The notes below the pieces were generated by a model that had not been told where the DNA came from, made no database searches, and was given only the letters and a program-made list of their open reading frames with translations. A program made the position numbers and the translations under genes. From an uncultured Bacteroidales bacterium (lineage in GTDB: Bacteria; Bacteroidota; Bacteroidia; Bacteroidales; P3), in NCBI GenBank assembly GCA_900318665.1, contig ONLQ01000008.1, positions 1 to 59,156 on the forward strand: DNA of 59,156 bases. Reading direction: 5' to 3'. Below, piece after piece: positions 1 through 59,156 of this stretch (position 1 is its first letter; the number at the start of each line of letters is the position of its first letter).

Positions 1-290
1 GTATCAAGATTGGTATGGGTCGCACGCAGAATGAGGAGAAGAAAGCCGTCGAGTGCGGCTACTGGCACCTCTGGCACTTCAACCCCGCCGAGGAAGAAGG
101 CACGAATGGCTTCCACCTCGACTCCAAAGAGCCCGACTGGAGCAAGTTCCGCGACTTCATCATGGGCGAGGTCCGCTACAACTCGCTGATGAAGACCTTC
201 CCGCAAGAGGCCGAAGAACTCTTCCAAGCCACCGAGCGCAACGCCAAACTGCGCTACGAAGGCTACAAAAAGTTGAGCGAACTGCAATAA
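1..290 (+). CDS. nifJ: Pyruvate:ferredoxin (flavodoxin) oxidoreductase, C-terminal end (partial)
   Basis: Only the last ~96 codons are in the window; the reading frame is open from base 3 and stops at 288-290. The visible part has the layout of the C-terminal tail of the single-chain enzyme that oxidatively decarboxylates pyruvate to acetyl-CoA with reduction of ferredoxin: a G(Y/H)W-type stretch, the LDSKEPDW segment, then FIMGEVRY and a helical end with AEELF and YEGYKKL. These match my memory of PFOR ends closely. The cofactor-binding domains lie upstream, outside the window. A hairpin with T-rich tail follows 18 nt after the stop, so this is the last gene of its transcript. The main uncertainty is 2-oxoacid specificity within the family. 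Confidence 0.85.
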   Translation, partial: IKIGMGRTQNEEKKAVECGYWHLWHFNPAEEEGTNGFHLDSKEPDWSKFRDFIMGEVRYNSLMKTFPQEAEELFQATERNAKLRYEGYKKLSELQ

Positions 291-307
291 AATAGAGAGT
301 ATAAACG

Positions 308-343
308 AAAAGAGGATGTCCTTTTACTAGGGCATCCTCTTTA
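308..343 (+). terminator. Rho-independent-type terminator after the PFOR gene
   Basis: The arms AAAGAGGATGTCC and GGGCATCCTCTTT pair around a short loop, and the 3' arm ends in T-rich sequence. It lies between two convergent genes, so it can serve both strands. Confidence 0.75.
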
Positions 344-354
344 TCTCATATCTT

Positions 355-1104
355 TTATTTTTGAGTAGTTCCTCCACTTATCTCTTTTGAGATTTCTTTC
401 ATTTCATGTTCTTGAATCTTGATTATTCGACTGTCATCGGTTCCTATCTGTCTACATGCCGCAACAATCGCCCATTTCATAAATTTACGTAGTTTTTCTT
501 TTTTTCCGTGGTCAATGGCTTCAACCATCCACACAGGTTCTTTAGTACGATTGTCATAGGCCGCAATCATGCACCCCAAGTCATATTCGTATACAGCTTT
601 GTTAGAGGTGTTTGAAACAGAAACATTGTAATTGCTCCCTGTCGAGCGAGTGTTTGTTTGCGAGGAACCGTATGCCGATGCTCTTGCAGTTGTGGTGTTT
701 GTCACGTTATTTTTCTGTGCGGTTCCATAGACCGAGGCGTTGGCATTTGTTTGGGATGTTGCGTTGTTGTACGACCAGCCATAGTTGTTTGTAACGGATG
801 AAGACACCGTACCAGCATAGTACACATCACCGAAATAATAACTCCATTCAATGCGTAGAGCCGCAGAGGAAGAGTCTGTCTGCACATACCCCTTCGACAT
901 AAGTCTGGATTCCAGTATATGTTTGTATTCCCTGTATTGGAACGGATTTGCAATCATTGTGGAATCAAGCGGCACAAGATAGTATGTGTTTTGCTGTGCA
1001 GGAACCCCGTAGGAGTTGACGGTGCAGAAATAATAGTATTCATTACAGCTTGTGGTCAAGACGACGATTAATACTGTGAGCAAAATGCGTTGCAGTCTTT
1101 TCAT
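355..1104 (-). CDS. Secreted lipoprotein, DUF4136-like
   Basis: A 249-residue protein with a lipoprotein signal: hydrophobic stretch at residues 7-17 and lipobox LTTSC with Cys20 as the likely lipidated residue. The early mature part (residues ~55-95: a YREYKHILESRL-type helix, then LRIEWSYYFGD) resembles DUF4136-like outer-membrane lipoproteins. The middle (~100-165) is rich in Asn, Ser and Thr, is low in complexity and is probably a linker. A basic helical C-terminus follows. It lies 18 nt downstream of the short gene at 1123-1395 on the same strand and is probably cotranscribed with it. The function is unknown and the family call is from pattern only. Confidence 0.6.
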   Translation of the reverse strand: MKRLQRILLTVLIVVLTTSCNEYYYFCTVNSYGVPAQQNTYYLVPLDSTMIANPFQYREYKHILESRLMSKGYVQTDSSSAALRIEWSYYFGDVYYAGTVSSSVTNNYGWSYNNATSQTNANASVYGTAQKNNVTNTTTARASAYGSSQTNTRSTGSNYNVSVSNTSNKAVYEYDLGCMIAAYDNRTKEPVWMVEAIDHGKKEKLRKFMKWAIVAACRQIGTDDSRIIKIQEHEMKEISKEISGGTTQK

Positions 1105-1122
1105 GGTTAGCCTCCTTTTTGT

Positions 1123-1395
1123 CTATTTTACCTCATTCCCCCGGTTCATACTGCAGTCTTTCTCGAAAATAATGTTTTCGGGAAACACCTTGTGAATTTG
1201 TCCAGAAATATCCTCCTCGACAAAGCCCATCAACCTTTCATGAAAGCACGACCTGTTCTCATCCCAGATCAAATCATTGCCAAAACAATGAAACAGGCCT
1301 TTCCTTTCGACTAAGTTTTCTTCCTCATTTTCGTAATCTCCGATGCTTGCCCCAGGGACAGCCAACGTGAATTTCACCTTTTTTAATGTTTCCAT
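1123..1395 (-). CDS. Hypothetical protein (90 aa)
   Basis: A short protein starting METLKKVKF. The frame is open further upstream, but the upstream part (to 1545) is Cys/Arg-rich and does not look coding, so I use the internal Met at 1395. It is acidic overall, with no signal peptide or membrane segment and no family I recognise. It ends 18 nt before the lipoprotein gene at 1104, which argues for a two-gene transcript. It could be a chance frame. Confidence 0.4.
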   Translation of the reverse strand: METLKKVKFTLAVPGASIGDYENEEENLVERKGLFHCFGNDLIWDENRSCFHERLMGFVEEDISGQIHKVFPENIIFEKDCSMNRGNEVK

Positions 1396-1771
1396 TTTAC
1401 GTTGAACTTTAAGTCTCACCAGCACCGAAGAGACAGATTGTGTTAAACAACAGAAGCGTGGTACTGTACACCACATTCTATTGCTAGAGGTCGTGAGAAT
1501 TACCTTAATATGTAGAAGTGAGAACGGTCCACGCTGAATACACATAAACCATTACACCAATCTTGCATATTATTAGAAATTTCTCACGTTTCTAGCAACA
1601 AGAAAGGGCATAACGCCTCGTGATTTCACTCTGAAATCGGTTGTAAAAGTACGAAAAATAATTGGACTATAAAAAATATTTTGTCATCCCACAAAAAACA
1701 AGTACTTTTACAAAAAATAATACAGTATAGTCACGTTATCTCACTAGAAGAAACTATTCATAATTATAAAT

Positions 1772-1984
1772 ATGGCATCAGACAAGGCACAATATGTAGT
1801 GGCGCTTATTGCGGAGTTCGCTGAGCATTACGGACTCACGACAACGGAAGCGGCAAAGTATTTGAGCCAGTATAAGGCGTTGGAACTTTACGACCGACAA
1901 TACGGCTACCTGCACACGCAGTCGTTCGCCTCCAATGTGCGCGACCTCTCTGCCTATTGCCGCAGAATGGGAGGTACGTTATGA
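1772..1984 (+). CDS. DUF3791 family protein
   Basis: A 70-residue, mostly helical protein. The pattern of an AEFAEHYGLTTTEAAKYL helix-turn-helix-like N-terminal half, then a YKALELYDRQYGYLHTQS stretch, is typical of DUF3791 small proteins. In Bacteroidota and Firmicutes these are commonly encoded directly before a DUF3990 gene. The stop overlaps the next start (ATGA at 1981-1984), so translation of the two is coupled. In a toxin-antitoxin reading this would be the antitoxin-like partner; that role is inference from the arrangement. A 226-nt AT-rich spacer upstream should hold the promoter, but I see no clean TAnnTTTG element there. Confidence 0.8.
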   Translation: MASDKAQYVVALIAEFAEHYGLTTTEAAKYLSQYKALELYDRQYGYLHTQSFASNVRDLSAYCRRMGGTL

Positions 1985-2463
1985 TTACGCTCTATCACGG
2001 TTCCAACGTGAGGATTGCAAATATTGACCTCAGGCAATGCAATCCCTACAAGGACTTCGGGCAGGCGTTCTACCTAACCACCGAGAAAGACCAAGCTACG
2101 GAAGTGGCTCTCGCCTGTGTGGATATCTTCGGGGGCGAGCCTATTGTCAATGCCTATCACTTCGATGAACAACTGCTTAAAGACGGGACTCTGTCATTCA
2201 AGTCCTTCGATGGATACACCGAGGAGTGGGCCGACTTCGTCTACCAGCATCGTGACGAGACCAATGTCCCTCCATATATGCATTCCTATGATGTTGTGTA
2301 CGGCCCGATAGTCAACGACCGAGTGGGTCTTCAAATCCGAAACTATCGTCTGGGCAACATCGACAAGAAAGAATTCCTCCGCAGATTGAAATATATGAAA
2401 GGTATCACCTTCCAGTATGCATTTTGTACTGTAAAAGCCATAGAAAGACTGCAAACCGTATGA
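1981..2463 (+). CDS. DUF3990 protein (ADP-ribosyltransferase-like fold, putative toxin)
   Basis: 160 residues from the ATG that overlaps the upstream stop. The N-terminus ITLYHGSNVRI, followed by DFGQAFYLTT at residues ~31-40, is the hallmark of DUF3990 proteins. That family is placed with ADP-ribosyltransferase-like folds: the HGS and the FG..FY.T strand correspond to the NAD-binding core. A conserved V..Y.(I/V)V..P region (residues ~99-110) also fits. It is sandwiched between two DUF3791-like genes with ATGA overlaps on both sides, an arrangement expected for a toxin held by flanking partners. The enzymatic activity is not shown by sequence alone. An alternative start at 1957 adds eight residues but would ignore the coupling. 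Confidence 0.8.
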   Translation: MITLYHGSNVRIANIDLRQCNPYKDFGQAFYLTTEKDQATEVALACVDIFGGEPIVNAYHFDEQLLKDGTLSFKSFDGYTEEWADFVYQHRDETNVPPYMHSYDVVYGPIVNDRVGLQIRNYRLGNIDKKEFLRRLKYMKGITFQYAFCTVKAIERLQTV

Positions 2464-2675
2464 ATGTAAGTGAACAGGAATTCAAATTCATGGTTGAGAG
2501 TATCACCTCCGACATGATACAGTTATTGATGGAGCGAAAGCAATATACTCTGCCCCGCGCCGTTGAAGCAGTATATGGCTCGAACATTTACCGGGCCCTA
2601 CAGCATCCAATATCGCAGTTGTATACACAAAGTTCCGGGTATGTTTATTCAATGCTTGAAAACGAATTAAATTAA
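2460..2675 (+). CDS. Small DUF3791-like protein, third gene of the DUF3990 cassette
   Basis: 71 residues starting MNVSEQEF at an ATG that overlaps the stop of the DUF3990 gene (ATGA, 2460-2463). It is helical: residues 1-30 (FKFMVESITSDMIQLLMERK) followed by YTLPRAVEAVYGSNIYRAL and a Tyr-rich end with LYTQSSGYVYSML. The 'S..Y..L......LY.QSS.YVY' layout resembles the second-partner protein often found after DUF3990 genes. An alternative upstream Met at 2424 lies inside the preceding gene and is less likely. The role is unknown; antitoxin or scaffold is plausible. Confidence 0.7.
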   Translation: MNVSEQEFKFMVESITSDMIQLLMERKQYTLPRAVEAVYGSNIYRALQHPISQLYTQSSGYVYSMLENELN

Positions 2676-2694
2676 TCAATAAAAAACCAACATT

Positions 2695-3201
2695 ATGAAG
2701 AAAACTTTATTTGCCTCTATTATCGCCATTCTGTTTGCTGGGTGCGGCAATGCACAGAAGATTGACAATACGCCGGTGGCGGCTCTCGACCTTCAGCGCT
2801 ATCTGGGCGACTGGTACGAGATTGCTCGTTTTGACCATAGTTTTGAGCGTGGACTGGATTTCTGCAAGGCCAATTATGCGCTGCGCGAGGATGGCAAGAT
2901 TGCCGTGACCAACACTGGTATCAAAGATGGCAAGCCTAAAACTTCCAATGGCAAGGCCAAGCCTACCGACACGCCAGCTCTGCTACGCGTCTCTTTCTTC
3001 GGTCCGTTCTATAGCGACTACCGTGTGATGTTGCTGGATAATGACTATCAGTGGGCATTAATCGGTAGCGGCAGTGCCAAATACCTCTGGATTCTCAGTC
3101 GCACGCCCAAACTGCCACAGGCTACACTCGATACCATCCTCGCTGAGGCTCAACGTCGCGGCTACGACACCTCGAAACTCATCTGGGTAAAGCAAAAATA
3201 A
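2695..3201 (+). CDS. blc: Blc-type bacterial lipocalin (outer-membrane lipoprotein)
   Basis: 168 residues. The signal sequence ends in the lipobox LFAGC (Cys17), so the mature protein should be lipid-anchored. The lipocalin signature GDWYEIARFDHSFERGL lies at ~37-53, the YRVMLLDNDYQWALIGS strand pair at ~103-120, and YLWILSRTP plus a C-terminal helix (AEAQRRGYD) complete the fold. The length is normal for bacterial lipocalins (~170 aa). These bind lipids and help maintain the envelope. It starts 19 nt after the previous cassette but is functionally unrelated to it. Confidence 0.9.
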   Translation: MKKTLFASIIAILFAGCGNAQKIDNTPVAALDLQRYLGDWYEIARFDHSFERGLDFCKANYALREDGKIAVTNTGIKDGKPKTSNGKAKPTDTPALLRVSFFGPFYSDYRVMLLDNDYQWALIGSGSAKYLWILSRTPKLPQATLDTILAEAQRRGYDTSKLIWVKQK

Positions 3202-3305
3202 ACGCCGACTAAAGCAACATTTTTTCTGGGGGAATAAAACTTGATACGACACAACGCAACCCACACTTTCATTTAGAAACGAGGTGGCGTATTCCTATAT
3301 TTTTG

Positions 3306-3313
3306 TACTTTTG
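3306..3313 (+). promoter_or_regulatory. Bacteroidota-type promoter (-7 element) for the SLOG/Myb/nuclease gene
   Basis: TACTTTTG fits the TAnnTTTG consensus and stands 31 nt before the ATG at 3344, in an AT-rich spacer. Confidence 0.6.
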
Positions 3314-3343
3314 CAGCATTATCTTGACAATTAAATCCAAGAA

Positions 3344-4612
3344 ATGCGCATTGTTCAGACCATCGGAAACCAATTACTTTGGAAACGCGAGAAAACGCTC
3401 TTTCTCACCTCACGGCACGCACCGCTGTCATGCTATGAAAAGGTGTTCCAATGGGTGGAAGATTTCGACAAAACGGGTTGTGCAGTCTGTTTCAACACGT
3501 CGGAGTTTGAGCAGGAGGTGCTGAAAACGTTGTTGGTATGCCATGTGCCGACGACATTGGTGGTGCTTAACCAATTCCGCGATAGATATAATGTGCAGAT
3601 AGAGCAGGCGCTAAAAGAGAACCGCCTGCTCATCATGGTATTGAAAAAAGAAGAGAGCGACGGAAAAGGATTCTCGGCAAGGATTCGAAACCAATATGTC
3701 ATTGGTCAGGTACAGCATATTGCCTGTGGATATATCAACCCTCATGGTAGCATTTTTGGACTACTGGCAGGACATAGCAACATAATCTGCATTCTCAACA
3801 AAGAGGACATCATTCGTGCTGCCGAGACGGAAACAAAGCCTTACCGTTGGACAGTGGCCGAGGACAAGCGATTGCTGCGTATGTTCTACGAGGACATGGG
3901 CATCCACGCCATCCACAAGGCTATTGGTCGTCCATATAGCACTATCTACATTCGTATCAAGTCGTTGACAATGAACGATGAGTTGTTGAAAGGCCGAGAA
4001 TTTGAAGATTATGTCTTGGAGCGCTTCAATATTCTCGAAAACGACACACTGACCCTTAAAGAATGGCGTGGAGACAAATCGAAACCAGGAATATATCCAG
4101 AAAACAATAGCACACCCGATTTTGTTTTTGATTATAACGGACATTCTTTTGCCATCGAATGTAAATGGCGTAACCACATGCCAAAAGATATTGGAAAGGA
4201 ACTGATTACCCCAGAAAGGCAGACCATATTCCAGCAATTCGCTGTCGAGCGACAGATGCCCGTATTCCTTATTCTTGGCATTGGCGGCCTCCCCTCCGAC
4301 CCTGACGGATTGTGCCTCGCCGACCTATCAAATCCAGCAATTCCTCTCTCGTTTTCCAACATATCCCATAACGACAGCATTCTAAACAAAATCACCCAAC
4401 TGCTACCAACAACACTACATACAAAGCACACCTGTATGCAGCAGCAAAAAGAACTCTACGCCAATGCATATAAGCCATGGCGGGAACAAGAAGATCAACA
4501 ACTAATGACATTATATTCAGAAGGGAAAAGTATAGATGAACTCATGTCGTTTTTCCATAGAAACCGTGGAGGAATAATTGCGCGATTACGTAAAATGGGA
4601 TTGCTGAAGTAA
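3344..4612 (+). CDS. DprA/SLOG-like + Myb-like + PD-(D/E)XK nuclease-like multidomain protein
   Basis: 422 residues with a mosaic layout. Residues ~1-165 resemble the Rossmann-like DprA/SLOG fold (TLFLTSRHAPLS, later LLIMVL, RNQYVIGQVQHIACGYINPHGS). Residues ~167-215 look like a Myb/SANT helix bundle (YRWTVAEDKRLLRMFYEDM...TIYIRIKSL). Residues ~220-330 contain a restriction-nuclease-like core with TPDFVFDYNG followed by FAIECKWRN, the D...ExK arrangement of PD-(D/E)XK enzymes. Residues ~375-422 repeat a Myb-like unit (WREQEDQQLMTLYSEGKS). All predicted catalytic residues are present. It is the first gene of a unit whose next gene, 28 nt on, is a decayed TOTE-type conflict gene, so a role in defence is plausible. 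I do not recognise the whole architecture as a named family. Confidence 0.75.
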   Translation: MRIVQTIGNQLLWKREKTLFLTSRHAPLSCYEKVFQWVEDFDKTGCAVCFNTSEFEQEVLKTLLVCHVPTTLVVLNQFRDRYNVQIEQALKENRLLIMVLKKEESDGKGFSARIRNQYVIGQVQHIACGYINPHGSIFGLLAGHSNIICILNKEDIIRAAETETKPYRWTVAEDKRLLRMFYEDMGIHAIHKAIGRPYSTIYIRIKSLTMNDELLKGREFEDYVLERFNILENDTLTLKEWRGDKSKPGIYPENNSTPDFVFDYNGHSFAIECKWRNHMPKDIGKELITPERQTIFQQFAVERQMPVFLILGIGGLPSDPDGLCLADLSNPAIPLSFSNISHNDSILNKITQLLPTTLHTKHTCMQQQKELYANAYKPWREQEDQQLMTLYSEGKSIDELMSFFHRNRGGIIARLRKMGLLK

Positions 4613-4640
4613 GAATTGTTTTCTATTTCAATAATATAGA

Positions 4641-5900
4641 ATGTCAACAATCCAGCAAGAAAAACATCTGCCAGCTCCAGCCGACAATAGCGATACCCAA
4701 AATCTGAAAACAAGGATAAAGTCTCTGGAACAAGAGAACGCTTTGCTTAAGCAGATCCTGAAAGAGAACGGCATTCAATTCCCCAACAAAGCAACCGTGT
4801 CTATTCCCGCCATGCGACGGCTGTCGGCACAGGAGAAGATTATTTTGTTCGCCAGCCTTTTCCGTGGCAGAACTGATGTTTTCGCCCGGCGATGGTACAG
4901 TACTTCGACAGGCAAGTCAGGCTATCAGCCAGTATGTCGTAACGAGTGGGCTGTGGGACTTTGTGACAAAAAAAGCAGAAATGTGCTGACTGTCCGAATC
5001 GCGAGTTTGAACAGCTGACATCGGAACACCTTTACCGCCATCTTGAAGGGAAGGACACACATGGCCGTGATGTGATAGGCATCTATCCAGTACATGAAGA
5101 CAACACCTGCTATTTTCTGTGTGCCGACTTCGACGATAAAAGTTGCGAACATGGTTACCAAGCGGACGTAAAGGCATACATCACAGTCTGCGACGAATGG
5201 GGAATTCCAGTTTCCGTGGAGCGTTCCCGCTCTGGCAATGGTGCCCATGTATGGTTTTTCTTTGAAGAACCAGTACCTGCCTACAAGGCGCGACGTTTGG
5301 GTTATGCCATTCTTACCGAAGCAATGCAGAGAAACGGACGCATATCTTTCAAGTCTTACGACCGCTTTTTCCCAAACCAAGACCAGTTGTCCGCTGGCGG
5401 TTTGGGCAATTTGGTGGCGCTCCCATTTGGATATCCGCGTTTCGTTGTGCGAGCCAATGTATCGACGGCGGTTGAAAGGCTACGCATCAGTAGGGTATCA
5501 GGTCTGCTCGCCCAATGGGAAAACCGCGACAACCGATGCCTTCTTCAATGGATGTAACTATATACAGCCTTTCTTGAACGACCTGATGTCGGCAAAACAA
5601 TCTGTCGTTATTGCAACACCGAGAATTATGGCACACCTCTCATCAAAAGCTGTTAAAACGTTGGTAGAATTGATGCGGAACGGCATTGAAATATCAATTG
5701 CAACCCAATATATTGATTCAAAAATTAAAGGTTGCCTGCCAATCACACTTATGGATAGGCAATCCTACAACTTTATCGAGATTGACCGATTAACAGTCTG
5801 GTATGGTGACATACATTTTCTCGGATACAATACAGAATCCACCACTGCCATTCGTATCATGGATGCCTCCATTGCCGAAGAACTATTGCAGCTGATATAG
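4641..5900 (+). pseudogene. Decayed TOTE-conflict-system primase (AEP)/helicase gene with C-terminal PLD-like domain
   Basis: Three overlapping frames together read as one ancestral gene. 4641-~4990 encodes a coiled coil (~residues 22-50), then ASLFRGRTDVFARRW and KSGYQPVCRNEW, the start of the archaeo-eukaryotic primase domain of TOTE systems. A one-base slip at the seven-A run near 4967-4973 shifts to the frame that continues KCADCPNREFEQL, VIGIYPVHED, LCADFDD, VERSRSGNGAHVWFFF and SYDRFFPNQDQ to GNLVALPFG near 5430. After ~5440 the primase/helicase sequence is missing. A third frame (~5550-5900) encodes the PLD-nuclease-like tail seen at the end of such proteins (SAKQSVVIATPR, FIEIDRLTVWYGDIHFLGYN, IRIMDASIAEELL). 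At least several hundred helicase codons are gone, so the gene is dead. The A-run slip alone could be a sequencing error, but the large deletion could not. Confidence 0.8.
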
Positions 5901-5999
5901 AAAGGCATAAAGAAAACGCAAGATTTGTCTTAAAGCATTTCCGCACAAGGAGTGCAAAAATATTTTCTAAAATCAACTAACAACTAATGATTTAGTATT

Positions 6000-6599
6000 A
6001 TGTCTAAGTCGCAAGTGAAGAAATTACTCTCAGGCATGAGCAAGGAGGAAGTCATCAACGTCGTGCTGGAGCTCTATGATGCAAGGAAAGAGGCGCGAAA
6101 CTATCTTGATTACTTCGCCAACCCTAACGAAAGTAGTGAACTGGAAAAGTTCAAGAAGATTGTACTCAAAGAGTTTGGCGACGATGGAATACATTTTCCA
6201 CAATGCCGTTTCAGCGTGTGTCGTAAGGCTTTGTCTGATTTCAAAAAGCTTTCTCCGTCTGAAGATACTTTGGCAGAAGCAATGGTCTTCTACATTGAGC
6301 GTATCTACGAGTTCTCATTCGGTGCTGGCGACATATGGGAACAATACTACGATTCGGCCATTAGTAATTTCCGCTCAATGTTGAAATTCTTAGTGAAGAA
6401 CGGCTTGCTGGAATCAATGATGCCGCGCGTCGTACAGATAATGGCTTGGAGTTGGCCGTGTGGATATGGTTTCCACGATGAGACTGGTGAGTCTTTCTAC
6501 GAACTTGTTCCACCACAATACCACATCAAGGTGGAAGAAGCGGATGTTTTGGGTGAAGCGCAATACTATGCCATACACCCAGACCTAAAATACAGATAG
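6000..6599 (+). CDS. DUF6155 family protein
   Basis: 199 residues. The N-terminus (SQVKKLLSGMSKEEVINVVLELYD, then a YLDYFANPNE motif) is characteristic of DUF6155 proteins, whose function is unknown. The protein is mostly helical and soluble, with no signal peptide. It follows the decayed TOTE gene after ~100 nt of AT-rich spacer and is the last plus-strand gene before the convergent adenine deaminase gene. No functional link to its neighbours can be argued from sequence. Confidence 0.75.
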   Translation: MSKSQVKKLLSGMSKEEVINVVLELYDARKEARNYLDYFANPNESSELEKFKKIVLKEFGDDGIHFPQCRFSVCRKALSDFKKLSPSEDTLAEAMVFYIERIYEFSFGAGDIWEQYYDSAISNFRSMLKFLVKNGLLESMMPRVVQIMAWSWPCGYGFHDETGESFYELVPPQYHIKVEEADVLGEAQYYAIHPDLKYR

Positions 6600-6746
6600 A
6601 AAACGATTGAATCAATATTATTGACCGATAAAATCACAGTTTATTAACATTGTAGATTTTATTGGTAATCCTGCGGGGGCGGGGACTTGGGGGCCTCGTA
6701 GGGGGATGTGTCTTTTTATTGCGAAGTGCTGTCGGGAAGGTGGCGC

Positions 6747-8459
6747 CTATTGGATTACCTGCATGTGGAGGCTGTCCCAGAGGTGGCGGTCGGTGAGTTT
6801 TATTTCGGGAATGACGGGGAGGCACATGAGGGGCATGGTGATGAATGGCGCCCGCATGGTGCAGCCGGCACGGCGCACAAGGTCGGCAATCTGTTCGCAG
6901 CGGCGGGCCACCTCATGGCCGTCGAGCGGTGACATCAGTCCCGCCACGGGCAACGGCAGTTCCGCCATCTCATTGCCGCATACTACCACCTCGCCGCCTT
7001 TCATCTCCACCACGCGGTTTATGGCGCGCAGCAGCATCTCGTCGTCCGAGCCTATGCCCACGATGTTGTGGCAGTCGTGCGCTACGGAGGCCGCTATGGC
7101 GCCGCCATGGAGGTCGAAGCCGCGAATCCACCCCACGGCAGGTTTTATCCCACGCTGGTAGCGGTTGAGAACCACCATTTTCTGCACCTCGTGCCATGGG
7201 TAAGGCTGGCTCTGTGTGGCAATCTCGTGGCGTGTGTAGAGGCTACCGTCGGAGGCGCAGATGATATGCTCCGTTGTGCCTCGCTCGGTGCGGATGTCGT
7301 TGAGCGTCAGCGGTGCAGCCTCGAAACGGTTGGGGCAGGCGTCGTTGTGTGCCGTTGCATTGCCGCAGGGATAGGCCTGCCGTCCGCCGATTACGGTCTG
7401 CAGAATTTCAAAGTCGGGCTCCATGCTGCTGACGGCAATAAATGTGGCGGGGTCGCCCACCTGCAGCAGTCCCCACCGCAGTCCGTAGTGCCGCTGCGGA
7501 TTGACGCTGGCGGCCCGCAGTATGTTCCACACATTATAGCCCTCGGCCATGGCACGCCGCACTATCAGGTTGATATGGCCGTGGACCAGGTCCTCGGGGG
7601 CATGGTCGTCGGTGCAGAACATCACCTCCGAGGGATATTTGGCGAGAAGCGGAATCAGTTGCGCATAGTCCTTGGCGGCGCTGCCCTCGCGGATTAGCAC
7701 CATCATGCCGTTCTCTATGCACGAGAGTCCCTCCTGCAGCGTGGAACATTCGTGGTCGGTGCTGATGCCTGCTGCGGCATAGCGGCGGCGGTCGTCGCCC
7801 AGGAGACCTGGAGCGTGGCCGTCAACAGGCTTGCCTACACGATGGGCGGCGGCAATCTTGCGCATCACCTCCTCGTGCGCCAGTAGCACGCCGGGGTAGT
7901 TCATCATCTCGGAAAGGAAGCCAATGTCGTCGCGCGCCAGCAGCCGCTCTATGGCCTCGGCATCTATCGTGGCGCCTGCCGTCTCGATACCCGCGCCGCA
8001 GCAAGGCACGCAACTCGGGGCGCCGAAATTGAAGTTGAACAGCGCCTGCCGACTCTCGTCAATCATATATTCAACGCCCTCGACGCCAAGCACGTTGGCA
8101 ATCTCGTGCGGGTCGGTCACCACGCCAATGGTACCATGCCTCACAGCCATACGGGCATACTGGCTCGGCACCAGAAGGCTGCTCTCAATATGCACATGGC
8201 TGTCGATAAAGCCCGGCAGAAGATACGGCAACGCCGTGGTCTTGTCCGCAGAGTTACAGTGAGAGGCGTGCTTCGCTTCAACCGTAGCCTCGCACCGCCT
8301 GATGTCTGCAATGATACCGTCTTTCACCACGACCTCGCCGTCAAAAACCTCGCGTCCCAGCACGTCAACGACATGACCTTTATAGACCTCGCAGTCCCCC
8401 TGCCGACAAACCCAACGCGGCAGGTCAGCAACACGGTTTTGTACAGCCGAATCGTTCAT
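6747..8459 (-). CDS. ade: Adenine deaminase
   Basis: 570 residues, the normal size for the bacterial AdeC/Ade family, which converts adenine to hypoxanthine and ammonia in purine salvage. The amidohydrolase metal motif is present as PGFIDSHVHIESS (residues ~77-89), followed by the family-specific VTDPHEIANVLG. Further typical blocks are VDGHAPGL, the STDHECS block, FCTDDHAPEDLV and NPQRHYGL. The C-terminal domain ends with the AELPLPVAGLMS and KLTDRHLWD blocks. The start MNDSAVQN is accepted because a Met codon opens the frame and the next possible start would cut into the domain. The gene is a single minus-strand unit converging with the DUF6155 gene. Confidence 0.95.
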   Translation of the reverse strand: MNDSAVQNRVADLPRWVCRQGDCEVYKGHVVDVLGREVFDGEVVVKDGIIADIRRCEATVEAKHASHCNSADKTTALPYLLPGFIDSHVHIESSLLVPSQYARMAVRHGTIGVVTDPHEIANVLGVEGVEYMIDESRQALFNFNFGAPSCVPCCGAGIETAGATIDAEAIERLLARDDIGFLSEMMNYPGVLLAHEEVMRKIAAAHRVGKPVDGHAPGLLGDDRRRYAAAGISTDHECSTLQEGLSCIENGMMVLIREGSAAKDYAQLIPLLAKYPSEVMFCTDDHAPEDLVHGHINLIVRRAMAEGYNVWNILRAASVNPQRHYGLRWGLLQVGDPATFIAVSSMEPDFEILQTVIGGRQAYPCGNATAHNDACPNRFEAAPLTLNDIRTERGTTEHIICASDGSLYTRHEIATQSQPYPWHEVQKMVVLNRYQRGIKPAVGWIRGFDLHGGAIAASVAHDCHNIVGIGSDDEMLLRAINRVVEMKGGEVVVCGNEMAELPLPVAGLMSPLDGHEVARRCEQIADLVRRAGCTMRAPFITMPLMCLPVIPEIKLTDRHLWDSLHMQVIQ

Positions 8460-8667
8460 AGAGTGGCAACCTTATCGTTTAACATCCTGACAAAGAGCGC
8501 AATGCGCTCTCTCCTAAAACAAAAAGCAAAGATACACAAAACAACCGAAACAACACCCACAAAAAAAGGAGCAACAATTTTTAAGTGGTCCAAATCAAAC
8601 ACAAAACCATCCCACGCATTAATAGTTTCGCGGTTATTCCCGCAATCTTATAATTATCCCCAATAAC

Positions 8668-8893
8668 CATTTTTTTGTATCTTTGCAGACTATTACAAGA
8701 GAGAGAAGTAGGTATGCAAGAGAAGCATTGCCGTTAGGCACACAGGTTTTAGTTTTTTTTGAACCATTCACCTGTCGGAGGCCTGCGGAGAAAGAAAAAT
8801 AAACATTATATAGAAAGAATAGTCAAAACATCCTTGATTAGGCGAAAGGAGCAGAGTTAGCATATCGAAAGAAGTTAGAAACGGAGGAAAACT
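8668..8893 (+). repeat. Duplicated ~230-nt leader, copy 1 (before the DUF4062/RecG-like pseudogene)
   Basis: It starts at a promoter (TATCTTTG at 8678-8685) and runs to the ATG at 8894. It shares ordered blocks with 9906-10137: the promoter with the following GCAGAC.ATT, GCAAGA(G/A)AAGCATTGC, TGCGGAGA.AGAAA, TATATAGAAA and ACATCCTTGATTAGGC. The sequences between the blocks differ. The block order and spacing suggest a shared untranslated leader rather than chance. Confidence 0.75.
8678..8685 (+). promoter_or_regulatory. Bacteroidota-type promoter, leader copy 1
   Basis: TATCTTTG is a perfect TAnnTTTG element, preceded by a T-rich tract and followed by GCAG. The predicted transcript has a leader of about 200 nt. 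Confidence 0.75.
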
Positions 8894-9872
8894 ATGGCAA
8901 ACGAAATAAAGGTTTTCATCAGCAGCGTACAGAGTGAGTTCGCAAAAGAACGACGACGGGCGGCTGACCAACTCGGCCCTGCTGCTCTTTGCCAAAGACC
9001 CACAGCGATTTTTCCGCACCTCGGAGGTGCGCTGTGCTCAGTTTTACGGCACCAAGGTTGAAAAGCCCATCCGCAATTATCAGGTCTTCTCTGGTTCGCT
9101 CTTTGAGATGATTGACAAGGCTGTCGGCTTTGTGATGTCGCGCATCGACGCGCGCGTGGGCACTCGCGACCATTCTGTCGATGCCCCTGTCGATTACGAG
9201 TTGCCTGAGAGTGCAGTGGCCGAAGCCATTGCCAATGCCGTTGCCCATCGCGACTATAGCAGCAACGCCAGCGTGCAGGTGATGCTCTTCCGCGACCGTG
9301 TGGAGGTTTGGAACCCAGGCCGTCTGCCCGATGGTTTCACCGTGCAGAAGTTACGGGAAATTCATTCCTCCGAGCCTACCAATCCCGTCATTGCGCATCC
9401 GCTTTTCCTTGCGGGATATATCGAGCACCTCGGTACGGGTACCACGGACATGATATCCGCCTGTGAGCATTATGGGCTTCGCACACCCGAGTTCTGCCAA
9501 GCGGAAGACTTCCGTACAATCATCTACCGGAAAGGAAATGGGACAGGAGCCAATGAAAAAGTAACAGAGCTTGGCGAAAAAGTAACAGAGCTTGGCGAAA
9601 AAAGTAACAGAGTTCGCCTGACAGCCAAACAGCGAAAAGTATTAGAGTTCTGCGATGAGGTGCCTCGCACAGCACAGGAAATACTGGAGATGGTAGGCGT
9701 TAAATATCAAACACGAACCGTCCTCCAGTACACTACAAAGCTGGTGTTGATGGGATTGCTTCGTCCTACTACAACGACTCCCAACGACCCCAATCGCAAA
9801 TACATCACAGCGCACGGAAAGGATGTCTCAAAAGAAAGAACACAAAGGCTGAATACGCCATACGTGGAATGA
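8894..9872 (+). pseudogene. Broken DUF4062 / RecG-like ATP-binding regulator with internal deletion
   Basis: The ATG at 8894 opens MANEIKVFISSVQSEFAKER, the start of the DUF4062/SIR2-like 'ISSV' domain of a larger family. After ~20 codons the frame is lost and stops at 9059-9061. A second frame (8934-9872) supplies the C-terminal half of the same family: NDDGRLTNSALLLFAKDPQRFF, RIDARVGTRDHS, EAIANAVAHRDYSSNASVQ, YIEHLGTGTTDMI, then a winged-helix end. The DNA-binding AlbA/Schlafen-like part and most of DUF4062 are missing. The join lies in a run where both halves read AAAGAACGAC, consistent with a microhomology deletion that also shifted the frame. Three near-identical GEKVTEL units (9555-9615) mark a slippage-prone linker. 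The downstream half could still start at the GTG at 8934. Confidence 0.8.
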
Positions 9873-9905
9873 CACAGCCATTTTTTTTGGTGGCCACCTA
9901 AATAT

Positions 9906-10137
9906 CCATTTTTTTGTATCTTTGCAGACGATTCTCAGCGGGAGAAAAGGCTGAGAATGAAGCAAGAAAAGCATTGCAACTGTTCCGATACCTATATCTG
10001 AGGACAGGAGCATATAAGTCTCATGCCTTTTTATTGTATAATTTCCCGATTGGAGACTTGCGGAGATAGAAAGTTAAATATATAGAAAAAAGCTGAATAA
10101 TAAGAACATCCTTGATTAGGCTGAAGGAGGGATAAAA
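9906..10137 (+). repeat. Duplicated ~230-nt leader, copy 2 (before the YhcG nuclease gene)
   Basis: The counterpart of 8668-8893 with the same ordered blocks. It also holds its own hairpin, CTCAGC...GCTGAG, just after the promoter, and an AGGAGG stretch 6-7 nt before the ATG at 10138. Confidence 0.75.
9917..9924 (+). promoter_or_regulatory. Bacteroidota-type promoter, leader copy 2
   Basis: TATCTTTG follows a T-rich tract exactly as in copy 1. It drives the YhcG gene with a leader of about 200 nt. Confidence 0.75.
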
Positions 10138-11244
10138 ATGAGTACAGAACCAACATTTGTATATCGCGACGGTATGACACCCGACAAAGAGTATGTAGAG
10201 TGGTTGAAAGAATTGAAAACACGCTACAGACACAGCCAGACGAAAGCTGCTGTCAAGGTGAATACGTCCATGTTGGAGTATTATTGGAGCTTGGGACGCG
10301 ATATTATACAGCTGAAAGCTGAAAGCAAATGGGGCGGTGGGTTCTTCAACCAGCTTAGTTTGGATTTGAGAGAGATGTTTCCTAACGAGAAAGGATTGTC
10401 ATCGGCCAATCTTCGTTACATGAAACGTTGGTTTGAGTTTTATTATCAAGGGATATTAAATATGCGGCGATCTGGTGCAGGAATCATTTCTTCATCTGTA
10501 GAAGAAATTCTTCAACGACCCGTTGAAGAATTAAAGATGCCTGAAATATTTGGACAGATTCCATGGGGACAACATATAGATATTATCTCACGATGTAAAT
10601 CATTGGATGAAGCTCTTTTTTATCTCAGACAGGTGTTAGACAATGGGTGGTCGCGTCCGGAATTGAATGGTCAAATTGATTCCGACCTATATGTCCGCCA
10701 AGGATCCGCTATTACAAATTTTTCAAGTACTTTACCCGCTCCGCAAAGCCAGTTGGCACAAGAATTATTGAAAGACCCGTATGACTTCAGTTTTTTGGCC
10801 ATAAAAAACAAGTACGATGAGCATGACCTTGAAGAGGCACTTGTGACCAATGTCACCCAATTTCTTTTAGAATTGGGTAAAGGATTCTCGTATGTGGGTA
10901 GGCAGATGGAGTTACAGATGCCAGGAGGCCAGACATTCTTCCCTGACCTGGTGTTCTATCATATCCCACAGCATCGCTATGTGGTTGTAGAGTTGAAAAC
11001 TGTGGATTTCGTACCCGAATTTGCTGGCAAGTTGAATTTTTATGTTACGGCTGCCGATAATCTGCTTAGAGGAGATGAGGACAATCCTTCGGTAGGCCTG
11101 TTGATATGCAAATCAACAGATAAGACCATTGTAGAATGGTCGTTACATGATATTCAGAAGCCATTGGGTGTGGCTACTTATCAGTTGCAAGAGGTGGTGG
11201 AGCGCACTGTTGCAGAAATTGAAGTGAAAAAAGCAAAAATGTAA
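10138..11244 (+). CDS. YhcG/DUF1016 family PD-(D/E)XK nuclease
   Basis: 368 residues. The N-terminal DUF1016 part (~15-150) shows YVEWLKELKTRYRHSQTKAAVKVN, YYWSLGRDI, WGGGFFNQLSLDLREMFP and SSANLRYMKRWFEFY. The C-terminal YhcG-type nuclease (~215-360) shows FLLELGKGFSYVGRQMEL, then PDLVFYHIPQHRYVVVELKT, giving the D...ExK catalytic pattern, and a VGLLICKSTD strand. The length matches the family (~340-370 aa). Such proteins are frequent riders in restriction-modification and defence loci; their exact role is unsettled. It stands between two other defence-type loci and has its own promoter and long leader. Confidence 0.9.
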   Translation: MSTEPTFVYRDGMTPDKEYVEWLKELKTRYRHSQTKAAVKVNTSMLEYYWSLGRDIIQLKAESKWGGGFFNQLSLDLREMFPNEKGLSSANLRYMKRWFEFYYQGILNMRRSGAGIISSSVEEILQRPVEELKMPEIFGQIPWGQHIDIISRCKSLDEALFYLRQVLDNGWSRPELNGQIDSDLYVRQGSAITNFSSTLPAPQSQLAQELLKDPYDFSFLAIKNKYDEHDLEEALVTNVTQFLLELGKGFSYVGRQMELQMPGGQTFFPDLVFYHIPQHRYVVVELKTVDFVPEFAGKLNFYVTAADNLLRGDEDNPSVGLLICKSTDKTIVEWSLHDIQKPLGVATYQLQEVVERTVAEIEVKKAKM

Positions 11245-11325
11245 AAAACACGAAAAGAAAGATAGTAAGGGTATTGTCAAGAGGGTACATAAGCCTAATG
11301 AGCAACAAAATACTATGTACGTTAA

Positions 11326-11514
11326 CCATATTCTGAGAAGAAGACAAAAATATATGGCTACCTTGAAGCACTGTTGGGAGAATCGAAGAGCCAGAAAGAA
11401 TTGATAAAAGAGGCAAACCGCAACTACGAAAATCCACAGCATTGGAATTTGGATTCGGGATACTTGGAACCGCTGAAACAATTTATTTTAGAATGTTACT
11501 ACTTTAATAAATAA
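11326..11514 (+). pseudogene. Gene remnant (C-terminal ~62 codons, no start)
   Basis: After an in-frame stop at 11323-11325, an open stretch without a usable start reads KTKIYGYLEALLGESKSQ, KELIKEANRNYENPQHWN and then YLEPLKQFILECYYFNK before TAA. The composition is protein-like and unlike the surrounding AT-rich spacer, so I read it as the tail of a lost gene. I do not recognise the family. It ends 7 nt before the first methyltransferase start. Confidence 0.4.
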
Positions 11515-11521
11515 TGTAAAA

Positions 11522-12592
11522 ATGCTATATGGCGTTGACATATTTTGTGGTGCTGGCGGTCTCAGTTTAGGTGCTGAGATGGCAGGTATTCAAATTGCCT
11601 TTGCTGTAGAAAAAGACAAAAGTGCAGCGGAAACATATAGGTACAACCACAAGAATACACCCATAATCTGTGATGATATTCACAATGTAGACCCTCTCAA
11701 ACATATTCCTAATCTAAATGCCGATGACCAAATAATTGTATTTGGAGGTCCACCTTGCCAAGGTTTTTCGCTGTCCAACACAATGACACGCAATATGCAG
11801 AATCCCAACAATAGTCTATTTGAGGAGTTTGTTAGGTTTGTATCTGTGCTACAGCCAGAATGGTTTTTATTCGAAAATGTTGAAGGATTTTACAGATTTG
11901 AGGAAGGGACTCTGCGAAACAAGGTAAAGCTTTGTTTTGAGGATTTGGGATATACTGTGAACGATGCCATTGTCGTCGCTTCTGATTATGGCGTACCGCA
12001 ACACAGGAACCGTTTTATTATGGTTGGCAATCGGCATGGCATACTGTTTCAATTTCCCCTAAGGCAAGAGAAATCATATTCTGTTAAAGATGCAATAGGA
12101 GACCTCCCCGAACTGACCAATGGACAAATGGAAGATTCTCTACCATACAATTGTACAGCTAAAGAAGCAGGGGAATATGCACAATTGATGCGCAAAGGCT
12201 CTAGGACTTCCAAACAGAACTATGTTTCACGAAATGCAGACTATGTCATTGAGAGATACAAATACATTAGTCAAGGACAAAACTGGCGTGCCATTCCAGA
12301 AGAATTAATGGCCAATTACAAAGACAAAAACCAGTGCCATAGTGGAATCTACAAGAGACTGATTGCAGACAAGCCATCTGTAGTTATTTCAAATTATCGG
12401 AAAAACATGTTGATACATCCTTTCCAAGACAGAGGATTATCGGTAAGAGAAGCCGCTCGATTGCAGAGTTTCCCCGACACATTCATTTTTAAGGGAAGTT
12501 TGATGCATATGCAGCAACAAATTGGGAATGCTGTTCCTCCATTATTGGCAAAAGCTGTTTTTGAGAAAATAATAGCATATGAAGAACAATGA
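11522..12592 (+). CDS. DNA (cytosine-5) methyltransferase, M1 of a LlaJI-like system
   Basis: 356 residues. The C5-MTase motifs are in canonical order: motif I VDIFCGAGGLSLG (residues 5-17), motif IV GGPPCQGFS with catalytic Cys79, motif VI ENVEGF, motif VIII PQHRNRF, then the target-recognition region, and motifs IX/X REAARLQSFPDTF and QQIGNAVPP. It acts on DNA using S-adenosylmethionine. Its stop overlaps the next gene by 14 nt. A second, quite different C5-MTase lies 3.4 kb downstream in the same unit. Two such enzymes plus McrB- and McrC-like proteins is the composition of LlaJI-type systems, where each MTase modifies one strand of an asymmetric site. The site itself cannot be read from sequence. 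Confidence 0.95.
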   Translation: MLYGVDIFCGAGGLSLGAEMAGIQIAFAVEKDKSAAETYRYNHKNTPIICDDIHNVDPLKHIPNLNADDQIIVFGGPPCQGFSLSNTMTRNMQNPNNSLFEEFVRFVSVLQPEWFLFENVEGFYRFEEGTLRNKVKLCFEDLGYTVNDAIVVASDYGVPQHRNRFIMVGNRHGILFQFPLRQEKSYSVKDAIGDLPELTNGQMEDSLPYNCTAKEAGEYAQLMRKGSRTSKQNYVSRNADYVIERYKYISQGQNWRAIPEELMANYKDKNQCHSGIYKRLIADKPSVVISNYRKNMLIHPFQDRGLSVREAARLQSFPDTFIFKGSLMHMQQQIGNAVPPLLAKAVFEKIIAYEEQ

Positions 12593-14723
12593 CCCTTCAA
12601 TATTGCATTTTAAATTCGATGTCAGCACTTTCCGCCTGTTGGGTCGGGAGTTGATAACAGACAGAATCACGGCTTTGTTTGAACTCGTGAAAAACTGTTA
12701 TGATGCCAATGCAGAGAAGGTGGATATCACGTTTGAGTCTCTGAATCCATTGTCTGAAAAGAGTAGAATAATCATCAAGGACAATGGTCTGGGCATGACA
12801 TTTGAAGATATTCGTGATAAGTGGATGGTTATTGGCACCAGCAGCAAACGAAGAAAAAAAACATCACCAGCACCTTATAATCGTATTGTGGCGGGCAAAA
12901 AAGGCGTTGGACGCTTTGCTGTGGACAAACTAGGTGGGAAATTGGTGTTGAAAACAAAAAAGAGTGGTTCCCTAGTATGGCATTGTTTGGAAACGGACTG
13001 GACGAAGTATTCTGAAGAAGAAGACCGGCAACTTAAACTGAACTTTGACGAGAATAGGGAGTACCAAAAATTGTTCACAGATATTGATAACAAATACTGG
13101 ACCGAACTTGGTGACACAAATGTTCAAGGAACAATTTTGGAAATCTCTTCGTTGAATGATGTATGGCTTGAAAGGGATGTCATCCGTGCATATAGAGAGC
13201 TGTCAAAGATTGTTAGGCCAACATTGAATGCAAAATATCCTTTTATTATCAAATTCCATGTTCCAGAATATAAGGACTACGATGACAAGCCTGTTGAAAG
13301 TATAGTATTGGCAAAAGCGACGTTATCATATTCCTTGAAATACAGATTCGATGCTGATAAAAACAAATACTATCAAGAATATCTTGAAGATAACAAAGGC
13401 AGTCTTGTTGTGAAGGAAAAGGAAGCTGAGGTATTTGGTCCCATAGGCTTCTCCATCTATTATTACGATCAAGAGGGTAAAAAGAATTTTACAAAGGAGG
13501 ATCGTATCGATGGCATTAAAGTGTATCGTGACGGTATTATCGCCACTCCTTTCGCCGAATATAATGCGAAAAGAGATGAACAAAAAGACCTTTTCGGTAT
13601 TGACAAACGACGTTGGTCAGGATTCTTTGAGAAACTAAGCACTAGGGACATTCTTGGATGGGTAGACATTACCGACGAGCTAAACCCAGAGATAAAAGAC
13701 TCCACTAACAGGCAGGATTTTGTCGACAATAAAGAATGGCACAACCTGAAAGTGTTTGTGATTAATCAGATACACCAGATAGAACTCTATCTAAAACATC
13801 AAAAGGATGACAAGAAAAAAGAAAATGCAGAGAAGCTAAAGAACGCAAATACGGAAATCGAGGATATCAAGCAGAAAATTAGCCGTATTAAAAAGCAGTC
13901 GTTCTTTGCATCACCCGAAGTTGAATCGGAATTGGACAACATCACGGCAAGGTTAGGAGAGATAAAACAAAATGTCTCAGCCTCTTCTAAAGATTTAGAG
14001 CGTATGGAGGAAGACAAGCGACAACAAGAGAACATCATGTTCAGCTTGGTATCACTACAGGCATACGCCGGTCAGATTTCACATATTCTCAGAATTTCCA
14101 TTGGTATCATCAAACGTTCCGCAGAGTTTGTAGCTAAATGGGTTCCCTTCGGGCAAAAACAAGACAAATCTGTAAAACATGCACGTCGCATTTTTGACGA
14201 GATGAATAATCTCTCCAAAGCGATGAATTTCATGCTGAGCTATGCGGAAGACGATTCCACATTCGAATATTTTGACATACGTAATGCCACTAAAGAGCTG
14301 TTTGAAGACAGATATTACTATCTGTTTGAAGATGAAAATATTAGTGTGGAATATGTGATTGAAGATGATTTCGAATTGCTATACAACAAAAAAGCGTTTC
14401 AAGATATGTTTGGCAATCTTATAGACAATTCAGTGAAAGCATTACGTAACACTCAAGACAAGCGAATCAGGTGCTCTGTTTATCGAGAGAACGACAACCT
14501 TGTCGTATTGTTTTCCGATAATGGTCCTGGAATCCCCGACGAAAGCCGTGATAGGATTTTTGATGTGTTCTATACGACAACCGCAGATTTGGGTGGTGCT
14601 GGTTTGGGTCTTTACATTGTACGCACACGATTAAACTCCATCAAGGGTACTATCACCCTCGAACCTAACGAATTCAACCCAACAGGCGCTACTTTCAAAA
14701 TTGTTATACCATTAATACATTAG
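12579..14723 (+). CDS. Dual-GHKL ATPase / histidine-kinase-like sensor protein
   Basis: 714 residues with two separate GHKL ATP-binding modules. The N-terminal Hsp90/MutL-like one (~20-140) has ELVKNCYDANA, IKDNGLGMT and the glycine lid AGKKGVGRFAVDKLGG. The central ~400-490 is a long coiled coil rich in Lys/Glu. Around residues 485-520, HisKA-like sequence AGQISHILRISIGIIKR places His502 where a phospho-accepting His would lie. The C-terminal HATPase (~600-714) has an N box NLIDNSVKAL, G1 SDNGPGIP and G2 GGAGLGLYIV. There are no membrane segments, so it is cytosolic. Its start overlaps the end of M1, and a receiver-domain gene begins 3 nt after its stop, supporting a phosphorelay. The stimulus is unknown. 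Confidence 0.85.
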   Translation: MKNNDPSILHFKFDVSTFRLLGRELITDRITALFELVKNCYDANAEKVDITFESLNPLSEKSRIIIKDNGLGMTFEDIRDKWMVIGTSSKRRKKTSPAPYNRIVAGKKGVGRFAVDKLGGKLVLKTKKSGSLVWHCLETDWTKYSEEEDRQLKLNFDENREYQKLFTDIDNKYWTELGDTNVQGTILEISSLNDVWLERDVIRAYRELSKIVRPTLNAKYPFIIKFHVPEYKDYDDKPVESIVLAKATLSYSLKYRFDADKNKYYQEYLEDNKGSLVVKEKEAEVFGPIGFSIYYYDQEGKKNFTKEDRIDGIKVYRDGIIATPFAEYNAKRDEQKDLFGIDKRRWSGFFEKLSTRDILGWVDITDELNPEIKDSTNRQDFVDNKEWHNLKVFVINQIHQIELYLKHQKDDKKKENAEKLKNANTEIEDIKQKISRIKKQSFFASPEVESELDNITARLGEIKQNVSASSKDLERMEEDKRQQENIMFSLVSLQAYAGQISHILRISIGIIKRSAEFVAKWVPFGQKQDKSVKHARRIFDEMNNLSKAMNFMLSYAEDDSTFEYFDIRNATKELFEDRYYYLFEDENISVEYVIEDDFELLYNKKAFQDMFGNLIDNSVKALRNTQDKRIRCSVYRENDNLVVLFSDNGPGIPDESRDRIFDVFYTTTADLGGAGLGLYIVRTRLNSIKGTITLEPNEFNPTGATFKIVIPLIH

Positions 14724-14726
14724 AAT

Positions 14727-15332
14727 ATGTTTGAGAAGATGAATATTACCATCGTCTACATAGATGATGATGAAAAAATGAAAGAAGATGCATTTCTAGA
14801 TGATATCAGTGATCAAGTGGATGAAATCCTTTATTTTCAGAAGCCGTCGGAAGGGGTGGCGTTTGTAAAGGAGAATATCGACAAAAACATTGTGGTTATT
14901 CTTGACTGGAAGTTCAATAGCAGTACACTTCAAGGTGACGATGTCCTAAGAGATATCGATGATGTCTCTGTATTAGTGCCTATCATCGTCTTTACAGGTG
15001 CCAGCATTGATGCGACTGAGGCCAACAAGATGTTCAAAGGGAATGCCTTCAGTTGTGTCCCTAAAGATTCCGATACGGAAACATTGATTAATGCCATTCG
15101 TAATGCCTACGACAGGATCCAGAACGATATTCGTTCAGTAATGGAGAAATGGATTCTAAAACAAGATCCCGAAAAGCGAAACAAGCCATACATGCGTTTT
15201 GGCAATAAGGTCTATACCTTGAATGACATCCTTGTGTCCGTTCGCAGACAAGACGAATTTGGCAAAGAAACCACACGTGGTATATTGAGTCTTGCGACTG
15301 AGTTGTTCACTAATAACATGAGGGAAAAATGA
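14727..15332 (+). CDS. Response-regulator receiver protein without a known output domain
   Basis: 201 residues. Residues ~6-130 form a CheY-like receiver with every canonical residue: the acidic cluster Asp13-Asp15 (VYIDDDE), phospho-acceptor Asp60 (VVILDWKF), Thr90 (IVFTGAS) and Lys113 (CVPKDSD). The remaining ~70 residues are charged and helical (IRSVMEKWILKQDPEKRNK, then ILSLATELFTNN) and match no DNA-binding output I know, so signalling by protein contact is likelier than transcriptional control. It begins 3 nt after the histidine-kinase-like gene, and its TGA overlaps the ATG of the caspase-like gene. These couplings suggest a kinase-receiver-effector chain. Confidence 0.85.
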   Translation: MFEKMNITIVYIDDDEKMKEDAFLDDISDQVDEILYFQKPSEGVAFVKENIDKNIVVILDWKFNSSTLQGDDVLRDIDDVSVLVPIIVFTGASIDATEANKMFKGNAFSCVPKDSDTETLINAIRNAYDRIQNDIRSVMEKWILKQDPEKRNKPYMRFGNKVYTLNDILVSVRRQDEFGKETTRGILSLATELFTNNMREK

Positions 15333-15970
15333 AACTCAATGCAGTTATTATTGCGGATGACGTTGCTGAAAATATCGGTGAACTGTGTGTTATGCTGAAG
15401 AATACTGAATGCCAGTTGTTGGAACAATTTGGGCGCACAAGGGATGATGTTCTAGTTCATTGCGACATCTATTGTCACGATACTGTCAACAAACAGAATC
15501 TATCCGAAAAGCTTTCGCTTGTTAATTTTAAGGACTTTTTATGCTGTTGGTTTGGACATGGCAATGATGAGTCTTTTAGTATGGATGGCGAAAAAATCGT
15601 TACCGCCACTGACAATCATTACATTTTCTCAAATGCCCTAGTTTACACCTTTTCATGTTTGAATGGGGGTACACTTGCTAATGTGCTTATTAGCAACAAT
15701 GCCAAAACTTTCGTTGGCTATAATGGCAAAGCCAATTGTCCTTATGGAATAGATGATGTAACTTGTGACATAGCAATGTCTTTTCTCGCATCTTTTCTTG
15801 GAGGTAAGTCTGTCAGCAATGCTGTAGATGATTTGAAAACATCTTATGAAGATGCTGTATTCAACAAAGACCTAGATCCTTTTCAAAGGTCTTGTTTTCA
15901 AGAAAACCGTGACAATGTTACGCTGAAAGGTGACGGCACTTTAACCATTGATAATCTTTTGGTTGCCTAA
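15329..15970 (+). CDS. Small caspase/CHAT-like (clan CD) protease-like protein, putative effector
   Basis: 213 residues, soluble. The pattern CCWFGHGNDE (His77-Gly78) followed 33 residues later by VYTFSCLNGGTLANVL (Cys110) and then NNAKTFVGYNG reproduces the core of clan CD peptidases. In CHAT, gingipain and caspase-type domains, a strand ends in His-Gly, the next strand ends in the nucleophile Cys, and a GA.a.vG strand follows. No other domain is visible. It is coupled by an ATGA overlap to the receiver gene and followed after 10 nt by the second methyltransferase gene. I infer a protease effector gated by the receiver. The fold call comes from motif spacing only and needs a structure prediction. 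Confidence 0.6.
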   Translation: MKLNAVIIADDVAENIGELCVMLKNTECQLLEQFGRTRDDVLVHCDIYCHDTVNKQNLSEKLSLVNFKDFLCCWFGHGNDESFSMDGEKIVTATDNHYIFSNALVYTFSCLNGGTLANVLISNNAKTFVGYNGKANCPYGIDDVTCDIAMSFLASFLGGKSVSNAVDDLKTSYEDAVFNKDLDPFQRSCFQENRDNVTLKGDGTLTIDNLLVA

Positions 15971-15980
15971 ACTTACAATT

Positions 15981-17096
15981 ATGGCTAAGAAGAAATATAC
16001 GTTCATTGACCTATTCGCAGGCATTGGGGGATTCCATCAAGCCATGCACTCCGTTGGAGGAAAGTGTGTGTTTGCAAGTGAATGGGACAAGAATGCCAGA
16101 ATATCATATGAGGCGAACTATAAAGACATAGAACCAACTCTATTCAAGAAGAATAAAAAGGGAGAGTATCTTTATTTTAACGAAGATATTAACGATGCTA
16201 TTCCAAGCAAAATTCCAACCTTCGACATATGCTGTGGAGGATTTCCTTGCCAACCATTTTCTGTTGCAGGTTTGAAGCGAGGGTTTGAAGACACTCGTGG
16301 AACATTATTTTTTAACATTGCGAATATTGTTAAAGAAAAGATAGAATCGGGGCATCCCCCAAGAGTACTATTTTTAGAAAATGTTAGAGGTCTTAAAACA
16401 CATGATAAAGGGAAGACATTAAAAGTCATTCTTGCAACTCTGAAAGAGTTAGGTTATGATTACTCTTATGATGTTTTAAATGCAAAGTATTTTGGTGTTC
16501 CGCAAAATAGAGAGAGGTTGTTCATAGTCGCCTGGTACAGAGAATCCGTCAATGCAAAAGAATTTAAATTCCCCTATGGGATTGACCCTAGCGGCAACAC
16601 CATATATGAGAAAGAGAAACTAAAAGAAGGAACCTTGCCGACAAAAGTGTCTGATATTTTTGAGCCATTCAATACTATAGACCCATCATATACAATAAGT
16701 GATAGAATGTGGGAAGGTCATAAAAATAGAAAAGAAAGAAATAAACAAAACGGTAAAGGCTTTGGATATTCCTTGTTTAACAAAGATAGTGTATATACAA
16801 GTACAATATCTGCAAGGTACTGGAAAGATGGTAGCGAAATCTTGATTGACCAATCTGATAAAGGTCTTAACCCAAGGAAATTGACACCAGTTGAAGCAGG
16901 ACGATTGCAAGGGTATAGAATCATTGGTAATGGATGGGAGAATCCAGAATGTGAAAAAAATCAGAATAACAATGATTCAAACCTTGAGTACAAAATTGTA
17001 GTTTCAAAAAAAGAAGCATATCACCAATTTGGTAATAGTGTGGCGGTGCCTGTGATAAAAAGAATTGCATTAGAAATAGTTAATCAACTTATGTAA
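15981..17096 (+). CDS. DNA (cytosine-5) methyltransferase, M2 of a LlaJI-like system
   Basis: 371 residues from the ATG at 15981 (MAKKKYTFIDLF). A TTG farther upstream lies inside the preceding gene and is not needed. Motif I is FIDLFAGIGGFHQA; motif IV GGFPCQPFS has Cys90; ENVRGL, PQNRERLFI and a long target-recognition region follow; the end holds TPVEAGRLQGY and QFGNSVAVPVI. The architecture is Dcm-like but diverged from M1, as expected for a pair that methylates the two strands of a non-palindromic site. It is very AT-rich, as is the first half of the next gene. The McrB-like gene starts 1 nt after its stop. Confidence 0.95.
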   Translation: MAKKKYTFIDLFAGIGGFHQAMHSVGGKCVFASEWDKNARISYEANYKDIEPTLFKKNKKGEYLYFNEDINDAIPSKIPTFDICCGGFPCQPFSVAGLKRGFEDTRGTLFFNIANIVKEKIESGHPPRVLFLENVRGLKTHDKGKTLKVILATLKELGYDYSYDVLNAKYFGVPQNRERLFIVAWYRESVNAKEFKFPYGIDPSGNTIYEKEKLKEGTLPTKVSDIFEPFNTIDPSYTISDRMWEGHKNRKERNKQNGKGFGYSLFNKDSVYTSTISARYWKDGSEILIDQSDKGLNPRKLTPVEAGRLQGYRIIGNGWENPECEKNQNNNDSNLEYKIVVSKKEAYHQFGNSVAVPVIKRIALEIVNQLM

Positions 17097-17097
17097 T

Positions 17098-18894
17098 ATG
17101 AAAGAATTAAAAGACTTGCGCTTATTAGCTAGTACTTTGGTTGAAAGATACAAAGCACTATATTCAGGGAAAGACATAGAACTCCCTTCTGAGTTTAAAT
17201 CCCAAGTGCAAGATATAAAAGATGAAAAAATAGAATATAATCGTTATTCTGCTATTGTTACAACTCAAAGAAATTTAAAAATATATTTACCAAATCAGTG
17301 GTTTTATATTGCTGCTTTCTTTACAGAATATTATAATCAGTTAAAGCAATATAAAGAAATTGTTTTATCAATTTTCCCTAAAGAACGATTAAAAGAATTA
17401 AAAGGTAATTCTCTAACAGACATAGAGCAGAAAAAAATTAGTCAATTATCTATTAGCGATAGTTCGAAAGACTATTTGTCTAAATTTGTAACAGATTACA
17501 AATGGTGGGGTGGAGGAAAAACAATTGACAGGGATGATTACTATGTTTCACCTGTGCTAAATTACGCTGCATTAGTTAATGTCTCACAGTCTTATGTCGC
17601 GGATTTGTGTGCTTTTCTGGCAGAGAATAGTACTATTGTTGATCTGCTTCAAAAACAAGCAAGTATAGATGCGGCGAGGCATTTAGCCCCATCTAGAGAT
17701 GCGATGTCCTCAAATAATAGATATTGTTCTTACCTCACAGCTTTGCGGACGAAGCCGTTTATGTTGCTGGCGGGAATCTCTGGGACGGGGAAGAGTAGGA
17801 TTGTTAGAAAACTGGCGCAGGCTACTACTACACAAAAGTATGATAATGATAGTGATAGATGGAATGATAACAGGCCAGAGAATTTCGAGTTGATTCAGGT
17901 GAAGCCTAATTGGCATAACTCTATGGATGTGGTGGGGTTCTATTCTAACATTTCCAAGCAGTACGAGTTTACGCCTTTTGTGGAGTTTATTGTCAAGGCT
18001 TGGCAACATTCGGATACACCTTATTTTCTATGCCTTGATGAGATGAACCTTGCTCCAGTAGAGGAGTATTTTGCTGAATTCCTTAGTGCTATTGAGTCGC
18101 GTTCTACGGATGCTGACGGCAATTACATAACCGACCCTATTATTAAACCGTTTAAGGACTTTGGAGAGACTGTTGGCAAAGGTATGCTTAAACATCTGTT
18201 TGGCGAGGCCGACCCGATAGACAAAAACCCGCTGGCGGTACAATTTTACGAGAAAGGTCTTACTCTTCCACCGAACTTGATGGTAATGGGTACTGTGAAT
18301 ATGGACGAGACAACTTTTTCGTTCAGCCGCAAGGTACTTGACAGAGCGATGTCGGTGGAGATGAACGAGGTTGATTACGATAAATTCCTATCGGGTGAGA
18401 CCGAAGAGTTTCCATTATTGATAGATTATAATGAACTGCTGGTGAACCGTCCACAGAAAGCCTCAGAGGTGAAGGATGACATCGATAGTGAAAAGGTGGT
18501 GGAATATCTGAAAGACGTGAATGCCCTGCTGGAAGATACACCTTTCAAGTTGGGCTACCGTGCCGCTAACGAGGCAATTTTGTATGTGGCTGCCAACAAG
18601 GAACTGGCAGGAGACCAATTCTCCATGCCAACAGCATTAGACGAGTTCACGCTGATGAAAATCCTTTCTCGGATTGAGGGTGACGACCAGCGGTTGAACA
18701 TTGATGAGAACGACCCTCGTGTGGCTGCTGCTAATATTGCAGATAATGTTGGAAATGGTCAACGCATTAACTTGTTGACCTGTCTATGCTCAATAGTCCG
18801 CAAGCATATCGGCGACGACACCCAGACGGAGAGGAAGATTGCCTCGATGAATCGTACCCTTGAACGTGAACATTTTGTTTCCTATTGGGGTTGA
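17098..18894 (+). CDS. McrB-like AAA+ GTPase subunit (R1 of a LlaJI-like restriction system)
   Basis: 598 residues. The N-terminal ~190 residues are lysine-rich and unique, presumably the DNA-recognition part. The AAA+ motor begins near residue 215: Walker A GISGTGKSR, an NWHNSMDVVGFY strand typical of McrB, Walker B FLCLDEMNLAPVEEYF, and the sensor region GTVNMDETTFSFSRKVLDRAM. In McrB proteins such motors use GTP and drive DNA translocation toward a McrC nuclease. It is co-translated with the McrC-like gene (TGATG overlap at 18892-18896). Codon and base composition shift from AT-rich to more balanced around 17700, inside this gene, which hints at domain shuffling of the recognition part. 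Confidence 0.9.
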   Translation: MKELKDLRLLASTLVERYKALYSGKDIELPSEFKSQVQDIKDEKIEYNRYSAIVTTQRNLKIYLPNQWFYIAAFFTEYYNQLKQYKEIVLSIFPKERLKELKGNSLTDIEQKKISQLSISDSSKDYLSKFVTDYKWWGGGKTIDRDDYYVSPVLNYAALVNVSQSYVADLCAFLAENSTIVDLLQKQASIDAARHLAPSRDAMSSNNRYCSYLTALRTKPFMLLAGISGTGKSRIVRKLAQATTTQKYDNDSDRWNDNRPENFELIQVKPNWHNSMDVVGFYSNISKQYEFTPFVEFIVKAWQHSDTPYFLCLDEMNLAPVEEYFAEFLSAIESRSTDADGNYITDPIIKPFKDFGETVGKGMLKHLFGEADPIDKNPLAVQFYEKGLTLPPNLMVMGTVNMDETTFSFSRKVLDRAMSVEMNEVDYDKFLSGETEEFPLLIDYNELLVNRPQKASEVKDDIDSEKVVEYLKDVNALLEDTPFKLGYRAANEAILYVAANKELAGDQFSMPTALDEFTLMKILSRIEGDDQRLNIDENDPRVAAANIADNVGNGQRINLLTCLCSIVRKHIGDDTQTERKIASMNRTLEREHFVSYWG

Positions 18895-21119
18895 TGTCGG
18901 CAAATAGTGAAATATTCTATTTCGAGGTTTGGAATGATGATGTCCGCCTCCGTTTCTCGTGCGATAAGACACCTAATCGCATACTGAAGGCGGTGGAAAA
19001 TCTTAGGGTACATCGGGGGGATGAAAAACTGATGGCGGAGTTTGTTTCCACACAGTCGGACATCCATTTCAGTTTTAATGGGGAGGAGAGCGATTCGTTG
19101 CATCCGGTTCGCGAAGCGGTATTCTTTGAAAATACCCAGTATCCTGTATTGATAGAAGGTGGCGAGGATGTTAGTGATATGTCTCTATGGTTTTCAAATG
19201 TGTCGAAGGACCATTGTCTGAGTAGCGACAAAAAATTGCTATTTGGGGCAGTTTCATTTGGAAATCAAGTTGGCAGGACCGACATAGGTGTTGACTATCA
19301 AAAGGACGGGAAGCGTAAATACCTGCGATTTTCGACTGAGGTGCTGAGTTACAAGATGGATTATCGGTCCGATTTGAAACTGATTATCCGTGATATTGAG
19401 CAGGAATACAGTATGCTCTCGTTTGCTTTCATGCGTGAGACTTATTTGAACTTTCGCACGCAATCGGGCGACTCGACCGACTTGATTTGGTGGCAGATAT
19501 TCCAGTCGTGCTTCACGGATATTACTCATGCCTGTCGTCAGATTATCAACTCCCCAAAACGCAAGTTGCAAGAGCGTACTGTTTATGAACGTGCCGACAG
19601 GCTGCGGTGGGTAGATTGCGAATTGGAAAACGAATACCGAGAATTTGAGAACGACCCGCATCATCGTTATCGCACATGCGAACTTTGCCACACTAACGAT
19701 ACTGTGGAGAACCGTTTTTTGAAATTTGTGATGCGTGAAACACTTCAACGATTCTCTATTGTGAGCCAGCATATACGAGACTCTGTTGCCAAGGCAAAAC
19801 GGCTTGAGATACGGTTGAATGAAATGGGCGAAGAATTGCAACGACTTGTCAATCACCCTTTCTTCCGCAGTATTGGTACCTTCAAAGGTTTTGCGCAAGA
19901 CTCGCTGGTGATGAAAAAATCGCCCAATTACCGCATCATCTATCAGAAATGGATTGAACTGCTGTGTGGATATGAGTTGGAAGAGGGGATTAACAAATTG
20001 GAAACCAAAGATATTGCCTATTTGTACGAAATATGGTGCTTCCTGCGAGTAAAGAATATTGTTGCTGATATATTGAAAGACAAGGCTGTGGCGCAATACA
20101 AGGGGCGCAAACTAACTCCACAATTTGTGCGTGATTTGAGTTGGGGTACCCATTCGGAGGTGACTTTCCTACGAACAGAAGATGATGTAGAGTTGGCATC
20201 GGTGATGTACAACGCACCAGTGAGAGAGGATGAAAGCAGGGCGGTATCGGCTATAAGCGGCACCACAACATTCACCACACAGCAACGCCCTGACATCGTG
20301 TTGCGACTTACCAAACGGCAAAGGGATATAAAATACACATTCCTTTTCGATGCAAAATATCGCATCAGCGACACGCACTGCGAAGGACTTGACATTCCGC
20401 CCAATGATGCTATTGACCAGATGCACCGCTATCGTGACGCAATCTACTATATTGACCCAACGAACAAGAAACCCAAGCGCGAAGTGATTGGTGGATATGT
20501 TCTCTTCCCAGGAAACTATACTGGCAAGGAATTTGAAGAGTCACGCTACTACAAATCTATCAAAGAAATAGGTATAGGCGCATTCCCGTTAAGACCCAAC
20601 GATGGAATCATTGTCAATCCTAACGACAGCGAGCAACTGTTACGGAAACAAATATCTGAATGGTTGCGACGTGGACGTATGCAGAGTTACTTATACAAAA
20701 ACGTAGCGCCGCAGCACGGGTTGGACTACCAAAACCCTGACGATGTTATTCTCGTAAACTACGCAAACCAAGAAAAGTCGGCCAAAATGAAAGAACATGG
20801 TCTTTGCTATTTGCGCACTGGCGATGATAGAGGGGCGATTGTTCTGCCACCTATGGCTCTTGACGTAAAATATCTAATGCTCCACAACGGAACGTCGGGA
20901 ATATTATACAAATTGAAAGGTCAAGGGCCTCGCTTTATGTCGAAGGCGGATTTGGAGCATAAAGGTTTTACATCGTTAGGGCATGACTATTATCTGGTCT
21001 ATGAGTTTGACACCTCTTTGGCACGGGAATATACAAACATTGCTGGCCTTAGGCGAGGCCAATATACCACTGCCCCATGGTTTGCTACATGGGAGCAGTT
21101 GATGATGAGCGGGGAATGA
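18894..21119 (+). CDS. McrC-like / DUF2357 nuclease subunit (R2 of a LlaJI-like restriction system)
   Basis: 741 residues from the ATG at 18894 overlapping the McrB-like stop. The N-terminal ~1-150 should be the McrB-contacting part. Residues ~160-300 are DUF2357-like (YRSDLKLIIRDIEQEY, TDLIWWQIFQSCF, NSPKRKLQERTVYERADR). The nuclease core is at ~470-500: RPDIVLRL, then YTFLFDAKYRIS, a PD...DxK arrangement of the PD-(D/E)XK class. After it comes a long C-terminal region with DQMHRYRDAIYY and GGYVLFPGNY, found in DUF2357 proteins. It would supply the cutting activity for the McrB-like motor. It is the last gene of the seven-gene unit; the next gene (lepA) is convergent, 30 nt away. Confidence 0.9.
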   Translation: MSANSEIFYFEVWNDDVRLRFSCDKTPNRILKAVENLRVHRGDEKLMAEFVSTQSDIHFSFNGEESDSLHPVREAVFFENTQYPVLIEGGEDVSDMSLWFSNVSKDHCLSSDKKLLFGAVSFGNQVGRTDIGVDYQKDGKRKYLRFSTEVLSYKMDYRSDLKLIIRDIEQEYSMLSFAFMRETYLNFRTQSGDSTDLIWWQIFQSCFTDITHACRQIINSPKRKLQERTVYERADRLRWVDCELENEYREFENDPHHRYRTCELCHTNDTVENRFLKFVMRETLQRFSIVSQHIRDSVAKAKRLEIRLNEMGEELQRLVNHPFFRSIGTFKGFAQDSLVMKKSPNYRIIYQKWIELLCGYELEEGINKLETKDIAYLYEIWCFLRVKNIVADILKDKAVAQYKGRKLTPQFVRDLSWGTHSEVTFLRTEDDVELASVMYNAPVREDESRAVSAISGTTTFTTQQRPDIVLRLTKRQRDIKYTFLFDAKYRISDTHCEGLDIPPNDAIDQMHRYRDAIYYIDPTNKKPKREVIGGYVLFPGNYTGKEFEESRYYKSIKEIGIGAFPLRPNDGIIVNPNDSEQLLRKQISEWLRRGRMQSYLYKNVAPQHGLDYQNPDDVILVNYANQEKSAKMKEHGLCYLRTGDDRGAIVLPPMALDVKYLMLHNGTSGILYKLKGQGPRFMSKADLEHKGFTSLGHDYYLVYEFDTSLAREYTNIAGLRRGQYTTAPWFATWEQLMMSGE

Positions 21120-21149
21120 TTTTATTCTCCGCTTTTTTCTTGTGTGGGG

Positions 21150-22952
21150 TTAGTCTAATTTTAGTACTGCTAGGAAGGCGCTTTGGGGTACTTCTACGTT
21201 GCCTACCTGGCGCATGCGTTTCTTGCCTTCTTTTTGTTTTTCGAGGAGTTTGCGTTTGCGCGTTATGTCGCCACCATAGCACTTGGCTGTGACGTCCTTG
21301 CGCACCTGGCGCACTGTCTCGCGGGCTATAATCTTGCTGCCTATGGCTGCCTGTATGGCTACGTCGAACTGCTGGCGCGGTATCAGGTCTTTCAGTTTCT
21401 CGCACATGCGGCGGCCTATGCCGTAGGCGTTATCGACGAAGGTGAGCGTGGACAGTGCATCGACGGGGTCGCCGTTGAGGAGTATCTCCAGTTTGACGAG
21501 TTTGGAGGGCTTGTAGCCGTTCAGATAGTAGTCGAACGAGGCGTAGCCTTTGGAGATGCTTTTCAACTTGTCGTAGAAGTCGAACACCACCTCGCCCAGC
21601 GGCAGGTCGAAGGTGATTTCGATGCGGTCGGTGGTGAGGTAGTTCTGGTTTTTGAGTATGCCGCGCTTGTCCATGCAGAGTTTGATGACGGGGCCTATGT
21701 AGTCGGCCTTGGTGATGATTTGCGCATGGATATAGGGCTCGTAAACCTCGGCAATGTTGTTGGGCTCGGGCATGCCGGAGGGGTTGTAAACGTCTATCTC
21801 GGTGCCGTTGGTGAGTTTGACTTTGTACTGCACGTTGGGCACGGTGGTGATGACGTCCATATTGAACTCGCGCGTGAGGCGTTCCTGTATTATCTCCATA
21901 TGGAGCAGGCCGAGGAAACCGCAGCGGAAGCCAAAGCCGAGGGCCAGCGAACTTTCGGGCTCGAAAGTCAGCGAGGCATCGTTGAGTTGCAGTTTCTCGA
22001 TGGAGGCGCGCAACTCCTCATAGTCGTCGGTATCGACGGGATAGACGCCGGCGAAGACCATGGGCTTGACCGACTCGAAACCAGCGATGGCGTTCTCGCA
22101 TGGGGTCTCAACATGGGTTATGGTGTCGCCCACGCGGACCTCGCTTGAGGTTTTGATACCACTGATGATATAGCCTACATTGCCTGCTTTCAATTCCTTG
22201 CGGGGTTCCATATTGAGGCGCAGCACGCCAATCTCGTCGGCGTGGTAGTCTTTCTCGGTGCTGACGAATTTCACCCAGTCGCCCGTGCGCAGCGTGCCGT
22301 TCATAATGCGGAAATAGGAGATGATGCCACGGAAGGGGTTGAACACCGAGTCGAACACCAGCGCCTGCAGTGGCGCGTTCTCGTCGCCCTTGGGGGCTGG
22401 CACACGGTCCACGATGGCCTCCAGCACCTCGGGCACGCCCACGCCGGTCTTGGCGCTCACGGCCAGGATGTCGTCGCGTCCGCAACCCAGCAGGTCTATT
22501 ATCTCGTCGGCCACCTCTTCGACCATGGCGCTGTCAAGGTCTATCTTGTTCATCACGGGGATGATTTCCAAGTCGTTCTCCAAAGCCAGATAGAGGTTGG
22601 AGATGGTCTGCGCTTGGATGCCCTGCGTGGCGTCCACCACCAGCAGCGCGCCTTCGCAAGCGGCAATGGAGCGGCTCACCTCGTAGCTGAAGTCCACATG
22701 GCCCGGGGTGTCGATAAGGTTCAGCACATAATCCTCTGCCGGGGCGCCATCGATGCTGCGGCGGTAGTTCATCTGTATGGCGTGGCTCTTGATGGTGATG
22801 CCGCGCTCCTTCTCAAGGTCCATATCGTCGAGCACCTGCGCCTGCATGTCGCGCTGCGAGATGGTTTTGGTATATTCCAGAAGACGGTCGGCCAATGTGC
22901 TTTTGCCGTGGTCGATGTGGGCAATAATGCAAAAGTTGCGGATATTTTTCAT
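21150..22952 (-). CDS. lepA: Elongation factor 4 (back-translocase LepA)
   Basis: 600 residues from the ATG at 22952 ([19 protein letters not shown]). The frame is open to 23021 but the conserved start is at MKNIRNF. It has the full translational-GTPase set: G1 [10 protein letters not shown]2 [10 protein letters not shown]3 [12 protein letters not shown]4 NKIDL, G5 SAKTG. Domain II, the LepA-specific block [14 protein letters not shown] and the C-terminal [19 protein letters not shown] complete the protein. It acts on stalled ribosomes. A promoter element TAACTTTG sits 18 nt upstream on the minus strand. Confidence 0.98.
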
Positions 22953-22969
22953 AACAGGAATTGAGAGTG

Positions 22970-22977
22970 CAAAGTTA
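22970..22977 (-). promoter_or_regulatory. Bacteroidota-type promoter for lepA
   Basis: On the minus strand this reads TAACTTTG, fitting TAnnTTTG, 18 nt before the lepA ATG at 22952. Confidence 0.65.
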
Positions 22978-23051
22978 CATGTTTTTTCGGGATTTGCGCA
23001 GGTGTGCGACGTTGCGGGCAAATCATTTTTTGTCAGTTGCGAAAAATGTCG

Positions 23052-23059
23052 TATTTTTG
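23052..23059 (+). promoter_or_regulatory. Promoter for tRNA-Ser
   Basis: TATTTTTG lies 10 nt before the mature 5' end of the tRNA. Confidence 0.65.
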
Positions 23060-23068
23060 CAGCCGCTT

Positions 23069-23156
<88 letters not shown>

Positions 23157-23282
23157 AGATAGTCCGACAGGTTTTTCCCTTGCCGGACTATCTTTTTATG
23201 TTATGGCTGTGTTTTTTTAGATTGGTTTTCAAATTCTTTCAAGTTATTCCGAAAAAAACTTTTCATTTATCATAGTTTTTTC

Positions 23283-23290
23283 TATTTTTG
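23283..23290 (+). promoter_or_regulatory. Bacteroidota-type promoter for the radical-SAM peptide operon
   Basis: TATTTTTG followed by GCAATG. Transcription from here would give a leader of about 300 nt before the ATG at 23597. Confidence 0.65.
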
Positions 23291-23295
23291 CAATG

Positions 23296-23596
23296 TCGAA
23301 ACGCCGCAAGAACATAGGCGTGGAGATAGGGCGTTTAACGCATTACGACTGCTAAAACTGGACATTTTGGACTATGCGTAATGGGCGTGAACGCCTGCGT
23401 AAAGGTTGTATTTTATTCTTCCCGTTTGGGGAGTTTATCATACGCTTGGCGTGGGGTTCAGCTTTTTCACAATAGTCGGCAGTCCAGACCTCTAACGAGG
23501 TGCCTAGCAGGTGATGAGTTGAGTTATCCTCACGCCGTTTACATTATTGCCGAAACATGAGGATAGTGAGGCACTAACTAATTTGACTGATATATC
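23296..23596 (+). ncRNA. Long structured 5' leader of the radical-SAM peptide operon (candidate cis-regulatory RNA)
   Basis: About 300 nt with no open frame but many exact pairings: ACGCC/GGCGT (23301-23305 with 23317-23321), CATTACG/CGTAATG (23341-23347 with 23377-23383), the GGCG-tgaa-CGCC tetraloop hairpin (23384-23395), CCC-gttt-GGG (23421-23430), CCTC-taac-GAGG (23489-23500), and a two-step long stem GTGCCT/AGGCAC enclosing TATCCTCA/TGAGGATA (23500-23505 with 23569-23574; 23525-23532 with 23558-23565). The last stem ends ~22 nt before the start codon, so it could gate translation. I recall similar leaders before Bacteroidales genes but cannot name an Rfam family. Confidence 0.55.
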
Positions 23597-25069
23597 ATGT
23601 TAGTCCGACAGTGCAAAAACACGTTCATTCGTCACCACGACGACGAGGTCTATATTACCAATCAGATGACCCGCCACGACAGAACGTACAACGAAATTGG
23701 AAGCGATTTCCTAAAAGAGATTTCCAGAGAGCCTAAAGATGTAGATGAGATTGTAGAGCATCTATCGGCATTGTATGGCGACAGCGTTAGCCGCGAGGAA
23801 CTGAAGACGGATTTCACCGACTTTGTTCAAGACCTTGCCGACCATCTGTTTCTTGTGGTCGGCGACAGCCCGGAGGAGTTAGATGCCAAGGACTTGGATT
23901 TCTCCTACTCTATGGAAAATCCTAAGACACTGGTAGACGATTTCACGCAGGAGACCAAGCAAAGCGTCAAAGAGACCACTCAGGACCACAATCTGGAAGC
24001 CGCACAGCGCAAGCCGCGGCTCTCGGCTTTGCAGTTTGAACTCACGAGCCGCTGCAACGAGCGGTGCATACACTGCTATATTCCTAATGCAAAGAAGAAC
24101 GCTGGTGGAGACATGCCTATCGAAAAGGTTTTCTCAATCATCGACGAGTTTGCCGATATGGGTGGACTGCATGTCACGCTGTCGGGCGGTGAGGTGTTTT
24201 TACACAAGGATGTAATCCCGATTATGCAATACTGCAGGAAAAAAGACATGCAGATTTCAATTCTCAGCAATCTCATTGCATTGAAGGACGAGCAGATACC
24301 TTATATAAAAGAGGCAAATGTCTCCATCATTCAGACCTCGCTTTATAGTATGGAGCCTGCCATTCACGATACCATTACCACCATAAAGGGTTCGCAAGTG
24401 AAAACAAAGGCGGCTATTGAAAAACTTGTGGCTGCCGACATACCGGTGCAGATTTCCTGCCCGCTGATGAAGGCAAACTTCAAAGGATATGCCGATGTGT
24501 TGCAATACGCCCAGTCGCTCCGCTGCAAAGCACAGACAGACTACATCATGATGGCGCAATCTAATCTCGACACACAAAATCTTGCAAACAGGCTGTCGCT
24601 CGAAGAGACCGAGGTCGTTTTGCGTGACATTTTGAAATGGGACAAAGACTATAAAGAAAGCACTTTGAAACAGAGGCCTGTATCGGAAGAGATAGCCTTC
24701 GACCCAGAGCGTTTTGCCCGTCAGCCACTTTGCGGAGCCGGCATTAATGACTGCTGCATTACTGCCAACGGTGATGTCTATCCTTGCGCTGGCTGGCAGG
24801 CTATGGTGTGTGGCAATGTCTATAAACAGACGTTACGTGAGATATGGGAGAAGTCTCCACAATTTGCTCAAGTGCGTGCCGTAAAGCAAGGCGATTTCCC
24901 TGAGTGTATGCAGTGCGAAGCAAGAAACTATTGCGCCATGTGCCTTGTGAGGAACTATAACGAGAGCAATGGCGATATGTTTAAGATTAACAAGCATTTC
25001 TGCGATATCGCTTTTTTGAACAAACGAATTGTTGAAGAATATCAAACAAGAGGAAGCCGAAACGCTTAA
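23597..25069 (+). CDS. Radical SAM/SPASM peptide-modifying enzyme
   Basis: 490 residues. Residues ~1-100 resemble a PqqD-like precursor-recognition domain (FIRHHDDEVYITNQMT, then YNEIGSDFLKEIS and VDEIVEHLSALYG). The radical SAM core begins at ~145, with the cluster motif CNERCIHC (Cys153, Cys157, Cys160) and the SAM-contacting SGGEVFLH. The C-terminal SPASM part carries auxiliary-cluster cysteines: LCGAGINDCC, GDVYPCAGW, then FPECMQCEARNYCAMC. It should install a radical-based crosslink or other change in a ribosomal peptide. The 52-residue Cys-rich peptide encoded at 25353 is the obvious substrate. It lies behind a long structured leader. Confidence 0.93.
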   Translation: MLVRQCKNTFIRHHDDEVYITNQMTRHDRTYNEIGSDFLKEISREPKDVDEIVEHLSALYGDSVSREELKTDFTDFVQDLADHLFLVVGDSPEELDAKDLDFSYSMENPKTLVDDFTQETKQSVKETTQDHNLEAAQRKPRLSALQFELTSRCNERCIHCYIPNAKKNAGGDMPIEKVFSIIDEFADMGGLHVTLSGGEVFLHKDVIPIMQYCRKKDMQISILSNLIALKDEQIPYIKEANVSIIQTSLYSMEPAIHDTITTIKGSQVKTKAAIEKLVAADIPVQISCPLMKANFKGYADVLQYAQSLRCKAQTDYIMMAQSNLDTQNLANRLSLEETEVVLRDILKWDKDYKESTLKQRPVSEEIAFDPERFARQPLCGAGINDCCITANGDVYPCAGWQAMVCGNVYKQTLREIWEKSPQFAQVRAVKQGDFPECMQCEARNYCAMCLVRNYNESNGDMFKINKHFCDIAFLNKRIVEEYQTRGSRNA

Positions 25070-25104
25070 AAGGAAGTAGGAATATTTTAATTAATATAGT
25101 TCAA

Positions 25105-25320
25105 ATGATTTACAAACACGTGATCTTAAAGAAAGGTTTAGAACAAGTGGCTCTAAATTTCCCTAAAACTCTTGATTTGTATCAAGATGAATGTGAGGTC
25201 GTAGCAACATTGGATGGCAAAAAGTATAAGAGTACTTCTTTCCTTGACACAACTGGAATGCTATGGTCCAAAAAGGTAATCGAAAATTTTTACGAATTAG
25301 CGGAAGCCGAAAAGCTATGA
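25105..25320 (+). CDS. Small protein between the radical SAM gene and the peptide precursor
   Basis: 71 residues (MIYKHVILKKGLEQVALNF...). The layout is a beta strand, a short helix, then DLYQDECEVVATLDGKKY and a C-terminal helix ending AEAEKL. There is no signal, no Cys-rich tail and no GG motif, so it is less likely to be a substrate than an accessory protein. It starts 35 nt after the enzyme and ends 32 nt before the precursor gene, so it is within the operon. Family not recognised. Confidence 0.65.
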   Translation: MIYKHVILKKGLEQVALNFPKTLDLYQDECEVVATLDGKKYKSTSFLDTTGMLWSKKVIENFYELAEAEKL

Positions 25321-25352
25321 TAGAGTAGGCATAATTAAAAAATTTAACAATT

Positions 25353-25511
25353 ATGAAAAATTACAAAAAAGTTGAAATGGTAGCAAAGAATGCTCCAAGC
25401 GGTTCCTACGCTGCAGGTTGCCCGCAGTATAAATCAGGTTGGGGGAGTGATGTTAACCAGGGTTCTGGAAATCCTAACAGTGCATGTAAATACTGCGAGT
25501 GCTCAAAGTAA
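25353..25511 (+). CDS. Cys-rich RiPP precursor peptide (52 aa)
   Basis: The start is MKNYKKVEMVAKNAPSGSY. A short basic leader leads to SYAAGCP, and the core contains Gly/Asn/Ser-rich sequence ending ACKYCECSK, with four Cys in all (one after AAG, then the final three as C..C.C). The KNAPSGSYAAGCP type of leader-core border is one I associate with Bacteroidota radical-SAM peptide substrates. It is 32 nt after the 71-aa gene and followed 11 nt later by a strong terminator, so it closes the operon. It is easily missed because of its length. The nature of the modification is unknown; thioether (ranthipeptide-like) links to Cys are one option. Confidence 0.8.
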   Translation: MKNYKKVEMVAKNAPSGSYAAGCPQYKSGWGSDVNQGSGNPNSACKYCECSK

Positions 25512-25522
25512 CCACAACAACG

Positions 25523-25555
25523 GCCGCCCTCTTTTGCGGAGGGCGGCTTATTTTT
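25523..25555 (+). terminator. Rho-independent terminator of the peptide operon
   Basis: A perfect 9-bp stem GCCGCCCTC/GAGGGCGGC with a 7-nt loop, followed by TTATTTTT. Confidence 0.9.
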
Positions 25556-25747
25556 CACTTTTGAAAAAGTTGGTTTGATTTTGTTAGAAAGTCGGTTTTT
25601 GTTTAACAAAATATATAAAAAAACGGAAAGGTTTTGTTCGTATTTCCTTCGTGATTAGTTCGCAAATTGTTCGTACTTTTCCAAAATTGGCAAAAGGTAG
25701 GATTATGAATTAAAGACCTTCATAAAACATTAAAAACATTTTGGCGT

Positions 25748-26260
25748 ATGAACGGGTTGCAAGGCTTTATGCCTGATTTTGATAGATTTGATAAAATTGC
25801 CAAAATCACTGTTGAAATAACCAGAAAAGGGCAAGAGGCCGAAACACATGACATCTTTATTGGCGTAGAAGGCGAATATTCTATTGCCAAACTGGAAAGT
25901 TATGCATTGAAGAAATTGGTGTCGGAAGAGGGTATAAAACGAATAACACAAATAAAATTTTTAGAACTTGACCAGTTCAAATCGATAATGGCGAAAAACT
26001 GTAGTCAAATAGCCATCATTAGAGTAGATATAATAAGAAAAGGGGAAGAGACCGAAACATGTGCCCTTATTAATGCTTTATATAACGAACTATCGTTTGC
26101 CGAATTGGAAAAATCCGCATTAGCACAATTGAAGTCAGTATCGGGTATAAAAAAGGTAACACGAATAAAACTGCTAACACCTGAACAATTCCAAGAATTT
26201 GCGGAACGATGCAAAAAGGAGCATCCCCGTTCGTGGAAAGATGCATTAGATTTGCTTTAA
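25748..26260 (+). CDS. Hypothetical protein with an internal ~65-residue duplication
   Basis: 170 residues built of two homologous halves. Residues ~18-83 (ITVEITRKGQEAET...IKRITQIKFLELDQFKSIM) and ~90-155 (IRVDIIRKGEETET...IKKVTRIKLLTPEQFQEFA) align position by position. Each half appears to be strand, loop, helix with KLESYALKKL or ELEKSALAQL, strand, helix. No signal peptide is present. The start at 25748 follows 190 nt of AT-rich spacer after the peptide-operon terminator, and the amidohydrolase gene follows after 12 nt. Family not recognised. Confidence 0.7.
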   Translation: MNGLQGFMPDFDRFDKIAKITVEITRKGQEAETHDIFIGVEGEYSIAKLESYALKKLVSEEGIKRITQIKFLELDQFKSIMAKNCSQIAIIRVDIIRKGEETETCALINALYNELSFAELEKSALAQLKSVSGIKKVTRIKLLTPEQFQEFAERCKKEHPRSWKDALDLL

Positions 26261-26272
26261 AAGAGTTGTAGT

Positions 26273-27022
26273 ATGTTGTTGTTTGACGCTCATATTCACG
26301 TTGGGCAGTTTCGAGATTTTTATGAATCGCCCTGCGAACTTACCGCCTACCTCTCATCGGTTGGCGTAACACGTTTCGCGGTCTCTTCGACAACGGTTTG
26401 CGAAGAGAATTACGACAAGGTAATCAGTGAACACCGAGAACTGAAGGAGTTGGCTGGCGACCGAGTATGTTCGGTGCTATGGCTCACGCCGCAGTCGCTT
26501 CACAATGGCGGTGCGGAGGCTTTTCTAGAAAGCGGCATTGACTGGAAATGTGTGAAGATTCACCCGTGGCTTAACTTTGGCGGCTGGCAGGACGACAACG
26601 GCGACCGAGAGATGGCGATTGGCATAGCCCGACGGTTGCACGTCCCACTGCTGATACACACCGGCGAGACCGAGGGAAGTTATCCCTTGTGTTTCGAGGG
26701 CTCGATAAAGAAACACAAGGATGTTACTTTTATTTTGGCGCATGGCCGCCCGATAGGCGAAGCCCTCGAACTGATGAAACGCTACCCTAATGTGTGGGCC
26801 GATACGGCATTTATGCCTATCGAAAACATCCGCAAACTATGCGATGAGGGACTATCCGAGAGGGTGCTATGGGGCTCGGACTATCCTATAAACAAGCATT
26901 ATTATCCCCAGACCGACGCAAGGGAATACTATCTCAATCTTATTAGGCAACTGAAAGAGACTATCAGTGCAGAAGATTTCGAGTTGGTCTCTCACACTAA
27001 TTTTGAAAGATTGTTTGGCTGA
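26273..27022 (+). CDS. Amidohydrolase-2/TatD-like metal-dependent hydrolase
   Basis: 249 residues. The TIM-barrel metal pattern is visible: DAHIHVGQF at residues 5-13 (HxH), VKIHPWLNFGG (~94-104), LLIHTGETEG (~127-136), ILAHGRP (~154-160) and the C-terminal WGSDYPINK (~199-207) with the metal-binding Asp. This fits small amidohydrolase-2 (PF04909-type) enzymes. The substrate cannot be told. It is 12 nt downstream of the duplicated-domain protein and 12 nt upstream of a tiny membrane protein, so these are probably one transcript. Confidence 0.85.
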   Translation: MLLFDAHIHVGQFRDFYESPCELTAYLSSVGVTRFAVSSTTVCEENYDKVISEHRELKELAGDRVCSVLWLTPQSLHNGGAEAFLESGIDWKCVKIHPWLNFGGWQDDNGDREMAIGIARRLHVPLLIHTGETEGSYPLCFEGSIKKHKDVTFILAHGRPIGEALELMKRYPNVWADTAFMPIENIRKLCDEGLSERVLWGSDYPINKHYYPQTDAREYYLNLIRQLKETISAEDFELVSHTNFERLFG

Positions 27023-27034
27023 TAACATAAAATT

Positions 27035-27238
27035 ATGGGTGATATTCTAAAAGTTCTATTTATCCTGCTGCTGATAGCGTTGGTGCTTGTCTTCTTGATT
27101 CCGCTGGGATGGCTGGTCATTCATTTGTTTGGCTGGCTTTTCGGAGGGCTTTTTGCTGGATGGGTTGGTGAGAACTTGATATGGATTATCATTTTCGTTG
27201 TCAGTGTTATAGCAATTATTGCAATGGCTGCAAACTAA
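27035..27238 (+). CDS. Small membrane protein (67 aa)
   Basis: Almost entirely hydrophobic. One long segment (~5-28) runs into a Gly/Trp-rich middle (GWLVIHLFGWLFGGLFAGW) and a second segment (~43-65) ends AIIAMAAN. This suggests two transmembrane helices. It starts 12 nt after the amidohydrolase and ends 13 nt before the next small gene. Function unknown. Confidence 0.7.
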   Translation: MGDILKVLFILLLIALVLVFLIPLGWLVIHLFGWLFGGLFAGWVGENLIWIIIFVVSVIAIIAMAAN

Positions 27239-27251
27239 AAAAATAGTAATT

Positions 27252-27479
27252 ATGGGATTCTTCAGAGATGCGGCATTCACAGCCGCCGGATATGGCCTTC
27301 ACGAATTGCTGAATGGCAAAAAGGAAAAACAAGTCGAGAGAAAAAAGAGCCTCGAGGAGGTCATTGACGACTATGCCCACGAACACGAAATATGGGGCAC
27401 CAACGAACTCCTATATCAGGCTCTGCTAAAGATAGCGGAGAAATACCACGACCCCTACTTCACCCCCGACGACCTTTGA
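27252..27479 (+). CDS. Hypothetical small soluble protein (75 aa)
   Basis: From MGFFRDAAF at 27252; an upstream in-frame Met at 27219 overlaps the membrane-protein gene and is unlikely. The N-terminus is short and Gly/Ala-rich (AAFTAAGYGLHELLNG). A Lys/Glu-rich helix follows (KKEKQVERKKSLEEVIDDYA), then a helical end with LLYQALLKIAEKY. It is the last gene of the unit and is followed by a strong hairpin terminator. Confidence 0.7.
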   Translation: MGFFRDAAFTAAGYGLHELLNGKKEKQVERKKSLEEVIDDYAHEHEIWGTNELLYQALLKIAEKYHDPYFTPDDL

Positions 27480-27517
27480 AAACGGGGCCTCGCCTGACCT
27501 TGCGGGAGGAGGATTGG

Positions 27518-27575
27518 CCACAGCAATGAAGGTCTCCAGAGGAGGCCTTTATTGCTGTGGTGGGGTTTTGTTTGC
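27518..27575 (+). terminator. Strong hairpin terminator
   Basis: CCACAGCAAT pairs with ATTGCTGTGG (27518-27527 with 27551-27560), enclosing a second stem AAGG.CTCC/GGAG.CCTT. A T-rich tail GGGGTTTTG.TTTGCTTTTG follows. Confidence 0.85.
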
Positions 27576-27585
27576 TTTTGTTTTG

Positions 27586-27593
27586 TATCTTTG
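27586..27593 (+). promoter_or_regulatory. Bacteroidota-type promoter upstream of the DUF2130 gene
   Basis: TATCTTTG followed by GCATC, 297 nt before the ATG at 27890. The transcript would carry a ~290-nt leader that includes a BIME-like repeat. Confidence 0.55.
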
Positions 27594-27743
27594 CATCTTT
27601 GAAATATGATTTGTTCTTTTCTTGTGGGCTCTTGGTATGGAATTTTGCTTTTGACTCTAAATAGCATGAATATAATGGTGAATATTAATAGTCTGTTGAT
27701 ATATGAGAGGGAGATGTCGCGTGTCTCCGACACGCTTTTTATT

Positions 27744-27840
27744 GGGTGGTCGGATTCCCCACACTGCGAAAATCTGGGATTTTCTTGTATGGGGTTATTG
27801 AGATTAAGCCTCTCCGAGGCTTTTGCCCCTTCAGGGCGTA
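27744..27840. repeat. BIME-like palindromic repeat (diverged copy)
   Basis: The CCCCACACT...TGGGGTTATTGAGA stretch and the GCCTCTCCGAGGC hairpin match the repeat units at 38622-38830. It lies in a 410-nt spacer (27480-27889) that otherwise holds only the terminator and a promoter. Confidence 0.55.
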
Positions 27841-27889
27841 ATAATTAGTATTTAACCTTTTTGTTCATTATAAAAACCTAATATACATC

Positions 27890-29224
27890 ATGAAAGAGAT
27901 TAGATGTCCTAAATGTGGAAACGTGTTTTCTGTTGACGAGGCCGACTATGCCGCTATTGTCAGCCAGGTGAGGACTGCTGAATTTGAATCGGAAGTGGAG
28001 CACCGTATGCATGAGGCTAACGAGCGTTTCAAAACGGAGAAAGCGCTGGCAGACGCACAAAAGGAACAGCAATTCCAATCGCAGTTGCACAAAAAGGAGG
28101 AGGAATTGGGGGCAAAGGATGCCGAAATAGTGAGGCTGAAAAACTCGCTGGCTAATGCCGAAAGCCAAAAGAAGAGCGAAATGACTGCGGCACTGGCTGC
28201 CAAGGATATTGAAATAGAGAAACTGCGGTCGGCCGTTGAGCAAAGCGGCAAGGAGCGCGAAATTGCCGTGATGGAGGTGAGGCAGAAAGCCACGATAGCT
28301 TACAGAGAGAAGGAGGACCAGATAAAGGAACTCCAAAAGGCCATGGAACTCAATGCGCAGAAGGCGCAACTGAAGGAGACAGCACTCATCAGCCATCACC
28401 AAGAAGAACTCCGCATTAAGCAGGAGCAGATAGACTACTACAAGGACCTGAAAGCAAAGATGTCAACCAAGATGGTTGGCGAGACGCTGGAGCAGCACTG
28501 CAACATCGAATTTGAGCAGTATATCCGCCCGCTGATGCCTAACGCCTATTTTGACAAAGACAACGAGGTGGTTGGCGGCACAAAGGGCGATTTTGTTTTC
28601 CGCGACTATGAGGACGGCACGGAGTATATCTCCATAATGTTCGAGATGAAGAACGAGGCCGACGAGACATCGACCAAGCACAAGAACGAGGACTTTCTGA
28701 AAAAACTTGACGAGGACCGCAGAAAGAAGAACTGCGAATTTGCCGTGCTGGTAAGCCTCTTGGAAGCCGACAACGAACTGTACAACACCGGCATTGTGAA
28801 CAAATCGCACGTCTATCCGAAAATGTATGTCATTCGTCCGCAGTTCTTTGTGCCTTTCATCAACCTGCTGGTGCAGGCCTCGAAAAAGAGCCTCGAATAC
28901 AAGAAGCAACTAATTGAGGCGAAGAACAAGGAAGTTGACGTGACCAACTTTGAAAACCAGTTGAACGACTTTAAGGACAAGTTTGGCAAGAACTACCGCC
29001 TTGCCAGCGAGAAATTTGAAAATGCCATTGCCGAGATTGACAAGACCATAGACCATCTGCAGAAGGTGAAGGCCTCGCTTATAGGCAGCGAGAACAACCT
29101 GCGTCTGGCCAATGACAAGGTTGACGAACTGACAATCCGCAAACTCACCTACAAAAATCCCACCATGAAGGCGAAATTCGACGAGGCGAGCAAGAACAAC
29201 GAAGCCGTTGAGGTTGAGGAATAG
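27890..29224 (+). CDS. DUF2130 family coiled-coil protein
   Basis: 444 residues. It begins with a Zn-ribbon-like KCPKCG-type motif ([21 protein letters not shown]). Residues ~35-190 form a long Glu/Lys/Ala-rich coiled coil. The DUF2130 domain spans ~190-380 ([76 protein letters not shown]), whose D...ExK-like strand pair recalls nuclease folds. A further helical tail follows. This domain order matches DUF2130 proteins, whose function is unknown. It stands alone and is convergent with the OmpA/glycosyltransferase unit. Confidence 0.92.
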
Positions 29225-29242
29225 GCCGTAGGCGGCAAAAGA

Positions 29243-31591
29243 CTACAACGCGAGGATTTTCATTTCCACCCTTCGGTTGTTGGCGCGACCTTGTTCGGTG
29301 GCGTTGGTGTCGATGGGTTCGAAGGCCCCACGCCCTTTTGACTGCAGGCGCTCGGGGGCTATGCCTTTGCCCACAAGATAATCGACCACGGCACGGGCAC
29401 GGCTCTGCGACAGACGCATATTATAGACCGCGTCGCCACGGTTGTCGGTGTGGCCCGTGATGAGGATTTTCATCTTGGGGTGCTTGTTGAGCAGTGTGAT
29501 GAGGCGCTGCAACTCGTTGTGCGACTGCTGGAGGAGAGTGCTCTTGTCAAATTCGAAAAAGATGTTTCGCAGCACTATCGTGCCGCCTTCCACAATCTTG
29601 TCGGCGGCGAAGGTCTCTTCGGGCTGTGGCGGTGCGGGCTGCTGGGGCTGCACGGGTTGTTTCTTCTCTTTTTTGTCGGGTTCGGGCTTCTGCTCTGCCA
29701 CGCTCTTGCAGCCTACGAGCGTGAGCGACACATCGTCGATGAAATAGTAGGAGCCTGTGAGTTCGCGCGTGAGCGAGTCGGGGTCGGTGATGCCCGACTT
29801 GGCGGCAGGCACGAAATTGCCTATGGTTAGGAAACGCTCGCCGCCCTTGGCCTCGAAAGTGCCTTCCACTTTCTGCCAATGGCGCCAGTCGTCGAGGGGT
29901 TTGTCGTAAGGGTTCTGCACCTGCGGGCTGCAGTAACTGGATATGGTCTGCGTCATTCCCATGCCGATGTCGCGCGTCTCGTAGCGGCCCAGAATGCGGC
30001 GCGACGTGTCCTCAAGGCGCTCGTTGGTGAGCAGGCCGCCCATGGTGGTGATGGCGCAGGTGGAGTATTCCGACAGGCTGACATAGAAGGTGAGGCGGTA
30101 GGTGCAGCCGGCACGGAGCGGCTCGCGCAGTTCGGTCTGCAGGTATTCGCGATACTCGGTCTTGTTGCAGTAGATGCCGCAATAGGCGTCGCCGCTGTGG
30201 GGCTGCTGGTAGCCCATACGGTTGCGCGGCACATTGCAGGTGGGCGCTCCGCAGCGGTTGAAATAGTCGGCGCTGCCTGCCGTGGGCTGGTACCACCCTT
30301 CGACAATGGTCAGTTGCCCCGTGGGGTCGATGCGCTTTGGGCACTCGCGATAGTCCTCGAACGAGGGATTATAGACAAGGTTGTTGCTGGCCGGGGTCTT
30401 GCGCATGGCCGCCTTGTTGCTATTCTGTGCGAAAGAGGGAACGGCAAGAAGCAAGGCAAGAAGCAAGAGGGAGATGGTTTTCCCCATCTCCTCCCAAAGT
30501 AGCCTTGCGGTGCGCTGCCAACTGAAAAGGGTGCGCTGCTTGCGGCCCCGCTCTATTAGGTCTTGGCGCAGCGTGTTGTCGGTGGCCACTTTGCGCATGG
30601 CGTCGGCAATGGCACCAACGTCAAGAGGGTCTATCAGCAGGGCCGCCTCGCCTGCCACTTCGGGCATAGAGGTAACGTTAGAGGTGATAACGGCCGTTTC
30701 GGCATAGAAGGCTTCGAGAATGGGGATGCCGAAGCCTTCGAAGAGCGACGGATAGACCAGCGCCACCGCCGATGAGAGCAGGCTGGCAAGGAGCGTGGGC
30801 TCCACATGGCCGAAAAACTGCACCTTGTCGGCATGGCGCATGGCATTGTAGGTCTCCTCCAACTCGCCTTTCCAATACTGACGACTGCCAACGACAAGGA
30901 GCCGCATGTCGCTGCGGTCGGTATCTTTGAAACGGTCGAAAGCCTGCAACAGTCGGCCAAGGTTCTTGCGCTTATGGATAGTGCTGACGAATATGAAATA
31001 GGGGGCGCCGTCGGTATGCTGCTGTCGCACTTGTCGCTGTTCCTCGTCAGAGAGCGGGCGGTAGTTGCAATGCGAGCCGTTGTAAACCACTCCAATCTTC
31101 TCGGCGCTGACGCCGTAGGTGGCGGCAATGTCGCTCCGCGAATATTCCGACACCGTGGCCAGCCGTGTGGCACGCCGCGCGTAGCGGGGGAAGAAATAGG
31201 ACATAAACCACTGGTGCGAGGGCTTAAGATTGCCCACGGCGTGAGCGAAATTGAGGTCGTGGATGACGTCGAGCACCGGCACGCCAGCGTGCAGCGGCAT
31301 GAAACCGTCGGTGCTGACGTAGAGGTCTATCTTGTGGCGGCGCAAGGCCAAGGGCGTGGCCCATTCAAAATAGAGGTACCACAGCACGGGGTGGCGCGAT
31401 GGCGGACACAGCACCACGGGATGCACGTTGGGCGCAAAAATGAACTGCGCGTCAGGCTTGCGGTCAAAAAAGAAGTAGAACTCGTGCTCCGGATGCTCCG
31501 CCACCATGATACGCAGCGTCTCGCAGGTAAACCAGCCTATGCCGTCCATCTTGCCCGCAATGAGCAGCCGAGTGTTGACACCTATGCGCAT
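29243..31591 (-). CDS. Glycosyltransferase family 4 reading in frame into an OmpA-family outer-membrane protein
   Basis: 782 codons without a stop. Residues 1-~368 are a GT4-type transferase: MRIGVNTRLLIAGKMDGIGWF, an ISTIHKRKNL-type nucleotide-sugar fold (FIFVSTIHKRKNLGRLLQAF) and FEGFGIPILEAFYAE with the E-x7-E motif. From residue 369 the protein reads MGKTISLLLLALLLAVPSFA, a textbook signal peptide. Then come a ~250-residue domain with paired Cys, a Pro/Gln/Glu/Lys-rich linker, and an OmpA peptidoglycan-binding domain (FEFDKSTLLQQSHNELQRL, ITGHTDNRGD, RARAVVDYLVGKGI, GRANNRRVE). Most simply these are two genes that lost the stop between them, with the second still able to start at 30487. 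The GT starts 6 nt after purN ends. Confidence 0.85.
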   Translation of the reverse strand: MRIGVNTRLLIAGKMDGIGWFTCETLRIMVAEHPEHEFYFFFDRKPDAQFIFAPNVHPVVLCPPSRHPVLWYLYFEWATPLALRRHKIDLYVSTDGFMPLHAGVPVLDVIHDLNFAHAVGNLKPSHQWFMSYFFPRYARRATRLATVSEYSRSDIAATYGVSAEKIGVVYNGSHCNYRPLSDEEQRQVRQQHTDGAPYFIFVSTIHKRKNLGRLLQAFDRFKDTDRSDMRLLVVGSRQYWKGELEETYNAMRHADKVQFFGHVEPTLLASLLSSAVALVYPSLFEGFGIPILEAFYAETAVITSNVTSMPEVAGEAALLIDPLDVGAIADAMRKVATDNTLRQDLIERGRKQRTLFSWQRTARLLWEEMGKTISLLLLALLLAVPSFAQNSNKAAMRKTPASNNLVYNPSFEDYRECPKRIDPTGQLTIVEGWYQPTAGSADYFNRCGAPTCNVPRNRMGYQQPHSGDAYCGIYCNKTEYREYLQTELREPLRAGCTYRLTFYVSLSEYSTCAITTMGGLLTNERLEDTSRRILGRYETRDIGMGMTQTISSYCSPQVQNPYDKPLDDWRHWQKVEGTFEAKGGERFLTIGNFVPAAKSGITDPDSLTRELTGSYYFIDDVSLTLVGCKSVAEQKPEPDKKEKKQPVQPQQPAPPQPEETFAADKIVEGGTIVLRNIFFEFDKSTLLQQSHNELQRLITLLNKHPKMKILITGHTDNRGDAVYNMRLSQSRARAVVDYLVGKGIAPERLQSKGRGAFEPIDTNATEQGRANNRRVEMKILAL
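30485..30487 (-). other. Internal start codon and signal peptide of the OmpA-family module
   Basis: An ATG (minus strand) opens MGKTISLLLLALLLAVPSFA inside the fused frame, preceded by GGGAGGAG. If used, the OmpA-family product is 414 residues (29243-30487) and exported. If not, the hydrophobic segment would become an internal membrane anchor. Confidence 0.6.
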
Positions 31592-31597
31592 GGCGGG

Positions 31598-32176
31598 TTA
31601 GCGTTGCAGCACCGTGCGTTCTATCACCACTGGGAAATGCTCCTGTTCCAGCAGGTGGATTTTCTGCGCCAGAGTGTCGGGCGTGTCGTCGGGCGTTACG
31701 CTGCACTTGGCCTGAAAAAGCGTGGTGCCGCGGTCGTAGTGCTGGTCCACAATATGTATTGTGATGCCGCTTTCGGTCTCGTGGTTGGCAATGACGGCCT
31801 CGTGCACATGCTCGCCATACATGCCTTTGCCGCCATATTTAGGAAGCAAGGCAGGGTGGATGTTGATGATGCGGTTGGGGAAATTCTGCAACAGGTTTTC
31901 GGGTATCAGCAGCAGGAATCCCGCAAGGATAACATAGTCAATGTTTTTGGAACGGAGGTAGTCCAGCACCGTGTCGCCGTTGTTGAAGTCCTGTTTGTTG
32001 AAATAGCGGGCTTCGACGCCAAGCCGCTTGGCACGCTCGGCAATATAGGCCTCTTTGCGGTTGTAGATAATGCAGGCTACATTAACTTCCTGGCTGTTAG
32101 CAAAATATTCGCAAATGCGCTGGGCGTTGGTGCCGTTGCCCGAGCCCAGGATGGCAAGTTGTACGGGTGTTTTCAT
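31598..32176 (-). CDS. purN: Phosphoribosylglycinamide formyltransferase
   Basis: 192 residues from the ATG at 32176 (MKTPVQLAILGSGNGTNAQRI); the upstream open frame to 32296 is not protein-like. Family marks are the GSGNGTN phosphate loop, the folate-site block IINIHPALLPKYGGKGMYG with the catalytic Asn-His, and SGITIHIVDQHYDRGTTLFQ with the catalytic Asp. It transfers a formyl group from 10-formyl-THF to GAR in purine synthesis. It is the first gene of a purN-glycosyltransferase/OmpA unit and diverges from acpP across a 295-nt AT-rich spacer. Confidence 0.95.
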   Translation of the reverse strand: MKTPVQLAILGSGNGTNAQRICEYFANSQEVNVACIIYNRKEAYIAERAKRLGVEARYFNKQDFNNGDTVLDYLRSKNIDYVILAGFLLLIPENLLQNFPNRIINIHPALLPKYGGKGMYGEHVHEAVIANHETESGITIHIVDQHYDRGTTLFQAKCSVTPDDTPDTLAQKIHLLEQEHFPVVIERTVLQR

Positions 32177-32431
32177 ATTCGTTGATAGTGTTTTAATTAA
32201 ACGTAATATATATAGTATATATTGTGTTTGAAACGCCATGGCGAGGCCGAAACGGCAGTGGGATAAAGATGCCAGAAACGCTGATTTTTGCCTCAAATGT
32301 TAAAATTTCATTTTTTTTCACAAAATTTAACATAATTCGTTTTAACATTTATTAACCTGTATATCAAAGTTATAAATAGAAAATGGGAAAGCGGCTGGAG
32401 CAGAAATGATATGTATATGCTTTTTTTTTCG

Positions 32432-32439
32432 TTTCTTTG
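32432..32439 (+). promoter_or_regulatory. Probable promoter for acpP-fabF-rnc
   Basis: TTTCTTTG followed by GCAATT, one mismatch from TAnnTTTG, 33 nt before acpP and after a run of nine T. Confidence 0.45.
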
Positions 32440-32471
32440 CAATTCCGTTTAACCAACTAAAAAGAGTAAAC

Positions 32472-32726
32472 ATGTCTGCAATTGAACAAAAAGTAAAAAG
32501 TATCATCGTTGACAAACTCGGTGTCGATGAGGCACAGGTTGTCCGCGAGGCTAGTTTCACCAATGACCTTGGCGCAGATTCCTTGGACACCGTCGAACTC
32601 ATTATGGACCTTGAAAAAGAATTCGACATCACTATTCCCGAAGAGTTGACAGAGAAGATTGCCACCGTTGGCGACGCTATCGATTTCATCGAGAATCCCG
32701 ACAAATTTGCCGAGGAGCACAAGTAA
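32472..32726 (+). CDS. acpP: Acyl carrier protein
   Basis: 84 residues ([20 protein letters not shown]...). The phosphopantetheine attachment motif [10 protein letters not shown] has Ser37 as carrier residue, followed by the acidic helix [16 protein letters not shown]. Length and charge are normal for ACP. The start at 32472 is fixed by the conserved N-terminus. It is followed after 30 nt by fabF and then rnc, the usual Bacteroidota order. Confidence 0.97.
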
Positions 32727-32756
32727 GAAAACAAAACATTCCCCCTTTCAGTATCT

Positions 32757-34004
32757 ATGGAACTGAAAAGAGTAGTAGTAACCGGGCTCGGCGCGCTGAC
32801 CCCCGTAGGCATAGGACTTTCGGAATACTGGAAGTCGCTGACTAACGGAGTAAGCGGGGCGAGCCTGATTACTCGTTTCGACACAGAGCAATTCAAGTGT
32901 AAAATTGCCTGCGAGGTCAAAGGCTTCGACACAGCGAACTATTTTGACCGCAAAGAGGGTCGCACGCTCGACCTCTTCACACAATACGGCATGGTTGCTG
33001 CCGACGAAGCAATCGCCGATGCCGGAATGCTTGACGAGACCATAGACCGTTCTCGCATAGGCGTCATCTGGGGTTCCGGAATGGGAGGCGTGCGCTCGTT
33101 TCAAGACGAGGCCATGGACTTCCAGAAGGGCGGCGGAGTGCCGCGTTTCAGCCCGTTCCTGGTGCCTCGCACTATAACCGACATCTGTGCCGGCTATATT
33201 TCCATTAAACATCGCCTCCAAGGGCCTAACTATGTGACCACCGCAGCCTGCGCCTCGTCGGGCGTTGCCATTGCCAACGCTTTTGACAACATAAGGCTGG
33301 GCAAGGCCACTGCCATAGTGGTCGGAGGTTCGGAAGCCGCCATAACGGAGATGGGCATCGGAGGTTTTGCCTCGATGCGCGCACTCTCCACCCGCAACGA
33401 CGACCCGCAGACCGCCTCGCGTCCGTTTGACAAGGAGCGCGACGGTTTTGTGATGGGCGAAGGCGCGGGAGTGCTGGTGCTCGAAGAATATGAGCACGCC
33501 AAGGCTCGCGGCGCGCATATCTACGCCGAAATGACAGGCTACGGCCTCACCGCCGACGCCTACCATATCACCGCCCCGCACCCCGACGGTGCCGGAGCAA
33601 TGGAGGCTATGCGCATTGCCGTAGAAGAATCGGGCATGCGCCTCGAAGATGTGGACCACATCAACACCCACGGCACATCAACACCCATGGGCGACAAGGC
33701 AGAGACCACGGGTATTGTCAACCTCTTTGGCGACCACGCGCAGCATATTGCCATCAACTCCACCAAGTCGATGACAGGCCACATGATGGGTGCCGCTGGC
33801 GCCGCCGAGGCCATTGCCGCCGTCCTCGCCATACACCACGACATGGTGCCGCCGACAATCAACCACTTTACCGACGACCCCGACCTGCCAGCCCTCGACT
33901 ATACCTTTGGCAGCAAGGCTGTGAGCCGCCATGTGGGTTTCGCTCTCAGCAACGCCTTCGGCTTTGGCGGACACAATGTGTCGCTGGCCTTCCGCAAGAT
34001 TTAA
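32757..34004 (+). CDS. fabF: 3-oxoacyl-ACP synthase II
   Basis: 415 residues. The KAS II catalytic triad is complete: Cys165 in TTAACASSGVAI, His in DHINTHGTSTPMGD and His in STKSMTGHMMGAAGA. The C-terminus FGFGGHNVSLAFRKI is typical. It condenses malonyl-ACP with acyl-ACP in fatty-acid elongation. It directly follows acpP and precedes rnc by 10 nt. A second fabF (43091) is encoded in the window within a separate operon; this one, beside acpP, is the likely housekeeping enzyme. Confidence 0.97.
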   Translation: MELKRVVVTGLGALTPVGIGLSEYWKSLTNGVSGASLITRFDTEQFKCKIACEVKGFDTANYFDRKEGRTLDLFTQYGMVAADEAIADAGMLDETIDRSRIGVIWGSGMGGVRSFQDEAMDFQKGGGVPRFSPFLVPRTITDICAGYISIKHRLQGPNYVTTAACASSGVAIANAFDNIRLGKATAIVVGGSEAAITEMGIGGFASMRALSTRNDDPQTASRPFDKERDGFVMGEGAGVLVLEEYEHAKARGAHIYAEMTGYGLTADAYHITAPHPDGAGAMEAMRIAVEESGMRLEDVDHINTHGTSTPMGDKAETTGIVNLFGDHAQHIAINSTKSMTGHMMGAAGAAEAIAAVLAIHHDMVPPTINHFTDDPDLPALDYTFGSKAVSRHVGFALSNAFGFGGHNVSLAFRKI

Positions 34005-34014
34005 GAGGACAGGT

Positions 34015-34965
34015 ATGTGGCCGTGGAAGCATAAGAAAGAGGACGAGGCTTTTTACCATTTCTTCAAAAACATTCTGGGATTTACACCACGCAACACGAG
34101 GGTGTATCAGATTGCGTTTATTCATCGCTCGCAGTCGGAAGAGACGATGCAGGGACACCGCATCAACAATGAGCGTCTTGAATATCTGGGCGACGCGGTG
34201 CTGGGCGCCATCGTGGCCGAATACCTCTACAAGAAATTTCCCAGTGCCGGCGAGGGATTCCTCACCGAGACACGCTCAAAGATAGTGTCGCGTGCCAGCC
34301 TCGGACGGCTTGCCAAACGCATAGGGCTGCACGACCTGATCAAATACAACCGCGAGAGCCAGGGCGTATTCAAGTCGATGGAAGGCGATGCCTTTGAGGC
34401 ACTTGTGGGCGCTATCTATCTCGAAAAAGGCTATAAGTTTACGCGCCGTGTGATAATAAACCGCGTGCTGCAACTCTACGTCGATGTAGAGGAACTGACG
34501 CAGACCGTGGTGAACCACAAGGGCTTGATGATAGACTGGGCGCAGAAGCACCGCAAACGGCTAACCTTCAAGGTGCTACAGGTCATACCTATTGACAACG
34601 GGGCACGCCGCCAATACGAAGTGGAACTGTATCTGTCGGGCCAGCCCATTACCACCGCCATAGACTACACTATCAAGTCGGCCGAGCAAAGGGCATCGGA
34701 AAAGGCTTACGCCATAGTCACCCAACCCAAAGCCCAAGAGGAGAATAGTGCCACGACAGAACAGCCTCTAAAAGAAGAGGAGACTAAAGACGTTGCAACA
34801 GACGAAGCGGCTATAACAGACGAAACGACTGTGACAGAAAAAGCCGACACAACAGACGAGGCGACTACAATAGACGAGGACATTGTAACAGCCAAAGACA
34901 CGGCAACGGAAAGTCCCGAACAAGTCGCTGCTCCACCGGAGGACAGCGACAACCAAAGCGAATAA
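34015..34965 (+). CDS. rnc: Ribonuclease III with an acidic repetitive C-terminal tail
   Basis: 316 residues from MWPWKHKKED at 34015. The RNase III signature NNERLEYLGDAVLGAIV and the second metal block EGDAFEALVGAIYLEKGY carry the catalytic Asp/Glu residues. A dsRNA-binding domain follows at ~165-240 (LTFKVLQVIPIDNG, QYEVELYLSG, SAEQRASEKAYAIV). Residues ~245-316 form an Asp/Glu/Thr/Ala tail with recurring TDEA/TDET units, not part of the family core, which usually ends near 230-250 residues. It cleaves dsRNA in rRNA maturation and decay. A perfect terminator hairpin starts at the stop codon. Confidence 0.95.
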   Translation: MWPWKHKKEDEAFYHFFKNILGFTPRNTRVYQIAFIHRSQSEETMQGHRINNERLEYLGDAVLGAIVAEYLYKKFPSAGEGFLTETRSKIVSRASLGRLAKRIGLHDLIKYNRESQGVFKSMEGDAFEALVGAIYLEKGYKFTRRVIINRVLQLYVDVEELTQTVVNHKGLMIDWAQKHRKRLTFKVLQVIPIDNGARRQYEVELYLSGQPITTAIDYTIKSAEQRASEKAYAIVTQPKAQEENSATTEQPLKEEETKDVATDEAAITDETTVTEKADTTDEATTIDEDIVTAKDTATESPEQVAAPPEDSDNQSE

Positions 34966-35003
34966 AGAAATGGCTCATCTTTACCGATGAGCCATTTCTT
35001 TTT
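34964..35003. terminator. Perfect 16-bp hairpin terminator between rnc and the convergent lipoprotein gene
   Basis: AAAGAAATGGCTCATC and its exact complement flank a 6-nt loop (34980-34985). A/T runs on both sides make it usable in both directions. Confidence 0.92.
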
Positions 35004-35022
35004 GTCGTATTGTAGCGTCTGT

Positions 35023-36513
35023 TTAGCGTTCTTCGCGGTGTATCAGGCGCATATCCTTGGGCTCTGGTGCCAGGGTCATGTAGAGGAGCGACTCCAGCGA
35101 ACTGACCTCGTGGACGTTCATGTAAGGACGCAGAACCGAGTTGGCGTTGTCTATTACGAGCCAGTGCACCTTGTCGCTGTTCTTACGGAGCATGTTGTAT
35201 TTAGCATAGGCAATATAGTAGGGCGAAACGGAGTCTTCGTCCTCGTTGGCCATATAGATTTCGGTTTGCGGAATCCAATCGTCATACGTCATCTGCTCGC
35301 TGCATATCTGCATGAATGCCTGCGTCTTGGGGCTGTCGTAGTTGAGGTGTCCGTCCTCGTTGAGCATATCGGCATTGAGGCGCATGCCCATGTGGGGCAG
35401 CATGGTTGACGGGTCGGGCTCGTGGGGCTTGAGCACTGTGAAGGAATTGACGAAACGGCTGGCCCAATAGAGGTAACTGGCGGTCATGCCATTGTATTCT
35501 ATCATGGTGGTGTTCATCCAGTCGGGGAAGAACTGGTCGGCGGTGTAGCCATGCAGGGCGCTTGTGGGCAATGCGGTGATTGCGCTCACATATTGCGGGA
35601 AAAAGAGTTCGATGTGGGAATACGTGTCCTGATAAGCGGTAAGTTCGGCAAAGTCGAGAACGCCATCGTTTACGAAAGTAGATTTAAGGCGAATAGCGGC
35701 GCGCTCGCGGTTGGAGGCCTCGCGGTCATAGTAGCGGGCAAAAGCCATGGCATAAGGCTCGCCTGCCGAGGTGCCCCAGTTGGTAGAATAGCCGTCGGCG
35801 GCTAACTGCACGCCATGTTCCTTCATCAGTTCTAAGGCAGCCATAGCGCAATCGGCCATCTGGCGACCCATCACGTCGGTGGATAACACTGTGTGGACGT
35901 GCTTCAAGTTGTCGAAACCGTAGCCCTGGAAGTCGGGCTCAATGACGGCGCTGTTGTAGAGGCAGCGCATGCTGAGGAGCGACAGGGTGTTGGAGGGTGC
36001 CCAGTTCTGCATAATGAGGAACTGGTGGCTGACGAGCGAGAGGCTGCTGACCTCGTGGATGGTACCGTCCACCGTATTGTTGGGGAAGGTTACACGTCCG
36101 GCCAGGTCGATAGGATTGCCTAACGGGTCAACCGAGCGATAGGTGAACGTGTACGACTCGATTTGCCACTGACGACGGTACTGCTTGTCGAGGCCAACAC
36201 GTTTGGAAAACATGAGGTCGAGCACCGGCTGACGTCCTTTGACAAGGGTTGCAATGCCTGTTGACAGCAGGTTTGACAATTCGTTGTCGCTACCTGTCAT
36301 TCTGCCAAAATAACTGAACATAGGCGCGGCATTGATGGCATCGGCAAAACCGTTGCAGTCGTAGGCTGTGCTGTCGAGGATGCCGAGCAACTGACCACGA
36401 CCCACCTCAGGCGTCGGGTTAGGATTAGGAATTGGCAAATCATCTTTGATGCACGATGCAAAAAGCAGCGCAACAAGAGAAATAAGCGTTAATGATTTAA
36501 GAATTGATTTCAT
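35023..36513 (-). CDS. Lipoprotein alpha/beta-hydrolase-like protein
   Basis: 496 residues. The signal peptide has lipobox LFASC (Cys21), then a Pro/Asn-rich tether (LPIPNPNPTPEVG). The body has an esterase-like GWGTSAGEPYA-type elbow (WGTSAG, the GxSxG nucleophile pattern, Ser ~250) and segments VIEPDFQGYGF and TDVMGRQMADCAMAAL that look like the lid/helix regions of secretory lipase-like proteins. A late Asp/His pair (VHWLVIDN, NVHEVSS) could complete a triad. The substrate is unknown. A 21-bp tandem repeat lies just upstream. Confidence 0.75.
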   Translation of the reverse strand: MKSILKSLTLISLVALLFASCIKDDLPIPNPNPTPEVGRGQLLGILDSTAYDCNGFADAINAAPMFSYFGRMTGSDNELSNLLSTGIATLVKGRQPVLDLMFSKRVGLDKQYRRQWQIESYTFTYRSVDPLGNPIDLAGRVTFPNNTVDGTIHEVSSLSLVSHQFLIMQNWAPSNTLSLLSMRCLYNSAVIEPDFQGYGFDNLKHVHTVLSTDVMGRQMADCAMAALELMKEHGVQLAADGYSTNWGTSAGEPYAMAFARYYDREASNRERAAIRLKSTFVNDGVLDFAELTAYQDTYSHIELFFPQYVSAITALPTSALHGYTADQFFPDWMNTTMIEYNGMTASYLYWASRFVNSFTVLKPHEPDPSTMLPHMGMRLNADMLNEDGHLNYDSPKTQAFMQICSEQMTYDDWIPQTEIYMANEDEDSVSPYYIAYAKYNMLRKNSDKVHWLVIDNANSVLRPYMNVHEVSSLESLLYMTLAPEPKDMRLIHREER

Positions 36514-36530
36514 AATAGTAATTATGCTGT

Positions 36531-36571
36531 AACAATAATAGTCAACGTTAAAACAATAATAGTCAACGTTT
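36531..36571. repeat. Two tandem copies of a 21-bp unit
   Basis: AACAATAATAGTCAACGTT occurs at 36531 and again at 36552, separated by exactly 21 bp. It stands 18-58 nt upstream of the lipoprotein hydrolase start on the minus strand, a position suited to a repressor or activator site. Confidence 0.8.
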
Positions 36572-36667
36572 TTTCAATGTCTTTTAAGACACTGTTTTCT
36601 ATACAAAGGTACTAAAAACTAGATTAGATTAAGTAAATGGTCATAATTAAGCTACATTTTATGTTCA

Positions 36668-36695
36668 TTTTCTTTTGTCTTGAAACAAAAGAAAA
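36668..36695. repeat. 11-bp perfect inverted repeat
   Basis: TTTTCTTTTGT and ACAAAAGAAAA are separated by six bases. It directly precedes the larger fold-back element. Confidence 0.7.
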
Positions 36696-36722
36696 CGAAC
36701 CAAAAGAAAAGTTCAAGGCTGT

Positions 36723-36907
36723 GAAGAAAAAACTAAAAAATGACTGCGAAAGGCTAAAGTCCGCAAACTCGCACTTTGTACCGAGTTCGGAACTTTGGAC
36801 ACTCTTTCGGACCTTTTGTCGTTATACGGGGCTTGATTCTTCGCCCCGCTCAGACATACGGACTTTTTAACGCCTTTCTCCGTCATTTTTCTTAACGTTT
36901 TTTCTTC
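36723..36907. repeat. 185-bp nested fold-back element (MITE-like or structured RNA)
   Basis: Four pairs of complementary blocks are nested in register: GAAGAAAAAAC/GTTTTTTCTTC (36723-36733 with 36897-36907), AAATGAC/GTCATTT (36738-36744 with 36882-36888), GAAAGGC/GCCTTTC (36748-36754 with 36872-36878) and AAAGTCCG/CGGACTTT (36756-36763 with 36859-36866). A GGGGC...GCCCC hairpin lies inside. There is no credible coding frame. The 643-nt spacer 36514-37156 holds this, the 21-bp repeats and otherwise featureless AT-rich DNA. Confidence 0.75.
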
Positions 36908-37117
36908 AAGGCCGAGGGCTACGCAGGTTATTTACGATCTATTATATGTAGACTAACTATGAATGGATACTTAGATACTTAATAAAAGATAAGCAAAACA
37001 CACAGAATCAATTGCAATAGGCAAAATTGCAAAAAAAACAAACCTATAGACTTTGGTTTGACTGTTGAGGGAGGAAAATTGAGTCGGAAAATGAGAATAG
37101 ATGGCTGGGGGAAAAAG

Positions 37118-37152
37118 AAAAAGACAACCAGCGATGCTGATTGTCTTTTTTT
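37118..37152. terminator. Terminator downstream of tRNA-Asp
   Basis: AAAAAGACAA pairs with TTGTCTTTTT around an AGC-gat-GCT mini-hairpin. It lies immediately after the tRNA 3' end on the minus strand and is A/T-flanked on both sides. Confidence 0.75.
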
Positions 37153-37156
37153 TGTT

Positions 37157-37234
37157 TGGCGGTCCGGACGAGACTCGAACTCGCGACCCCATGCGTGACA
37201 GGCATGTATTCTAACCAAACTGAACTACCGAACC
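37157..37234 (-). tRNA. tRNA-Asp (anticodon GTC)
   Basis: 78 nt including encoded CCA. On the minus strand the acceptor strands GGTTCGG/CCGGACC pair, the D arm reads AGTTCAGTTTGGTTAGA, the anticodon loop CTGTCAC carries GTC, and the T arm has GAGTTCGAGTC. Confidence 0.97.
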
Positions 37235-37296
37235 GTTTTGCATTCTATCTTTAGGGACTCTCAAAACACAAGGTTTTGTTTTGTTGAATGCGAGTG

Positions 37297-37304
37297 CAAA
37301 GATA
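37297..37304 (-). promoter_or_regulatory. Promoter for tRNA-Asp
   Basis: Reads TATCTTTG on the minus strand, 63 nt before the mature tRNA 5' end. Confidence 0.6.
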
Positions 37305-37439
37305 CGACTTTTTTTTATTCTGACAAGTTTTTTTTGCTGTATGGGGGAGTATTTATTTTTTATATGTTGGTTTTCAGTGGATTGTAGTTTGATTGATATT
37401 GCGGGGTTTATAAGGAGTGGGGGGAGATTGGTGGGATTT

Positions 37440-37595
37440 GCGGGTACTGGCTGAGGCGTTTTTGTTGGGGTTGGGGTGGCGGTGGGTTTATGGGGCTAAT
37501 GGGTTTTGTGGGGTTAATGGGCTGGTGGGTGGACGGGCTGGTGGGTGGGCGGGCTGGTGTGGTGGGCGGGCTGGTGGGTGGGTGGAATGATTGGG
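37440..37595. repeat. G-rich low-complexity tract (GGGCGGGCTGGTGGGTGG type)
   Basis: Dense runs of G3-G4 on the plus strand in irregular GGGCGGGCTGGT and GGTGGGTGG units, potentially quadruplex-forming. It occupies most of the 378-nt spacer 37235-37612 and abuts the 3' end of rsgA. Related ATGGGGTTAATGGG text recurs near 38858-38890. Confidence 0.7.
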
Positions 37596-37612
37596 GTAGT
37601 AATTGGATTGGG

Positions 37613-38542
37613 TTAGTCTTGTATTGTTTCGAGGATGTTTAGGTAATTGTGGTAACGCTCTTCGGGGATTTTGCCTTGCTCTACTGCATGCTTTACTGCG
37701 CAGTCGGGCTCGTGGGTGTGGGTGCAGTTGGCGAAACGGCATTGGGACAGGAATGGTCGCATTTCGGGGAAGAAGAGCGAGAGTTCGTGGCGCTCGAAAT
37801 CTACCATACCAAATTCTTTGATGCCCGGGGTGTCGATTAGGCGTGTGGTGGCGCCGCCTTCCATGGCGAGTGGGAAGATTTCGGCAAAGGTGGTGGTGTG
37901 GCGGCCTTTGAGGCTCCAGTCGCTGATGCTGCCTACGCGGAGGTCGAGGTCGGGGCATAAGGCGTTGAGCAGTGCGGACTTGCCTACCCCGCTGTGGCCA
38001 CTGAAGAGGGTGGTGCGCCCCTGAATGGCCTGGCGGAGGCTGTCGAGACCGGTGGAGTGGAGCGCGGAGACCTCGTGGACGGTGTAGCCTGCCGACTGGT
38101 AGATTGCCTTCACCTCGCGATGTATCTGCCACAACTCATCGTTGTAGAGGTCGATTTTGTTTATCACAAGGCAGGCGGGGATGTGGTAGGCCTCGGCGGT
38201 GGCGAGGAGGCGGTCGATGAAGCCTGTGCTGGTGCGCGGCAGGGCGATGGTGGCCACGACGCAGAGGAGGTCGATATTGGCGGCAATGACGTGGGTCTGC
38301 TTGCTGAGTTTGGTGGCACGACGGACGATGTAGTTGCGGCGGTCGGCGACATCGAGGATGAGGCCTGTGCCGTCGTCCTGCATGGAGTAGTCAACCCAGT
38401 CGCCTACGGCTACGGGGTTGGTCTGCTTGTTGCCACGCAGACGGTAGTTGCCGCGCAGACGACAGTCGATAACGCTATGGGCGGCGTCGTTGGGCATCAC
38501 TTTGTACCAACTGCCTGTGGAGCGAAGAACAAGACCTTGCAT
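37613..38542 (-). CDS. rsgA: Ribosome small-subunit-dependent GTPase A
   Basis: 309 residues from the ATG at 38542 (MQGLVLRSTGSWYKVM). The frame continues to 38608, but the conserved start is here. The N-terminal OB-fold (~1-70) is followed by a circularly permuted GTPase: G4 VINKIDLY precedes G1 FSGHSGVGKSALLN and G3 LIDTPGIKEFG. The C-terminal zinc motif is CRFANCTHTHEPDCAV (Cys-Cys-His-Cys). It acts in 30S subunit maturation. A promoter lies upstream on the minus strand. Its stop is bordered by the G-rich repeat tract. Confidence 0.96.
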   Translation of the reverse strand: MQGLVLRSTGSWYKVMPNDAAHSVIDCRLRGNYRLRGNKQTNPVAVGDWVDYSMQDDGTGLILDVADRRNYIVRRATKLSKQTHVIAANIDLLCVVATIALPRTSTGFIDRLLATAEAYHIPACLVINKIDLYNDELWQIHREVKAIYQSAGYTVHEVSALHSTGLDSLRQAIQGRTTLFSGHSGVGKSALLNALCPDLDLRVGSISDWSLKGRHTTTFAEIFPLAMEGGATTRLIDTPGIKEFGMVDFERHELSLFFPEMRPFLSQCRFANCTHTHEPDCAVKHAVEQGKIPEERYHNYLNILETIQD

Positions 38543-38563
38543 AGTATTGGTTGCTTTGCGATG

Positions 38564-38571
38564 CAAAAGTA
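38564..38571 (-). promoter_or_regulatory. Bacteroidota-type promoter for rsgA
   Basis: Reads TACTTTTG followed by GCATCG on the minus strand, 22 nt before the ATG at 38542. Confidence 0.65.
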
Positions 38572-38621
38572 CGAAAAATAAAATGACTGGATATGTTTTT
38601 GCAGTCAAAACCAGACTACAT

Positions 38622-38830
38622 TTGAGAGTGGCTCTCTCCGAGAGCCTTTATACAGGGTATTGCTCAATCCCCACACTTCGTGCGGGGTTATTGAGAGTGG
38701 CTCCCTCTGGGAGCCCTTATACGGGTTATTCTACAGCCCCACACTTCCGTGCGGGGGTGCCTCAACAGGCTTTCTCCATTAAGTCGCAGGGTACACCACG
38801 GCAGCCATTGCAATTGAGAGTCAGTCCCTT
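38622..38830. repeat. BIME-like array: two tandem ~69-bp palindromic units plus a partial third
   Basis: Units start at 38622, 38691 and ~38814 with TTGAGAGTGGCTC (third diverged). Each full unit holds two hairpins: GGCTCTC/GAGAGCC or GGCTCCC/GGGAGCC, then CCCCACAC/GTGCGGGG. The third has AGTCCC/GGGACT. The paired changes between units 1 and 2 keep the first stem, which indicates selection on structure. A diverged copy lies at 27744-27840. Confidence 0.75.
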
Positions 38831-38857
38831 TGGGACTGTAAAAAATGGGATGGGTCT

Positions 38858-38945
38858 AATGGGGTTAATGGGTTTTATGGGGATTATATGTGGGCGCTGG
38901 GGCATTGGGCGGTGGTTTTGGGTTTTTATGGGGTTTATGGGGATT
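38858..38945. repeat. G-rich tract with ATGGGGTTAATGGG units
   Basis: Repeated ATGGGGTTTAT/ATGGGGATT units similar to those around 37488-37521. With the BIME array and a promoter it fills the 507-nt spacer 38543-39049. Confidence 0.55.
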
Positions 38946-39017
38946 GTGTGGATTGTATGACTTGGGCTTTCTCGGGGCGTTTGGGGTGATGGGGGCGGGT
39001 AATCAAAAAATTAATCG

Positions 39018-39025
39018 TACCTTTG
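39018..39025 (+). promoter_or_regulatory. Bacteroidota-type promoter for the GH2-like gene
   Basis: TACCTTTG followed by GCATC, 24 nt before the ATG at 39050. Confidence 0.65.
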
Positions 39026-39049
39026 CATCTTTGTTAACCGAAGGGGTTT

Positions 39050-40834
39050 ATGACCGTGAAACGATTTGCTACGCTACTGCTTATGGCCGTGGTTGGCTGT
39101 GGCTGCTGGGCTTCGAAGCCGCCCTATGCCGACCCTGCGGCCTACCGACTGAACAAGGTGAACCCTCACGCCGCTAACTATCCGGCGGAGGACGCGTCGT
39201 TTCACATGCTGATGACTGACGGCTGGAAGATGCTGTGGGTGAAGGATGTGAAGTCGGCGCCGCAGTCGTACATGCAGCAAGGCGGGAGCCTGAAGGGTTT
39301 TGCGCCTGTGGCTGTGCCCTCGACGGGCTATGGCGGAAACGCCGTGGGCTGCTATGCGCGCGACGTGGTGCTGCCAGCAGACTGGGGCAACAGGCGGACT
39401 TTCATACGGTTTGAATCGGTGTCGCGGGCGATGCACTTCTATGTGAACGGGCATCTGGCGGGCTATTCGGAAGACAGTTTCACGCCTGCGGAATGGGAGA
39501 TTACGAAATATCTGACTGGCGGCAAAAACCGCGTGGCGGTGCGTGTGTATGCGGAAGGCGACGGCGCGGCGGCAGAGCAGACCGACGAGAAGGTGGCGGC
39601 GGGACTGCTGCGAAACGTGGAACTCTACTCGCTGCCGCAGGTATATATTACGGACTATAACCTGATTGCCACTGTGGATACGGCTGACTACTCGACGGCA
39701 CGCATGGACCTGACGGTGGACCTCTCGACAGAGGTGAAGCGCGCCTACACGGTGGAGATGGAACTGATAGACATCACACAGCATCCCTCGCAGACGATGC
39801 TGCGGAAAAGGAGGCGGCTGGAGCGAAACGACTGGTTTGTGTCGTTCTCGCAGGGGAGTAACGACATTGGCGGGGTGATAGCATGGTCGCCTGCCAACCC
39901 TGTGTGCTACAGGCTTGTAATCAGACTGCTTGACGGGAATGACAGCGTGGTTCACTCGGTGGTGGCACCCGTGGGTTTCCGCACTATCGAGATTGCCGAC
40001 AATCTGTGTATGCTGAACGGCAACCCGCTGCAGATGCGCGGCATAGAGTGGGACGAGCCACTGCCGCAGGTGGGCATGGACAGCGTGCGCTCGGTGCTGG
40101 AGGCCATACAAAAGGCGGGATTCAACACGGTGAGGCTGTCGAGGCCTGCCAGCGAGACGTTCTATGATATGTGCGACCAGATGGGGCTGATGGTGTGGGA
40201 CGTGTGCGGCGTGGGGGTTGACCGCAGCCTGCGCGACAGCGTGTCGGACAACGAGGAATGGGAAGAGCCGTTTATATATCGTGCGCACAACCTGCTGCGG
40301 CGCGACCGACGCCACGCCTGCGTGGTGGCGTGGGGCCTGAACAGGGCTATGCCGTGGGGCGGCTGTGCGAAACAGATGATAAAATACTTTGAGGGTCGCG
40401 ACGCTGTGCGACTGGCGGCTCACGCTGGATATACTCGCGGCCGCGTGGCCGTGGCTGACAGTGCTACGAGCGAGAGTCTTGCGGCCTTGGCGCAAGGGCG
40501 TCATCGTATGCCTACGCTGGGAATATGCCACAAGTGGCCTGGTGACATTGACGGGCTGTGGCGCACCATTGGCGAATACCCGTGCCTGCAAGGTGCGGTG
40601 TGTGGCCGCTGGGAGGAACTGAGCGATGGCGACGTGGCGCGGTTCAGGGCCGTGGCGCGGCGTGTGGCACCTCCCGACGAGCGTCCCGACGACGAACCAG
40701 CACTCGTGGTAACGGTGACGACGCCGGCTGACGACGGCGCTACTGAAGTTATGGAGACAGGGCCGCGACGCCAGTTCTTCCTGGTGCGCTGGTGGAACAA
40801 ACTGAAAGCGGCGCTCTCCCGTCCGTTAGAATGA
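39050..40834 (+). CDS. GH2 (beta-galactosidase-like) lipoprotein lacking the usual acid/base Glu; probable pseudoenzyme
   Basis: 594 residues. The signal peptide has lipobox AVVGC (Cys17). GH2 features are the sugar-binding jelly roll (~85-200: YARDVVLPADWGNRRTFIRFESVSRAM, FYVNGHLAGYSEDSFTPAEWEIT), an Ig-like domain (~205-330) and the barrel start (LQMRGIEWDEPLPQVG, GFNTVRLSRPAS, GLMVWDVCGVG). Where active enzymes read (S)xGNE(S/A)G after HPSVV.W, this one reads ACVVAWGLNRAMPWGG, so the acid/base Glu is missing. The length is also ~400 short of LacZ, with only a remnant of the nucleophile region (TIGEYPCLQG). It may bind rather than cleave glycans, or be decaying. Confidence 0.75.
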   Translation: MTVKRFATLLLMAVVGCGCWASKPPYADPAAYRLNKVNPHAANYPAEDASFHMLMTDGWKMLWVKDVKSAPQSYMQQGGSLKGFAPVAVPSTGYGGNAVGCYARDVVLPADWGNRRTFIRFESVSRAMHFYVNGHLAGYSEDSFTPAEWEITKYLTGGKNRVAVRVYAEGDGAAAEQTDEKVAAGLLRNVELYSLPQVYITDYNLIATVDTADYSTARMDLTVDLSTEVKRAYTVEMELIDITQHPSQTMLRKRRRLERNDWFVSFSQGSNDIGGVIAWSPANPVCYRLVIRLLDGNDSVVHSVVAPVGFRTIEIADNLCMLNGNPLQMRGIEWDEPLPQVGMDSVRSVLEAIQKAGFNTVRLSRPASETFYDMCDQMGLMVWDVCGVGVDRSLRDSVSDNEEWEEPFIYRAHNLLRRDRRHACVVAWGLNRAMPWGGCAKQMIKYFEGRDAVRLAAHAGYTRGRVAVADSATSESLAALAQGRHRMPTLGICHKWPGDIDGLWRTIGEYPCLQGAVCGRWEELSDGDVARFRAVARRVAPPDERPDDEPALVVTVTTPADDGATEVMETGPRRQFFLVRWWNKLKAALSRPLE

Positions 40835-40843
40835 TAACAGAAA

Positions 40844-41695
40844 CTACATCTGCTCTTTGCCCTGCAGCACGCGCGAATGAGGCGGCACGTCGTGGGTGAG
40901 CCAGATGTTACCTCCAATGATGGAGTCGTGGCCTATGCGCACACGGCCGAGGATGGAGGTGTTGGAATAGATGGTCACGTTGTCCTCGACTATGGGGTGG
41001 CGCGGCTCGTTGATGGGGTGTCCCTGCAGGTCGTAGTGGAAATTGCGCGCGCCGAGGGTGACGCCTTGGTAGAGCATCACATGGCTGCCGATAATGGTGG
41101 TCTCGCCTATGACGACGCCGGTGCCGTGGTCGATGGCAAAATACTCGCCTATCTCGGCGGCAGGATGAATGTCGATGCCTGTGGCGGAATGCGCCATCTC
41201 GGTGATGATGCGTGGCAGGAGCGGTATGCCGAGGCGATAGAGCGCGTGGGCGGTGCGATAATGCACCATGGCCTGCACCACGGGATAGCAAAAGACGGCC
41301 TCGGTGTGGTTGGCGGCGGCAGGGTCGTTCTGCGTGACGGCGGCCACGTCGGTGAGGAGCAGGCGCTTTATCTCCGGAAGTTGCTGCATGAAAGAGAGAG
41401 AGAGACGCTCGGCCTGCGGACGCGCGGCAGAGCAGGTGGTGCGGCAGGTGGAGGCGAGGCCGTGGCAGGCCTGTTCCAGAAGGAGGGTGAAGATTCGGCT
41501 GGTATCGACATAGATGCCATGGCCGAAGAACTGGGGGAAGATGGCGCCTTTGACGTGGTCGATGAACTGACGGAGAGTCTCGACGTTGGGCAACTCATAG
41601 TGGCTGCGGAGGTGCATTTCCTCCTCCATGGGGGAGACGGCGCTGAGGAGTCGCGCGGCTTCGGAGATAATATCTAATTCGTTATCGGCAGACAT
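40844..41695 (-). CDS. cysE: Serine O-acetyltransferase
   Basis: 283 residues (EpsC/CysE type). The N-terminal helical domain (~1-150) has IFPQFFGHGIYVDT and YPVVQAMVHYRTAHALYRLG. It is followed by the left-handed beta-helix with hexapeptide repeats: GIDIHPAAEIGEYFAIDHGTG holds the catalytic Asp-His pair, then VVIGETTIIGSHVMLYQGVTLGA and ILGRVRIGHDSIIGGNIWL. It transfers acetyl from acetyl-CoA to serine for cysteine synthesis. Single gene, convergent with the GH2-like gene 9 nt away, with a promoter on the minus strand. Confidence 0.95.
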   Translation of the reverse strand: MSADNELDIISEAARLLSAVSPMEEEMHLRSHYELPNVETLRQFIDHVKGAIFPQFFGHGIYVDTSRIFTLLLEQACHGLASTCRTTCSAARPQAERLSLSFMQQLPEIKRLLLTDVAAVTQNDPAAANHTEAVFCYPVVQAMVHYRTAHALYRLGIPLLPRIITEMAHSATGIDIHPAAEIGEYFAIDHGTGVVIGETTIIGSHVMLYQGVTLGARNFHYDLQGHPINEPRHPIVEDNVTIYSNTSILGRVRIGHDSIIGGNIWLTHDVPPHSRVLQGKEQM

Positions 41696-41765
41696 TTTTT
41701 GCAGTAACGGTTTTGGGGTTAATGATAAGTACGGGCAGTAGGGGAAAGAATGTGTTTTGAGGGTG

Positions 41766-41773
41766 CAAAATTA
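41766..41773 (-). promoter_or_regulatory. Bacteroidota-type promoter for cysE
   Basis: Reads TAATTTTG followed by GCACCC on the minus strand, 70 nt before the cysE start. Confidence 0.6.
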
Positions 41774-41817
41774 CGTTTTTTTTCAATTTGGGGAAGGTAT
41801 TTTCTTATTTGCCCTCG

Positions 41818-41861
41818 GGTTGCACAAGGGTCGCACAAGGGTTGCACAAGGGTCGTACAAG
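41818..41861. repeat. Four tandem 11-bp repeats (GGTYGYACAAG)
   Basis: GGTTGCACAAG, GGTCGCACAAG, GGTTGCACAAG and GGTCGTACAAG follow one another without a gap; a fifth partial GGTCAT follows. The 11-bp period is one DNA helical turn. They sit between the divergent promoters of cysE and the fabH operon. Confidence 0.85.
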
Positions 41862-41963
41862 GGTCATGGTCGGGGTGGTGGGAGTATGCGGATTGTGGTG
41901 GTGAGAATGGCTGTTGTTTTAGGGATTTTTAGGGGCTGGTTGTAATGTGTTAAAAAAGTACGT

Positions 41964-41996
41964 TTTGTTGCATTTTAAGAAATTTTAGTATTTTTG
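41964..41996 (+). promoter_or_regulatory. Bacteroidota-type promoter of the fabH operon
   Basis: TTTTGTTG at 41964-41971 (-33 region) and TATTTTTG at 41989-41996 (-7) with normal spacing. The leader to the fabH ATG is ~65 nt and A-rich. Confidence 0.75.
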
Positions 41997-42068
41997 CATT
42001 TTATATACAACAACAAACTATACATTATTTACAATTAAAACGCAGAAATACTAAACAGACTTAATCTT

Positions 42069-43028
42069 ATGAAAATTATCGGAACGGGAAGCGCTATGCC
42101 AAAACATACTGTCAGCAATGCAATGCTGTCGGAGTTTCTTGACACAAGCGATGAGTGGATTGTACCTCGCACGGGTATTCATACACGTCAGATTATTACT
42201 GACGAGACGTTGCAGAAACTTGCTGCAACGGCAGCTTGCAAGGCCCTCGAGGATTCGGGGCTGAAGGCTGAAGATATAGATTTCATTCTCTGCTCCAACG
42301 TGGCGAGCAACTATGTTACCCCCGCCATGAGCGCCTTCATTCAGGAGGCCACGGGATGCACCTGTCCTTTCTTGGACATCAACGGCGCCTGCGCCGGATT
42401 TATCTATGCTCTTGACATTGCCGACGCCTATATGAAGAGCGGCAGGGCAAAGAATGTGCTGATTGTGTGTGCCGAAGAGGTTACGAAATTCTGCAACTGG
42501 AAGCAACGCGAGACCAGCGTGCTGTTTGGCGACGGTGCCGGCGCAGTGGTGGTTAGTTGCGACGGCGAGGATATGCCTGTCGTGCTCACCGGCGACGCGA
42601 GCCATCGCGACGTCATCACCTATCGCCGCCGTCTGGAATCCACGCCTTTCGAAGACGCCAGCACCTCTATAGACGAAGCCATGATACTGAAGGGGCGCGA
42701 CGTGTTCCGCCTTGCAGTGACGGCTTCGCAGCGCGACATCAAGGCCGTGATGGAGAAAGCCGGACTCGAGGCAAAGGACATTCGCTACTTTATGCTCCAC
42801 CAGGCCAACAAGCGCATCGTGGCTGCCATTCAGGAAAACATGGGCCTGCCCGACGAGAATTTCCCCACCAACATCGACCATACCGGCAACACATCGTCAG
42901 CGAGCCTGCCTCTGCTGATTGACGAAATGGCACGACAAGGCCGCATGCACCAGGGCGACCGACTGCTGCTCAACGCCTTCGGCGCAGGATTTGTCACCGG
43001 TGCCGCCATTGTGAAATGGGGAAAATAG
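42069..43028 (+). CDS. fabH: 3-oxoacyl-ACP synthase III
   Basis: 319 residues. The KAS III triad is complete: Cys108 in NGACAGFIYAL, His244 in FMLHQANKRI and Asn274 in HTGNTSSASLP. TSDEWIVPRTGIHTRQI at the N-terminus is typical. It starts fatty-acid chains by condensing an acyl-CoA with malonyl-ACP. It is the first gene of the seven-gene fab-etf-acyl-CoA dehydrogenase operon, 62 nt before fabF. Whether it is the main initiation enzyme or one for a special starter cannot be told from sequence. Confidence 0.96.
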   Translation: MKIIGTGSAMPKHTVSNAMLSEFLDTSDEWIVPRTGIHTRQIITDETLQKLAATAACKALEDSGLKAEDIDFILCSNVASNYVTPAMSAFIQEATGCTCPFLDINGACAGFIYALDIADAYMKSGRAKNVLIVCAEEVTKFCNWKQRETSVLFGDGAGAVVVSCDGEDMPVVLTGDASHRDVITYRRRLESTPFEDASTSIDEAMILKGRDVFRLAVTASQRDIKAVMEKAGLEAKDIRYFMLHQANKRIVAAIQENMGLPDENFPTNIDHTGNTSSASLPLLIDEMARQGRMHQGDRLLLNAFGAGFVTGAAIVKWGK

Positions 43029-43090
43029 TAAACCTTAAAACCTGAATCTTGAAATAATCATTGAATTAATACTTAAAAACCAAAATATAT

Positions 43091-44326
43091 ATGAGAAGAG
43101 TAGTCATTACCGGAATGGGCTGCGTGTCGCCACTTGGATGCGACATAGCCACCATGTGGAGCCGCCTGCAGAAAGGCGACAACGCCATACGTCAGATACA
43201 GACCCTTCCGCTGGACACCATTCCCGTGCAGTTGGCTGCCGAGGTGCTGGACTTCAACCCCGAAGAGCATGGCCTCGACAAATCGACCATACGCCACAAC
43301 GACCGCTACGCACAGTTTGCCCTTGCCGCCGCCAATCAGGCTATGAAAGACAGCGGGCTGAACGTGGGCGTTGACGTGGCTCCCGAGCGTCTGGGCACCG
43401 CCATTGGCTCCGGCATTGGCGGCATCCACACTTTCAACGCTCAGCACACCGAGTTGCTGCAGAGCGGCGCACGTCGCATCTCGCCTCTCTTCATCCCCAT
43501 GATGATTGCCAACATAGCGTCAGGCAACGTGGCCATCGCCCACCATGCCGAAGGTCCCTGTCTGCCAGTGGTTACGGCCTGCGCCACAGGCACCCACTCC
43601 GTGGGCGAGGCTTTCCGCATGATAAAGGAAGGTCGTGCCGACGCCATGATTACAGGCGGCAGCGAGGCCACCATCTGCGAGATTGCCATAGGCGGTTTTG
43701 CCAACAGCAAGGCTCTGTCCACCAGCACCGACCCCAATGCCGCATCGCTGCCTTTCGACGCTCGCCGCAAAGGCTTCGTGATGGGCGAAGGCTCGGGCAT
43801 CCTTATCCTCGAAGACTATGAGATAGCCAAACGCCGCGGCGCACACATCTACGCCGAGGTGGTAGGCTACGGCAACACCTGCGACGCACACCACTACACC
43901 GCTCCGCGTCCCGACGGCAAATGTGCCGCCAACGCCATGCGCCTGGCTCTCGAAGAGGGCGCTTACAACGGCAGCAACCTCTATATCAACGCCCACGGCA
44001 CCGGCACGCCGCTCAACGACAAGAGCGAGACAGCAGCCATCAAGATTGCCCTCGGCGAGGAAGAGGCCCGCAAGGTAGTCATCAGCAGCACCAAGTCCAT
44101 GATGGGCCACATGCTGGGCGCCACAGGTGCCGTAGAACTCATCATCAGCGCCCTAACGCTGAAAGACGGCGTGGTGGCTCCCACCATCAACCTCAACGAG
44201 CCAGACCCAGACTGCGACCTCGACTACACGCCCAACACCGCCCGCCGCTACCAGGCCGAATATGCCATCTCTAACACCTTCGGCTTTGGCGGTCACAACG
44301 CCTGCGTGGCCCTCAAGAAAATTTGA
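43091..44326 (+). CDS. fabF: 3-oxoacyl-ACP synthase II (second copy)
   Basis: 411 residues with an intact triad: Cys164 in VTACATGTHS, His in NAHGTGTPLND and His in STKSMMGHMLGATGAVE. The end is FGFGGHNACVALKKI. It is clearly related to the fabF next to acpP (32757) but diverged throughout, so the two are old paralogues rather than a recent duplication. It lies between fabH and fabZ in the operon and would do the elongation step of the cycle encoded here. Confidence 0.96.
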   Translation: MRRVVITGMGCVSPLGCDIATMWSRLQKGDNAIRQIQTLPLDTIPVQLAAEVLDFNPEEHGLDKSTIRHNDRYAQFALAAANQAMKDSGLNVGVDVAPERLGTAIGSGIGGIHTFNAQHTELLQSGARRISPLFIPMMIANIASGNVAIAHHAEGPCLPVVTACATGTHSVGEAFRMIKEGRADAMITGGSEATICEIAIGGFANSKALSTSTDPNAASLPFDARRKGFVMGEGSGILILEDYEIAKRRGAHIYAEVVGYGNTCDAHHYTAPRPDGKCAANAMRLALEEGAYNGSNLYINAHGTGTPLNDKSETAAIKIALGEEEARKVVISSTKSMMGHMLGATGAVELIISALTLKDGVVAPTINLNEPDPDCDLDYTPNTARRYQAEYAISNTFGFGGHNACVALKKI

Positions 44327-44395
44327 AAGTTGAACTTTGAATTCTGATACCACTGAAATATATAGCATTTAGAATTCAGAAAAACCAATAAGATT

Positions 44396-44812
44396 ATGAA
44401 TAGAGACGAAATAAAAACCTTCCTCCCCCACCGCGAGCCTATGCTGCTGGTGGACGACAGCGAGGTACACGACGGAGTTTGCACCGCCCACTATCATGTG
44501 CGTGGCGATGAGCATTTCCTGCAAGGCCATTTCCCCGGCAACCCTGTGGTGCCTGGCGTAATCCTTTGCGAGATTATGGGCCAGTCGTGCTGCACCCTTA
44601 TCAAGGACGACCTCCCCGGACGTACACCCTTCTATGCCGGTCTCGACGAGGTGCGTTTCAAACGCCCTGTGCGCCCCGGCGACACCATCACCATAGAGGG
44701 CAAGATAACCGCCAACAAAGGCCTCACCTTTTTTGTGGAGGCCAAAGCCACCGTCGAAGGACAACTGGCATGCAAAGGCAAACTGCTGTTCACTTTGATT
44801 GATAACAAATAG
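44396..44812 (+). CDS. fabZ: 3-hydroxyacyl-ACP dehydratase, FabZ type
   Basis: 138 residues with a hot-dog fold. The active-site motif is LQGHFPGNPVVPGVILCEIMGQ, with His45 and Glu59 as the catalytic pair. The later FAGLD-type segment reads FYAGLDEVRFKRPVRPGD. It removes water from 3-hydroxyacyl-ACP. It sits between fabF and fabG, with ~70 nt and ~110 nt gaps, on the same strand. Confidence 0.93.
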   Translation: MNRDEIKTFLPHREPMLLVDDSEVHDGVCTAHYHVRGDEHFLQGHFPGNPVVPGVILCEIMGQSCCTLIKDDLPGRTPFYAGLDEVRFKRPVRPGDTITIEGKITANKGLTFFVEAKATVEGQLACKGKLLFTLIDNK

Positions 44813-44925
44813 TTTTTTGTAATCAGTTGTCCGTAATCCGTGAAAAGAATTTCAACTTTCTAAACATGGGTTACCTGTGGCTCACTCATCACTGATTACA
44901 GTTCACAGAATACAAAAACAAAACC

Positions 44926-45672
44926 ATGAAACTTCTTGAAAACAAAATAGCCCTTGTTACGGGCGCTTCGCGCGGCATTGGTCGCGGCATAGCAAAAAGA
45001 TTTGCCGAAGAAGGTGCCGACATCGTCTTCACCGACCTCGTTGAGAACGAGAACAGCCAGTCGATGCTCGACGAACTGAAATCCATGGGCGTCCGCGCCA
45101 TGTTCATTCCCTCCGATGCCTCCAAGTTCGAGCAGGCTGCCGAGGTGTCCGACAAGGTGGCCAAGGACTTTGGCCGTCTCGACGTGCTGGTGAACAACGC
45201 TGGCGTCACCCGCGACAAACTCTTGCTCCGCATGACCCCCGAAGACTGGGATTTTGTCATCAATATCAACCTTAAATCGGTGTTCAACTACACCAAGGCC
45301 TTCGCCCAGATGATGATGAAACAGCGTGCCGGCTCTATCATCAACATCAGTTCCATCGTCGGCATCAACGGCAATGCAGGCCAGGGCAACTACTCGGCCT
45401 CCAAGGCCGGCATCATCGGCTTCACCCGCTCCATGGCCAAGGAGTTCGGCTCGCGCAACATTCGTTGCAACGCCATAGCCCCAGGTTTTATCGAGACCGC
45501 TATGACCGACCAACTGGGCGAAGAATACCGCCAGAGTTGGATACAGCAAATCCCGCTGCGCCGTGGCGGCCGCGACACTGACATCGCCAATGTGTCGATC
45601 TTCCTCGCCTCCGACCTCGCCAGTTATGTTACCGGACAGGTCATCCGCTGCGACGGAGGACTGTCGATATAA
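44926..45672 (+). CDS. fabG: 3-oxoacyl-ACP reductase
   Basis: 248 residues of the short-chain dehydrogenase family. The NADPH loop is TGASRGIGRGIA, followed by VNNAGVTRD, the catalytic Ser in NISSIVGINGNAGQ and the YSASKAG Tyr/Lys pair. IRCNAIAPGFIETAMTD and the C-terminal RCDGGLSI fit FabG. It reduces 3-oxoacyl-ACP. It is the fourth gene of the operon, so the ketosynthase, dehydratase and reductase steps are all present. Confidence 0.96.
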   Translation: MKLLENKIALVTGASRGIGRGIAKRFAEEGADIVFTDLVENENSQSMLDELKSMGVRAMFIPSDASKFEQAAEVSDKVAKDFGRLDVLVNNAGVTRDKLLLRMTPEDWDFVININLKSVFNYTKAFAQMMMKQRAGSIINISSIVGINGNAGQGNYSASKAGIIGFTRSMAKEFGSRNIRCNAIAPGFIETAMTDQLGEEYRQSWIQQIPLRRGGRDTDIANVSIFLASDLASYVTGQVIRCDGGLSI

Positions 45673-45737
45673 AAAATAGATATTCTAGTCCTTCATTCTT
45701 AGACTAGAAATCCATAAGCCTTTCTAAAAACAGAAAC

Positions 45738-46532
45738 ATGAAAATCATAGTTTTAGCCAAGCAGGTGCCCGACACGCGCAATGTGGGAGCCAACGCCATG
45801 AAGGCCGACGGCACCATCAACCGCGCCGCTCTGCCCACGGTCTTCAACCCCGAAGACCTGAAGGCCCTCGAAATGGCCCTGCAAGTGAAAGACCAGATAG
45901 CAGGCAGCACCGTCACCGTCATCACGATGGGACCCCCGCGCGCCGAAGAGATTATACGCGACGCACGCTCGCGTGGTGCCGACGACGGCTTTGTGCTGAG
46001 CGACGCACGCTTTGCAGGTTCCGACACCCTTGCCACCTCCTATGCGCTGGCCAAGGCCATCGAGTCCGTAGGCCATTTCGATATAGTGTTCTGCGGCCGT
46101 CAGGCCATTGACGGCGACACCGCACAGGTGGGTCCGCAGATTGCCGAAAAACTCGCCCTCCCGCAGATTACCTACGCCGAGGCAATGGAGAGCATCTCCG
46201 ACAAAGAGATCGTAATCCGCCGCCGTCTCGAGCATGGCGTAGAGACCGTCAAGGCCGCCCTTCCGGCACTCGTTACCGTGACTTCGGCCGCCCCCGACTG
46301 CCGCTACCCCCATGCCCATCGTCTGCTGCGCTATGCCAAAACTCCCGTCGAGATGAAGAACGCCGACGATGTAAATCCCGACTTCAGCCGTCTCGGCCTC
46401 GCAGGCTCGCCCACCAAGGTGAAAAAGGTGGACAACGTGGTGCTGGCTCACAAGGACAACGTGCGCCTCGAACCCACCGACGACAACCTCAACGAAATGA
46501 TGCATACGCTGATAGCCGAGCATATAATCTAA
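45738..46532 (+). CDS. etfB: Electron transfer flavoprotein beta subunit
   Basis: 264 residues. MKIIVLAKQVPDTRNVG, the LEMALQVKDQ..GSTVTVITMGPPRAEEIIRDA block, then VFCGRQAIDGDTAQVGPQIAEKL are the EtfB/FixA hallmarks. VTVTSAAPDCRYP is close to the EtfB C-terminal part. With EtfA it carries electrons to or from an acyl-CoA dehydrogenase. It lies 65 nt after fabG and 12 nt before etfA. Sequence alone does not tell whether it is a bifurcating type. Confidence 0.95.
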   Translation: MKIIVLAKQVPDTRNVGANAMKADGTINRAALPTVFNPEDLKALEMALQVKDQIAGSTVTVITMGPPRAEEIIRDARSRGADDGFVLSDARFAGSDTLATSYALAKAIESVGHFDIVFCGRQAIDGDTAQVGPQIAEKLALPQITYAEAMESISDKEIVIRRRLEHGVETVKAALPALVTVTSAAPDCRYPHAHRLLRYAKTPVEMKNADDVNPDFSRLGLAGSPTKVKKVDNVVLAHKDNVRLEPTDDNLNEMMHTLIAEHII

Positions 46533-46544
46533 ATCTACAGGACC

Positions 46545-47567
46545 ATGAACAACGTATTAGTATATTGCGAACTGACCGAGCAAAACAATATTGCCGACAT
46601 CAGCCTCGAACTCTGCACCAAAGGTCGTCAGTTGGCCAGCCAGATAGGCGGCCGTCTGCAAGCCGTGGTGCTGGGCAGCGGAATGGCGGGCATAGAGAGT
46701 CAACTCTATCCCTACGGCGTTGACGAGGTGTTTGTGGCCGACGACAGCCGCCTCTCGCCCTATCGCACACTGCCTCATTTCGAACTGCTCTCCGCCACCA
46801 TCAAGGAGCAGCAGCCCGACATAGTGCTCTTCGGTGCCACCACCATCGGCCGCGATATGTCGCCACGCATCTCTTCCTATCTGCGCTGCGGCCTCACCGC
46901 CGACTGCACAACCCTCGAGATTGGCAGCCACACCGATGCCAAGACCCAGACCACCTACGACAACATCCTTCTGCAGATGCGTCCCGCCTTCGGCGGCAAC
47001 ATCGTCGCTACCATCGTCAGCCCCGAGACACGCCCACAGATGGCCACAGTGCGCGAAGGTGTGATGAAGAAAGAGATAATGGATGCCAACCATAAAGGCA
47101 CGTTGAAACGCATCGAGGTGGGCACCAAACTCGACAAGGCCGACAACGCCGTGCGCATCATCAGCCGCGAAATCAAAGAGCAAAGCATCAATATCAAACC
47201 CGCCTCCATCATTGTGGCTGGCGGCTACGGCATGGGCAGCCGCGAGAACTTCCAACTGCTCCACCAACTGGCCGACACCATTGGCGGCGAGGTAGGTGCC
47301 ACGCGTGCCGCCATCGACGCTGGATTTACCGAGCCAGAACGTCAGATAGGTCAGACGGGCGTGACGGTGCGTCCCAAACTCTACATTGCCTGCGGCATCA
47401 GCGGTGCCATACAGCATACCGCCGGCATGGAAGAGTCTGGCAAAATCATTTCTATCAACACCGACCCCAACGCGCCTATCAACGCCATCGCCGACATCAC
47501 CATCGTGGGCGATGCCTGCACCATAGTGCCAAAACTGATAGAGTGCTATAATAACAACCTGAAATAA
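46545..47567 (+). CDS. etfA: Electron transfer flavoprotein alpha subunit
   Basis: 340 residues. The N-terminal domain starts MNNVLVYCELTEQNNIAD. The C-terminal FAD-binding domain shows VAGGYGMGSRENFQLL, VGATRAAIDAGF, then QIGQTGVTVRPKLYIACGISGAIQH and ISINTDPNAPINAIADI, the classic EtfA signature. The start follows etfB by 12 nt and the end precedes the dehydrogenase by 9 nt, so the three are tightly coupled. There is no ferredoxin-like extension. Confidence 0.96.
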   Translation: MNNVLVYCELTEQNNIADISLELCTKGRQLASQIGGRLQAVVLGSGMAGIESQLYPYGVDEVFVADDSRLSPYRTLPHFELLSATIKEQQPDIVLFGATTIGRDMSPRISSYLRCGLTADCTTLEIGSHTDAKTQTTYDNILLQMRPAFGGNIVATIVSPETRPQMATVREGVMKKEIMDANHKGTLKRIEVGTKLDKADNAVRIISREIKEQSINIKPASIIVAGGYGMGSRENFQLLHQLADTIGGEVGATRAAIDAGFTEPERQIGQTGVTVRPKLYIACGISGAIQHTAGMEESGKIISINTDPNAPINAIADITIVGDACTIVPKLIECYNNNLK

Positions 47568-47576
47568 TCGCGCGCC

Positions 47577-49205
47577 ATGAATTTCTATACCGACAACGAA
47601 AGCCTCTCGTTCTATCTGCACCATCCCGAGATGGCCGAGATAGCCACCCTGCGTGAGAACAACTTTGCCGAGGCTGGACAGCACCCCGAGGCTCCCGCCA
47701 ACGCCGACGAGGCTATTGAACAATATGACAGCGTAATGCGCCTGCTGGGCGAGATAACCGCCGACATCGTGGCCCCCAACGCCGAGAGCGTTGACCACGA
47801 AGGCCCGCACATCGAGAACGGACGCGTGGTCTATGCCAAAGGCACACAGCAGAACCTGCAGACCATGATTCGCGCCGGCCTCTACGGCATGACTCTTGAA
47901 CGCAAATACAACGGTCTCAACTTCCCACGCGTGCTTGCCGTTATGGCAGGCGAGACCATCGCACGTGCCGACGTAGGCTTTGCCACCATCTGGGGCTTGC
48001 AGGATTGCGCCGACACCATTCAGCAGTTTGCTTCCCAGGAACTGAAAGACAAATACCTGCCCCGCATCTATGGTGGTGCCACCTGCTCTATGGACCTCAC
48101 CGAGCCCGATGCAGGTAGCGACCTGCAATCGGTGCGCCTGCGCGCCACCTTCGACGAGGCTGCCAACTGCTGGCGCCTCAACGGTGTCAAGCGCTTCATC
48201 ACCAACGGCGATGCCGACCTGCACCTTGTACTGGCTCGCAGCGAAGAGGGCAGCACCGACGGACGCGGACTCTCCTATTTCATCTTCGACCGTGCCGACG
48301 GCGGCCTCACCGTGCGTCGCATCGAGAACAAGATGGGTATCAAAGGTTCGCCCACTGCCGAACTGGTATTTACCAACGCCCCAGCCTACCTTGTGGGCGA
48401 GCGCCGTCTGGGTCTCATCAAATACGTCATGTCGCTCATGAACGCCGCCCGTCTGGGTGTTGGCTCGCAGGCCATAGGTCTTTGCGAAGCCGCCTGCCGC
48501 GAGGCCGAAGCCTATGCCGCCTCCCGTCAGCAGTTCGGTCATCCCATCAACGAGTTCATCGCCGTGCAAGACCTGCTACGCGCCATGCGTGCCCGCACCG
48601 ATGCCGCACGCAGCCTCATGTACGAAACCGCCCGCATGGTGGACCGTTCTGCCTCCTCCAAGCCCGCAGCCCGCGTAGCCGACATACTGACGCCGCTCGT
48701 CAAACTCATGGCCAGCGAGTTCTCATGCCGCAACGCCTACGACTGCATACAGGTGCATGGCGGTAGCGGATTTATGAAGGAATACGCCTGCGAGCGCCTC
48801 TATCGCGACAGCCGCGTGCTCTCCATCTACGAAGGCACAAGCCAGTTGCAGGTGGTGGCAGCCATCAAGGGCATTGCCAATGGCTCCTACCTCAAACGCA
48901 TAGAGGAGTACGACCAGCAGGTCGCCGCCATGACCCTCAACGAGCAGCAGCAGGCCATCCTCGCCACACTGCGCCATGCCACCGAAGGCTATCGCGCCCT
49001 CTACGAGAAGGCCACCTCCAACGGCACCACCGACGCCCTCTTTGAGCATGCCGCCCGCGCCCTCACCGAGACACTGGCCTACACCATCATGGGCTATCTG
49101 CTCCTCATGGACAGCACCCGTAGCGACCGCTACCTCGACTCCGCCGACTACACAGCCCGCCAGGCCGTAGCCGAAAGCGCCAGCGCCATGGCAATGATAG
49201 CGTAA
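47577..49205 (+). CDS. Acyl-CoA dehydrogenase with a C-terminal extension
   Basis: 542 residues; the core is ~420 and the last ~120 residues form a helical extension. N-terminal helices, the CSMDLTEPDAGSDLQSVRLRA flavin-contact block, INEFIAVQDLLR, QVHGGSGFMKEYACERLYRD and RVLSIYEGTSQLQ (with the catalytic Glu of YEGT) are typical. Such enzymes oxidise acyl-CoA or, run in reverse with ETF, reduce the enoyl thioester. Here the gene is at the end of a fab operon without fabI/fabK, which suggests the reductive role; that is inference. A strong terminator follows. Confidence 0.93.
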   Translation: MNFYTDNESLSFYLHHPEMAEIATLRENNFAEAGQHPEAPANADEAIEQYDSVMRLLGEITADIVAPNAESVDHEGPHIENGRVVYAKGTQQNLQTMIRAGLYGMTLERKYNGLNFPRVLAVMAGETIARADVGFATIWGLQDCADTIQQFASQELKDKYLPRIYGGATCSMDLTEPDAGSDLQSVRLRATFDEAANCWRLNGVKRFITNGDADLHLVLARSEEGSTDGRGLSYFIFDRADGGLTVRRIENKMGIKGSPTAELVFTNAPAYLVGERRLGLIKYVMSLMNAARLGVGSQAIGLCEAACREAEAYAASRQQFGHPINEFIAVQDLLRAMRARTDAARSLMYETARMVDRSASSKPAARVADILTPLVKLMASEFSCRNAYDCIQVHGGSGFMKEYACERLYRDSRVLSIYEGTSQLQVVAAIKGIANGSYLKRIEEYDQQVAAMTLNEQQQAILATLRHATEGYRALYEKATSNGTTDALFEHAARALTETLAYTIMGYLLLMDSTRSDRYLDSADYTARQAVAESASAMAMIA

Positions 49206-49221
49206 CTAAAAACTAATACAA

Positions 49222-49263
49222 AAAACAGCGGGGTGGCAAAAAAATTGCCACCCCGCTGTTTTT
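49222..49263 (+). terminator. Strong terminator of the fab-etf operon
   Basis: 18-bp perfect stem AAAACAGCGGGGTGGCAA with its complement, a short A loop, then TTTTT. No feature is seen between it and 49476. Confidence 0.95.
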
Positions 49264-49476
49264 CATCTACATAGTTCTATACGTCATCAACTATGCAATC
49301 CCTGTCAACAAATCTTCTTTCAACATCTGCTATAATACTAAAAGAACAATGTCTGCATAGCTATGTACCGAAATATATCACATATTAATAATCTTCCATG
49401 AAGTTTACCGAACATCTACTGTTTGATAATGAGTACCTATGCGAATACCATTGTTGTCTCGTTTCAAAACAAAAGT

Positions 49477-49520
49477 AACAACAAGGTCGGATTCTTTGAG
49501 AAGAAACCGACCCTGTTGTT
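49477..49520. terminator. Hairpin terminator for the minus-strand operon
   Basis: AACAACAAGGTCGG pairs with CCGACC.TGTTGTT around a loop that itself holds TTCTT/AAGAA. It lies 22 nt after the stop of the gene at 49542. Confidence 0.7.
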
Positions 49521-49541
49521 TGCGAGGTTCAAAAGAGTTTT

Positions 49542-50132
49542 CTACTTTATTACAATTGAATTAAGAATGGATTTAACAACCTTCACTTGTTCTGTATCTT
49601 TTTTGTTGTCTGTGGTTGCTGTTATAATAAAGGTTGTATTGTCTGGCTTTTTCACGATATATTGTCTACCTCGCAGATTGTAACCATCGATAGGACACGT
49701 GTATTCCAAAAGACTGCCTCTATATCCACTGATCTTGGTATCACTTATTCTAACTTTTTTGAATGAATGGACTACTTTTTTATTGTTTATTGCGGTTTGA
49801 CTGGCAAGAGTGGCTGTTGACTCGCTCCATTTACGACCTGAAATAATGATATTTACATTGGGACAAAAATCAACATCGTTCGTCCTCTTTTGCATAATTT
49901 GAACGGCGATGGTTGTTTTTGCCGTTGCCTGATTTTCATCCTGCACCACTTGCCACGAAGATGGGTAGTGTATGCTGAAATAAGAATTTGAATATTGTTT
50001 TGATAATGCGATACTCGAAGCAGATACTTTCTTGTCTGTTTTCTTCTCGTAATTCTGTGCACTGCTATTAAAAGGACAGGTAAGTAACCACAAGATAAGT
50101 ATAAAAGAAGTAAAACTAACCGTCTTTTTCAT
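49542..50132 (-). CDS. Secreted protein, PsbP/Mog1-like fold likely
   Basis: 196 residues. The signal peptide (~1-25) ends NSSAQN. The mature part reads YSNSYFSIHYPSSWQVVQDEN, VNIIISGRKWS, then LEYTCPIDGYNLRGRQYIVKK, FIITATTD and a C-terminal helix KVVKSILNSI. The 'y....F.i.yP..W.v' opening and a closing 'i..S' helix are typical of PsbP/DUF1795-like lipid-independent periplasmic proteins. Function unknown. It is 55 nt downstream of the last small membrane gene on the same strand. Confidence 0.65.
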   Translation of the reverse strand: MKKTVSFTSFILILWLLTCPFNSSAQNYEKKTDKKVSASSIALSKQYSNSYFSIHYPSSWQVVQDENQATAKTTIAVQIMQKRTNDVDFCPNVNIIISGRKWSESTATLASQTAINNKKVVHSFKKVRISDTKISGYRGSLLEYTCPIDGYNLRGRQYIVKKPDNTTFIITATTDNKKDTEQVKVVKSILNSIVIK

Positions 50133-50187
50133 AATATTTTAAAGAAAAGTATTACAAAATAAGATTTTATATCGGAAATGATAGATA

Positions 50188-50382
50188 TTATTGTTCACTC
50201 CAGGTATCTTTTTTCTCTTCATCTTTTTGACCTGCACGATGAATGAGGTAAATGCCGAGTACGATGAATGCTATTCCGCAGAACAATGCGCCTGCTCCGT
50301 TGACATCGTGAGCGAAAGTCAGCAATGCTCTTATAAGGTTCAATCCGCCTAATATTGCTAATATTATACCCCATGTTTTCAT
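50188..50382 (-). CDS. Small membrane protein (64 aa)
   Basis: Two hydrophobic helices (~4-24 and ~31-49) separated by a short turn HDVNGAG, with a charged tail (GQKDEEKKDTWSEQ). Its start overlaps the end of the upstream gene by 4 nt, so it is co-translated. Function unknown. Confidence 0.75.
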   Translation of the reverse strand: MKTWGIILAILGGLNLIRALLTFAHDVNGAGALFCGIAFIVLGIYLIHRAGQKDEEKKDTWSEQ

Positions 50383-50594
50383 TGTATACCTCCGTTTCTT
50401 GACATATCATCGAATTTGGTGATGTTGGTTCTTTCACTACAAGCAGCGATAATCCAACCGATGATTCCAAATATGGCCCCAAGCAAAAAAGACCAGCCTG
50501 CGCCAATTTTTCGATTTCTACCAATCAAGGCACCTATGCCGCCTCCGACGAATATGCCTAAAATTCCGACGAATAATGCTTCTGCACTTTCCAT
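50379..50594 (-). CDS. Small Gly-rich membrane protein (71 aa)
   Basis: Two hydrophobic segments (LFVGILGIFVGGGIGALIG at ~7-25 and WSFLLGAIFGIIGWIIAAC at ~34-52), with RNRK between them and a polar end. The pattern resembles small 'superinfection immunity'-like or GlsB/YeaQ-type membrane proteins, but no family is certain. It overlaps the next gene by 4 nt. Confidence 0.75.
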   Translation of the reverse strand: MESAEALFVGILGIFVGGGIGALIGRNRKIGAGWSFLLGAIFGIIGWIIAACSERTNITKFDDMSRNGGIQ

Positions 50595-50609
50595 AATAAA
50601 TAATTAGGA

Positions 50610-51014
50610 TTAAAAGTTAATATTAAGTTTGTTTTGTGCCTCGTTGCGTAATGCTTCAAGGCGTTTGATGTTATGTTTGTTCTTTGTGATGAGTGTGGAC
50701 AGTTCGTTTGCAATGGCCATACGTTCCGCATCTGGAGCAAAGCGGTCGGGATGACACTTTCTGATTAGTTCTTTGTAGAGTCGTTCTGCGTTGAATGAAC
50801 TATTCATTATATTTGCAAAATCCACATCTCCCTCTTCCATCACCTTGCGTTTGATTTCTGCCCGCTTATCGTTGCGCTTACTACGTGATACCAATAGTCC
50901 GATGATGACTGCTAATTCTACAATGGCAATTATCATCCACGTATTAATGCCATCTGTTGTGGTTTGTGTGGTTGTAGTGGCACTGTCGATGATGGTTTGA
51001 ATTGTATCTTGCAT
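50610..51014 (-). CDS. Membrane-anchored J-domain-like protein
   Basis: 134 residues. A Thr/Gln-rich N-terminus is followed by one membrane helix (~26-43, MIIAIVELAVIIGLLV). The cytosolic part ends in AERLYKELIRKCHPDRFAPD, then ERMAIANELSTLITKNKHNIKRL. The HPD tripeptide followed by RF is the DnaJ hallmark, so it may recruit DnaK. It lies in an operon with a protein carrying two HPD-less versions of the same module (51419). No Gly/Phe or zinc regions. Confidence 0.8.
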   Translation of the reverse strand: MQDTIQTIIDSATTTTQTTTDGINTWMIIAIVELAVIIGLLVSRSKRNDKRAEIKRKVMEEGDVDFANIMNSSFNAERLYKELIRKCHPDRFAPDAERMAIANELSTLITKNKHNIKRLEALRNEAQNKLNINF

Positions 51015-51018
51015 GGTG

Positions 51019-51417
51019 TTATTCTCCTATCATAATGTAATCGTGCAACTGCCATTGGCATCCGTGGTTGCCTATGTCGCAATGAATCTGTAATGTGTCC
51101 CATCCGAGAACAACCATCCTGCGAACCAGTATGTCGTTGGCAAGGATTGTGTTCCCGATGTTTATCACTTCTTGCTTGGCAAGTTGTCGTCCAGAGTATA
51201 CTTTGATGCGGAATCCGCTACCGTCCAGTATTTTTGAAAACTGATGTCGGTAGCGTGTGTCGCCACGAACAATGCTGGCTTCCATAATGACAGGAGTGAA
51301 TCCCTGTACGAAAGCATCTTTTGCCGATTGGTTGAAACTGCGCACTAATGCAGTACGCGATTGTCGGTCGTGAAACCATTCGATAATTCTATTCCAAAAG
51401 TTTTGAATTAGTGCCAT
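51019..51417 (-). CDS. Hypothetical protein (132 aa)
   Basis: Soluble, mixed alpha/beta: an N-terminal amphipathic helix (ALIQNFWNRIIEWFHDR), strands around RIKVYSGRQLAKQEVINIGN, and a Cys/His-containing end (LQIHCDIGNHGCQWQLHDYIMIGE). Not recognised. It sits between the two J-like genes with 1-4 nt gaps, so it is very likely part of the same functional unit. Confidence 0.65.
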   Translation of the reverse strand: MALIQNFWNRIIEWFHDRQSRTALVRSFNQSAKDAFVQGFTPVIMEASIVRGDTRYRHQFSKILDGSGFRIKVYSGRQLAKQEVINIGNTILANDILVRRMVVLGWDTLQIHCDIGNHGCQWQLHDYIMIGE

Positions 51418-51418
51418 A

Positions 51419-52060
51419 TTATTTATTATTTAGTCCCGCAAGAACTACTATTGTTATTATACTGAGTAGTACAATCAGAAAAAAAGCTATAAATATTCCT
51501 GTCGGATCATCACCAGGATCATCACCATCGTCATCCGGTAACTTTCTTTCCTCTTCCTTTCGTCCCTCTTCTTCCTTTCGTTTTGAAATAAAATCTTTTG
51601 CTTGAAACTCCAAATCTTCTAATGCTCTAATATCAGATTTGTTTTGTATTAGTAATGCATACCACCTGCCTGCTTCTCCAACACGTTCATGGTCATATGG
51701 CTCTTTATCTTTGATATAGATTTTGGGATTGAGATATTGCATTAGATAGTCAAACTTCTTTTTTGTGGAGATATGTATGCCAAGTTCATCCATTGCTTTA
51801 TTTCGAAGAGGAACAAGATTATTGTCAGTCTCTTCTTTCTTTGCCATCAGTTCGGCATATAAATCGTTCGCTTTATTGAACAGTTCTTTGTCAAAATTTT
51901 CATCGCCACAGAAACATTTAGGGTTACATTTTTCGGCAAGTTCATCAAACAAGGTATTGTAGACCTTCTCATTGTTCCAATCATCTTGTTTGGATTGATT
52001 GAACATATTTCTAAAATCGGGCATTACATCAAATTGTATGTTTTCTTCTAATTCTTGCAT
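51419..52060 (-). CDS. Tail-anchored protein with two degenerate J-domain-like repeats
   Basis: 213 residues. Residues ~33-95 (LFDELAEKCNPKCFCGDE..LYAELMAKKEETDNNLVPLRNKAMDELGI) align with the J-like module of the neighbour at 50610. Residues ~103-160 (YLMQYLNPKIYIKDKE...WYALLIQNKSDIRALEDLEFQAKDFI) repeat it. In both, HPD is replaced by NPK, so DnaK stimulation is unlikely. A Glu/Lys/Asp-rich linker and one C-terminal membrane helix (~190-209) follow. It is the first gene of the minus-strand operon. Confidence 0.7.
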   Translation of the reverse strand: MQELEENIQFDVMPDFRNMFNQSKQDDWNNEKVYNTLFDELAEKCNPKCFCGDENFDKELFNKANDLYAELMAKKEETDNNLVPLRNKAMDELGIHISTKKKFDYLMQYLNPKIYIKDKEPYDHERVGEAGRWYALLIQNKSDIRALEDLEFQAKDFISKRKEEEGRKEEERKLPDDDGDDPGDDPTGIFIAFFLIVLLSIITIVVLAGLNNK

Positions 52061-52205
52061 CTTATGTTGTATAATTTGTTAGTGTTACATCATTTTTGTG
52101 GGTTGGTTCATATTTTGTTTTTGTAAAGTTGAACTGGAAACTGCTGTCTGAATAAGTAGCATAAAGAAAGGCGTAAACCCTTTCGAAAGTAGTTGCCACT
52201 TATTC

Positions 52206-52332
52206 TTAACGTGGGTGGTCTGGAAATACCCTGGAATAAATAAGTGGGAAAGAGATTCACGCCTAAACGCGTGAACTATCCGCAATCTTATTTCCATTCC
52301 ATTGTAAAAGTTTTCCAGACCGTTTACGTTAA
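52206..52332. repeat. 127-bp nested fold-back element
   Basis: Nested complementary blocks: TTAACGT/ACGTTAA (52206-52212 with 52326-52332), GGTCTGGAAA/TTTCCAGACC (52217-52226 with 52312-52321), AAATAAG/CTTATTT, and a central TTCACGC/GCGTGAA hairpin. It fills much of the 350-nt spacer 52061-52410. No coding frame is convincing. The layout is like the element at 36723-36907, but the sequence is different. Confidence 0.7.
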
Positions 52333-52410
52333 GGAAACAAGAGCGTCAAGCTCAATATGTCTTGTTTATATGATAATTGTTATGTTATCATTATTAATGT
52401 TTTCGCCAGT

Positions 52411-52686
52411 TTATTTGTCGTTATAATGTGATTCTGCTTGGATGACCATTACAGTTATACGACTATCGTATATGTCATAGATTATGCGGTCGTTGGCTGT
52501 GATATGCCGAGACCATGTAACATCCCCACCTCCAATTAACGCTTCTGGATGGCCTATGCCTGTGCGTGGATGCTGCATTATGTCGACCAACACTTTAGTG
52601 GCTTTGTTGAAGAGAGCAGGATTAGACTTTTTCCATTTGCGCAGGGTCTTTTCTGCATCTTTGGAGTACTCAATCGTGTACATCAT
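52411..52686 (-). CDS. yoeB: Txe/YoeB-type mRNA-cleaving toxin
   Basis: 91 residues (or 90 from the second Met). YTIEYSKDAEKTLRKWKKSN, LFNKATKVLVDIMQHPRTGIGHPEALIG, WSRHITANDRIIYDIYD and the C-terminal ESHYNDK match the YoeB/Txe RelE-fold. The last His-Tyr pair and the GxGHPE segment are family hallmarks, as is the short size. It blocks translation by cutting mRNA at the ribosomal A site. Its start overlaps the antitoxin stop, the usual antitoxin-first order. Confidence 0.92.
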   Translation of the reverse strand: MMYTIEYSKDAEKTLRKWKKSNPALFNKATKVLVDIMQHPRTGIGHPEALIGGGDVTWSRHITANDRIIYDIYDSRITVMVIQAESHYNDK

Positions 52687-52910
52687 AGGCTATCGAAAAA
52701 CTGCTGCATCTCGTCAAGTGTGCTACACACTATGGTTTCGCCCCGTGCAGATTCCTCCTGTGCTTTTTTTATTTTTGCACGCAAGGCTGGTGTTACTTCG
52801 TTGCTTTGATCTGTACTGTCGGCATACGTGGCACCAGCGGCCAACATAGCCTCGATGAGATGCTTCATCAGGCTGCTACGCCCGTCATAATTGAGTGTTA
52901 CTGTTGCCAT
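52683..52910 (-). CDS. Antitoxin of the YoeB-type pair
   Basis: 75 residues. The N-terminal strand-loop (ATVTLNYDGRSSLMKHLIEAML) and a long acidic C-terminus (RAKIKKAQEESARGET, then LDEMQQFFDSL) suit a toxin-neutralising tail. It is not a clear Phd/YefM, so the DNA-binding half may be of a different type. It is the promoter-proximal gene with a TACATTTG element 24 nt upstream, and overlaps the toxin start by 4 nt. Confidence 0.85.
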   Translation of the reverse strand: MATVTLNYDGRSSLMKHLIEAMLAAGATYADSTDQSNEVTPALRAKIKKAQEESARGETIVCSTLDEMQQFFDSL

Positions 52911-52933
52911 ATTTTTGTGTTTTTTTTCGGTTG

Positions 52934-52941
52934 CAAATGTA
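52934..52941 (-). promoter_or_regulatory. Promoter of the YoeB-type toxin-antitoxin operon
   Basis: Reads TACATTTG followed by GCAACC on the minus strand, 24 nt before the antitoxin start. It overlaps the 3' end of the GH31 spacer. Confidence 0.65.
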
Positions 52942-52947
52942 CAAAAA

Positions 52948-55395
52948 TTATTCGTGATGTGATAAGTATGAGATTTCTATGGTATTCTTGCTGGTTGCTG
53001 ATATTTCGGGCAGGGCAATCTGTAATGAGTGGGGACGCTGGCTGATGGTCGGCTTTATTGGCTGTCCGTTTAGTTTTACTTCTACCGGAGCGCGTGTTAC
53101 GCCTTCCATCTCTATAGTCAGTTGGCGGGTGGCGGGAGCGTTGGCGTAACTGCCCTGGCGAGGATAGATGGTAATTGTTAGGCGGCTGCCATTGTCGTTC
53201 TTGGCTATACGAGTGAAAGCATAGTCTTGGCCTTCATACGACTGGGTAGTCTCATCGTCTTCATAGAGCGTATATTCCGACTTGCCACGACCGGGAACTA
53301 CCAGCAGGCGAAGCGCATTGGTAGGCTCTTGGAGGTTTTGTATGCCCTCGGCGGCAAGAAACAATATGCTTCCCGCCTTGACATACCACGGATTTTGCCC
53401 TATGGTATAATAGAGCGTTTTCTCGGTGCCGCCCTTATAGGTGACATGATGCGCCATGTCGTACCAGTCGCTACCCGTCGGAAACCACATTTTGCGCTCC
53501 GCCTTACCTGTGGCGGGGTTGACGGGCTGGCACACGGCAGTGGCAAGTATCTGGTCACCAAACATATACTCTTCATTGTAAGCGTAAGCCTTGGGGTCCT
53601 CGGGGTGAGAATAGTAGAGCGGACGGCAGAGGCCGACGCCATTGTCGTAGGCATAGCGAGCGGCGGTATAAATGTAGGGCGTAAGGGCATAGCGCAGTTC
53701 GATGGCGGCTTTCATGTATTCATAATGGTCGGGGTAACTCCAAATGCGACGGTCGAGCATGGCACTCTGCGTGGAGTGTGTCTTGAAGATAGGAGTGAAA
53801 ACGCCGTATTGCAGCCAACGGGTGTAGATTTCGGGGTCGGTGGGGTGGTCTTCGTGCTGCATGTGGCCACCGATGTCGTGCCCCCAATAGCAATAGCCAA
53901 CATTTGAGGCTGTGGCGGTGAAATAGGGCAGGAACTGCAGCACGCTCCAGTCGTCGAAGGTGTCGCCCGAAAAGCCGAGCGGATAGCGGTGGGAGCCGAG
54001 ACCGCCCCAGCGGTGGTAGGTGAAAGCGCGCGGCGCCGAGAGTCCCATCTTGGCGGTGCGACGTACCTTGTCGTTGAAAAAGGTGTAGTTGAGCCAAAAG
54101 GTATTGCTCAAACCATTGGTATATTTGCTGTTTTTCCACTGCTGCCAATCAAGCCACCAGAAATCAACACCCTGCTGCTCAAGGGGATGGATGACGCTGG
54201 CAAAATAGGCGTCGGCCCATGCTTGCTGGCAGATGCGGAACGGCACGGGGGCACGATAGCCCTCGCGGCCAGTCTGCGTGGTATCGTTCTGCATGACAAA
54301 GCGATAGGGCTCTTTGCCATACACATAGCCTTGGGGACCGTCGTAGTCGGAAGTGCGCGCCAAATAGTCGGACACGAAACGGTCGTAGCAATCTTCGTAG
54401 GGCTGAATGCCCGAAGCGGGATGAATGTTGAGCGCTGTCTTGAAGTTCATGCGATGCAGTTCGGCAAGAAAGCCCGCAGGGTCGGGAAAGAGGTCGCGGT
54501 TCCAGGTGTAGCCCGTCCATCCACGGCTTTGGCGGAAATGGTCGCGCCCGATGCGCTCCGTCAGAGGTTTCCAAGTCTCGTGCCAATCCATGTCAACAAT
54601 CATCACATCGATAGGAATCCGGCGCTCACGCATCTCGCGTGCAAGAGCAATCATCTCGTCATCGGTGTAAATCCAATAGCGGCTCCACCAATAGCCGAAG
54701 GTATATTTGGGCGGCATAGGAATACGGCCGCAGATGCGCGTGAAATCTTTGAGCGCCACAGTGTAGTCGTGGCCATAGGCAAAGAGGTATAAATCCTGAC
54801 GGTCGCCAGCGGGACGGCAGGCCACCCACTCGCCCCAGTCGCTACGATTTTTTACAAGTATGTGGCGATGCGACTCGTCAACAACAGCCCAGCCGTCGCG
54901 CGAGAGCACTCCCCCATCCATATAGTTGTCGCGATAACTAATCTTGCCAAAGCCCTCGCAGCCATCAAGCGTGCGCGTGGTGCCAAGCAGGTTGCCCGAG
55001 GTGTCGGCACCCGGATGCCACACCACCTTGCGGCCATTCATTTTGAACGAGACGACAAGATTGTCCTTGTCAAAACGACTATTGCCTTTGTAACTGATTT
55101 TCATCTTATCGGTGACAATTGTCAGCAATCCGTTCTTGTTTGTAGTGCTGAATTTGGGCACCGGCAAACGACGATTGACAACGCCGAGGGTGGCATGGTC
55201 TTCAAACTGTCCGTCTGCAGCCCATTCCATACGCACCAAACGGTCGGTGAGAACGGTGAACCGAGCATTGCCGCTTGTAACCACGGCACCGTCGGAGGCC
55301 ACGGGGTTAAGGTCGTCTCTCTGCGCCATGGAGACAAAAGAAAAAGCCACAAGGAAAAATGATACGGCAAACGTCTTAATAAATTGTTTTCGCAT
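52948..55395 (-). CDS. Glycoside hydrolase family 31 (alpha-glucosidase/alpha-xylosidase type), secreted
   Basis: 815 residues with a signal peptide ending VSMAQ. The N-terminal beta-sandwich starts LTDRLVRMEWAADG. The GH31 barrel begins PPKYTFGYWWSRYWIY, then DVMIVDMDWHETWKP. The nucleophile Asp416 lies in FWWLDWQQWKN and the acid/base Asp478 in GFSGDTFDDWSVLQF. C-terminal sandwich and DUF5110-like parts follow (LRLLVVPGRGKSEYTLYEDDE). The catalytic pair is intact. The exact alpha-linked substrate is not readable. Single gene behind its own promoter. Confidence 0.94.
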   Translation of the reverse strand: MRKQFIKTFAVSFFLVAFSFVSMAQRDDLNPVASDGAVVTSGNARFTVLTDRLVRMEWAADGQFEDHATLGVVNRRLPVPKFSTTNKNGLLTIVTDKMKISYKGNSRFDKDNLVVSFKMNGRKVVWHPGADTSGNLLGTTRTLDGCEGFGKISYRDNYMDGGVLSRDGWAVVDESHRHILVKNRSDWGEWVACRPAGDRQDLYLFAYGHDYTVALKDFTRICGRIPMPPKYTFGYWWSRYWIYTDDEMIALAREMRERRIPIDVMIVDMDWHETWKPLTERIGRDHFRQSRGWTGYTWNRDLFPDPAGFLAELHRMNFKTALNIHPASGIQPYEDCYDRFVSDYLARTSDYDGPQGYVYGKEPYRFVMQNDTTQTGREGYRAPVPFRICQQAWADAYFASVIHPLEQQGVDFWWLDWQQWKNSKYTNGLSNTFWLNYTFFNDKVRRTAKMGLSAPRAFTYHRWGGLGSHRYPLGFSGDTFDDWSVLQFLPYFTATASNVGYCYWGHDIGGHMQHEDHPTDPEIYTRWLQYGVFTPIFKTHSTQSAMLDRRIWSYPDHYEYMKAAIELRYALTPYIYTAARYAYDNGVGLCRPLYYSHPEDPKAYAYNEEYMFGDQILATAVCQPVNPATGKAERKMWFPTGSDWYDMAHHVTYKGGTEKTLYYTIGQNPWYVKAGSILFLAAEGIQNLQEPTNALRLLVVPGRGKSEYTLYEDDETTQSYEGQDYAFTRIAKNDNGSRLTITIYPRQGSYANAPATRQLTIEMEGVTRAPVEVKLNGQPIKPTISQRPHSLQIALPEISATSKNTIEISYLSHHE

Positions 55396-55434
55396 TAGAA
55401 TTGGTTTTTAGATTTTTGCAATGGATTAAAAATG

Positions 55435-55442
55435 CAAAGATA
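55435..55442 (-). promoter_or_regulatory. Promoter of the GH31 gene
   Basis: Reads TATCTTTG followed by GCATTT on the minus strand, 40 nt before the start at 55395. Confidence 0.7.
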
Positions 55443-55521
55443 ACGTTTTTTGGAACAACCTATGGATTACGGCCGACAACACTTACTTTTACATTATTAA
55501 ATGCTATTCAAAAAAATTTAC

Positions 55522-55529
55522 TACCTTTG
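55522..55529 (+). promoter_or_regulatory. Promoter of ssb
   Basis: TACCTTTG followed by GCGTACC, 54 nt before the ssb ATG at 55583. Confidence 0.7.
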
Positions 55530-55582
55530 CGTACCGAAAAAACAAAGCAAACTATTATTATTTTTTGAGTAAACTATTGACT

Positions 55583-56044
55583 ATGGTAGGAGTAAACAAA
55601 GTTATCCTTATCGGAAATCTGGGCAAAGACCCCGACGTGGTGTCACTGCCCCAAGACAGAAGAGACGAAGGTATGGGCATCGTAAAGAAGGCCTCTTTCA
55701 CCTTGGCTACAACCGAAAGCCACAAGAATCGCGAAGGCGAACGTGTAGAACAAACCGAATGGCACAATATCGTATGCTGGCGCCAACTGGCCGAAATAGC
55801 AAGCAAGGTGTTACGCAAAGGTATGCCAGTATATGTGGAAGGCAAACTGCAGTCTCGCTCATGGGAAGACCGCGAAGGCAACAAGAAACACATCACCGAA
55901 GTGGTGGCTGACAATTTCACCGTTCTGGCTCCGCGCAACCGCAACGACGAGAACCGCACCAGAATGGAGAAAGACCCGCTGGCGGACCTCGTGAACGACG
56001 AAATACCTTCAATCACCAACCCCACTGGCGACCTGCCTTTCTAA
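55583..56044 (+). CDS. ssb: Single-stranded DNA-binding protein
   Basis: 153 residues from MVGVNKVILIGNLGKDPDV (55583). A Met six codons upstream is possible but outside the conserved start. The OB-fold has ASFTLATTES, EQTEWHNIVCWRQLAEIASKVLRKGMPVYVEGKLQSRSWED and VVADNFTVL. The C-terminal tail ends GDLPF, the acidic DxPF-type tip that docks partners. It coats single-stranded DNA in replication and repair. A terminator follows 25 nt after the stop. Confidence 0.96.
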   Translation: MVGVNKVILIGNLGKDPDVVSLPQDRRDEGMGIVKKASFTLATTESHKNREGERVEQTEWHNIVCWRQLAEIASKVLRKGMPVYVEGKLQSRSWEDREGNKKHITEVVADNFTVLAPRNRNDENRTRMEKDPLADLVNDEIPSITNPTGDLPF

Positions 56045-56068
56045 CAAATCAAGACACTGGAAAAAACA

Positions 56069-56112
56069 ACCGACGGTCATTCTACTTCGAGAAATGACCG
56101 TCGGTCTTTTTT
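56069..56112. terminator. Hairpin terminator between ssb and pgi
   Basis: 13-bp perfect stem ACCGACGGTCATT/AATGACCGTCGGT with an 11-nt loop, A6 before and CTTTTTT after, so it can serve both convergent genes. Confidence 0.9.
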
Positions 56113-56129
56113 AGTCATGTATGGCGTGA

Positions 56130-57440
56130 CTACATCTTTTTGCCAAGCAAACGAAACATATTCTTTTTGTATGCCTCCACTCCTGGCTGATTGAACGGAT
56201 TAACACCAAGCATATAGCCGCTAACACCGCATGCAAACTCAAAGAAATAGAGCAGATGGCCGAGCGTGCGCTCGTCTATTCTCTCCAACTCCATCTGCAT
56301 CACTGGTACTCCTCCATCGCGGTGGGCCTCTATTGTTCCGCGCTCGGCACAATGGTTAATGTCGGTAAGGCTCTTTGAAATCAGATAATTGACGCCGTCA
56401 AGGTCTTGCTCGTCAGAAGGTATCTGCACACGAGAGTGGCTGTGCGAAACGCTCACCACTGTCTCCATCACCGTGCGCTCACCCTCCTGCATATACTGTC
56501 CCATAGAGTGCAGGTCGGTGGTGAAACTAAGGCTGTGGGGCATGATGCCTTTGCCCTCTTTGCCCTCGCTCTCGCCATAGAGTTGCTTCCACCACTCACT
56601 GACATATTTAAGCGAGGGGGTGAAATTGGTCAGCATCTCAACCTTGTAGCCTTTGGCATACAAAGCGTTGCGGTAGGCAGCATAGCGCAGAGCAGCATTC
56701 TCCTTGGCCGGAGCAGAGGCATATAACTGTTGAGCCTCGCGCGCGCCTTCCAACAGCGCGTCAATGTCAAATCCAGCCATCGCAATAGGCAAAAGTCCAA
56801 CGGGTGTGAGCACCGAGAAACGCCCTCCCACATTGTCGGGAATGACATAGGACGAATAGCACTCTTGTTGGGCAATGGTATGCAACGCACCACGACACGC
56901 GTCAGTTATAGCGATGGTACGCTGGCGTGCGACTTCCTTGCCGTACTTCTTCTCCAGATGATTTTTTATTATACGGAAAGCGACGGCAGGCTCGGTGGTA
57001 GTGCCCGATTTAGAAATCACCGCCACGCCGTAGTCAAACCTATCCAGCAACGGAAGCAGTTGGGCATAGTAGTCTTCGCTCAAAGTATGACCAGCATATA
57101 CAATATAAGGTGCTGTGCGCTTGTCGTCAATGGCGGCAAATTCCGACTGCATGGCCTCAATAACGGCACGCGCGCCAAGATAAGACCCGCCGATGCCAAT
57201 CACAACAAACAACTGGCACATTGGCGACAGGCGTTCCACGTCTTTATGAATACGACTTATGATATCGCTCTCTTGCTGACTTGGCAATTTTACCCATCCT
57301 AAAAAATCATTACCTGCTCCGCGGCCATCGAGCAAGACCTTTTTCGCAGCCTCAGCACGCCCCAAAAAATTGTTAATATCATCGTTATTTACGAAAATAT
57401 CAGCATTTTCCGTGTTGAAAAATATTTTATTTTGTGCCAT
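56130..57440 (-). CDS. pgi: Glucose-6-phosphate isomerase
   Basis: 436 residues, the shorter bacterial form. FVVIGIGGSYLGARAVIEAM, VISKSGTTTEPAVAFRI, VGGRFSVLTPVGLLPIA, the FTPSLKYVSEWWKQLYGESEGKEGKG block and a C-terminal NPFNQPGVEAYKKNMF are the PGI signatures; the catalytic Glu and Lys lie in the last two blocks. It interconverts glucose-6-P and fructose-6-P. Single gene on the minus strand; the spacer upstream is AT-rich. Confidence 0.97.
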   Translation of the reverse strand: MAQNKIFFNTENADIFVNNDDINNFLGRAEAAKKVLLDGRGAGNDFLGWVKLPSQQESDIISRIHKDVERLSPMCQLFVVIGIGGSYLGARAVIEAMQSEFAAIDDKRTAPYIVYAGHTLSEDYYAQLLPLLDRFDYGVAVISKSGTTTEPAVAFRIIKNHLEKKYGKEVARQRTIAITDACRGALHTIAQQECYSSYVIPDNVGGRFSVLTPVGLLPIAMAGFDIDALLEGAREAQQLYASAPAKENAALRYAAYRNALYAKGYKVEMLTNFTPSLKYVSEWWKQLYGESEGKEGKGIMPHSLSFTTDLHSMGQYMQEGERTVMETVVSVSHSHSRVQIPSDEQDLDGVNYLISKSLTDINHCAERGTIEAHRDGGVPVMQMELERIDERTLGHLLYFFEFACGVSGYMLGVNPFNQPGVEAYKKNMFRLLGKKM

Positions 57441-57552
57441 TTTGAATGAATATTTGAAAAAAGTTAAAAATAAAATTCATTGAATTGTAACAAATTACAT
57501 AATAAAAACGTAAAGTTACATAAAATTATTTTCTCAAAAATGAAAAAGTATG

Positions 57553-57560
57553 TATATTTG
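57553..57560 (+). promoter_or_regulatory. Promoter of the truncated OmpA/porin gene
   Basis: TATATTTG followed by GCAATCG, 67 nt before the ATG at 57628. Confidence 0.65.
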
Positions 57561-57627
57561 CAATCGATTCCCATTGTGGGGATTGTGTAAATACATATTG
57601 AAATTAACTTAAATAACTAAAAAAGAT

Positions 57628-57801
57628 ATGTTGAAGAAACTTTTAAAATTTTGTGTGGTCGCCGGTCTTATGATCGCTACCACCTCAGCAATCTCTGCAC
57701 AGAATACCGCTGCTGAGTATCCTCACTACAACGGCTTCTGGAGCAATTGGTCAATCGGCGCCTCCGTCGATTTCGACAAGCAAGCCAATCATCATTCCTA
57801 A
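57628..57801 (+). pseudogene. Cut-off start of an OmpA/porin-type outer-membrane protein gene
   Basis: 57 codons: a clear signal peptide (MLKKLLKFCVVAGLMIATTS, cleavage near ISAQN), then YPHYNGFWSNWSIGASVDFDKQ, the opening of a Bacteroidota OmpA-like barrel protein of ~350-400 residues. After ~DFDKQ the sequence becomes the reverse complement of another gene's 3' end and a stop follows. The promoter and start are intact, so the body has been lost by rearrangement, or the window is misjoined at ~57780. Confidence 0.75.
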
Positions 57802-58356
57802 TTTGCCTATAATATAGCCAAGGAACACAGCCATACCAATGCCAATGAAAATCTTGCGCACAGCCTCGCGCTTCATCTTGTATATAGAGTCTGAATTTAT
57901 TACATCAGTAGTAGTCTTATCTGCATTGATTATTTCTGCCGGAATCTCCTGTCCCTTGTCGATAGCCGACTGAGCCAGACGATACTTGTTGCGGCGGTTT
58001 CTGTAGATAAGATAAGCGATAAAGCAGACTGCCAGAATAGGCAAAATGAATACAGAAACAAGAGAGACTACGGTAATAATCATAAAGCTATCCGACTTAT
58101 CCGAGTCAAAGTTAAAATTCCATCTTTTGGTAAAATGGTCGTCGTTATCAGAATCGCCCCAGCTTTCTGTGCCCGCAACGGTATCGTTAAGCAGTGTGTC
58201 CGATACAACTGTGAGCGAGTTCTTCGAAGTGCTGTCGGTAAGCACAGCCGATACTTTCTCTTTCTTCTGCTGTTTGTCTCCGGGCTTTGCCGAAGCTGTG
58301 AGTGTCATTGTTGCCATCATGCAGCAAGCAATGGCGGTAATGAATATTGCTTTCAT
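57751..58356 (-). CDS. DUF6249-like membrane protein with a foreign C-terminal end
   Basis: 201 residues from MKAIFITAIACC at 58356 (an earlier Met at 58383 is possible). Signal peptide to ~ASAK, a Ser/Asp-rich periplasmic part, one membrane helix (FMIITVVSLVSVFILPILAVCFIAYLIY), RNRRNKYRLAQSAIDKGQEIP and a second helical pair (IFIGIGMAVFLGYIIGKLGMMIGLL). The RNR..KY.L...A...G..IP motif fits DUF6249. The last eight residues (VEIDGGAD) are read from the reverse strand of the truncated OmpA gene, so the natural C-terminus is missing. Function unknown. Confidence 0.7.
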   Translation of the reverse strand: MKAIFITAIACCMMATMTLTASAKPGDKQQKKEKVSAVLTDSTSKNSLTVVSDTLLNDTVAGTESWGDSDNDDHFTKRWNFNFDSDKSDSFMIITVVSLVSVFILPILAVCFIAYLIYRNRRNKYRLAQSAIDKGQEIPAEIINADKTTTDVINSDSIYKMKREAVRKIFIGIGMAVFLGYIIGKLGMMIGLLVEIDGGAD

Positions 58357-58513
58357 ATATTTCTTTATTTTTTTGATTTTCATGTATTAGACGCAACGTC
58401 AGCACCGAAAGGTTGCATCATTCTGCATTTTTTCTGAAAAAAACAGACTGGCAGCAATTATTGCAGATTGCCACCAGTCATATTTGTGTTCTATGCTAAA
58501 AATTCTTCTGTTT

Positions 58514-59156
58514 TTAGAAAAGATATGCCACATGGAACTGCCAAGAGTTTGTCTTAGATGTAAGAGCATTCTTTGCTATTCCAAGGCTTGAATCGTCTGA
58601 AACTTCGGCAGTCTTGCCAAGTGCTATGTTATAGCCAAGACCAGCCTGAACATGGTCGAGCAATACAACACCTGCACCAAGGTTAAGGCTAACATTAGAA
58701 TCTTTCCATTTAACAGCCTTCATATCCTTCCACTTCTTGCCACCGATAGTGAAGTCGAACTGAGGACCAACGGCAACGAACATGCTTGCAAGTCCGCCCA
58801 AGCCCCACGATTTCTTGATATTGACAGGGATGGCGATAGAGTGCTGAGTTACATCTTTCATTCCGTTAACCTCCACAGAACCTAACTCACCATAAGACTC
58901 TGCATATTCGTAACCCACCTTACCGTTGCGCTGGTTGTACATCAAAGCACCGTCAATGCCAAGGCCTACAAGAGGAACTTTTACATCGAGCATAGGACCG
59001 AAGAAATATCCTGCACGGTTGTCATTCTTCAAATTGTCACCGATAGCACCGCTTGTGCTAACCTTTGAGAGGTTAAGACCTGCCTTAACACCAAACTTTA
59101 CCTGTGCCTGTGCCGGAGCAGCAACGAGCAATGCCACGGCAAGAGCGCACATTGAA
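58514..59156 (-). CDS. Outer-membrane beta-barrel protein (PorT/OMP_b-brl_2 type), start beyond window
   Basis: At least 213 residues. The visible signal core CALAVALLVAAPAQAQVKFG suggests the true start lies a few codons outside the window. The mature part opens KFGVKAGLNLSKV and has alternating strands with YFFGPMLDVKVPLVGLGIDGALMYNQRNG and VSLNLGAGVVLLDHVQAGLGYNIALG, ending WQFHVAYLF with the terminal Phe typical of outer-membrane barrels. Such small barrels are common in Bacteroidota; the function is unknown. Confidence 0.85.
   Translation of the reverse strand, partial: SMCALAVALLVAAPAQAQVKFGVKAGLNLSKVSTSGAIGDNLKNDNRAGYFFGPMLDVKVPLVGLGIDGALMYNQRNGKVGYEYAESYGELGSVEVNGMKDVTQHSIAIPVNIKKSWGLGGLASMFVAVGPQFDFTIGGKKWKDMKAVKWKDSNVSLNLGAGVVLLDHVQAGLGYNIALGKTAEVSDDSSLGIAKNALTSKTNSWQFHVAYLF

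Follow-up and report, generated by a model that had tools for sequence, protein, structure and literature searches.

Detocs is an anti-phage system of the two-component type, in which a sensor kinase, a phosphate-sink receiver and a receiver–effector fusion are combined, and caspase-like effectors of the SAVED-CHAT type are activated by a nucleotide signal. Among systems that involve DNA methylation, LlaJI consists of four genes with two 5mC-methyltransferases (excerpts of PMC1459862). MutL/MORC-type GHKL ATPases lie beside restriction–modification (R-M) genes in the paraMORC families, as they do at the locus described here (passages of Iyer et al., 2008; PMC2292703); the main text of that paper uses none of the words receiver, caspase or peptidase. 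The HEF_HK/Response_reg_2 pairs, in the sections of PMC8011034 that describe them, are likewise similar to the present locus in having an N-terminal HATPase_c_3 (paraMORC-like) region joined to a histidine-kinase half, an adjacent receiver and a C5-methyltransferase nearby, and the word caspase-like is absent from the main text. Furthermore, receiver domains occur in one CoCoNuT (McrBC-like) type (portions of PMC11090510), and HATPase and REC domains are named in a figure legend of PMC13092281 for predicted systems, with which overlap is possible as far as that legend goes.

In this study, a stretch of 59,156 nucleotides from an uncultured Bacteroidales bacterium (contig ONLQ01000008.1; hereafter the window) was analyzed computationally, together with related loci in other genomes. 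The analysis was centred on four genes, encoding a methyltransferase (MT1), a kinase-like ATPase (GHKL), a receiver (REC) and a caspase-like protein (CASP), and on the methyltransferase (MT2), McrB-like and McrC-like genes that follow them.

Results

Gene layout

Seven ORFs lie in a row on the plus strand, and each boundary between them is either an overlap or a gap of 1–10 nt (Table 1). The McrC-like protein of the window matches PF09823 (DUF2357; 1.8e-41) and PF04411 (1.3e-28) in Pfam. Promoter-like sites numbered 34, compared with 28.1 in shuffled sequences, which is no clear excess. Further defence-type genes adjoin the cassette within the window.

Table 1. Features of the locus, in positions of the window.
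Feature	Position	Strand	Boundary with preceding gene	Assignment
MT1	11522..12592	+		C5-cytosine DNA methyltransferase (PF00145, 1.9e-69); proposed self-marking enzyme, opens the four-gene core
GHKL	12579..14723	+	14-nt overlap	paraMORC-type ATPase and histidine-kinase core; proposed sensor kinase
REC	14727..15332	+	3-nt gap	Receiver domain at about 5–133; proposed relay
CASP	15329..15970	+	4-nt overlap	Caspase-like (clan CD fold), His77-Gly78 and Cys110; proposed protease effector
MT2	15981..17096 (from ATG)	+	10-nt gap	Second C5-cytosine methyltransferase (PF00145, 9.7e-82); alternative ORF start TTG 15948
McrB-like AAA+	17098..18894	+	1-nt gap	AAA_5, 6.4e-5; PADLOC PDC-M26A, 7.1e-44
McrC-like	18897..21119 (from ATG)	+	2-nt gap	DUF2357 and PD-(D/E)XK nuclease; alternative start TTG 18885
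Terminator-like hairpin	21107..21134	+		12 pairs followed by a T run, where the McrC gene ends; consensus match only

A conserved four-gene core

A pattern-limited scan of genome contigs with the GHKL sequence yielded 79 loci, of which 75 contain MT1, GHKL, REC and CASP complete, in fixed order and with tight spacing; because all four genes occur together in these loci, MT1 is assigned to the trio that follows it. Of the incomplete loci, L037 and L078 run into the end of their contigs, and in the distant loci L092 and L093 no REC or CASP was recognized by the profiles. In 76 of the 79 loci, the gene immediately before GHKL is a methyltransferase on the same strand; these are all of the family loci with upstream sequence (every one but L037, with L092 and L093 left out). 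The genes after CASP are variable, and in 16 of 76 loci the gene that follows is encoded on the opposite strand; a dedicated substrate gene after CASP as a general rule was rejected on the same grounds. MT1, GHKL, REC and CASP are a four-gene unit of their own, separate from MT2–McrB–McrC.

The MT1 homologues of 67 loci fall into three identity clusters and one singleton. In the same number of loci (L066, L067, L037, which has no MTase sequence, L016, L019, L051, L053, L055, L065 and L070 were left out), pairwise identities between loci were correlated at 0.70 for MT–GHKL, 0.71 for GHKL–REC, 0.69 for REC–CASP and 0.32 for MT–CASP, and gene order alone could explain this correlation along the chain.

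The carriers of the core are nearly all Bacteroidota, Flavobacterium hercynium DSM 18292 (L034) among them. Diverged copies were found on a Stenotrophomonas plasmid (L095; hhalign P 7.9e-6, 33.3 bits versus 10.0 for the best unrelated ORF) and in the relative G081 (L109), where an MTase–GHKL–REC–CASP cassette was recognized at 15.5 bits. CASP is patchy, being present in eight of 148 relatives including the genome of the window itself, and the caspase version is considered rare because among 395 Bacteroidota genomes drawn only the window's own genome matched the CASP profile (E <= 0.001). A scan of viral contigs with GHKL gave three stretches, none of them a relative, and phage records gave three partial kinase matches. 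Immediately before MT1, 16 of 76 loci have small genes of the Cro/C1-type HTH class, and seven of these 16 loci were tested by Pfam; controller genes sit likewise in R-M systems.

The constant methyltransferase, the controller-like HTH genes in 16 of 76 loci, the patchy presence and the plasmid copy L095 would suit a selfish addiction module that mainly kills cells losing the cassette and has little role against phage. However, the same parts are expected of a defence system, defence and addiction are not exclusive, and other defence-type genes stand beside the cassette in the window, so that addiction as the main role is distinctly unlikely.

The downstream McrB/McrC-like neighbour

Profile searches recognized McrB/McrC-like genes after the core in 24 of 76 loci (and in 21 of the 57 with at least 6 kb downstream), a count that may be too high because Pfam backs only part of the 22 McrC-type matches (DUF2357 in six, PDDEXK_7 in six, RE_LlaJI in six, and one methyltransferase). 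For this count the McrC seed from L013, which had no Pfam support, was dropped, and the match number was unchanged. Such genes are present downstream in six of the seven close-relative loci (L009–L015), which makes a functional link between the core and the McrB/McrC-like genes possible in this group. They also neighbour the core in six of the seven loci L016, L019, L051, L053, L055, L065 and L070, whereas among 20 loci with kinases of other types just one has them (L121, on the upstream side of its kinase), the stretches compared differing in length.

The restriction-type neighbours in the siblings L009 and L010 include two methyltransferases of their own, and in the relatives L108, L109 and L111 two MTases directly precede McrB/McrC. 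McrC copies 75–79% identical to that of the window occur in six relatives, four of which were read, and such genes also stand beside other neighbours. In G005 (L110) and G034 (L111) the McrC is 75–76% identical and the stretch read contains no GHKL, although in L110 it reaches only 2.3 kb beyond McrC on the upstream side, and in G081 (L109) the diverged core cassette stands beside an McrC 79% identical to that of the window. The position of MT2 varies in relatives, and MT2 is assigned to the neighbouring McrB/McrC-like module and not to the conserved core.

The preliminary description of this DNA had presented the kinase, receiver and caspase-like genes as embedded in a LlaJI-type system. The run of seven plus-strand genes with overlaps or gaps of at most 10 nt was confirmed by the ORF coordinates, and the trio was upheld as a conserved unit, accompanied by MT1 in 75 of 79 loci. 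Its embedding was not supported, as MT1 belongs to the trio and McrB/McrC-like genes occur in just 24 of 76 loci. Of the co-occurrence that was to be looked for, the part with a C5-methyltransferase was borne out, whereas McrB/McrC-like genes follow in those 24 loci only. Of the LlaJI composition ascribed to the outer genes, MT2, McrB and McrC do resemble the LlaJI MTase, R1 and R2, but the McrC lacks PF09563 and MT1 is a core gene. The earlier picture has to be turned round: MT1, GHKL, REC and CASP make up the unit, and the McrB/McrC neighbour is separate.

It might still be argued that the trio serves an McrB/McrC-type (LlaJI-like) restriction system as its back-up, with the protease released when restriction fails. 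The spacing of all seven window genes at 10 nt or less would fit this, as would a frequency of 24 in 76, which is more than expected of a chance neighbour, the contrast between six of seven close-relative loci and one of 20 loci of other kinase types, and the McrC beside the diverged cassette of G081. Nevertheless, a back-up arm is unlikely: most loci have no recognized McrB/McrC-like neighbour and 16 of 76 have an opposite-strand next gene, the figure of 24 may, judging by Pfam, be too high, the neighbours in L009 and L010 own two methyltransferases, and the stretches read around the McrC copies of G005 and G034 contain no GHKL.

Kinase, receiver and caspase-like protein

GHKL contains the Pfam domains PF13589 (HATPase_c_3) at residues 31–154 and PF02518 (HATPase_c) at 605–712 (1.3e-26). 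Its N-terminal half resembles restriction enzymes of the BbrUII/HgiDII family (NF050001, 3.4e-18, residues 11–132), at 65.5 bits, where the family cut-off is 550. Conservation was assessed in the window sequence and 76 others; His502 is present in all 77, and many ATP-site residues are invariant. In HisKA kinases, the acid next to the phospho-His acts as a general base. Such an acid after the phospho-His is typical of these kinases (sections of PMC8011034), and of 26 kinases that stand next to other outputs, 25 have it. The residue following His502 is acidic in none of the 77 family members; because this acid is missing, ordinary autophosphorylation of GHKL is in doubt. Differences in GHKL by methyltransferase type are largest at residues 101–160 and 201–240 by a label shuffle that ignores relatedness, and in loci combining a type-1 MTase with distant kinases no clear shift was seen in the GHKL segments.

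REC scores 28.7 bits against PF00072, just below the cut-off of 30.2, and a fold look-up together with the alignment identified a receiver fold with the phospho-acceptor Asp60. No PADLOC model matches it. The preliminary description had called the receiver residues intact; over the 77 sequences this applies to Asp14 and Asp60 (77/77 each) and to Thr90 (Thr or Ser in 77/77), whereas beyond the window Asp15 (23/77) and Lys113 (Lys in 40/77, Arg in 22/77) vary. Asp13 is kept in 65/77. A putative phosphotransfer from kinase to receiver would draw on conserved machinery.

The C-terminal segment of REC (135–201) is also conserved, which would suit a regulatory two-component system in which GHKL and REC tune the expression or activity of the methyltransferase and the neighbouring restriction genes and CASP degrades one of their products as a regulatory protease; Bellieny-Rabelo et al. 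(2021) speculate in this direction, in the sections concerned, for HEF_HK/Response_reg_2 pairs beside C5-methyltransferases (PMC8011034). However, no known output domain was found in REC by look-ups that covered almost only the receiver part, many loci have no recognized restriction gene nearby, and nucleases take the effector position in related cassettes. Such a regulatory role is rather improbable.

For the product of the gene at 15329–15970, AlphaFold2 and Foldseek gave a caspase/gingipain (clan CD) fold, so the caspase-like assignment made earlier withstood the structure prediction that had been set as its refutation test. The bacterial caspase-like effector SAVED-CHAT (PDB 8tl0) is among the likenesses, as a fold match only. 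CASP has no Pfam family and no PADLOC model, and a PDB sequence search gave chance matches only (best E 0.11). In the alignment of 77 sequences only seven columns reach 90%, including His77 (77/77), Gly78 (77/77) and Cys110 (76/77, the remaining one a gap), and these figures place the residue pattern above chance; the residues named in the preliminary description, His502 and Asp60 among them, thus exist and recur across the family. In L067 the homologous ORF is just 95 aa long. The His-Gly and Cys of the catalytic dyad stand in the usual clan CD order. By its modelled fold and dyad, CASP is a putative clan CD peptidase that would act by proteolysis.

The proposed effector position in related cassettes

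Beside related kinases, the position of CASP is taken by an HNH nuclease in L096, L099, L115 and L122 (below cut-off also in L098 and L120) or by an MBL-fold protein in L102, L105, L112, L113 and L114. Because related cassettes hold these other proteins, the CASP position looks like an exchangeable effector slot, and the relay like a chassis that these cassettes share. These cassettes mostly have N6- or Eco57I-type methyltransferases. In the HNH cassettes, the protein encoded between kinase and nuclease is similar to REC (hhalign P 8.5e-6); the middle protein of the MBL cassettes is only weakly similar to the receiver (hhalign P 0.0064, probability 5.9), and Pfam recognized no family in the two that were tested. 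In 14 of 20 related kinase loci, from Bacteroidota, the next positions contain no protease, HNH or MBL gene, and the receiver protein is mostly longer. By eye, the receiver in L131 was suspected of having a HEPN-like end, but this was discarded, as Pfam gave only Response_reg.

Discussion

The four-gene core may be an R-M-like defence cassette that has a signalling relay and a protease in place of the restriction endonuclease, a proposal to which we give an even chance. In such a cassette MT1 would methylate a cytosine at its own site on the host DNA, as expected from its family, and so provide a self mark. The paraMORC–histidine kinase protein could close its N-terminal MutL/MORC-like ATPase clamp on unmarked phage or plasmid DNA; clamp closure would switch the kinase half, and the phosphoryl group would pass from His502 to Asp60 of REC. 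Activated REC would then turn on the caspase-like protease, as suggested by the constant order of the genes and by the effector slot, and the protease might cleave host or phage proteins so that the infected cell stops. MT2–McrB–McrC would be a separate restriction-type system, often sharing the locus in Bacteroidales.

The polarity of this scheme, with unmethylated DNA as the trigger, is suggested by analogy with R-M systems. The McrB/McrC-like group includes modification-dependent enzymes (see also portions of PMC11090510), so a type IV-like cassette could be imagined that fires on methylated or hypermodified phage DNA, its methyltransferase having another purpose. This is very unlikely, since the methyltransferase encoded in each of the 76 family loci that have upstream sequence would mark the host as a target.

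The proposed R-M-like cassette can be generalized to a class of immune systems with a methylation self mark, a paraMORC–histidine kinase sensor and a phosphorelay to an exchangeable effector (protease, HNH or MBL), for which the chance is put at a little under even. If real, this class would represent R-M logic with programmed proteolysis, not DNA cleavage, as its output. It would join methylation-based self/non-self discrimination and caspase-like regulated cell death, which are usually treated apart, and would provide a concrete output for kinase–receiver pairs beside methyltransferases, whose function lacks explanation. The swap of effectors would serve as a rule for finding further such systems.

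Comparison with known systems

The window shares with Detocs kinase–receiver signalling that ends in an effector; to our knowledge, Detocs has no methyltransferase and its sensor differs from that of the window. BbrUII/HgiDII-family paraMORC-type restriction enzymes (NF050001) share the N-terminal ATPase stretch with GHKL, but the C-terminal half of GHKL is a histidine kinase and the score is far from the family cut-off (65.5 bits versus 550); a type II R-M nuclease was sought in the core, and no Pfam nuclease family was found in the four core proteins. With LlaJI, the likeness lies in MT2–McrB–McrC, which resemble its MTase, R1 and R2 in composition, whereas the kinase, receiver and protease of the window have no counterpart among the LlaJI genes (excerpts of PMC1459862). 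In addition, the window McrC matches DUF2357/PDDEXK_7 and not PF09563 (RE_LlaJI), and with respect to the two MTases of LlaJI, it is MT2 that is contiguous with McrB and McrC, while MT1 sits before three other genes.

The window proteins differ from HEF_HK/Response_reg_2 pairs in having no PF19191 or PF19192 match at E <= 0.1 (hmmscan, Pfam-A); a six-frame search of the window's own genome for these two families gave no match, and control genomes gave none either. Compared with the pairs as described in sections of PMC8011034, the window kinase lacks the acid after the His and a caspase-like gene is added. A methyltransferase, kinase, receiver and caspase-like gene together were not found in open-access titles and abstracts, among the matches listed. 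Compared with SAVED-CHAT, the switch for CASP is likely to be a receiver gene, and the four-gene cassette looks like an unrecognized immune system.

Results

The preliminary description had reported seven closely packed plus-strand genes in the window, and this arrangement was borne out: when ATG starts are taken for MT2 and McrC, each boundary is an overlap or a gap of 1–10 nt. Because a HATPase_c_4 gene and a YhcG/DUF1016 nuclease gene lie upstream of the cassette, the locus resembles a defence island.

Features of the window and of related loci
Feature	Position	Strand	Assignment or observation
Row of seven ORFs	11522-21119	+	MT1 to McrC
MT1		+	Pfam C5-methyltransferase
GHKL		+	Pfam HATPase_c_3 and HATPase_c
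REC		+	Pfam Response_reg (28.7 bits, cut-off 30.2); no PADLOC model matched
CASP		+	No Pfam family and no PADLOC model matched
MT2		+	Pfam C5-methyltransferase
McrB-like		+	Pfam AAA_5; PADLOC best match PDC-M26A
McrC-like		+	Pfam DUF2357 and PDDEXK_7
Window, overlapping ORFs	5072-5557, 5238-5900		Different frames; look like fragments of one broken gene
Window, 5' of cassette	8934-11244		HATPase_c_4 gene; YhcG/DUF1016 PD-(D/E)XK nuclease (PADLOC PDC-S02, 8e-130)
Window, directly 3' of McrC	21150-23156		LepA-like gene and tRNA-Ser
L013, terminal ORF	18413-19001		Starts with the same LepA-like residues as in the window (by eye)
L011 (G061), 3' of cassette	5290-8919		No restriction genes; DUF2971-like, kinase-like and TPR-containing proteins in their place (Pfam matches weak)
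L121, directly 5' of paraMORC kinase	1332-4876		McrB-/McrC-like genes, in the place usual for the methyltransferase
L131, receiver protein	6839-7753		RNQFAH motif in C-terminal part, similar to that of HEPN RNases, a likeness that Pfam does not support
L095, receiver-like and caspase-like ORFs	9126-10456		Absent from the PLSDB gene table (table incomplete)

A search with CASP found it in eight of 148 genomes, including that of the window, and in the neighbourhoods of all seven others the order MTase-GHKL-REC-CASP recurred, followed by differing genes. Since these seed loci were picked by CASP, the weight of the linkage result rests on loci found by kinase sequence alone. A pattern-limited scan of genome contigs with the kinase alignment of the eight loci yielded 143 stretches and 82 relatives; 79 distinct loci were kept, seven of them on contigs already read. 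All four core genes lie in order on one strand at 75 of the 79; at L037 and L078 contig ends interrupt the cassette, and at L092 and L093 (27–29% identity) REC and CASP were not recognized by profiles. With mechanical ORF starts, the spacing in these loci is −71 to 17 nt for MT-GHKL (single outlier 281), −212 to 20 nt for GHKL-REC and −86 to 9 nt for REC-CASP. By taxon label nearly all are Bacteroidota, with one cassette each labelled Spirochaetes (L046) and Candidatus Kapaibacterium (L044). The four genes very probably form one functional unit that has no need of McrB/McrC.

Diverged caspase cassettes were also found. The Stenotrophomonas plasmid L095 carries a C5-MTase, a kinase and two unannotated ORFs, one receiver-like by eye (no Pfam match) and one matching CASP across the His-Gly and Cys region (hhalign P 7.9e-6). 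The 77-sequence CASP profile gave 33.3 bits for L095 and 15.5 for L109, compared with a maximum of 10.0 for unrelated ORFs in the 79 loci. A clan CD fold can be assigned to CASP with great confidence. Furthermore, the acidic residue after the phospho-His is absent in caspase-linked paraMORC kinases (the 77-member family, L095 and L109) and kept in 25 of the 26 kinases whose output is of another kind.

Among kinase relatives from plasmids and a Bacteroidota draw, the gene order is equal and the last gene differs. It is an HNH gene in L096, L099, L115 and L122 (just under cut-off in L120 and in L098, where the kinase annotation is fragmented) and an MBL-fold gene in L102, L105, L112, L113 and L114; where annotated or tested, the methyltransferases of these cassettes belong to the N6, type I M or Eco57I types. 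Between kinase and HNH gene lies a protein resembling REC (hhalign P 8.5e-6, five sequences); the likeness is weak for its counterpart in the MBL cassettes (P 0.0064), which in L102 is annotated as a response regulator. Twenty full-length kinase matches from 19 genomes, hand-picked from the Bacteroidota draw, comprised three MBL, three HNH and 14 others, mostly with a single longer receiver protein (L124 is truncated by a contig end); around them the CASP profile gave only a chance-level match (0.047, opposite strand, L123). Receiver-type proteins of ∼360–440 aa, with a C-terminal half to which no family is assigned, end many related cassettes (L116-L119, L121, L123, L125-L129, L108); on visual inspection, several of them have a P-x-C-D motif.

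Neighbours were counted over the full set of 76 CASP-bearing loci. Considering ORFs of 100 aa or longer, the first one after CASP has the same orientation and starts within 100 nt at 31 loci, and has the same orientation but lies farther away at 25; at 16 it runs in the opposite direction, and at four the contig ends before any is reached. Directly 5' of MT1, 16 of the 76 carry small Cro/C1-type HTH genes (L021, L030-L035, L038, L039, L041, L056, L060, L069, L084, L086, L094; seven Pfam-tested), which resemble the controller genes of R–M systems.

The trio had been described as embedded in a LlaJI-type system; McrB/McrC instead lie outside the core, with such genes 3' of it at 24 of 76 loci at most by profile (21 of the 57 having at least 6 kb of sequence), among them six of the seven loci of close relatives. 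The 24 is an upper figure because Pfam, run on 22 McrC-type matches, gave DUF2357, PDDEXK_7 and RE_LlaJI in six each, KaiB in two and a methyltransferase in one. Outside the seven, 17 of 18 McrB/McrC-bearing records are labelled Bacteroidales or groups that we take to lie within it, and one 'Bacteroidia bacterium'. In the siblings L009 and L010 (CASP 79–81% identical), two further methyltransferases precede the restriction-type genes. Six relatives have McrC copies 75–79% identical to that of the window; in the four examined, the copy adjoins a different kinase-receiver pair (L108) or a diverged caspase cassette (L109), lies near a contig end (L110) or accompanies two MTases and a DUF2971-like protein (L111, by eye). 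From these counts, siblings and copies, McrB/McrC is a recurrent neighbour in Bacteroidales, strongest near the genus of the window, and not part of the core. Because the L013 end ORF starts with the LepA-like residues seen in the window, a shared insertion hotspot near lepA may exist and perhaps underlies this neighbourhood.

Discussion

The conserved four-gene unit, the folds, the residues and the exchange of the last gene are the observed part of the case. In the proposed mechanism, methylation would mark self, the paraMORC half of the kinase would sense DNA, and phosphotransfer would be followed by protease activation and arrest of the infected cell; we give this chain as a whole even chances. 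Gating by methylation is preferred mainly because the methyltransferase is constant, and CASP is called the effector mainly because a nuclease or MBL protein can replace the protease.

As to known systems, kinase residues 11-132 resemble the BbrUII/HgiDII restriction-enzyme family (NCBIfam, 3.4e-18), but the score is far below the family cut-off (65.5 against 550 bits). The kinase-receiver-methyltransferase theme has been published as a prediction (PMC8011034), in the main text of which the word 'caspase' is absent, and searches of open-access titles and abstracts did not find the present four-gene composition among the matches listed. As far as these sources extend, the theme is therefore known as a prediction, and the composition with a caspase-like gene is a new variant of it.
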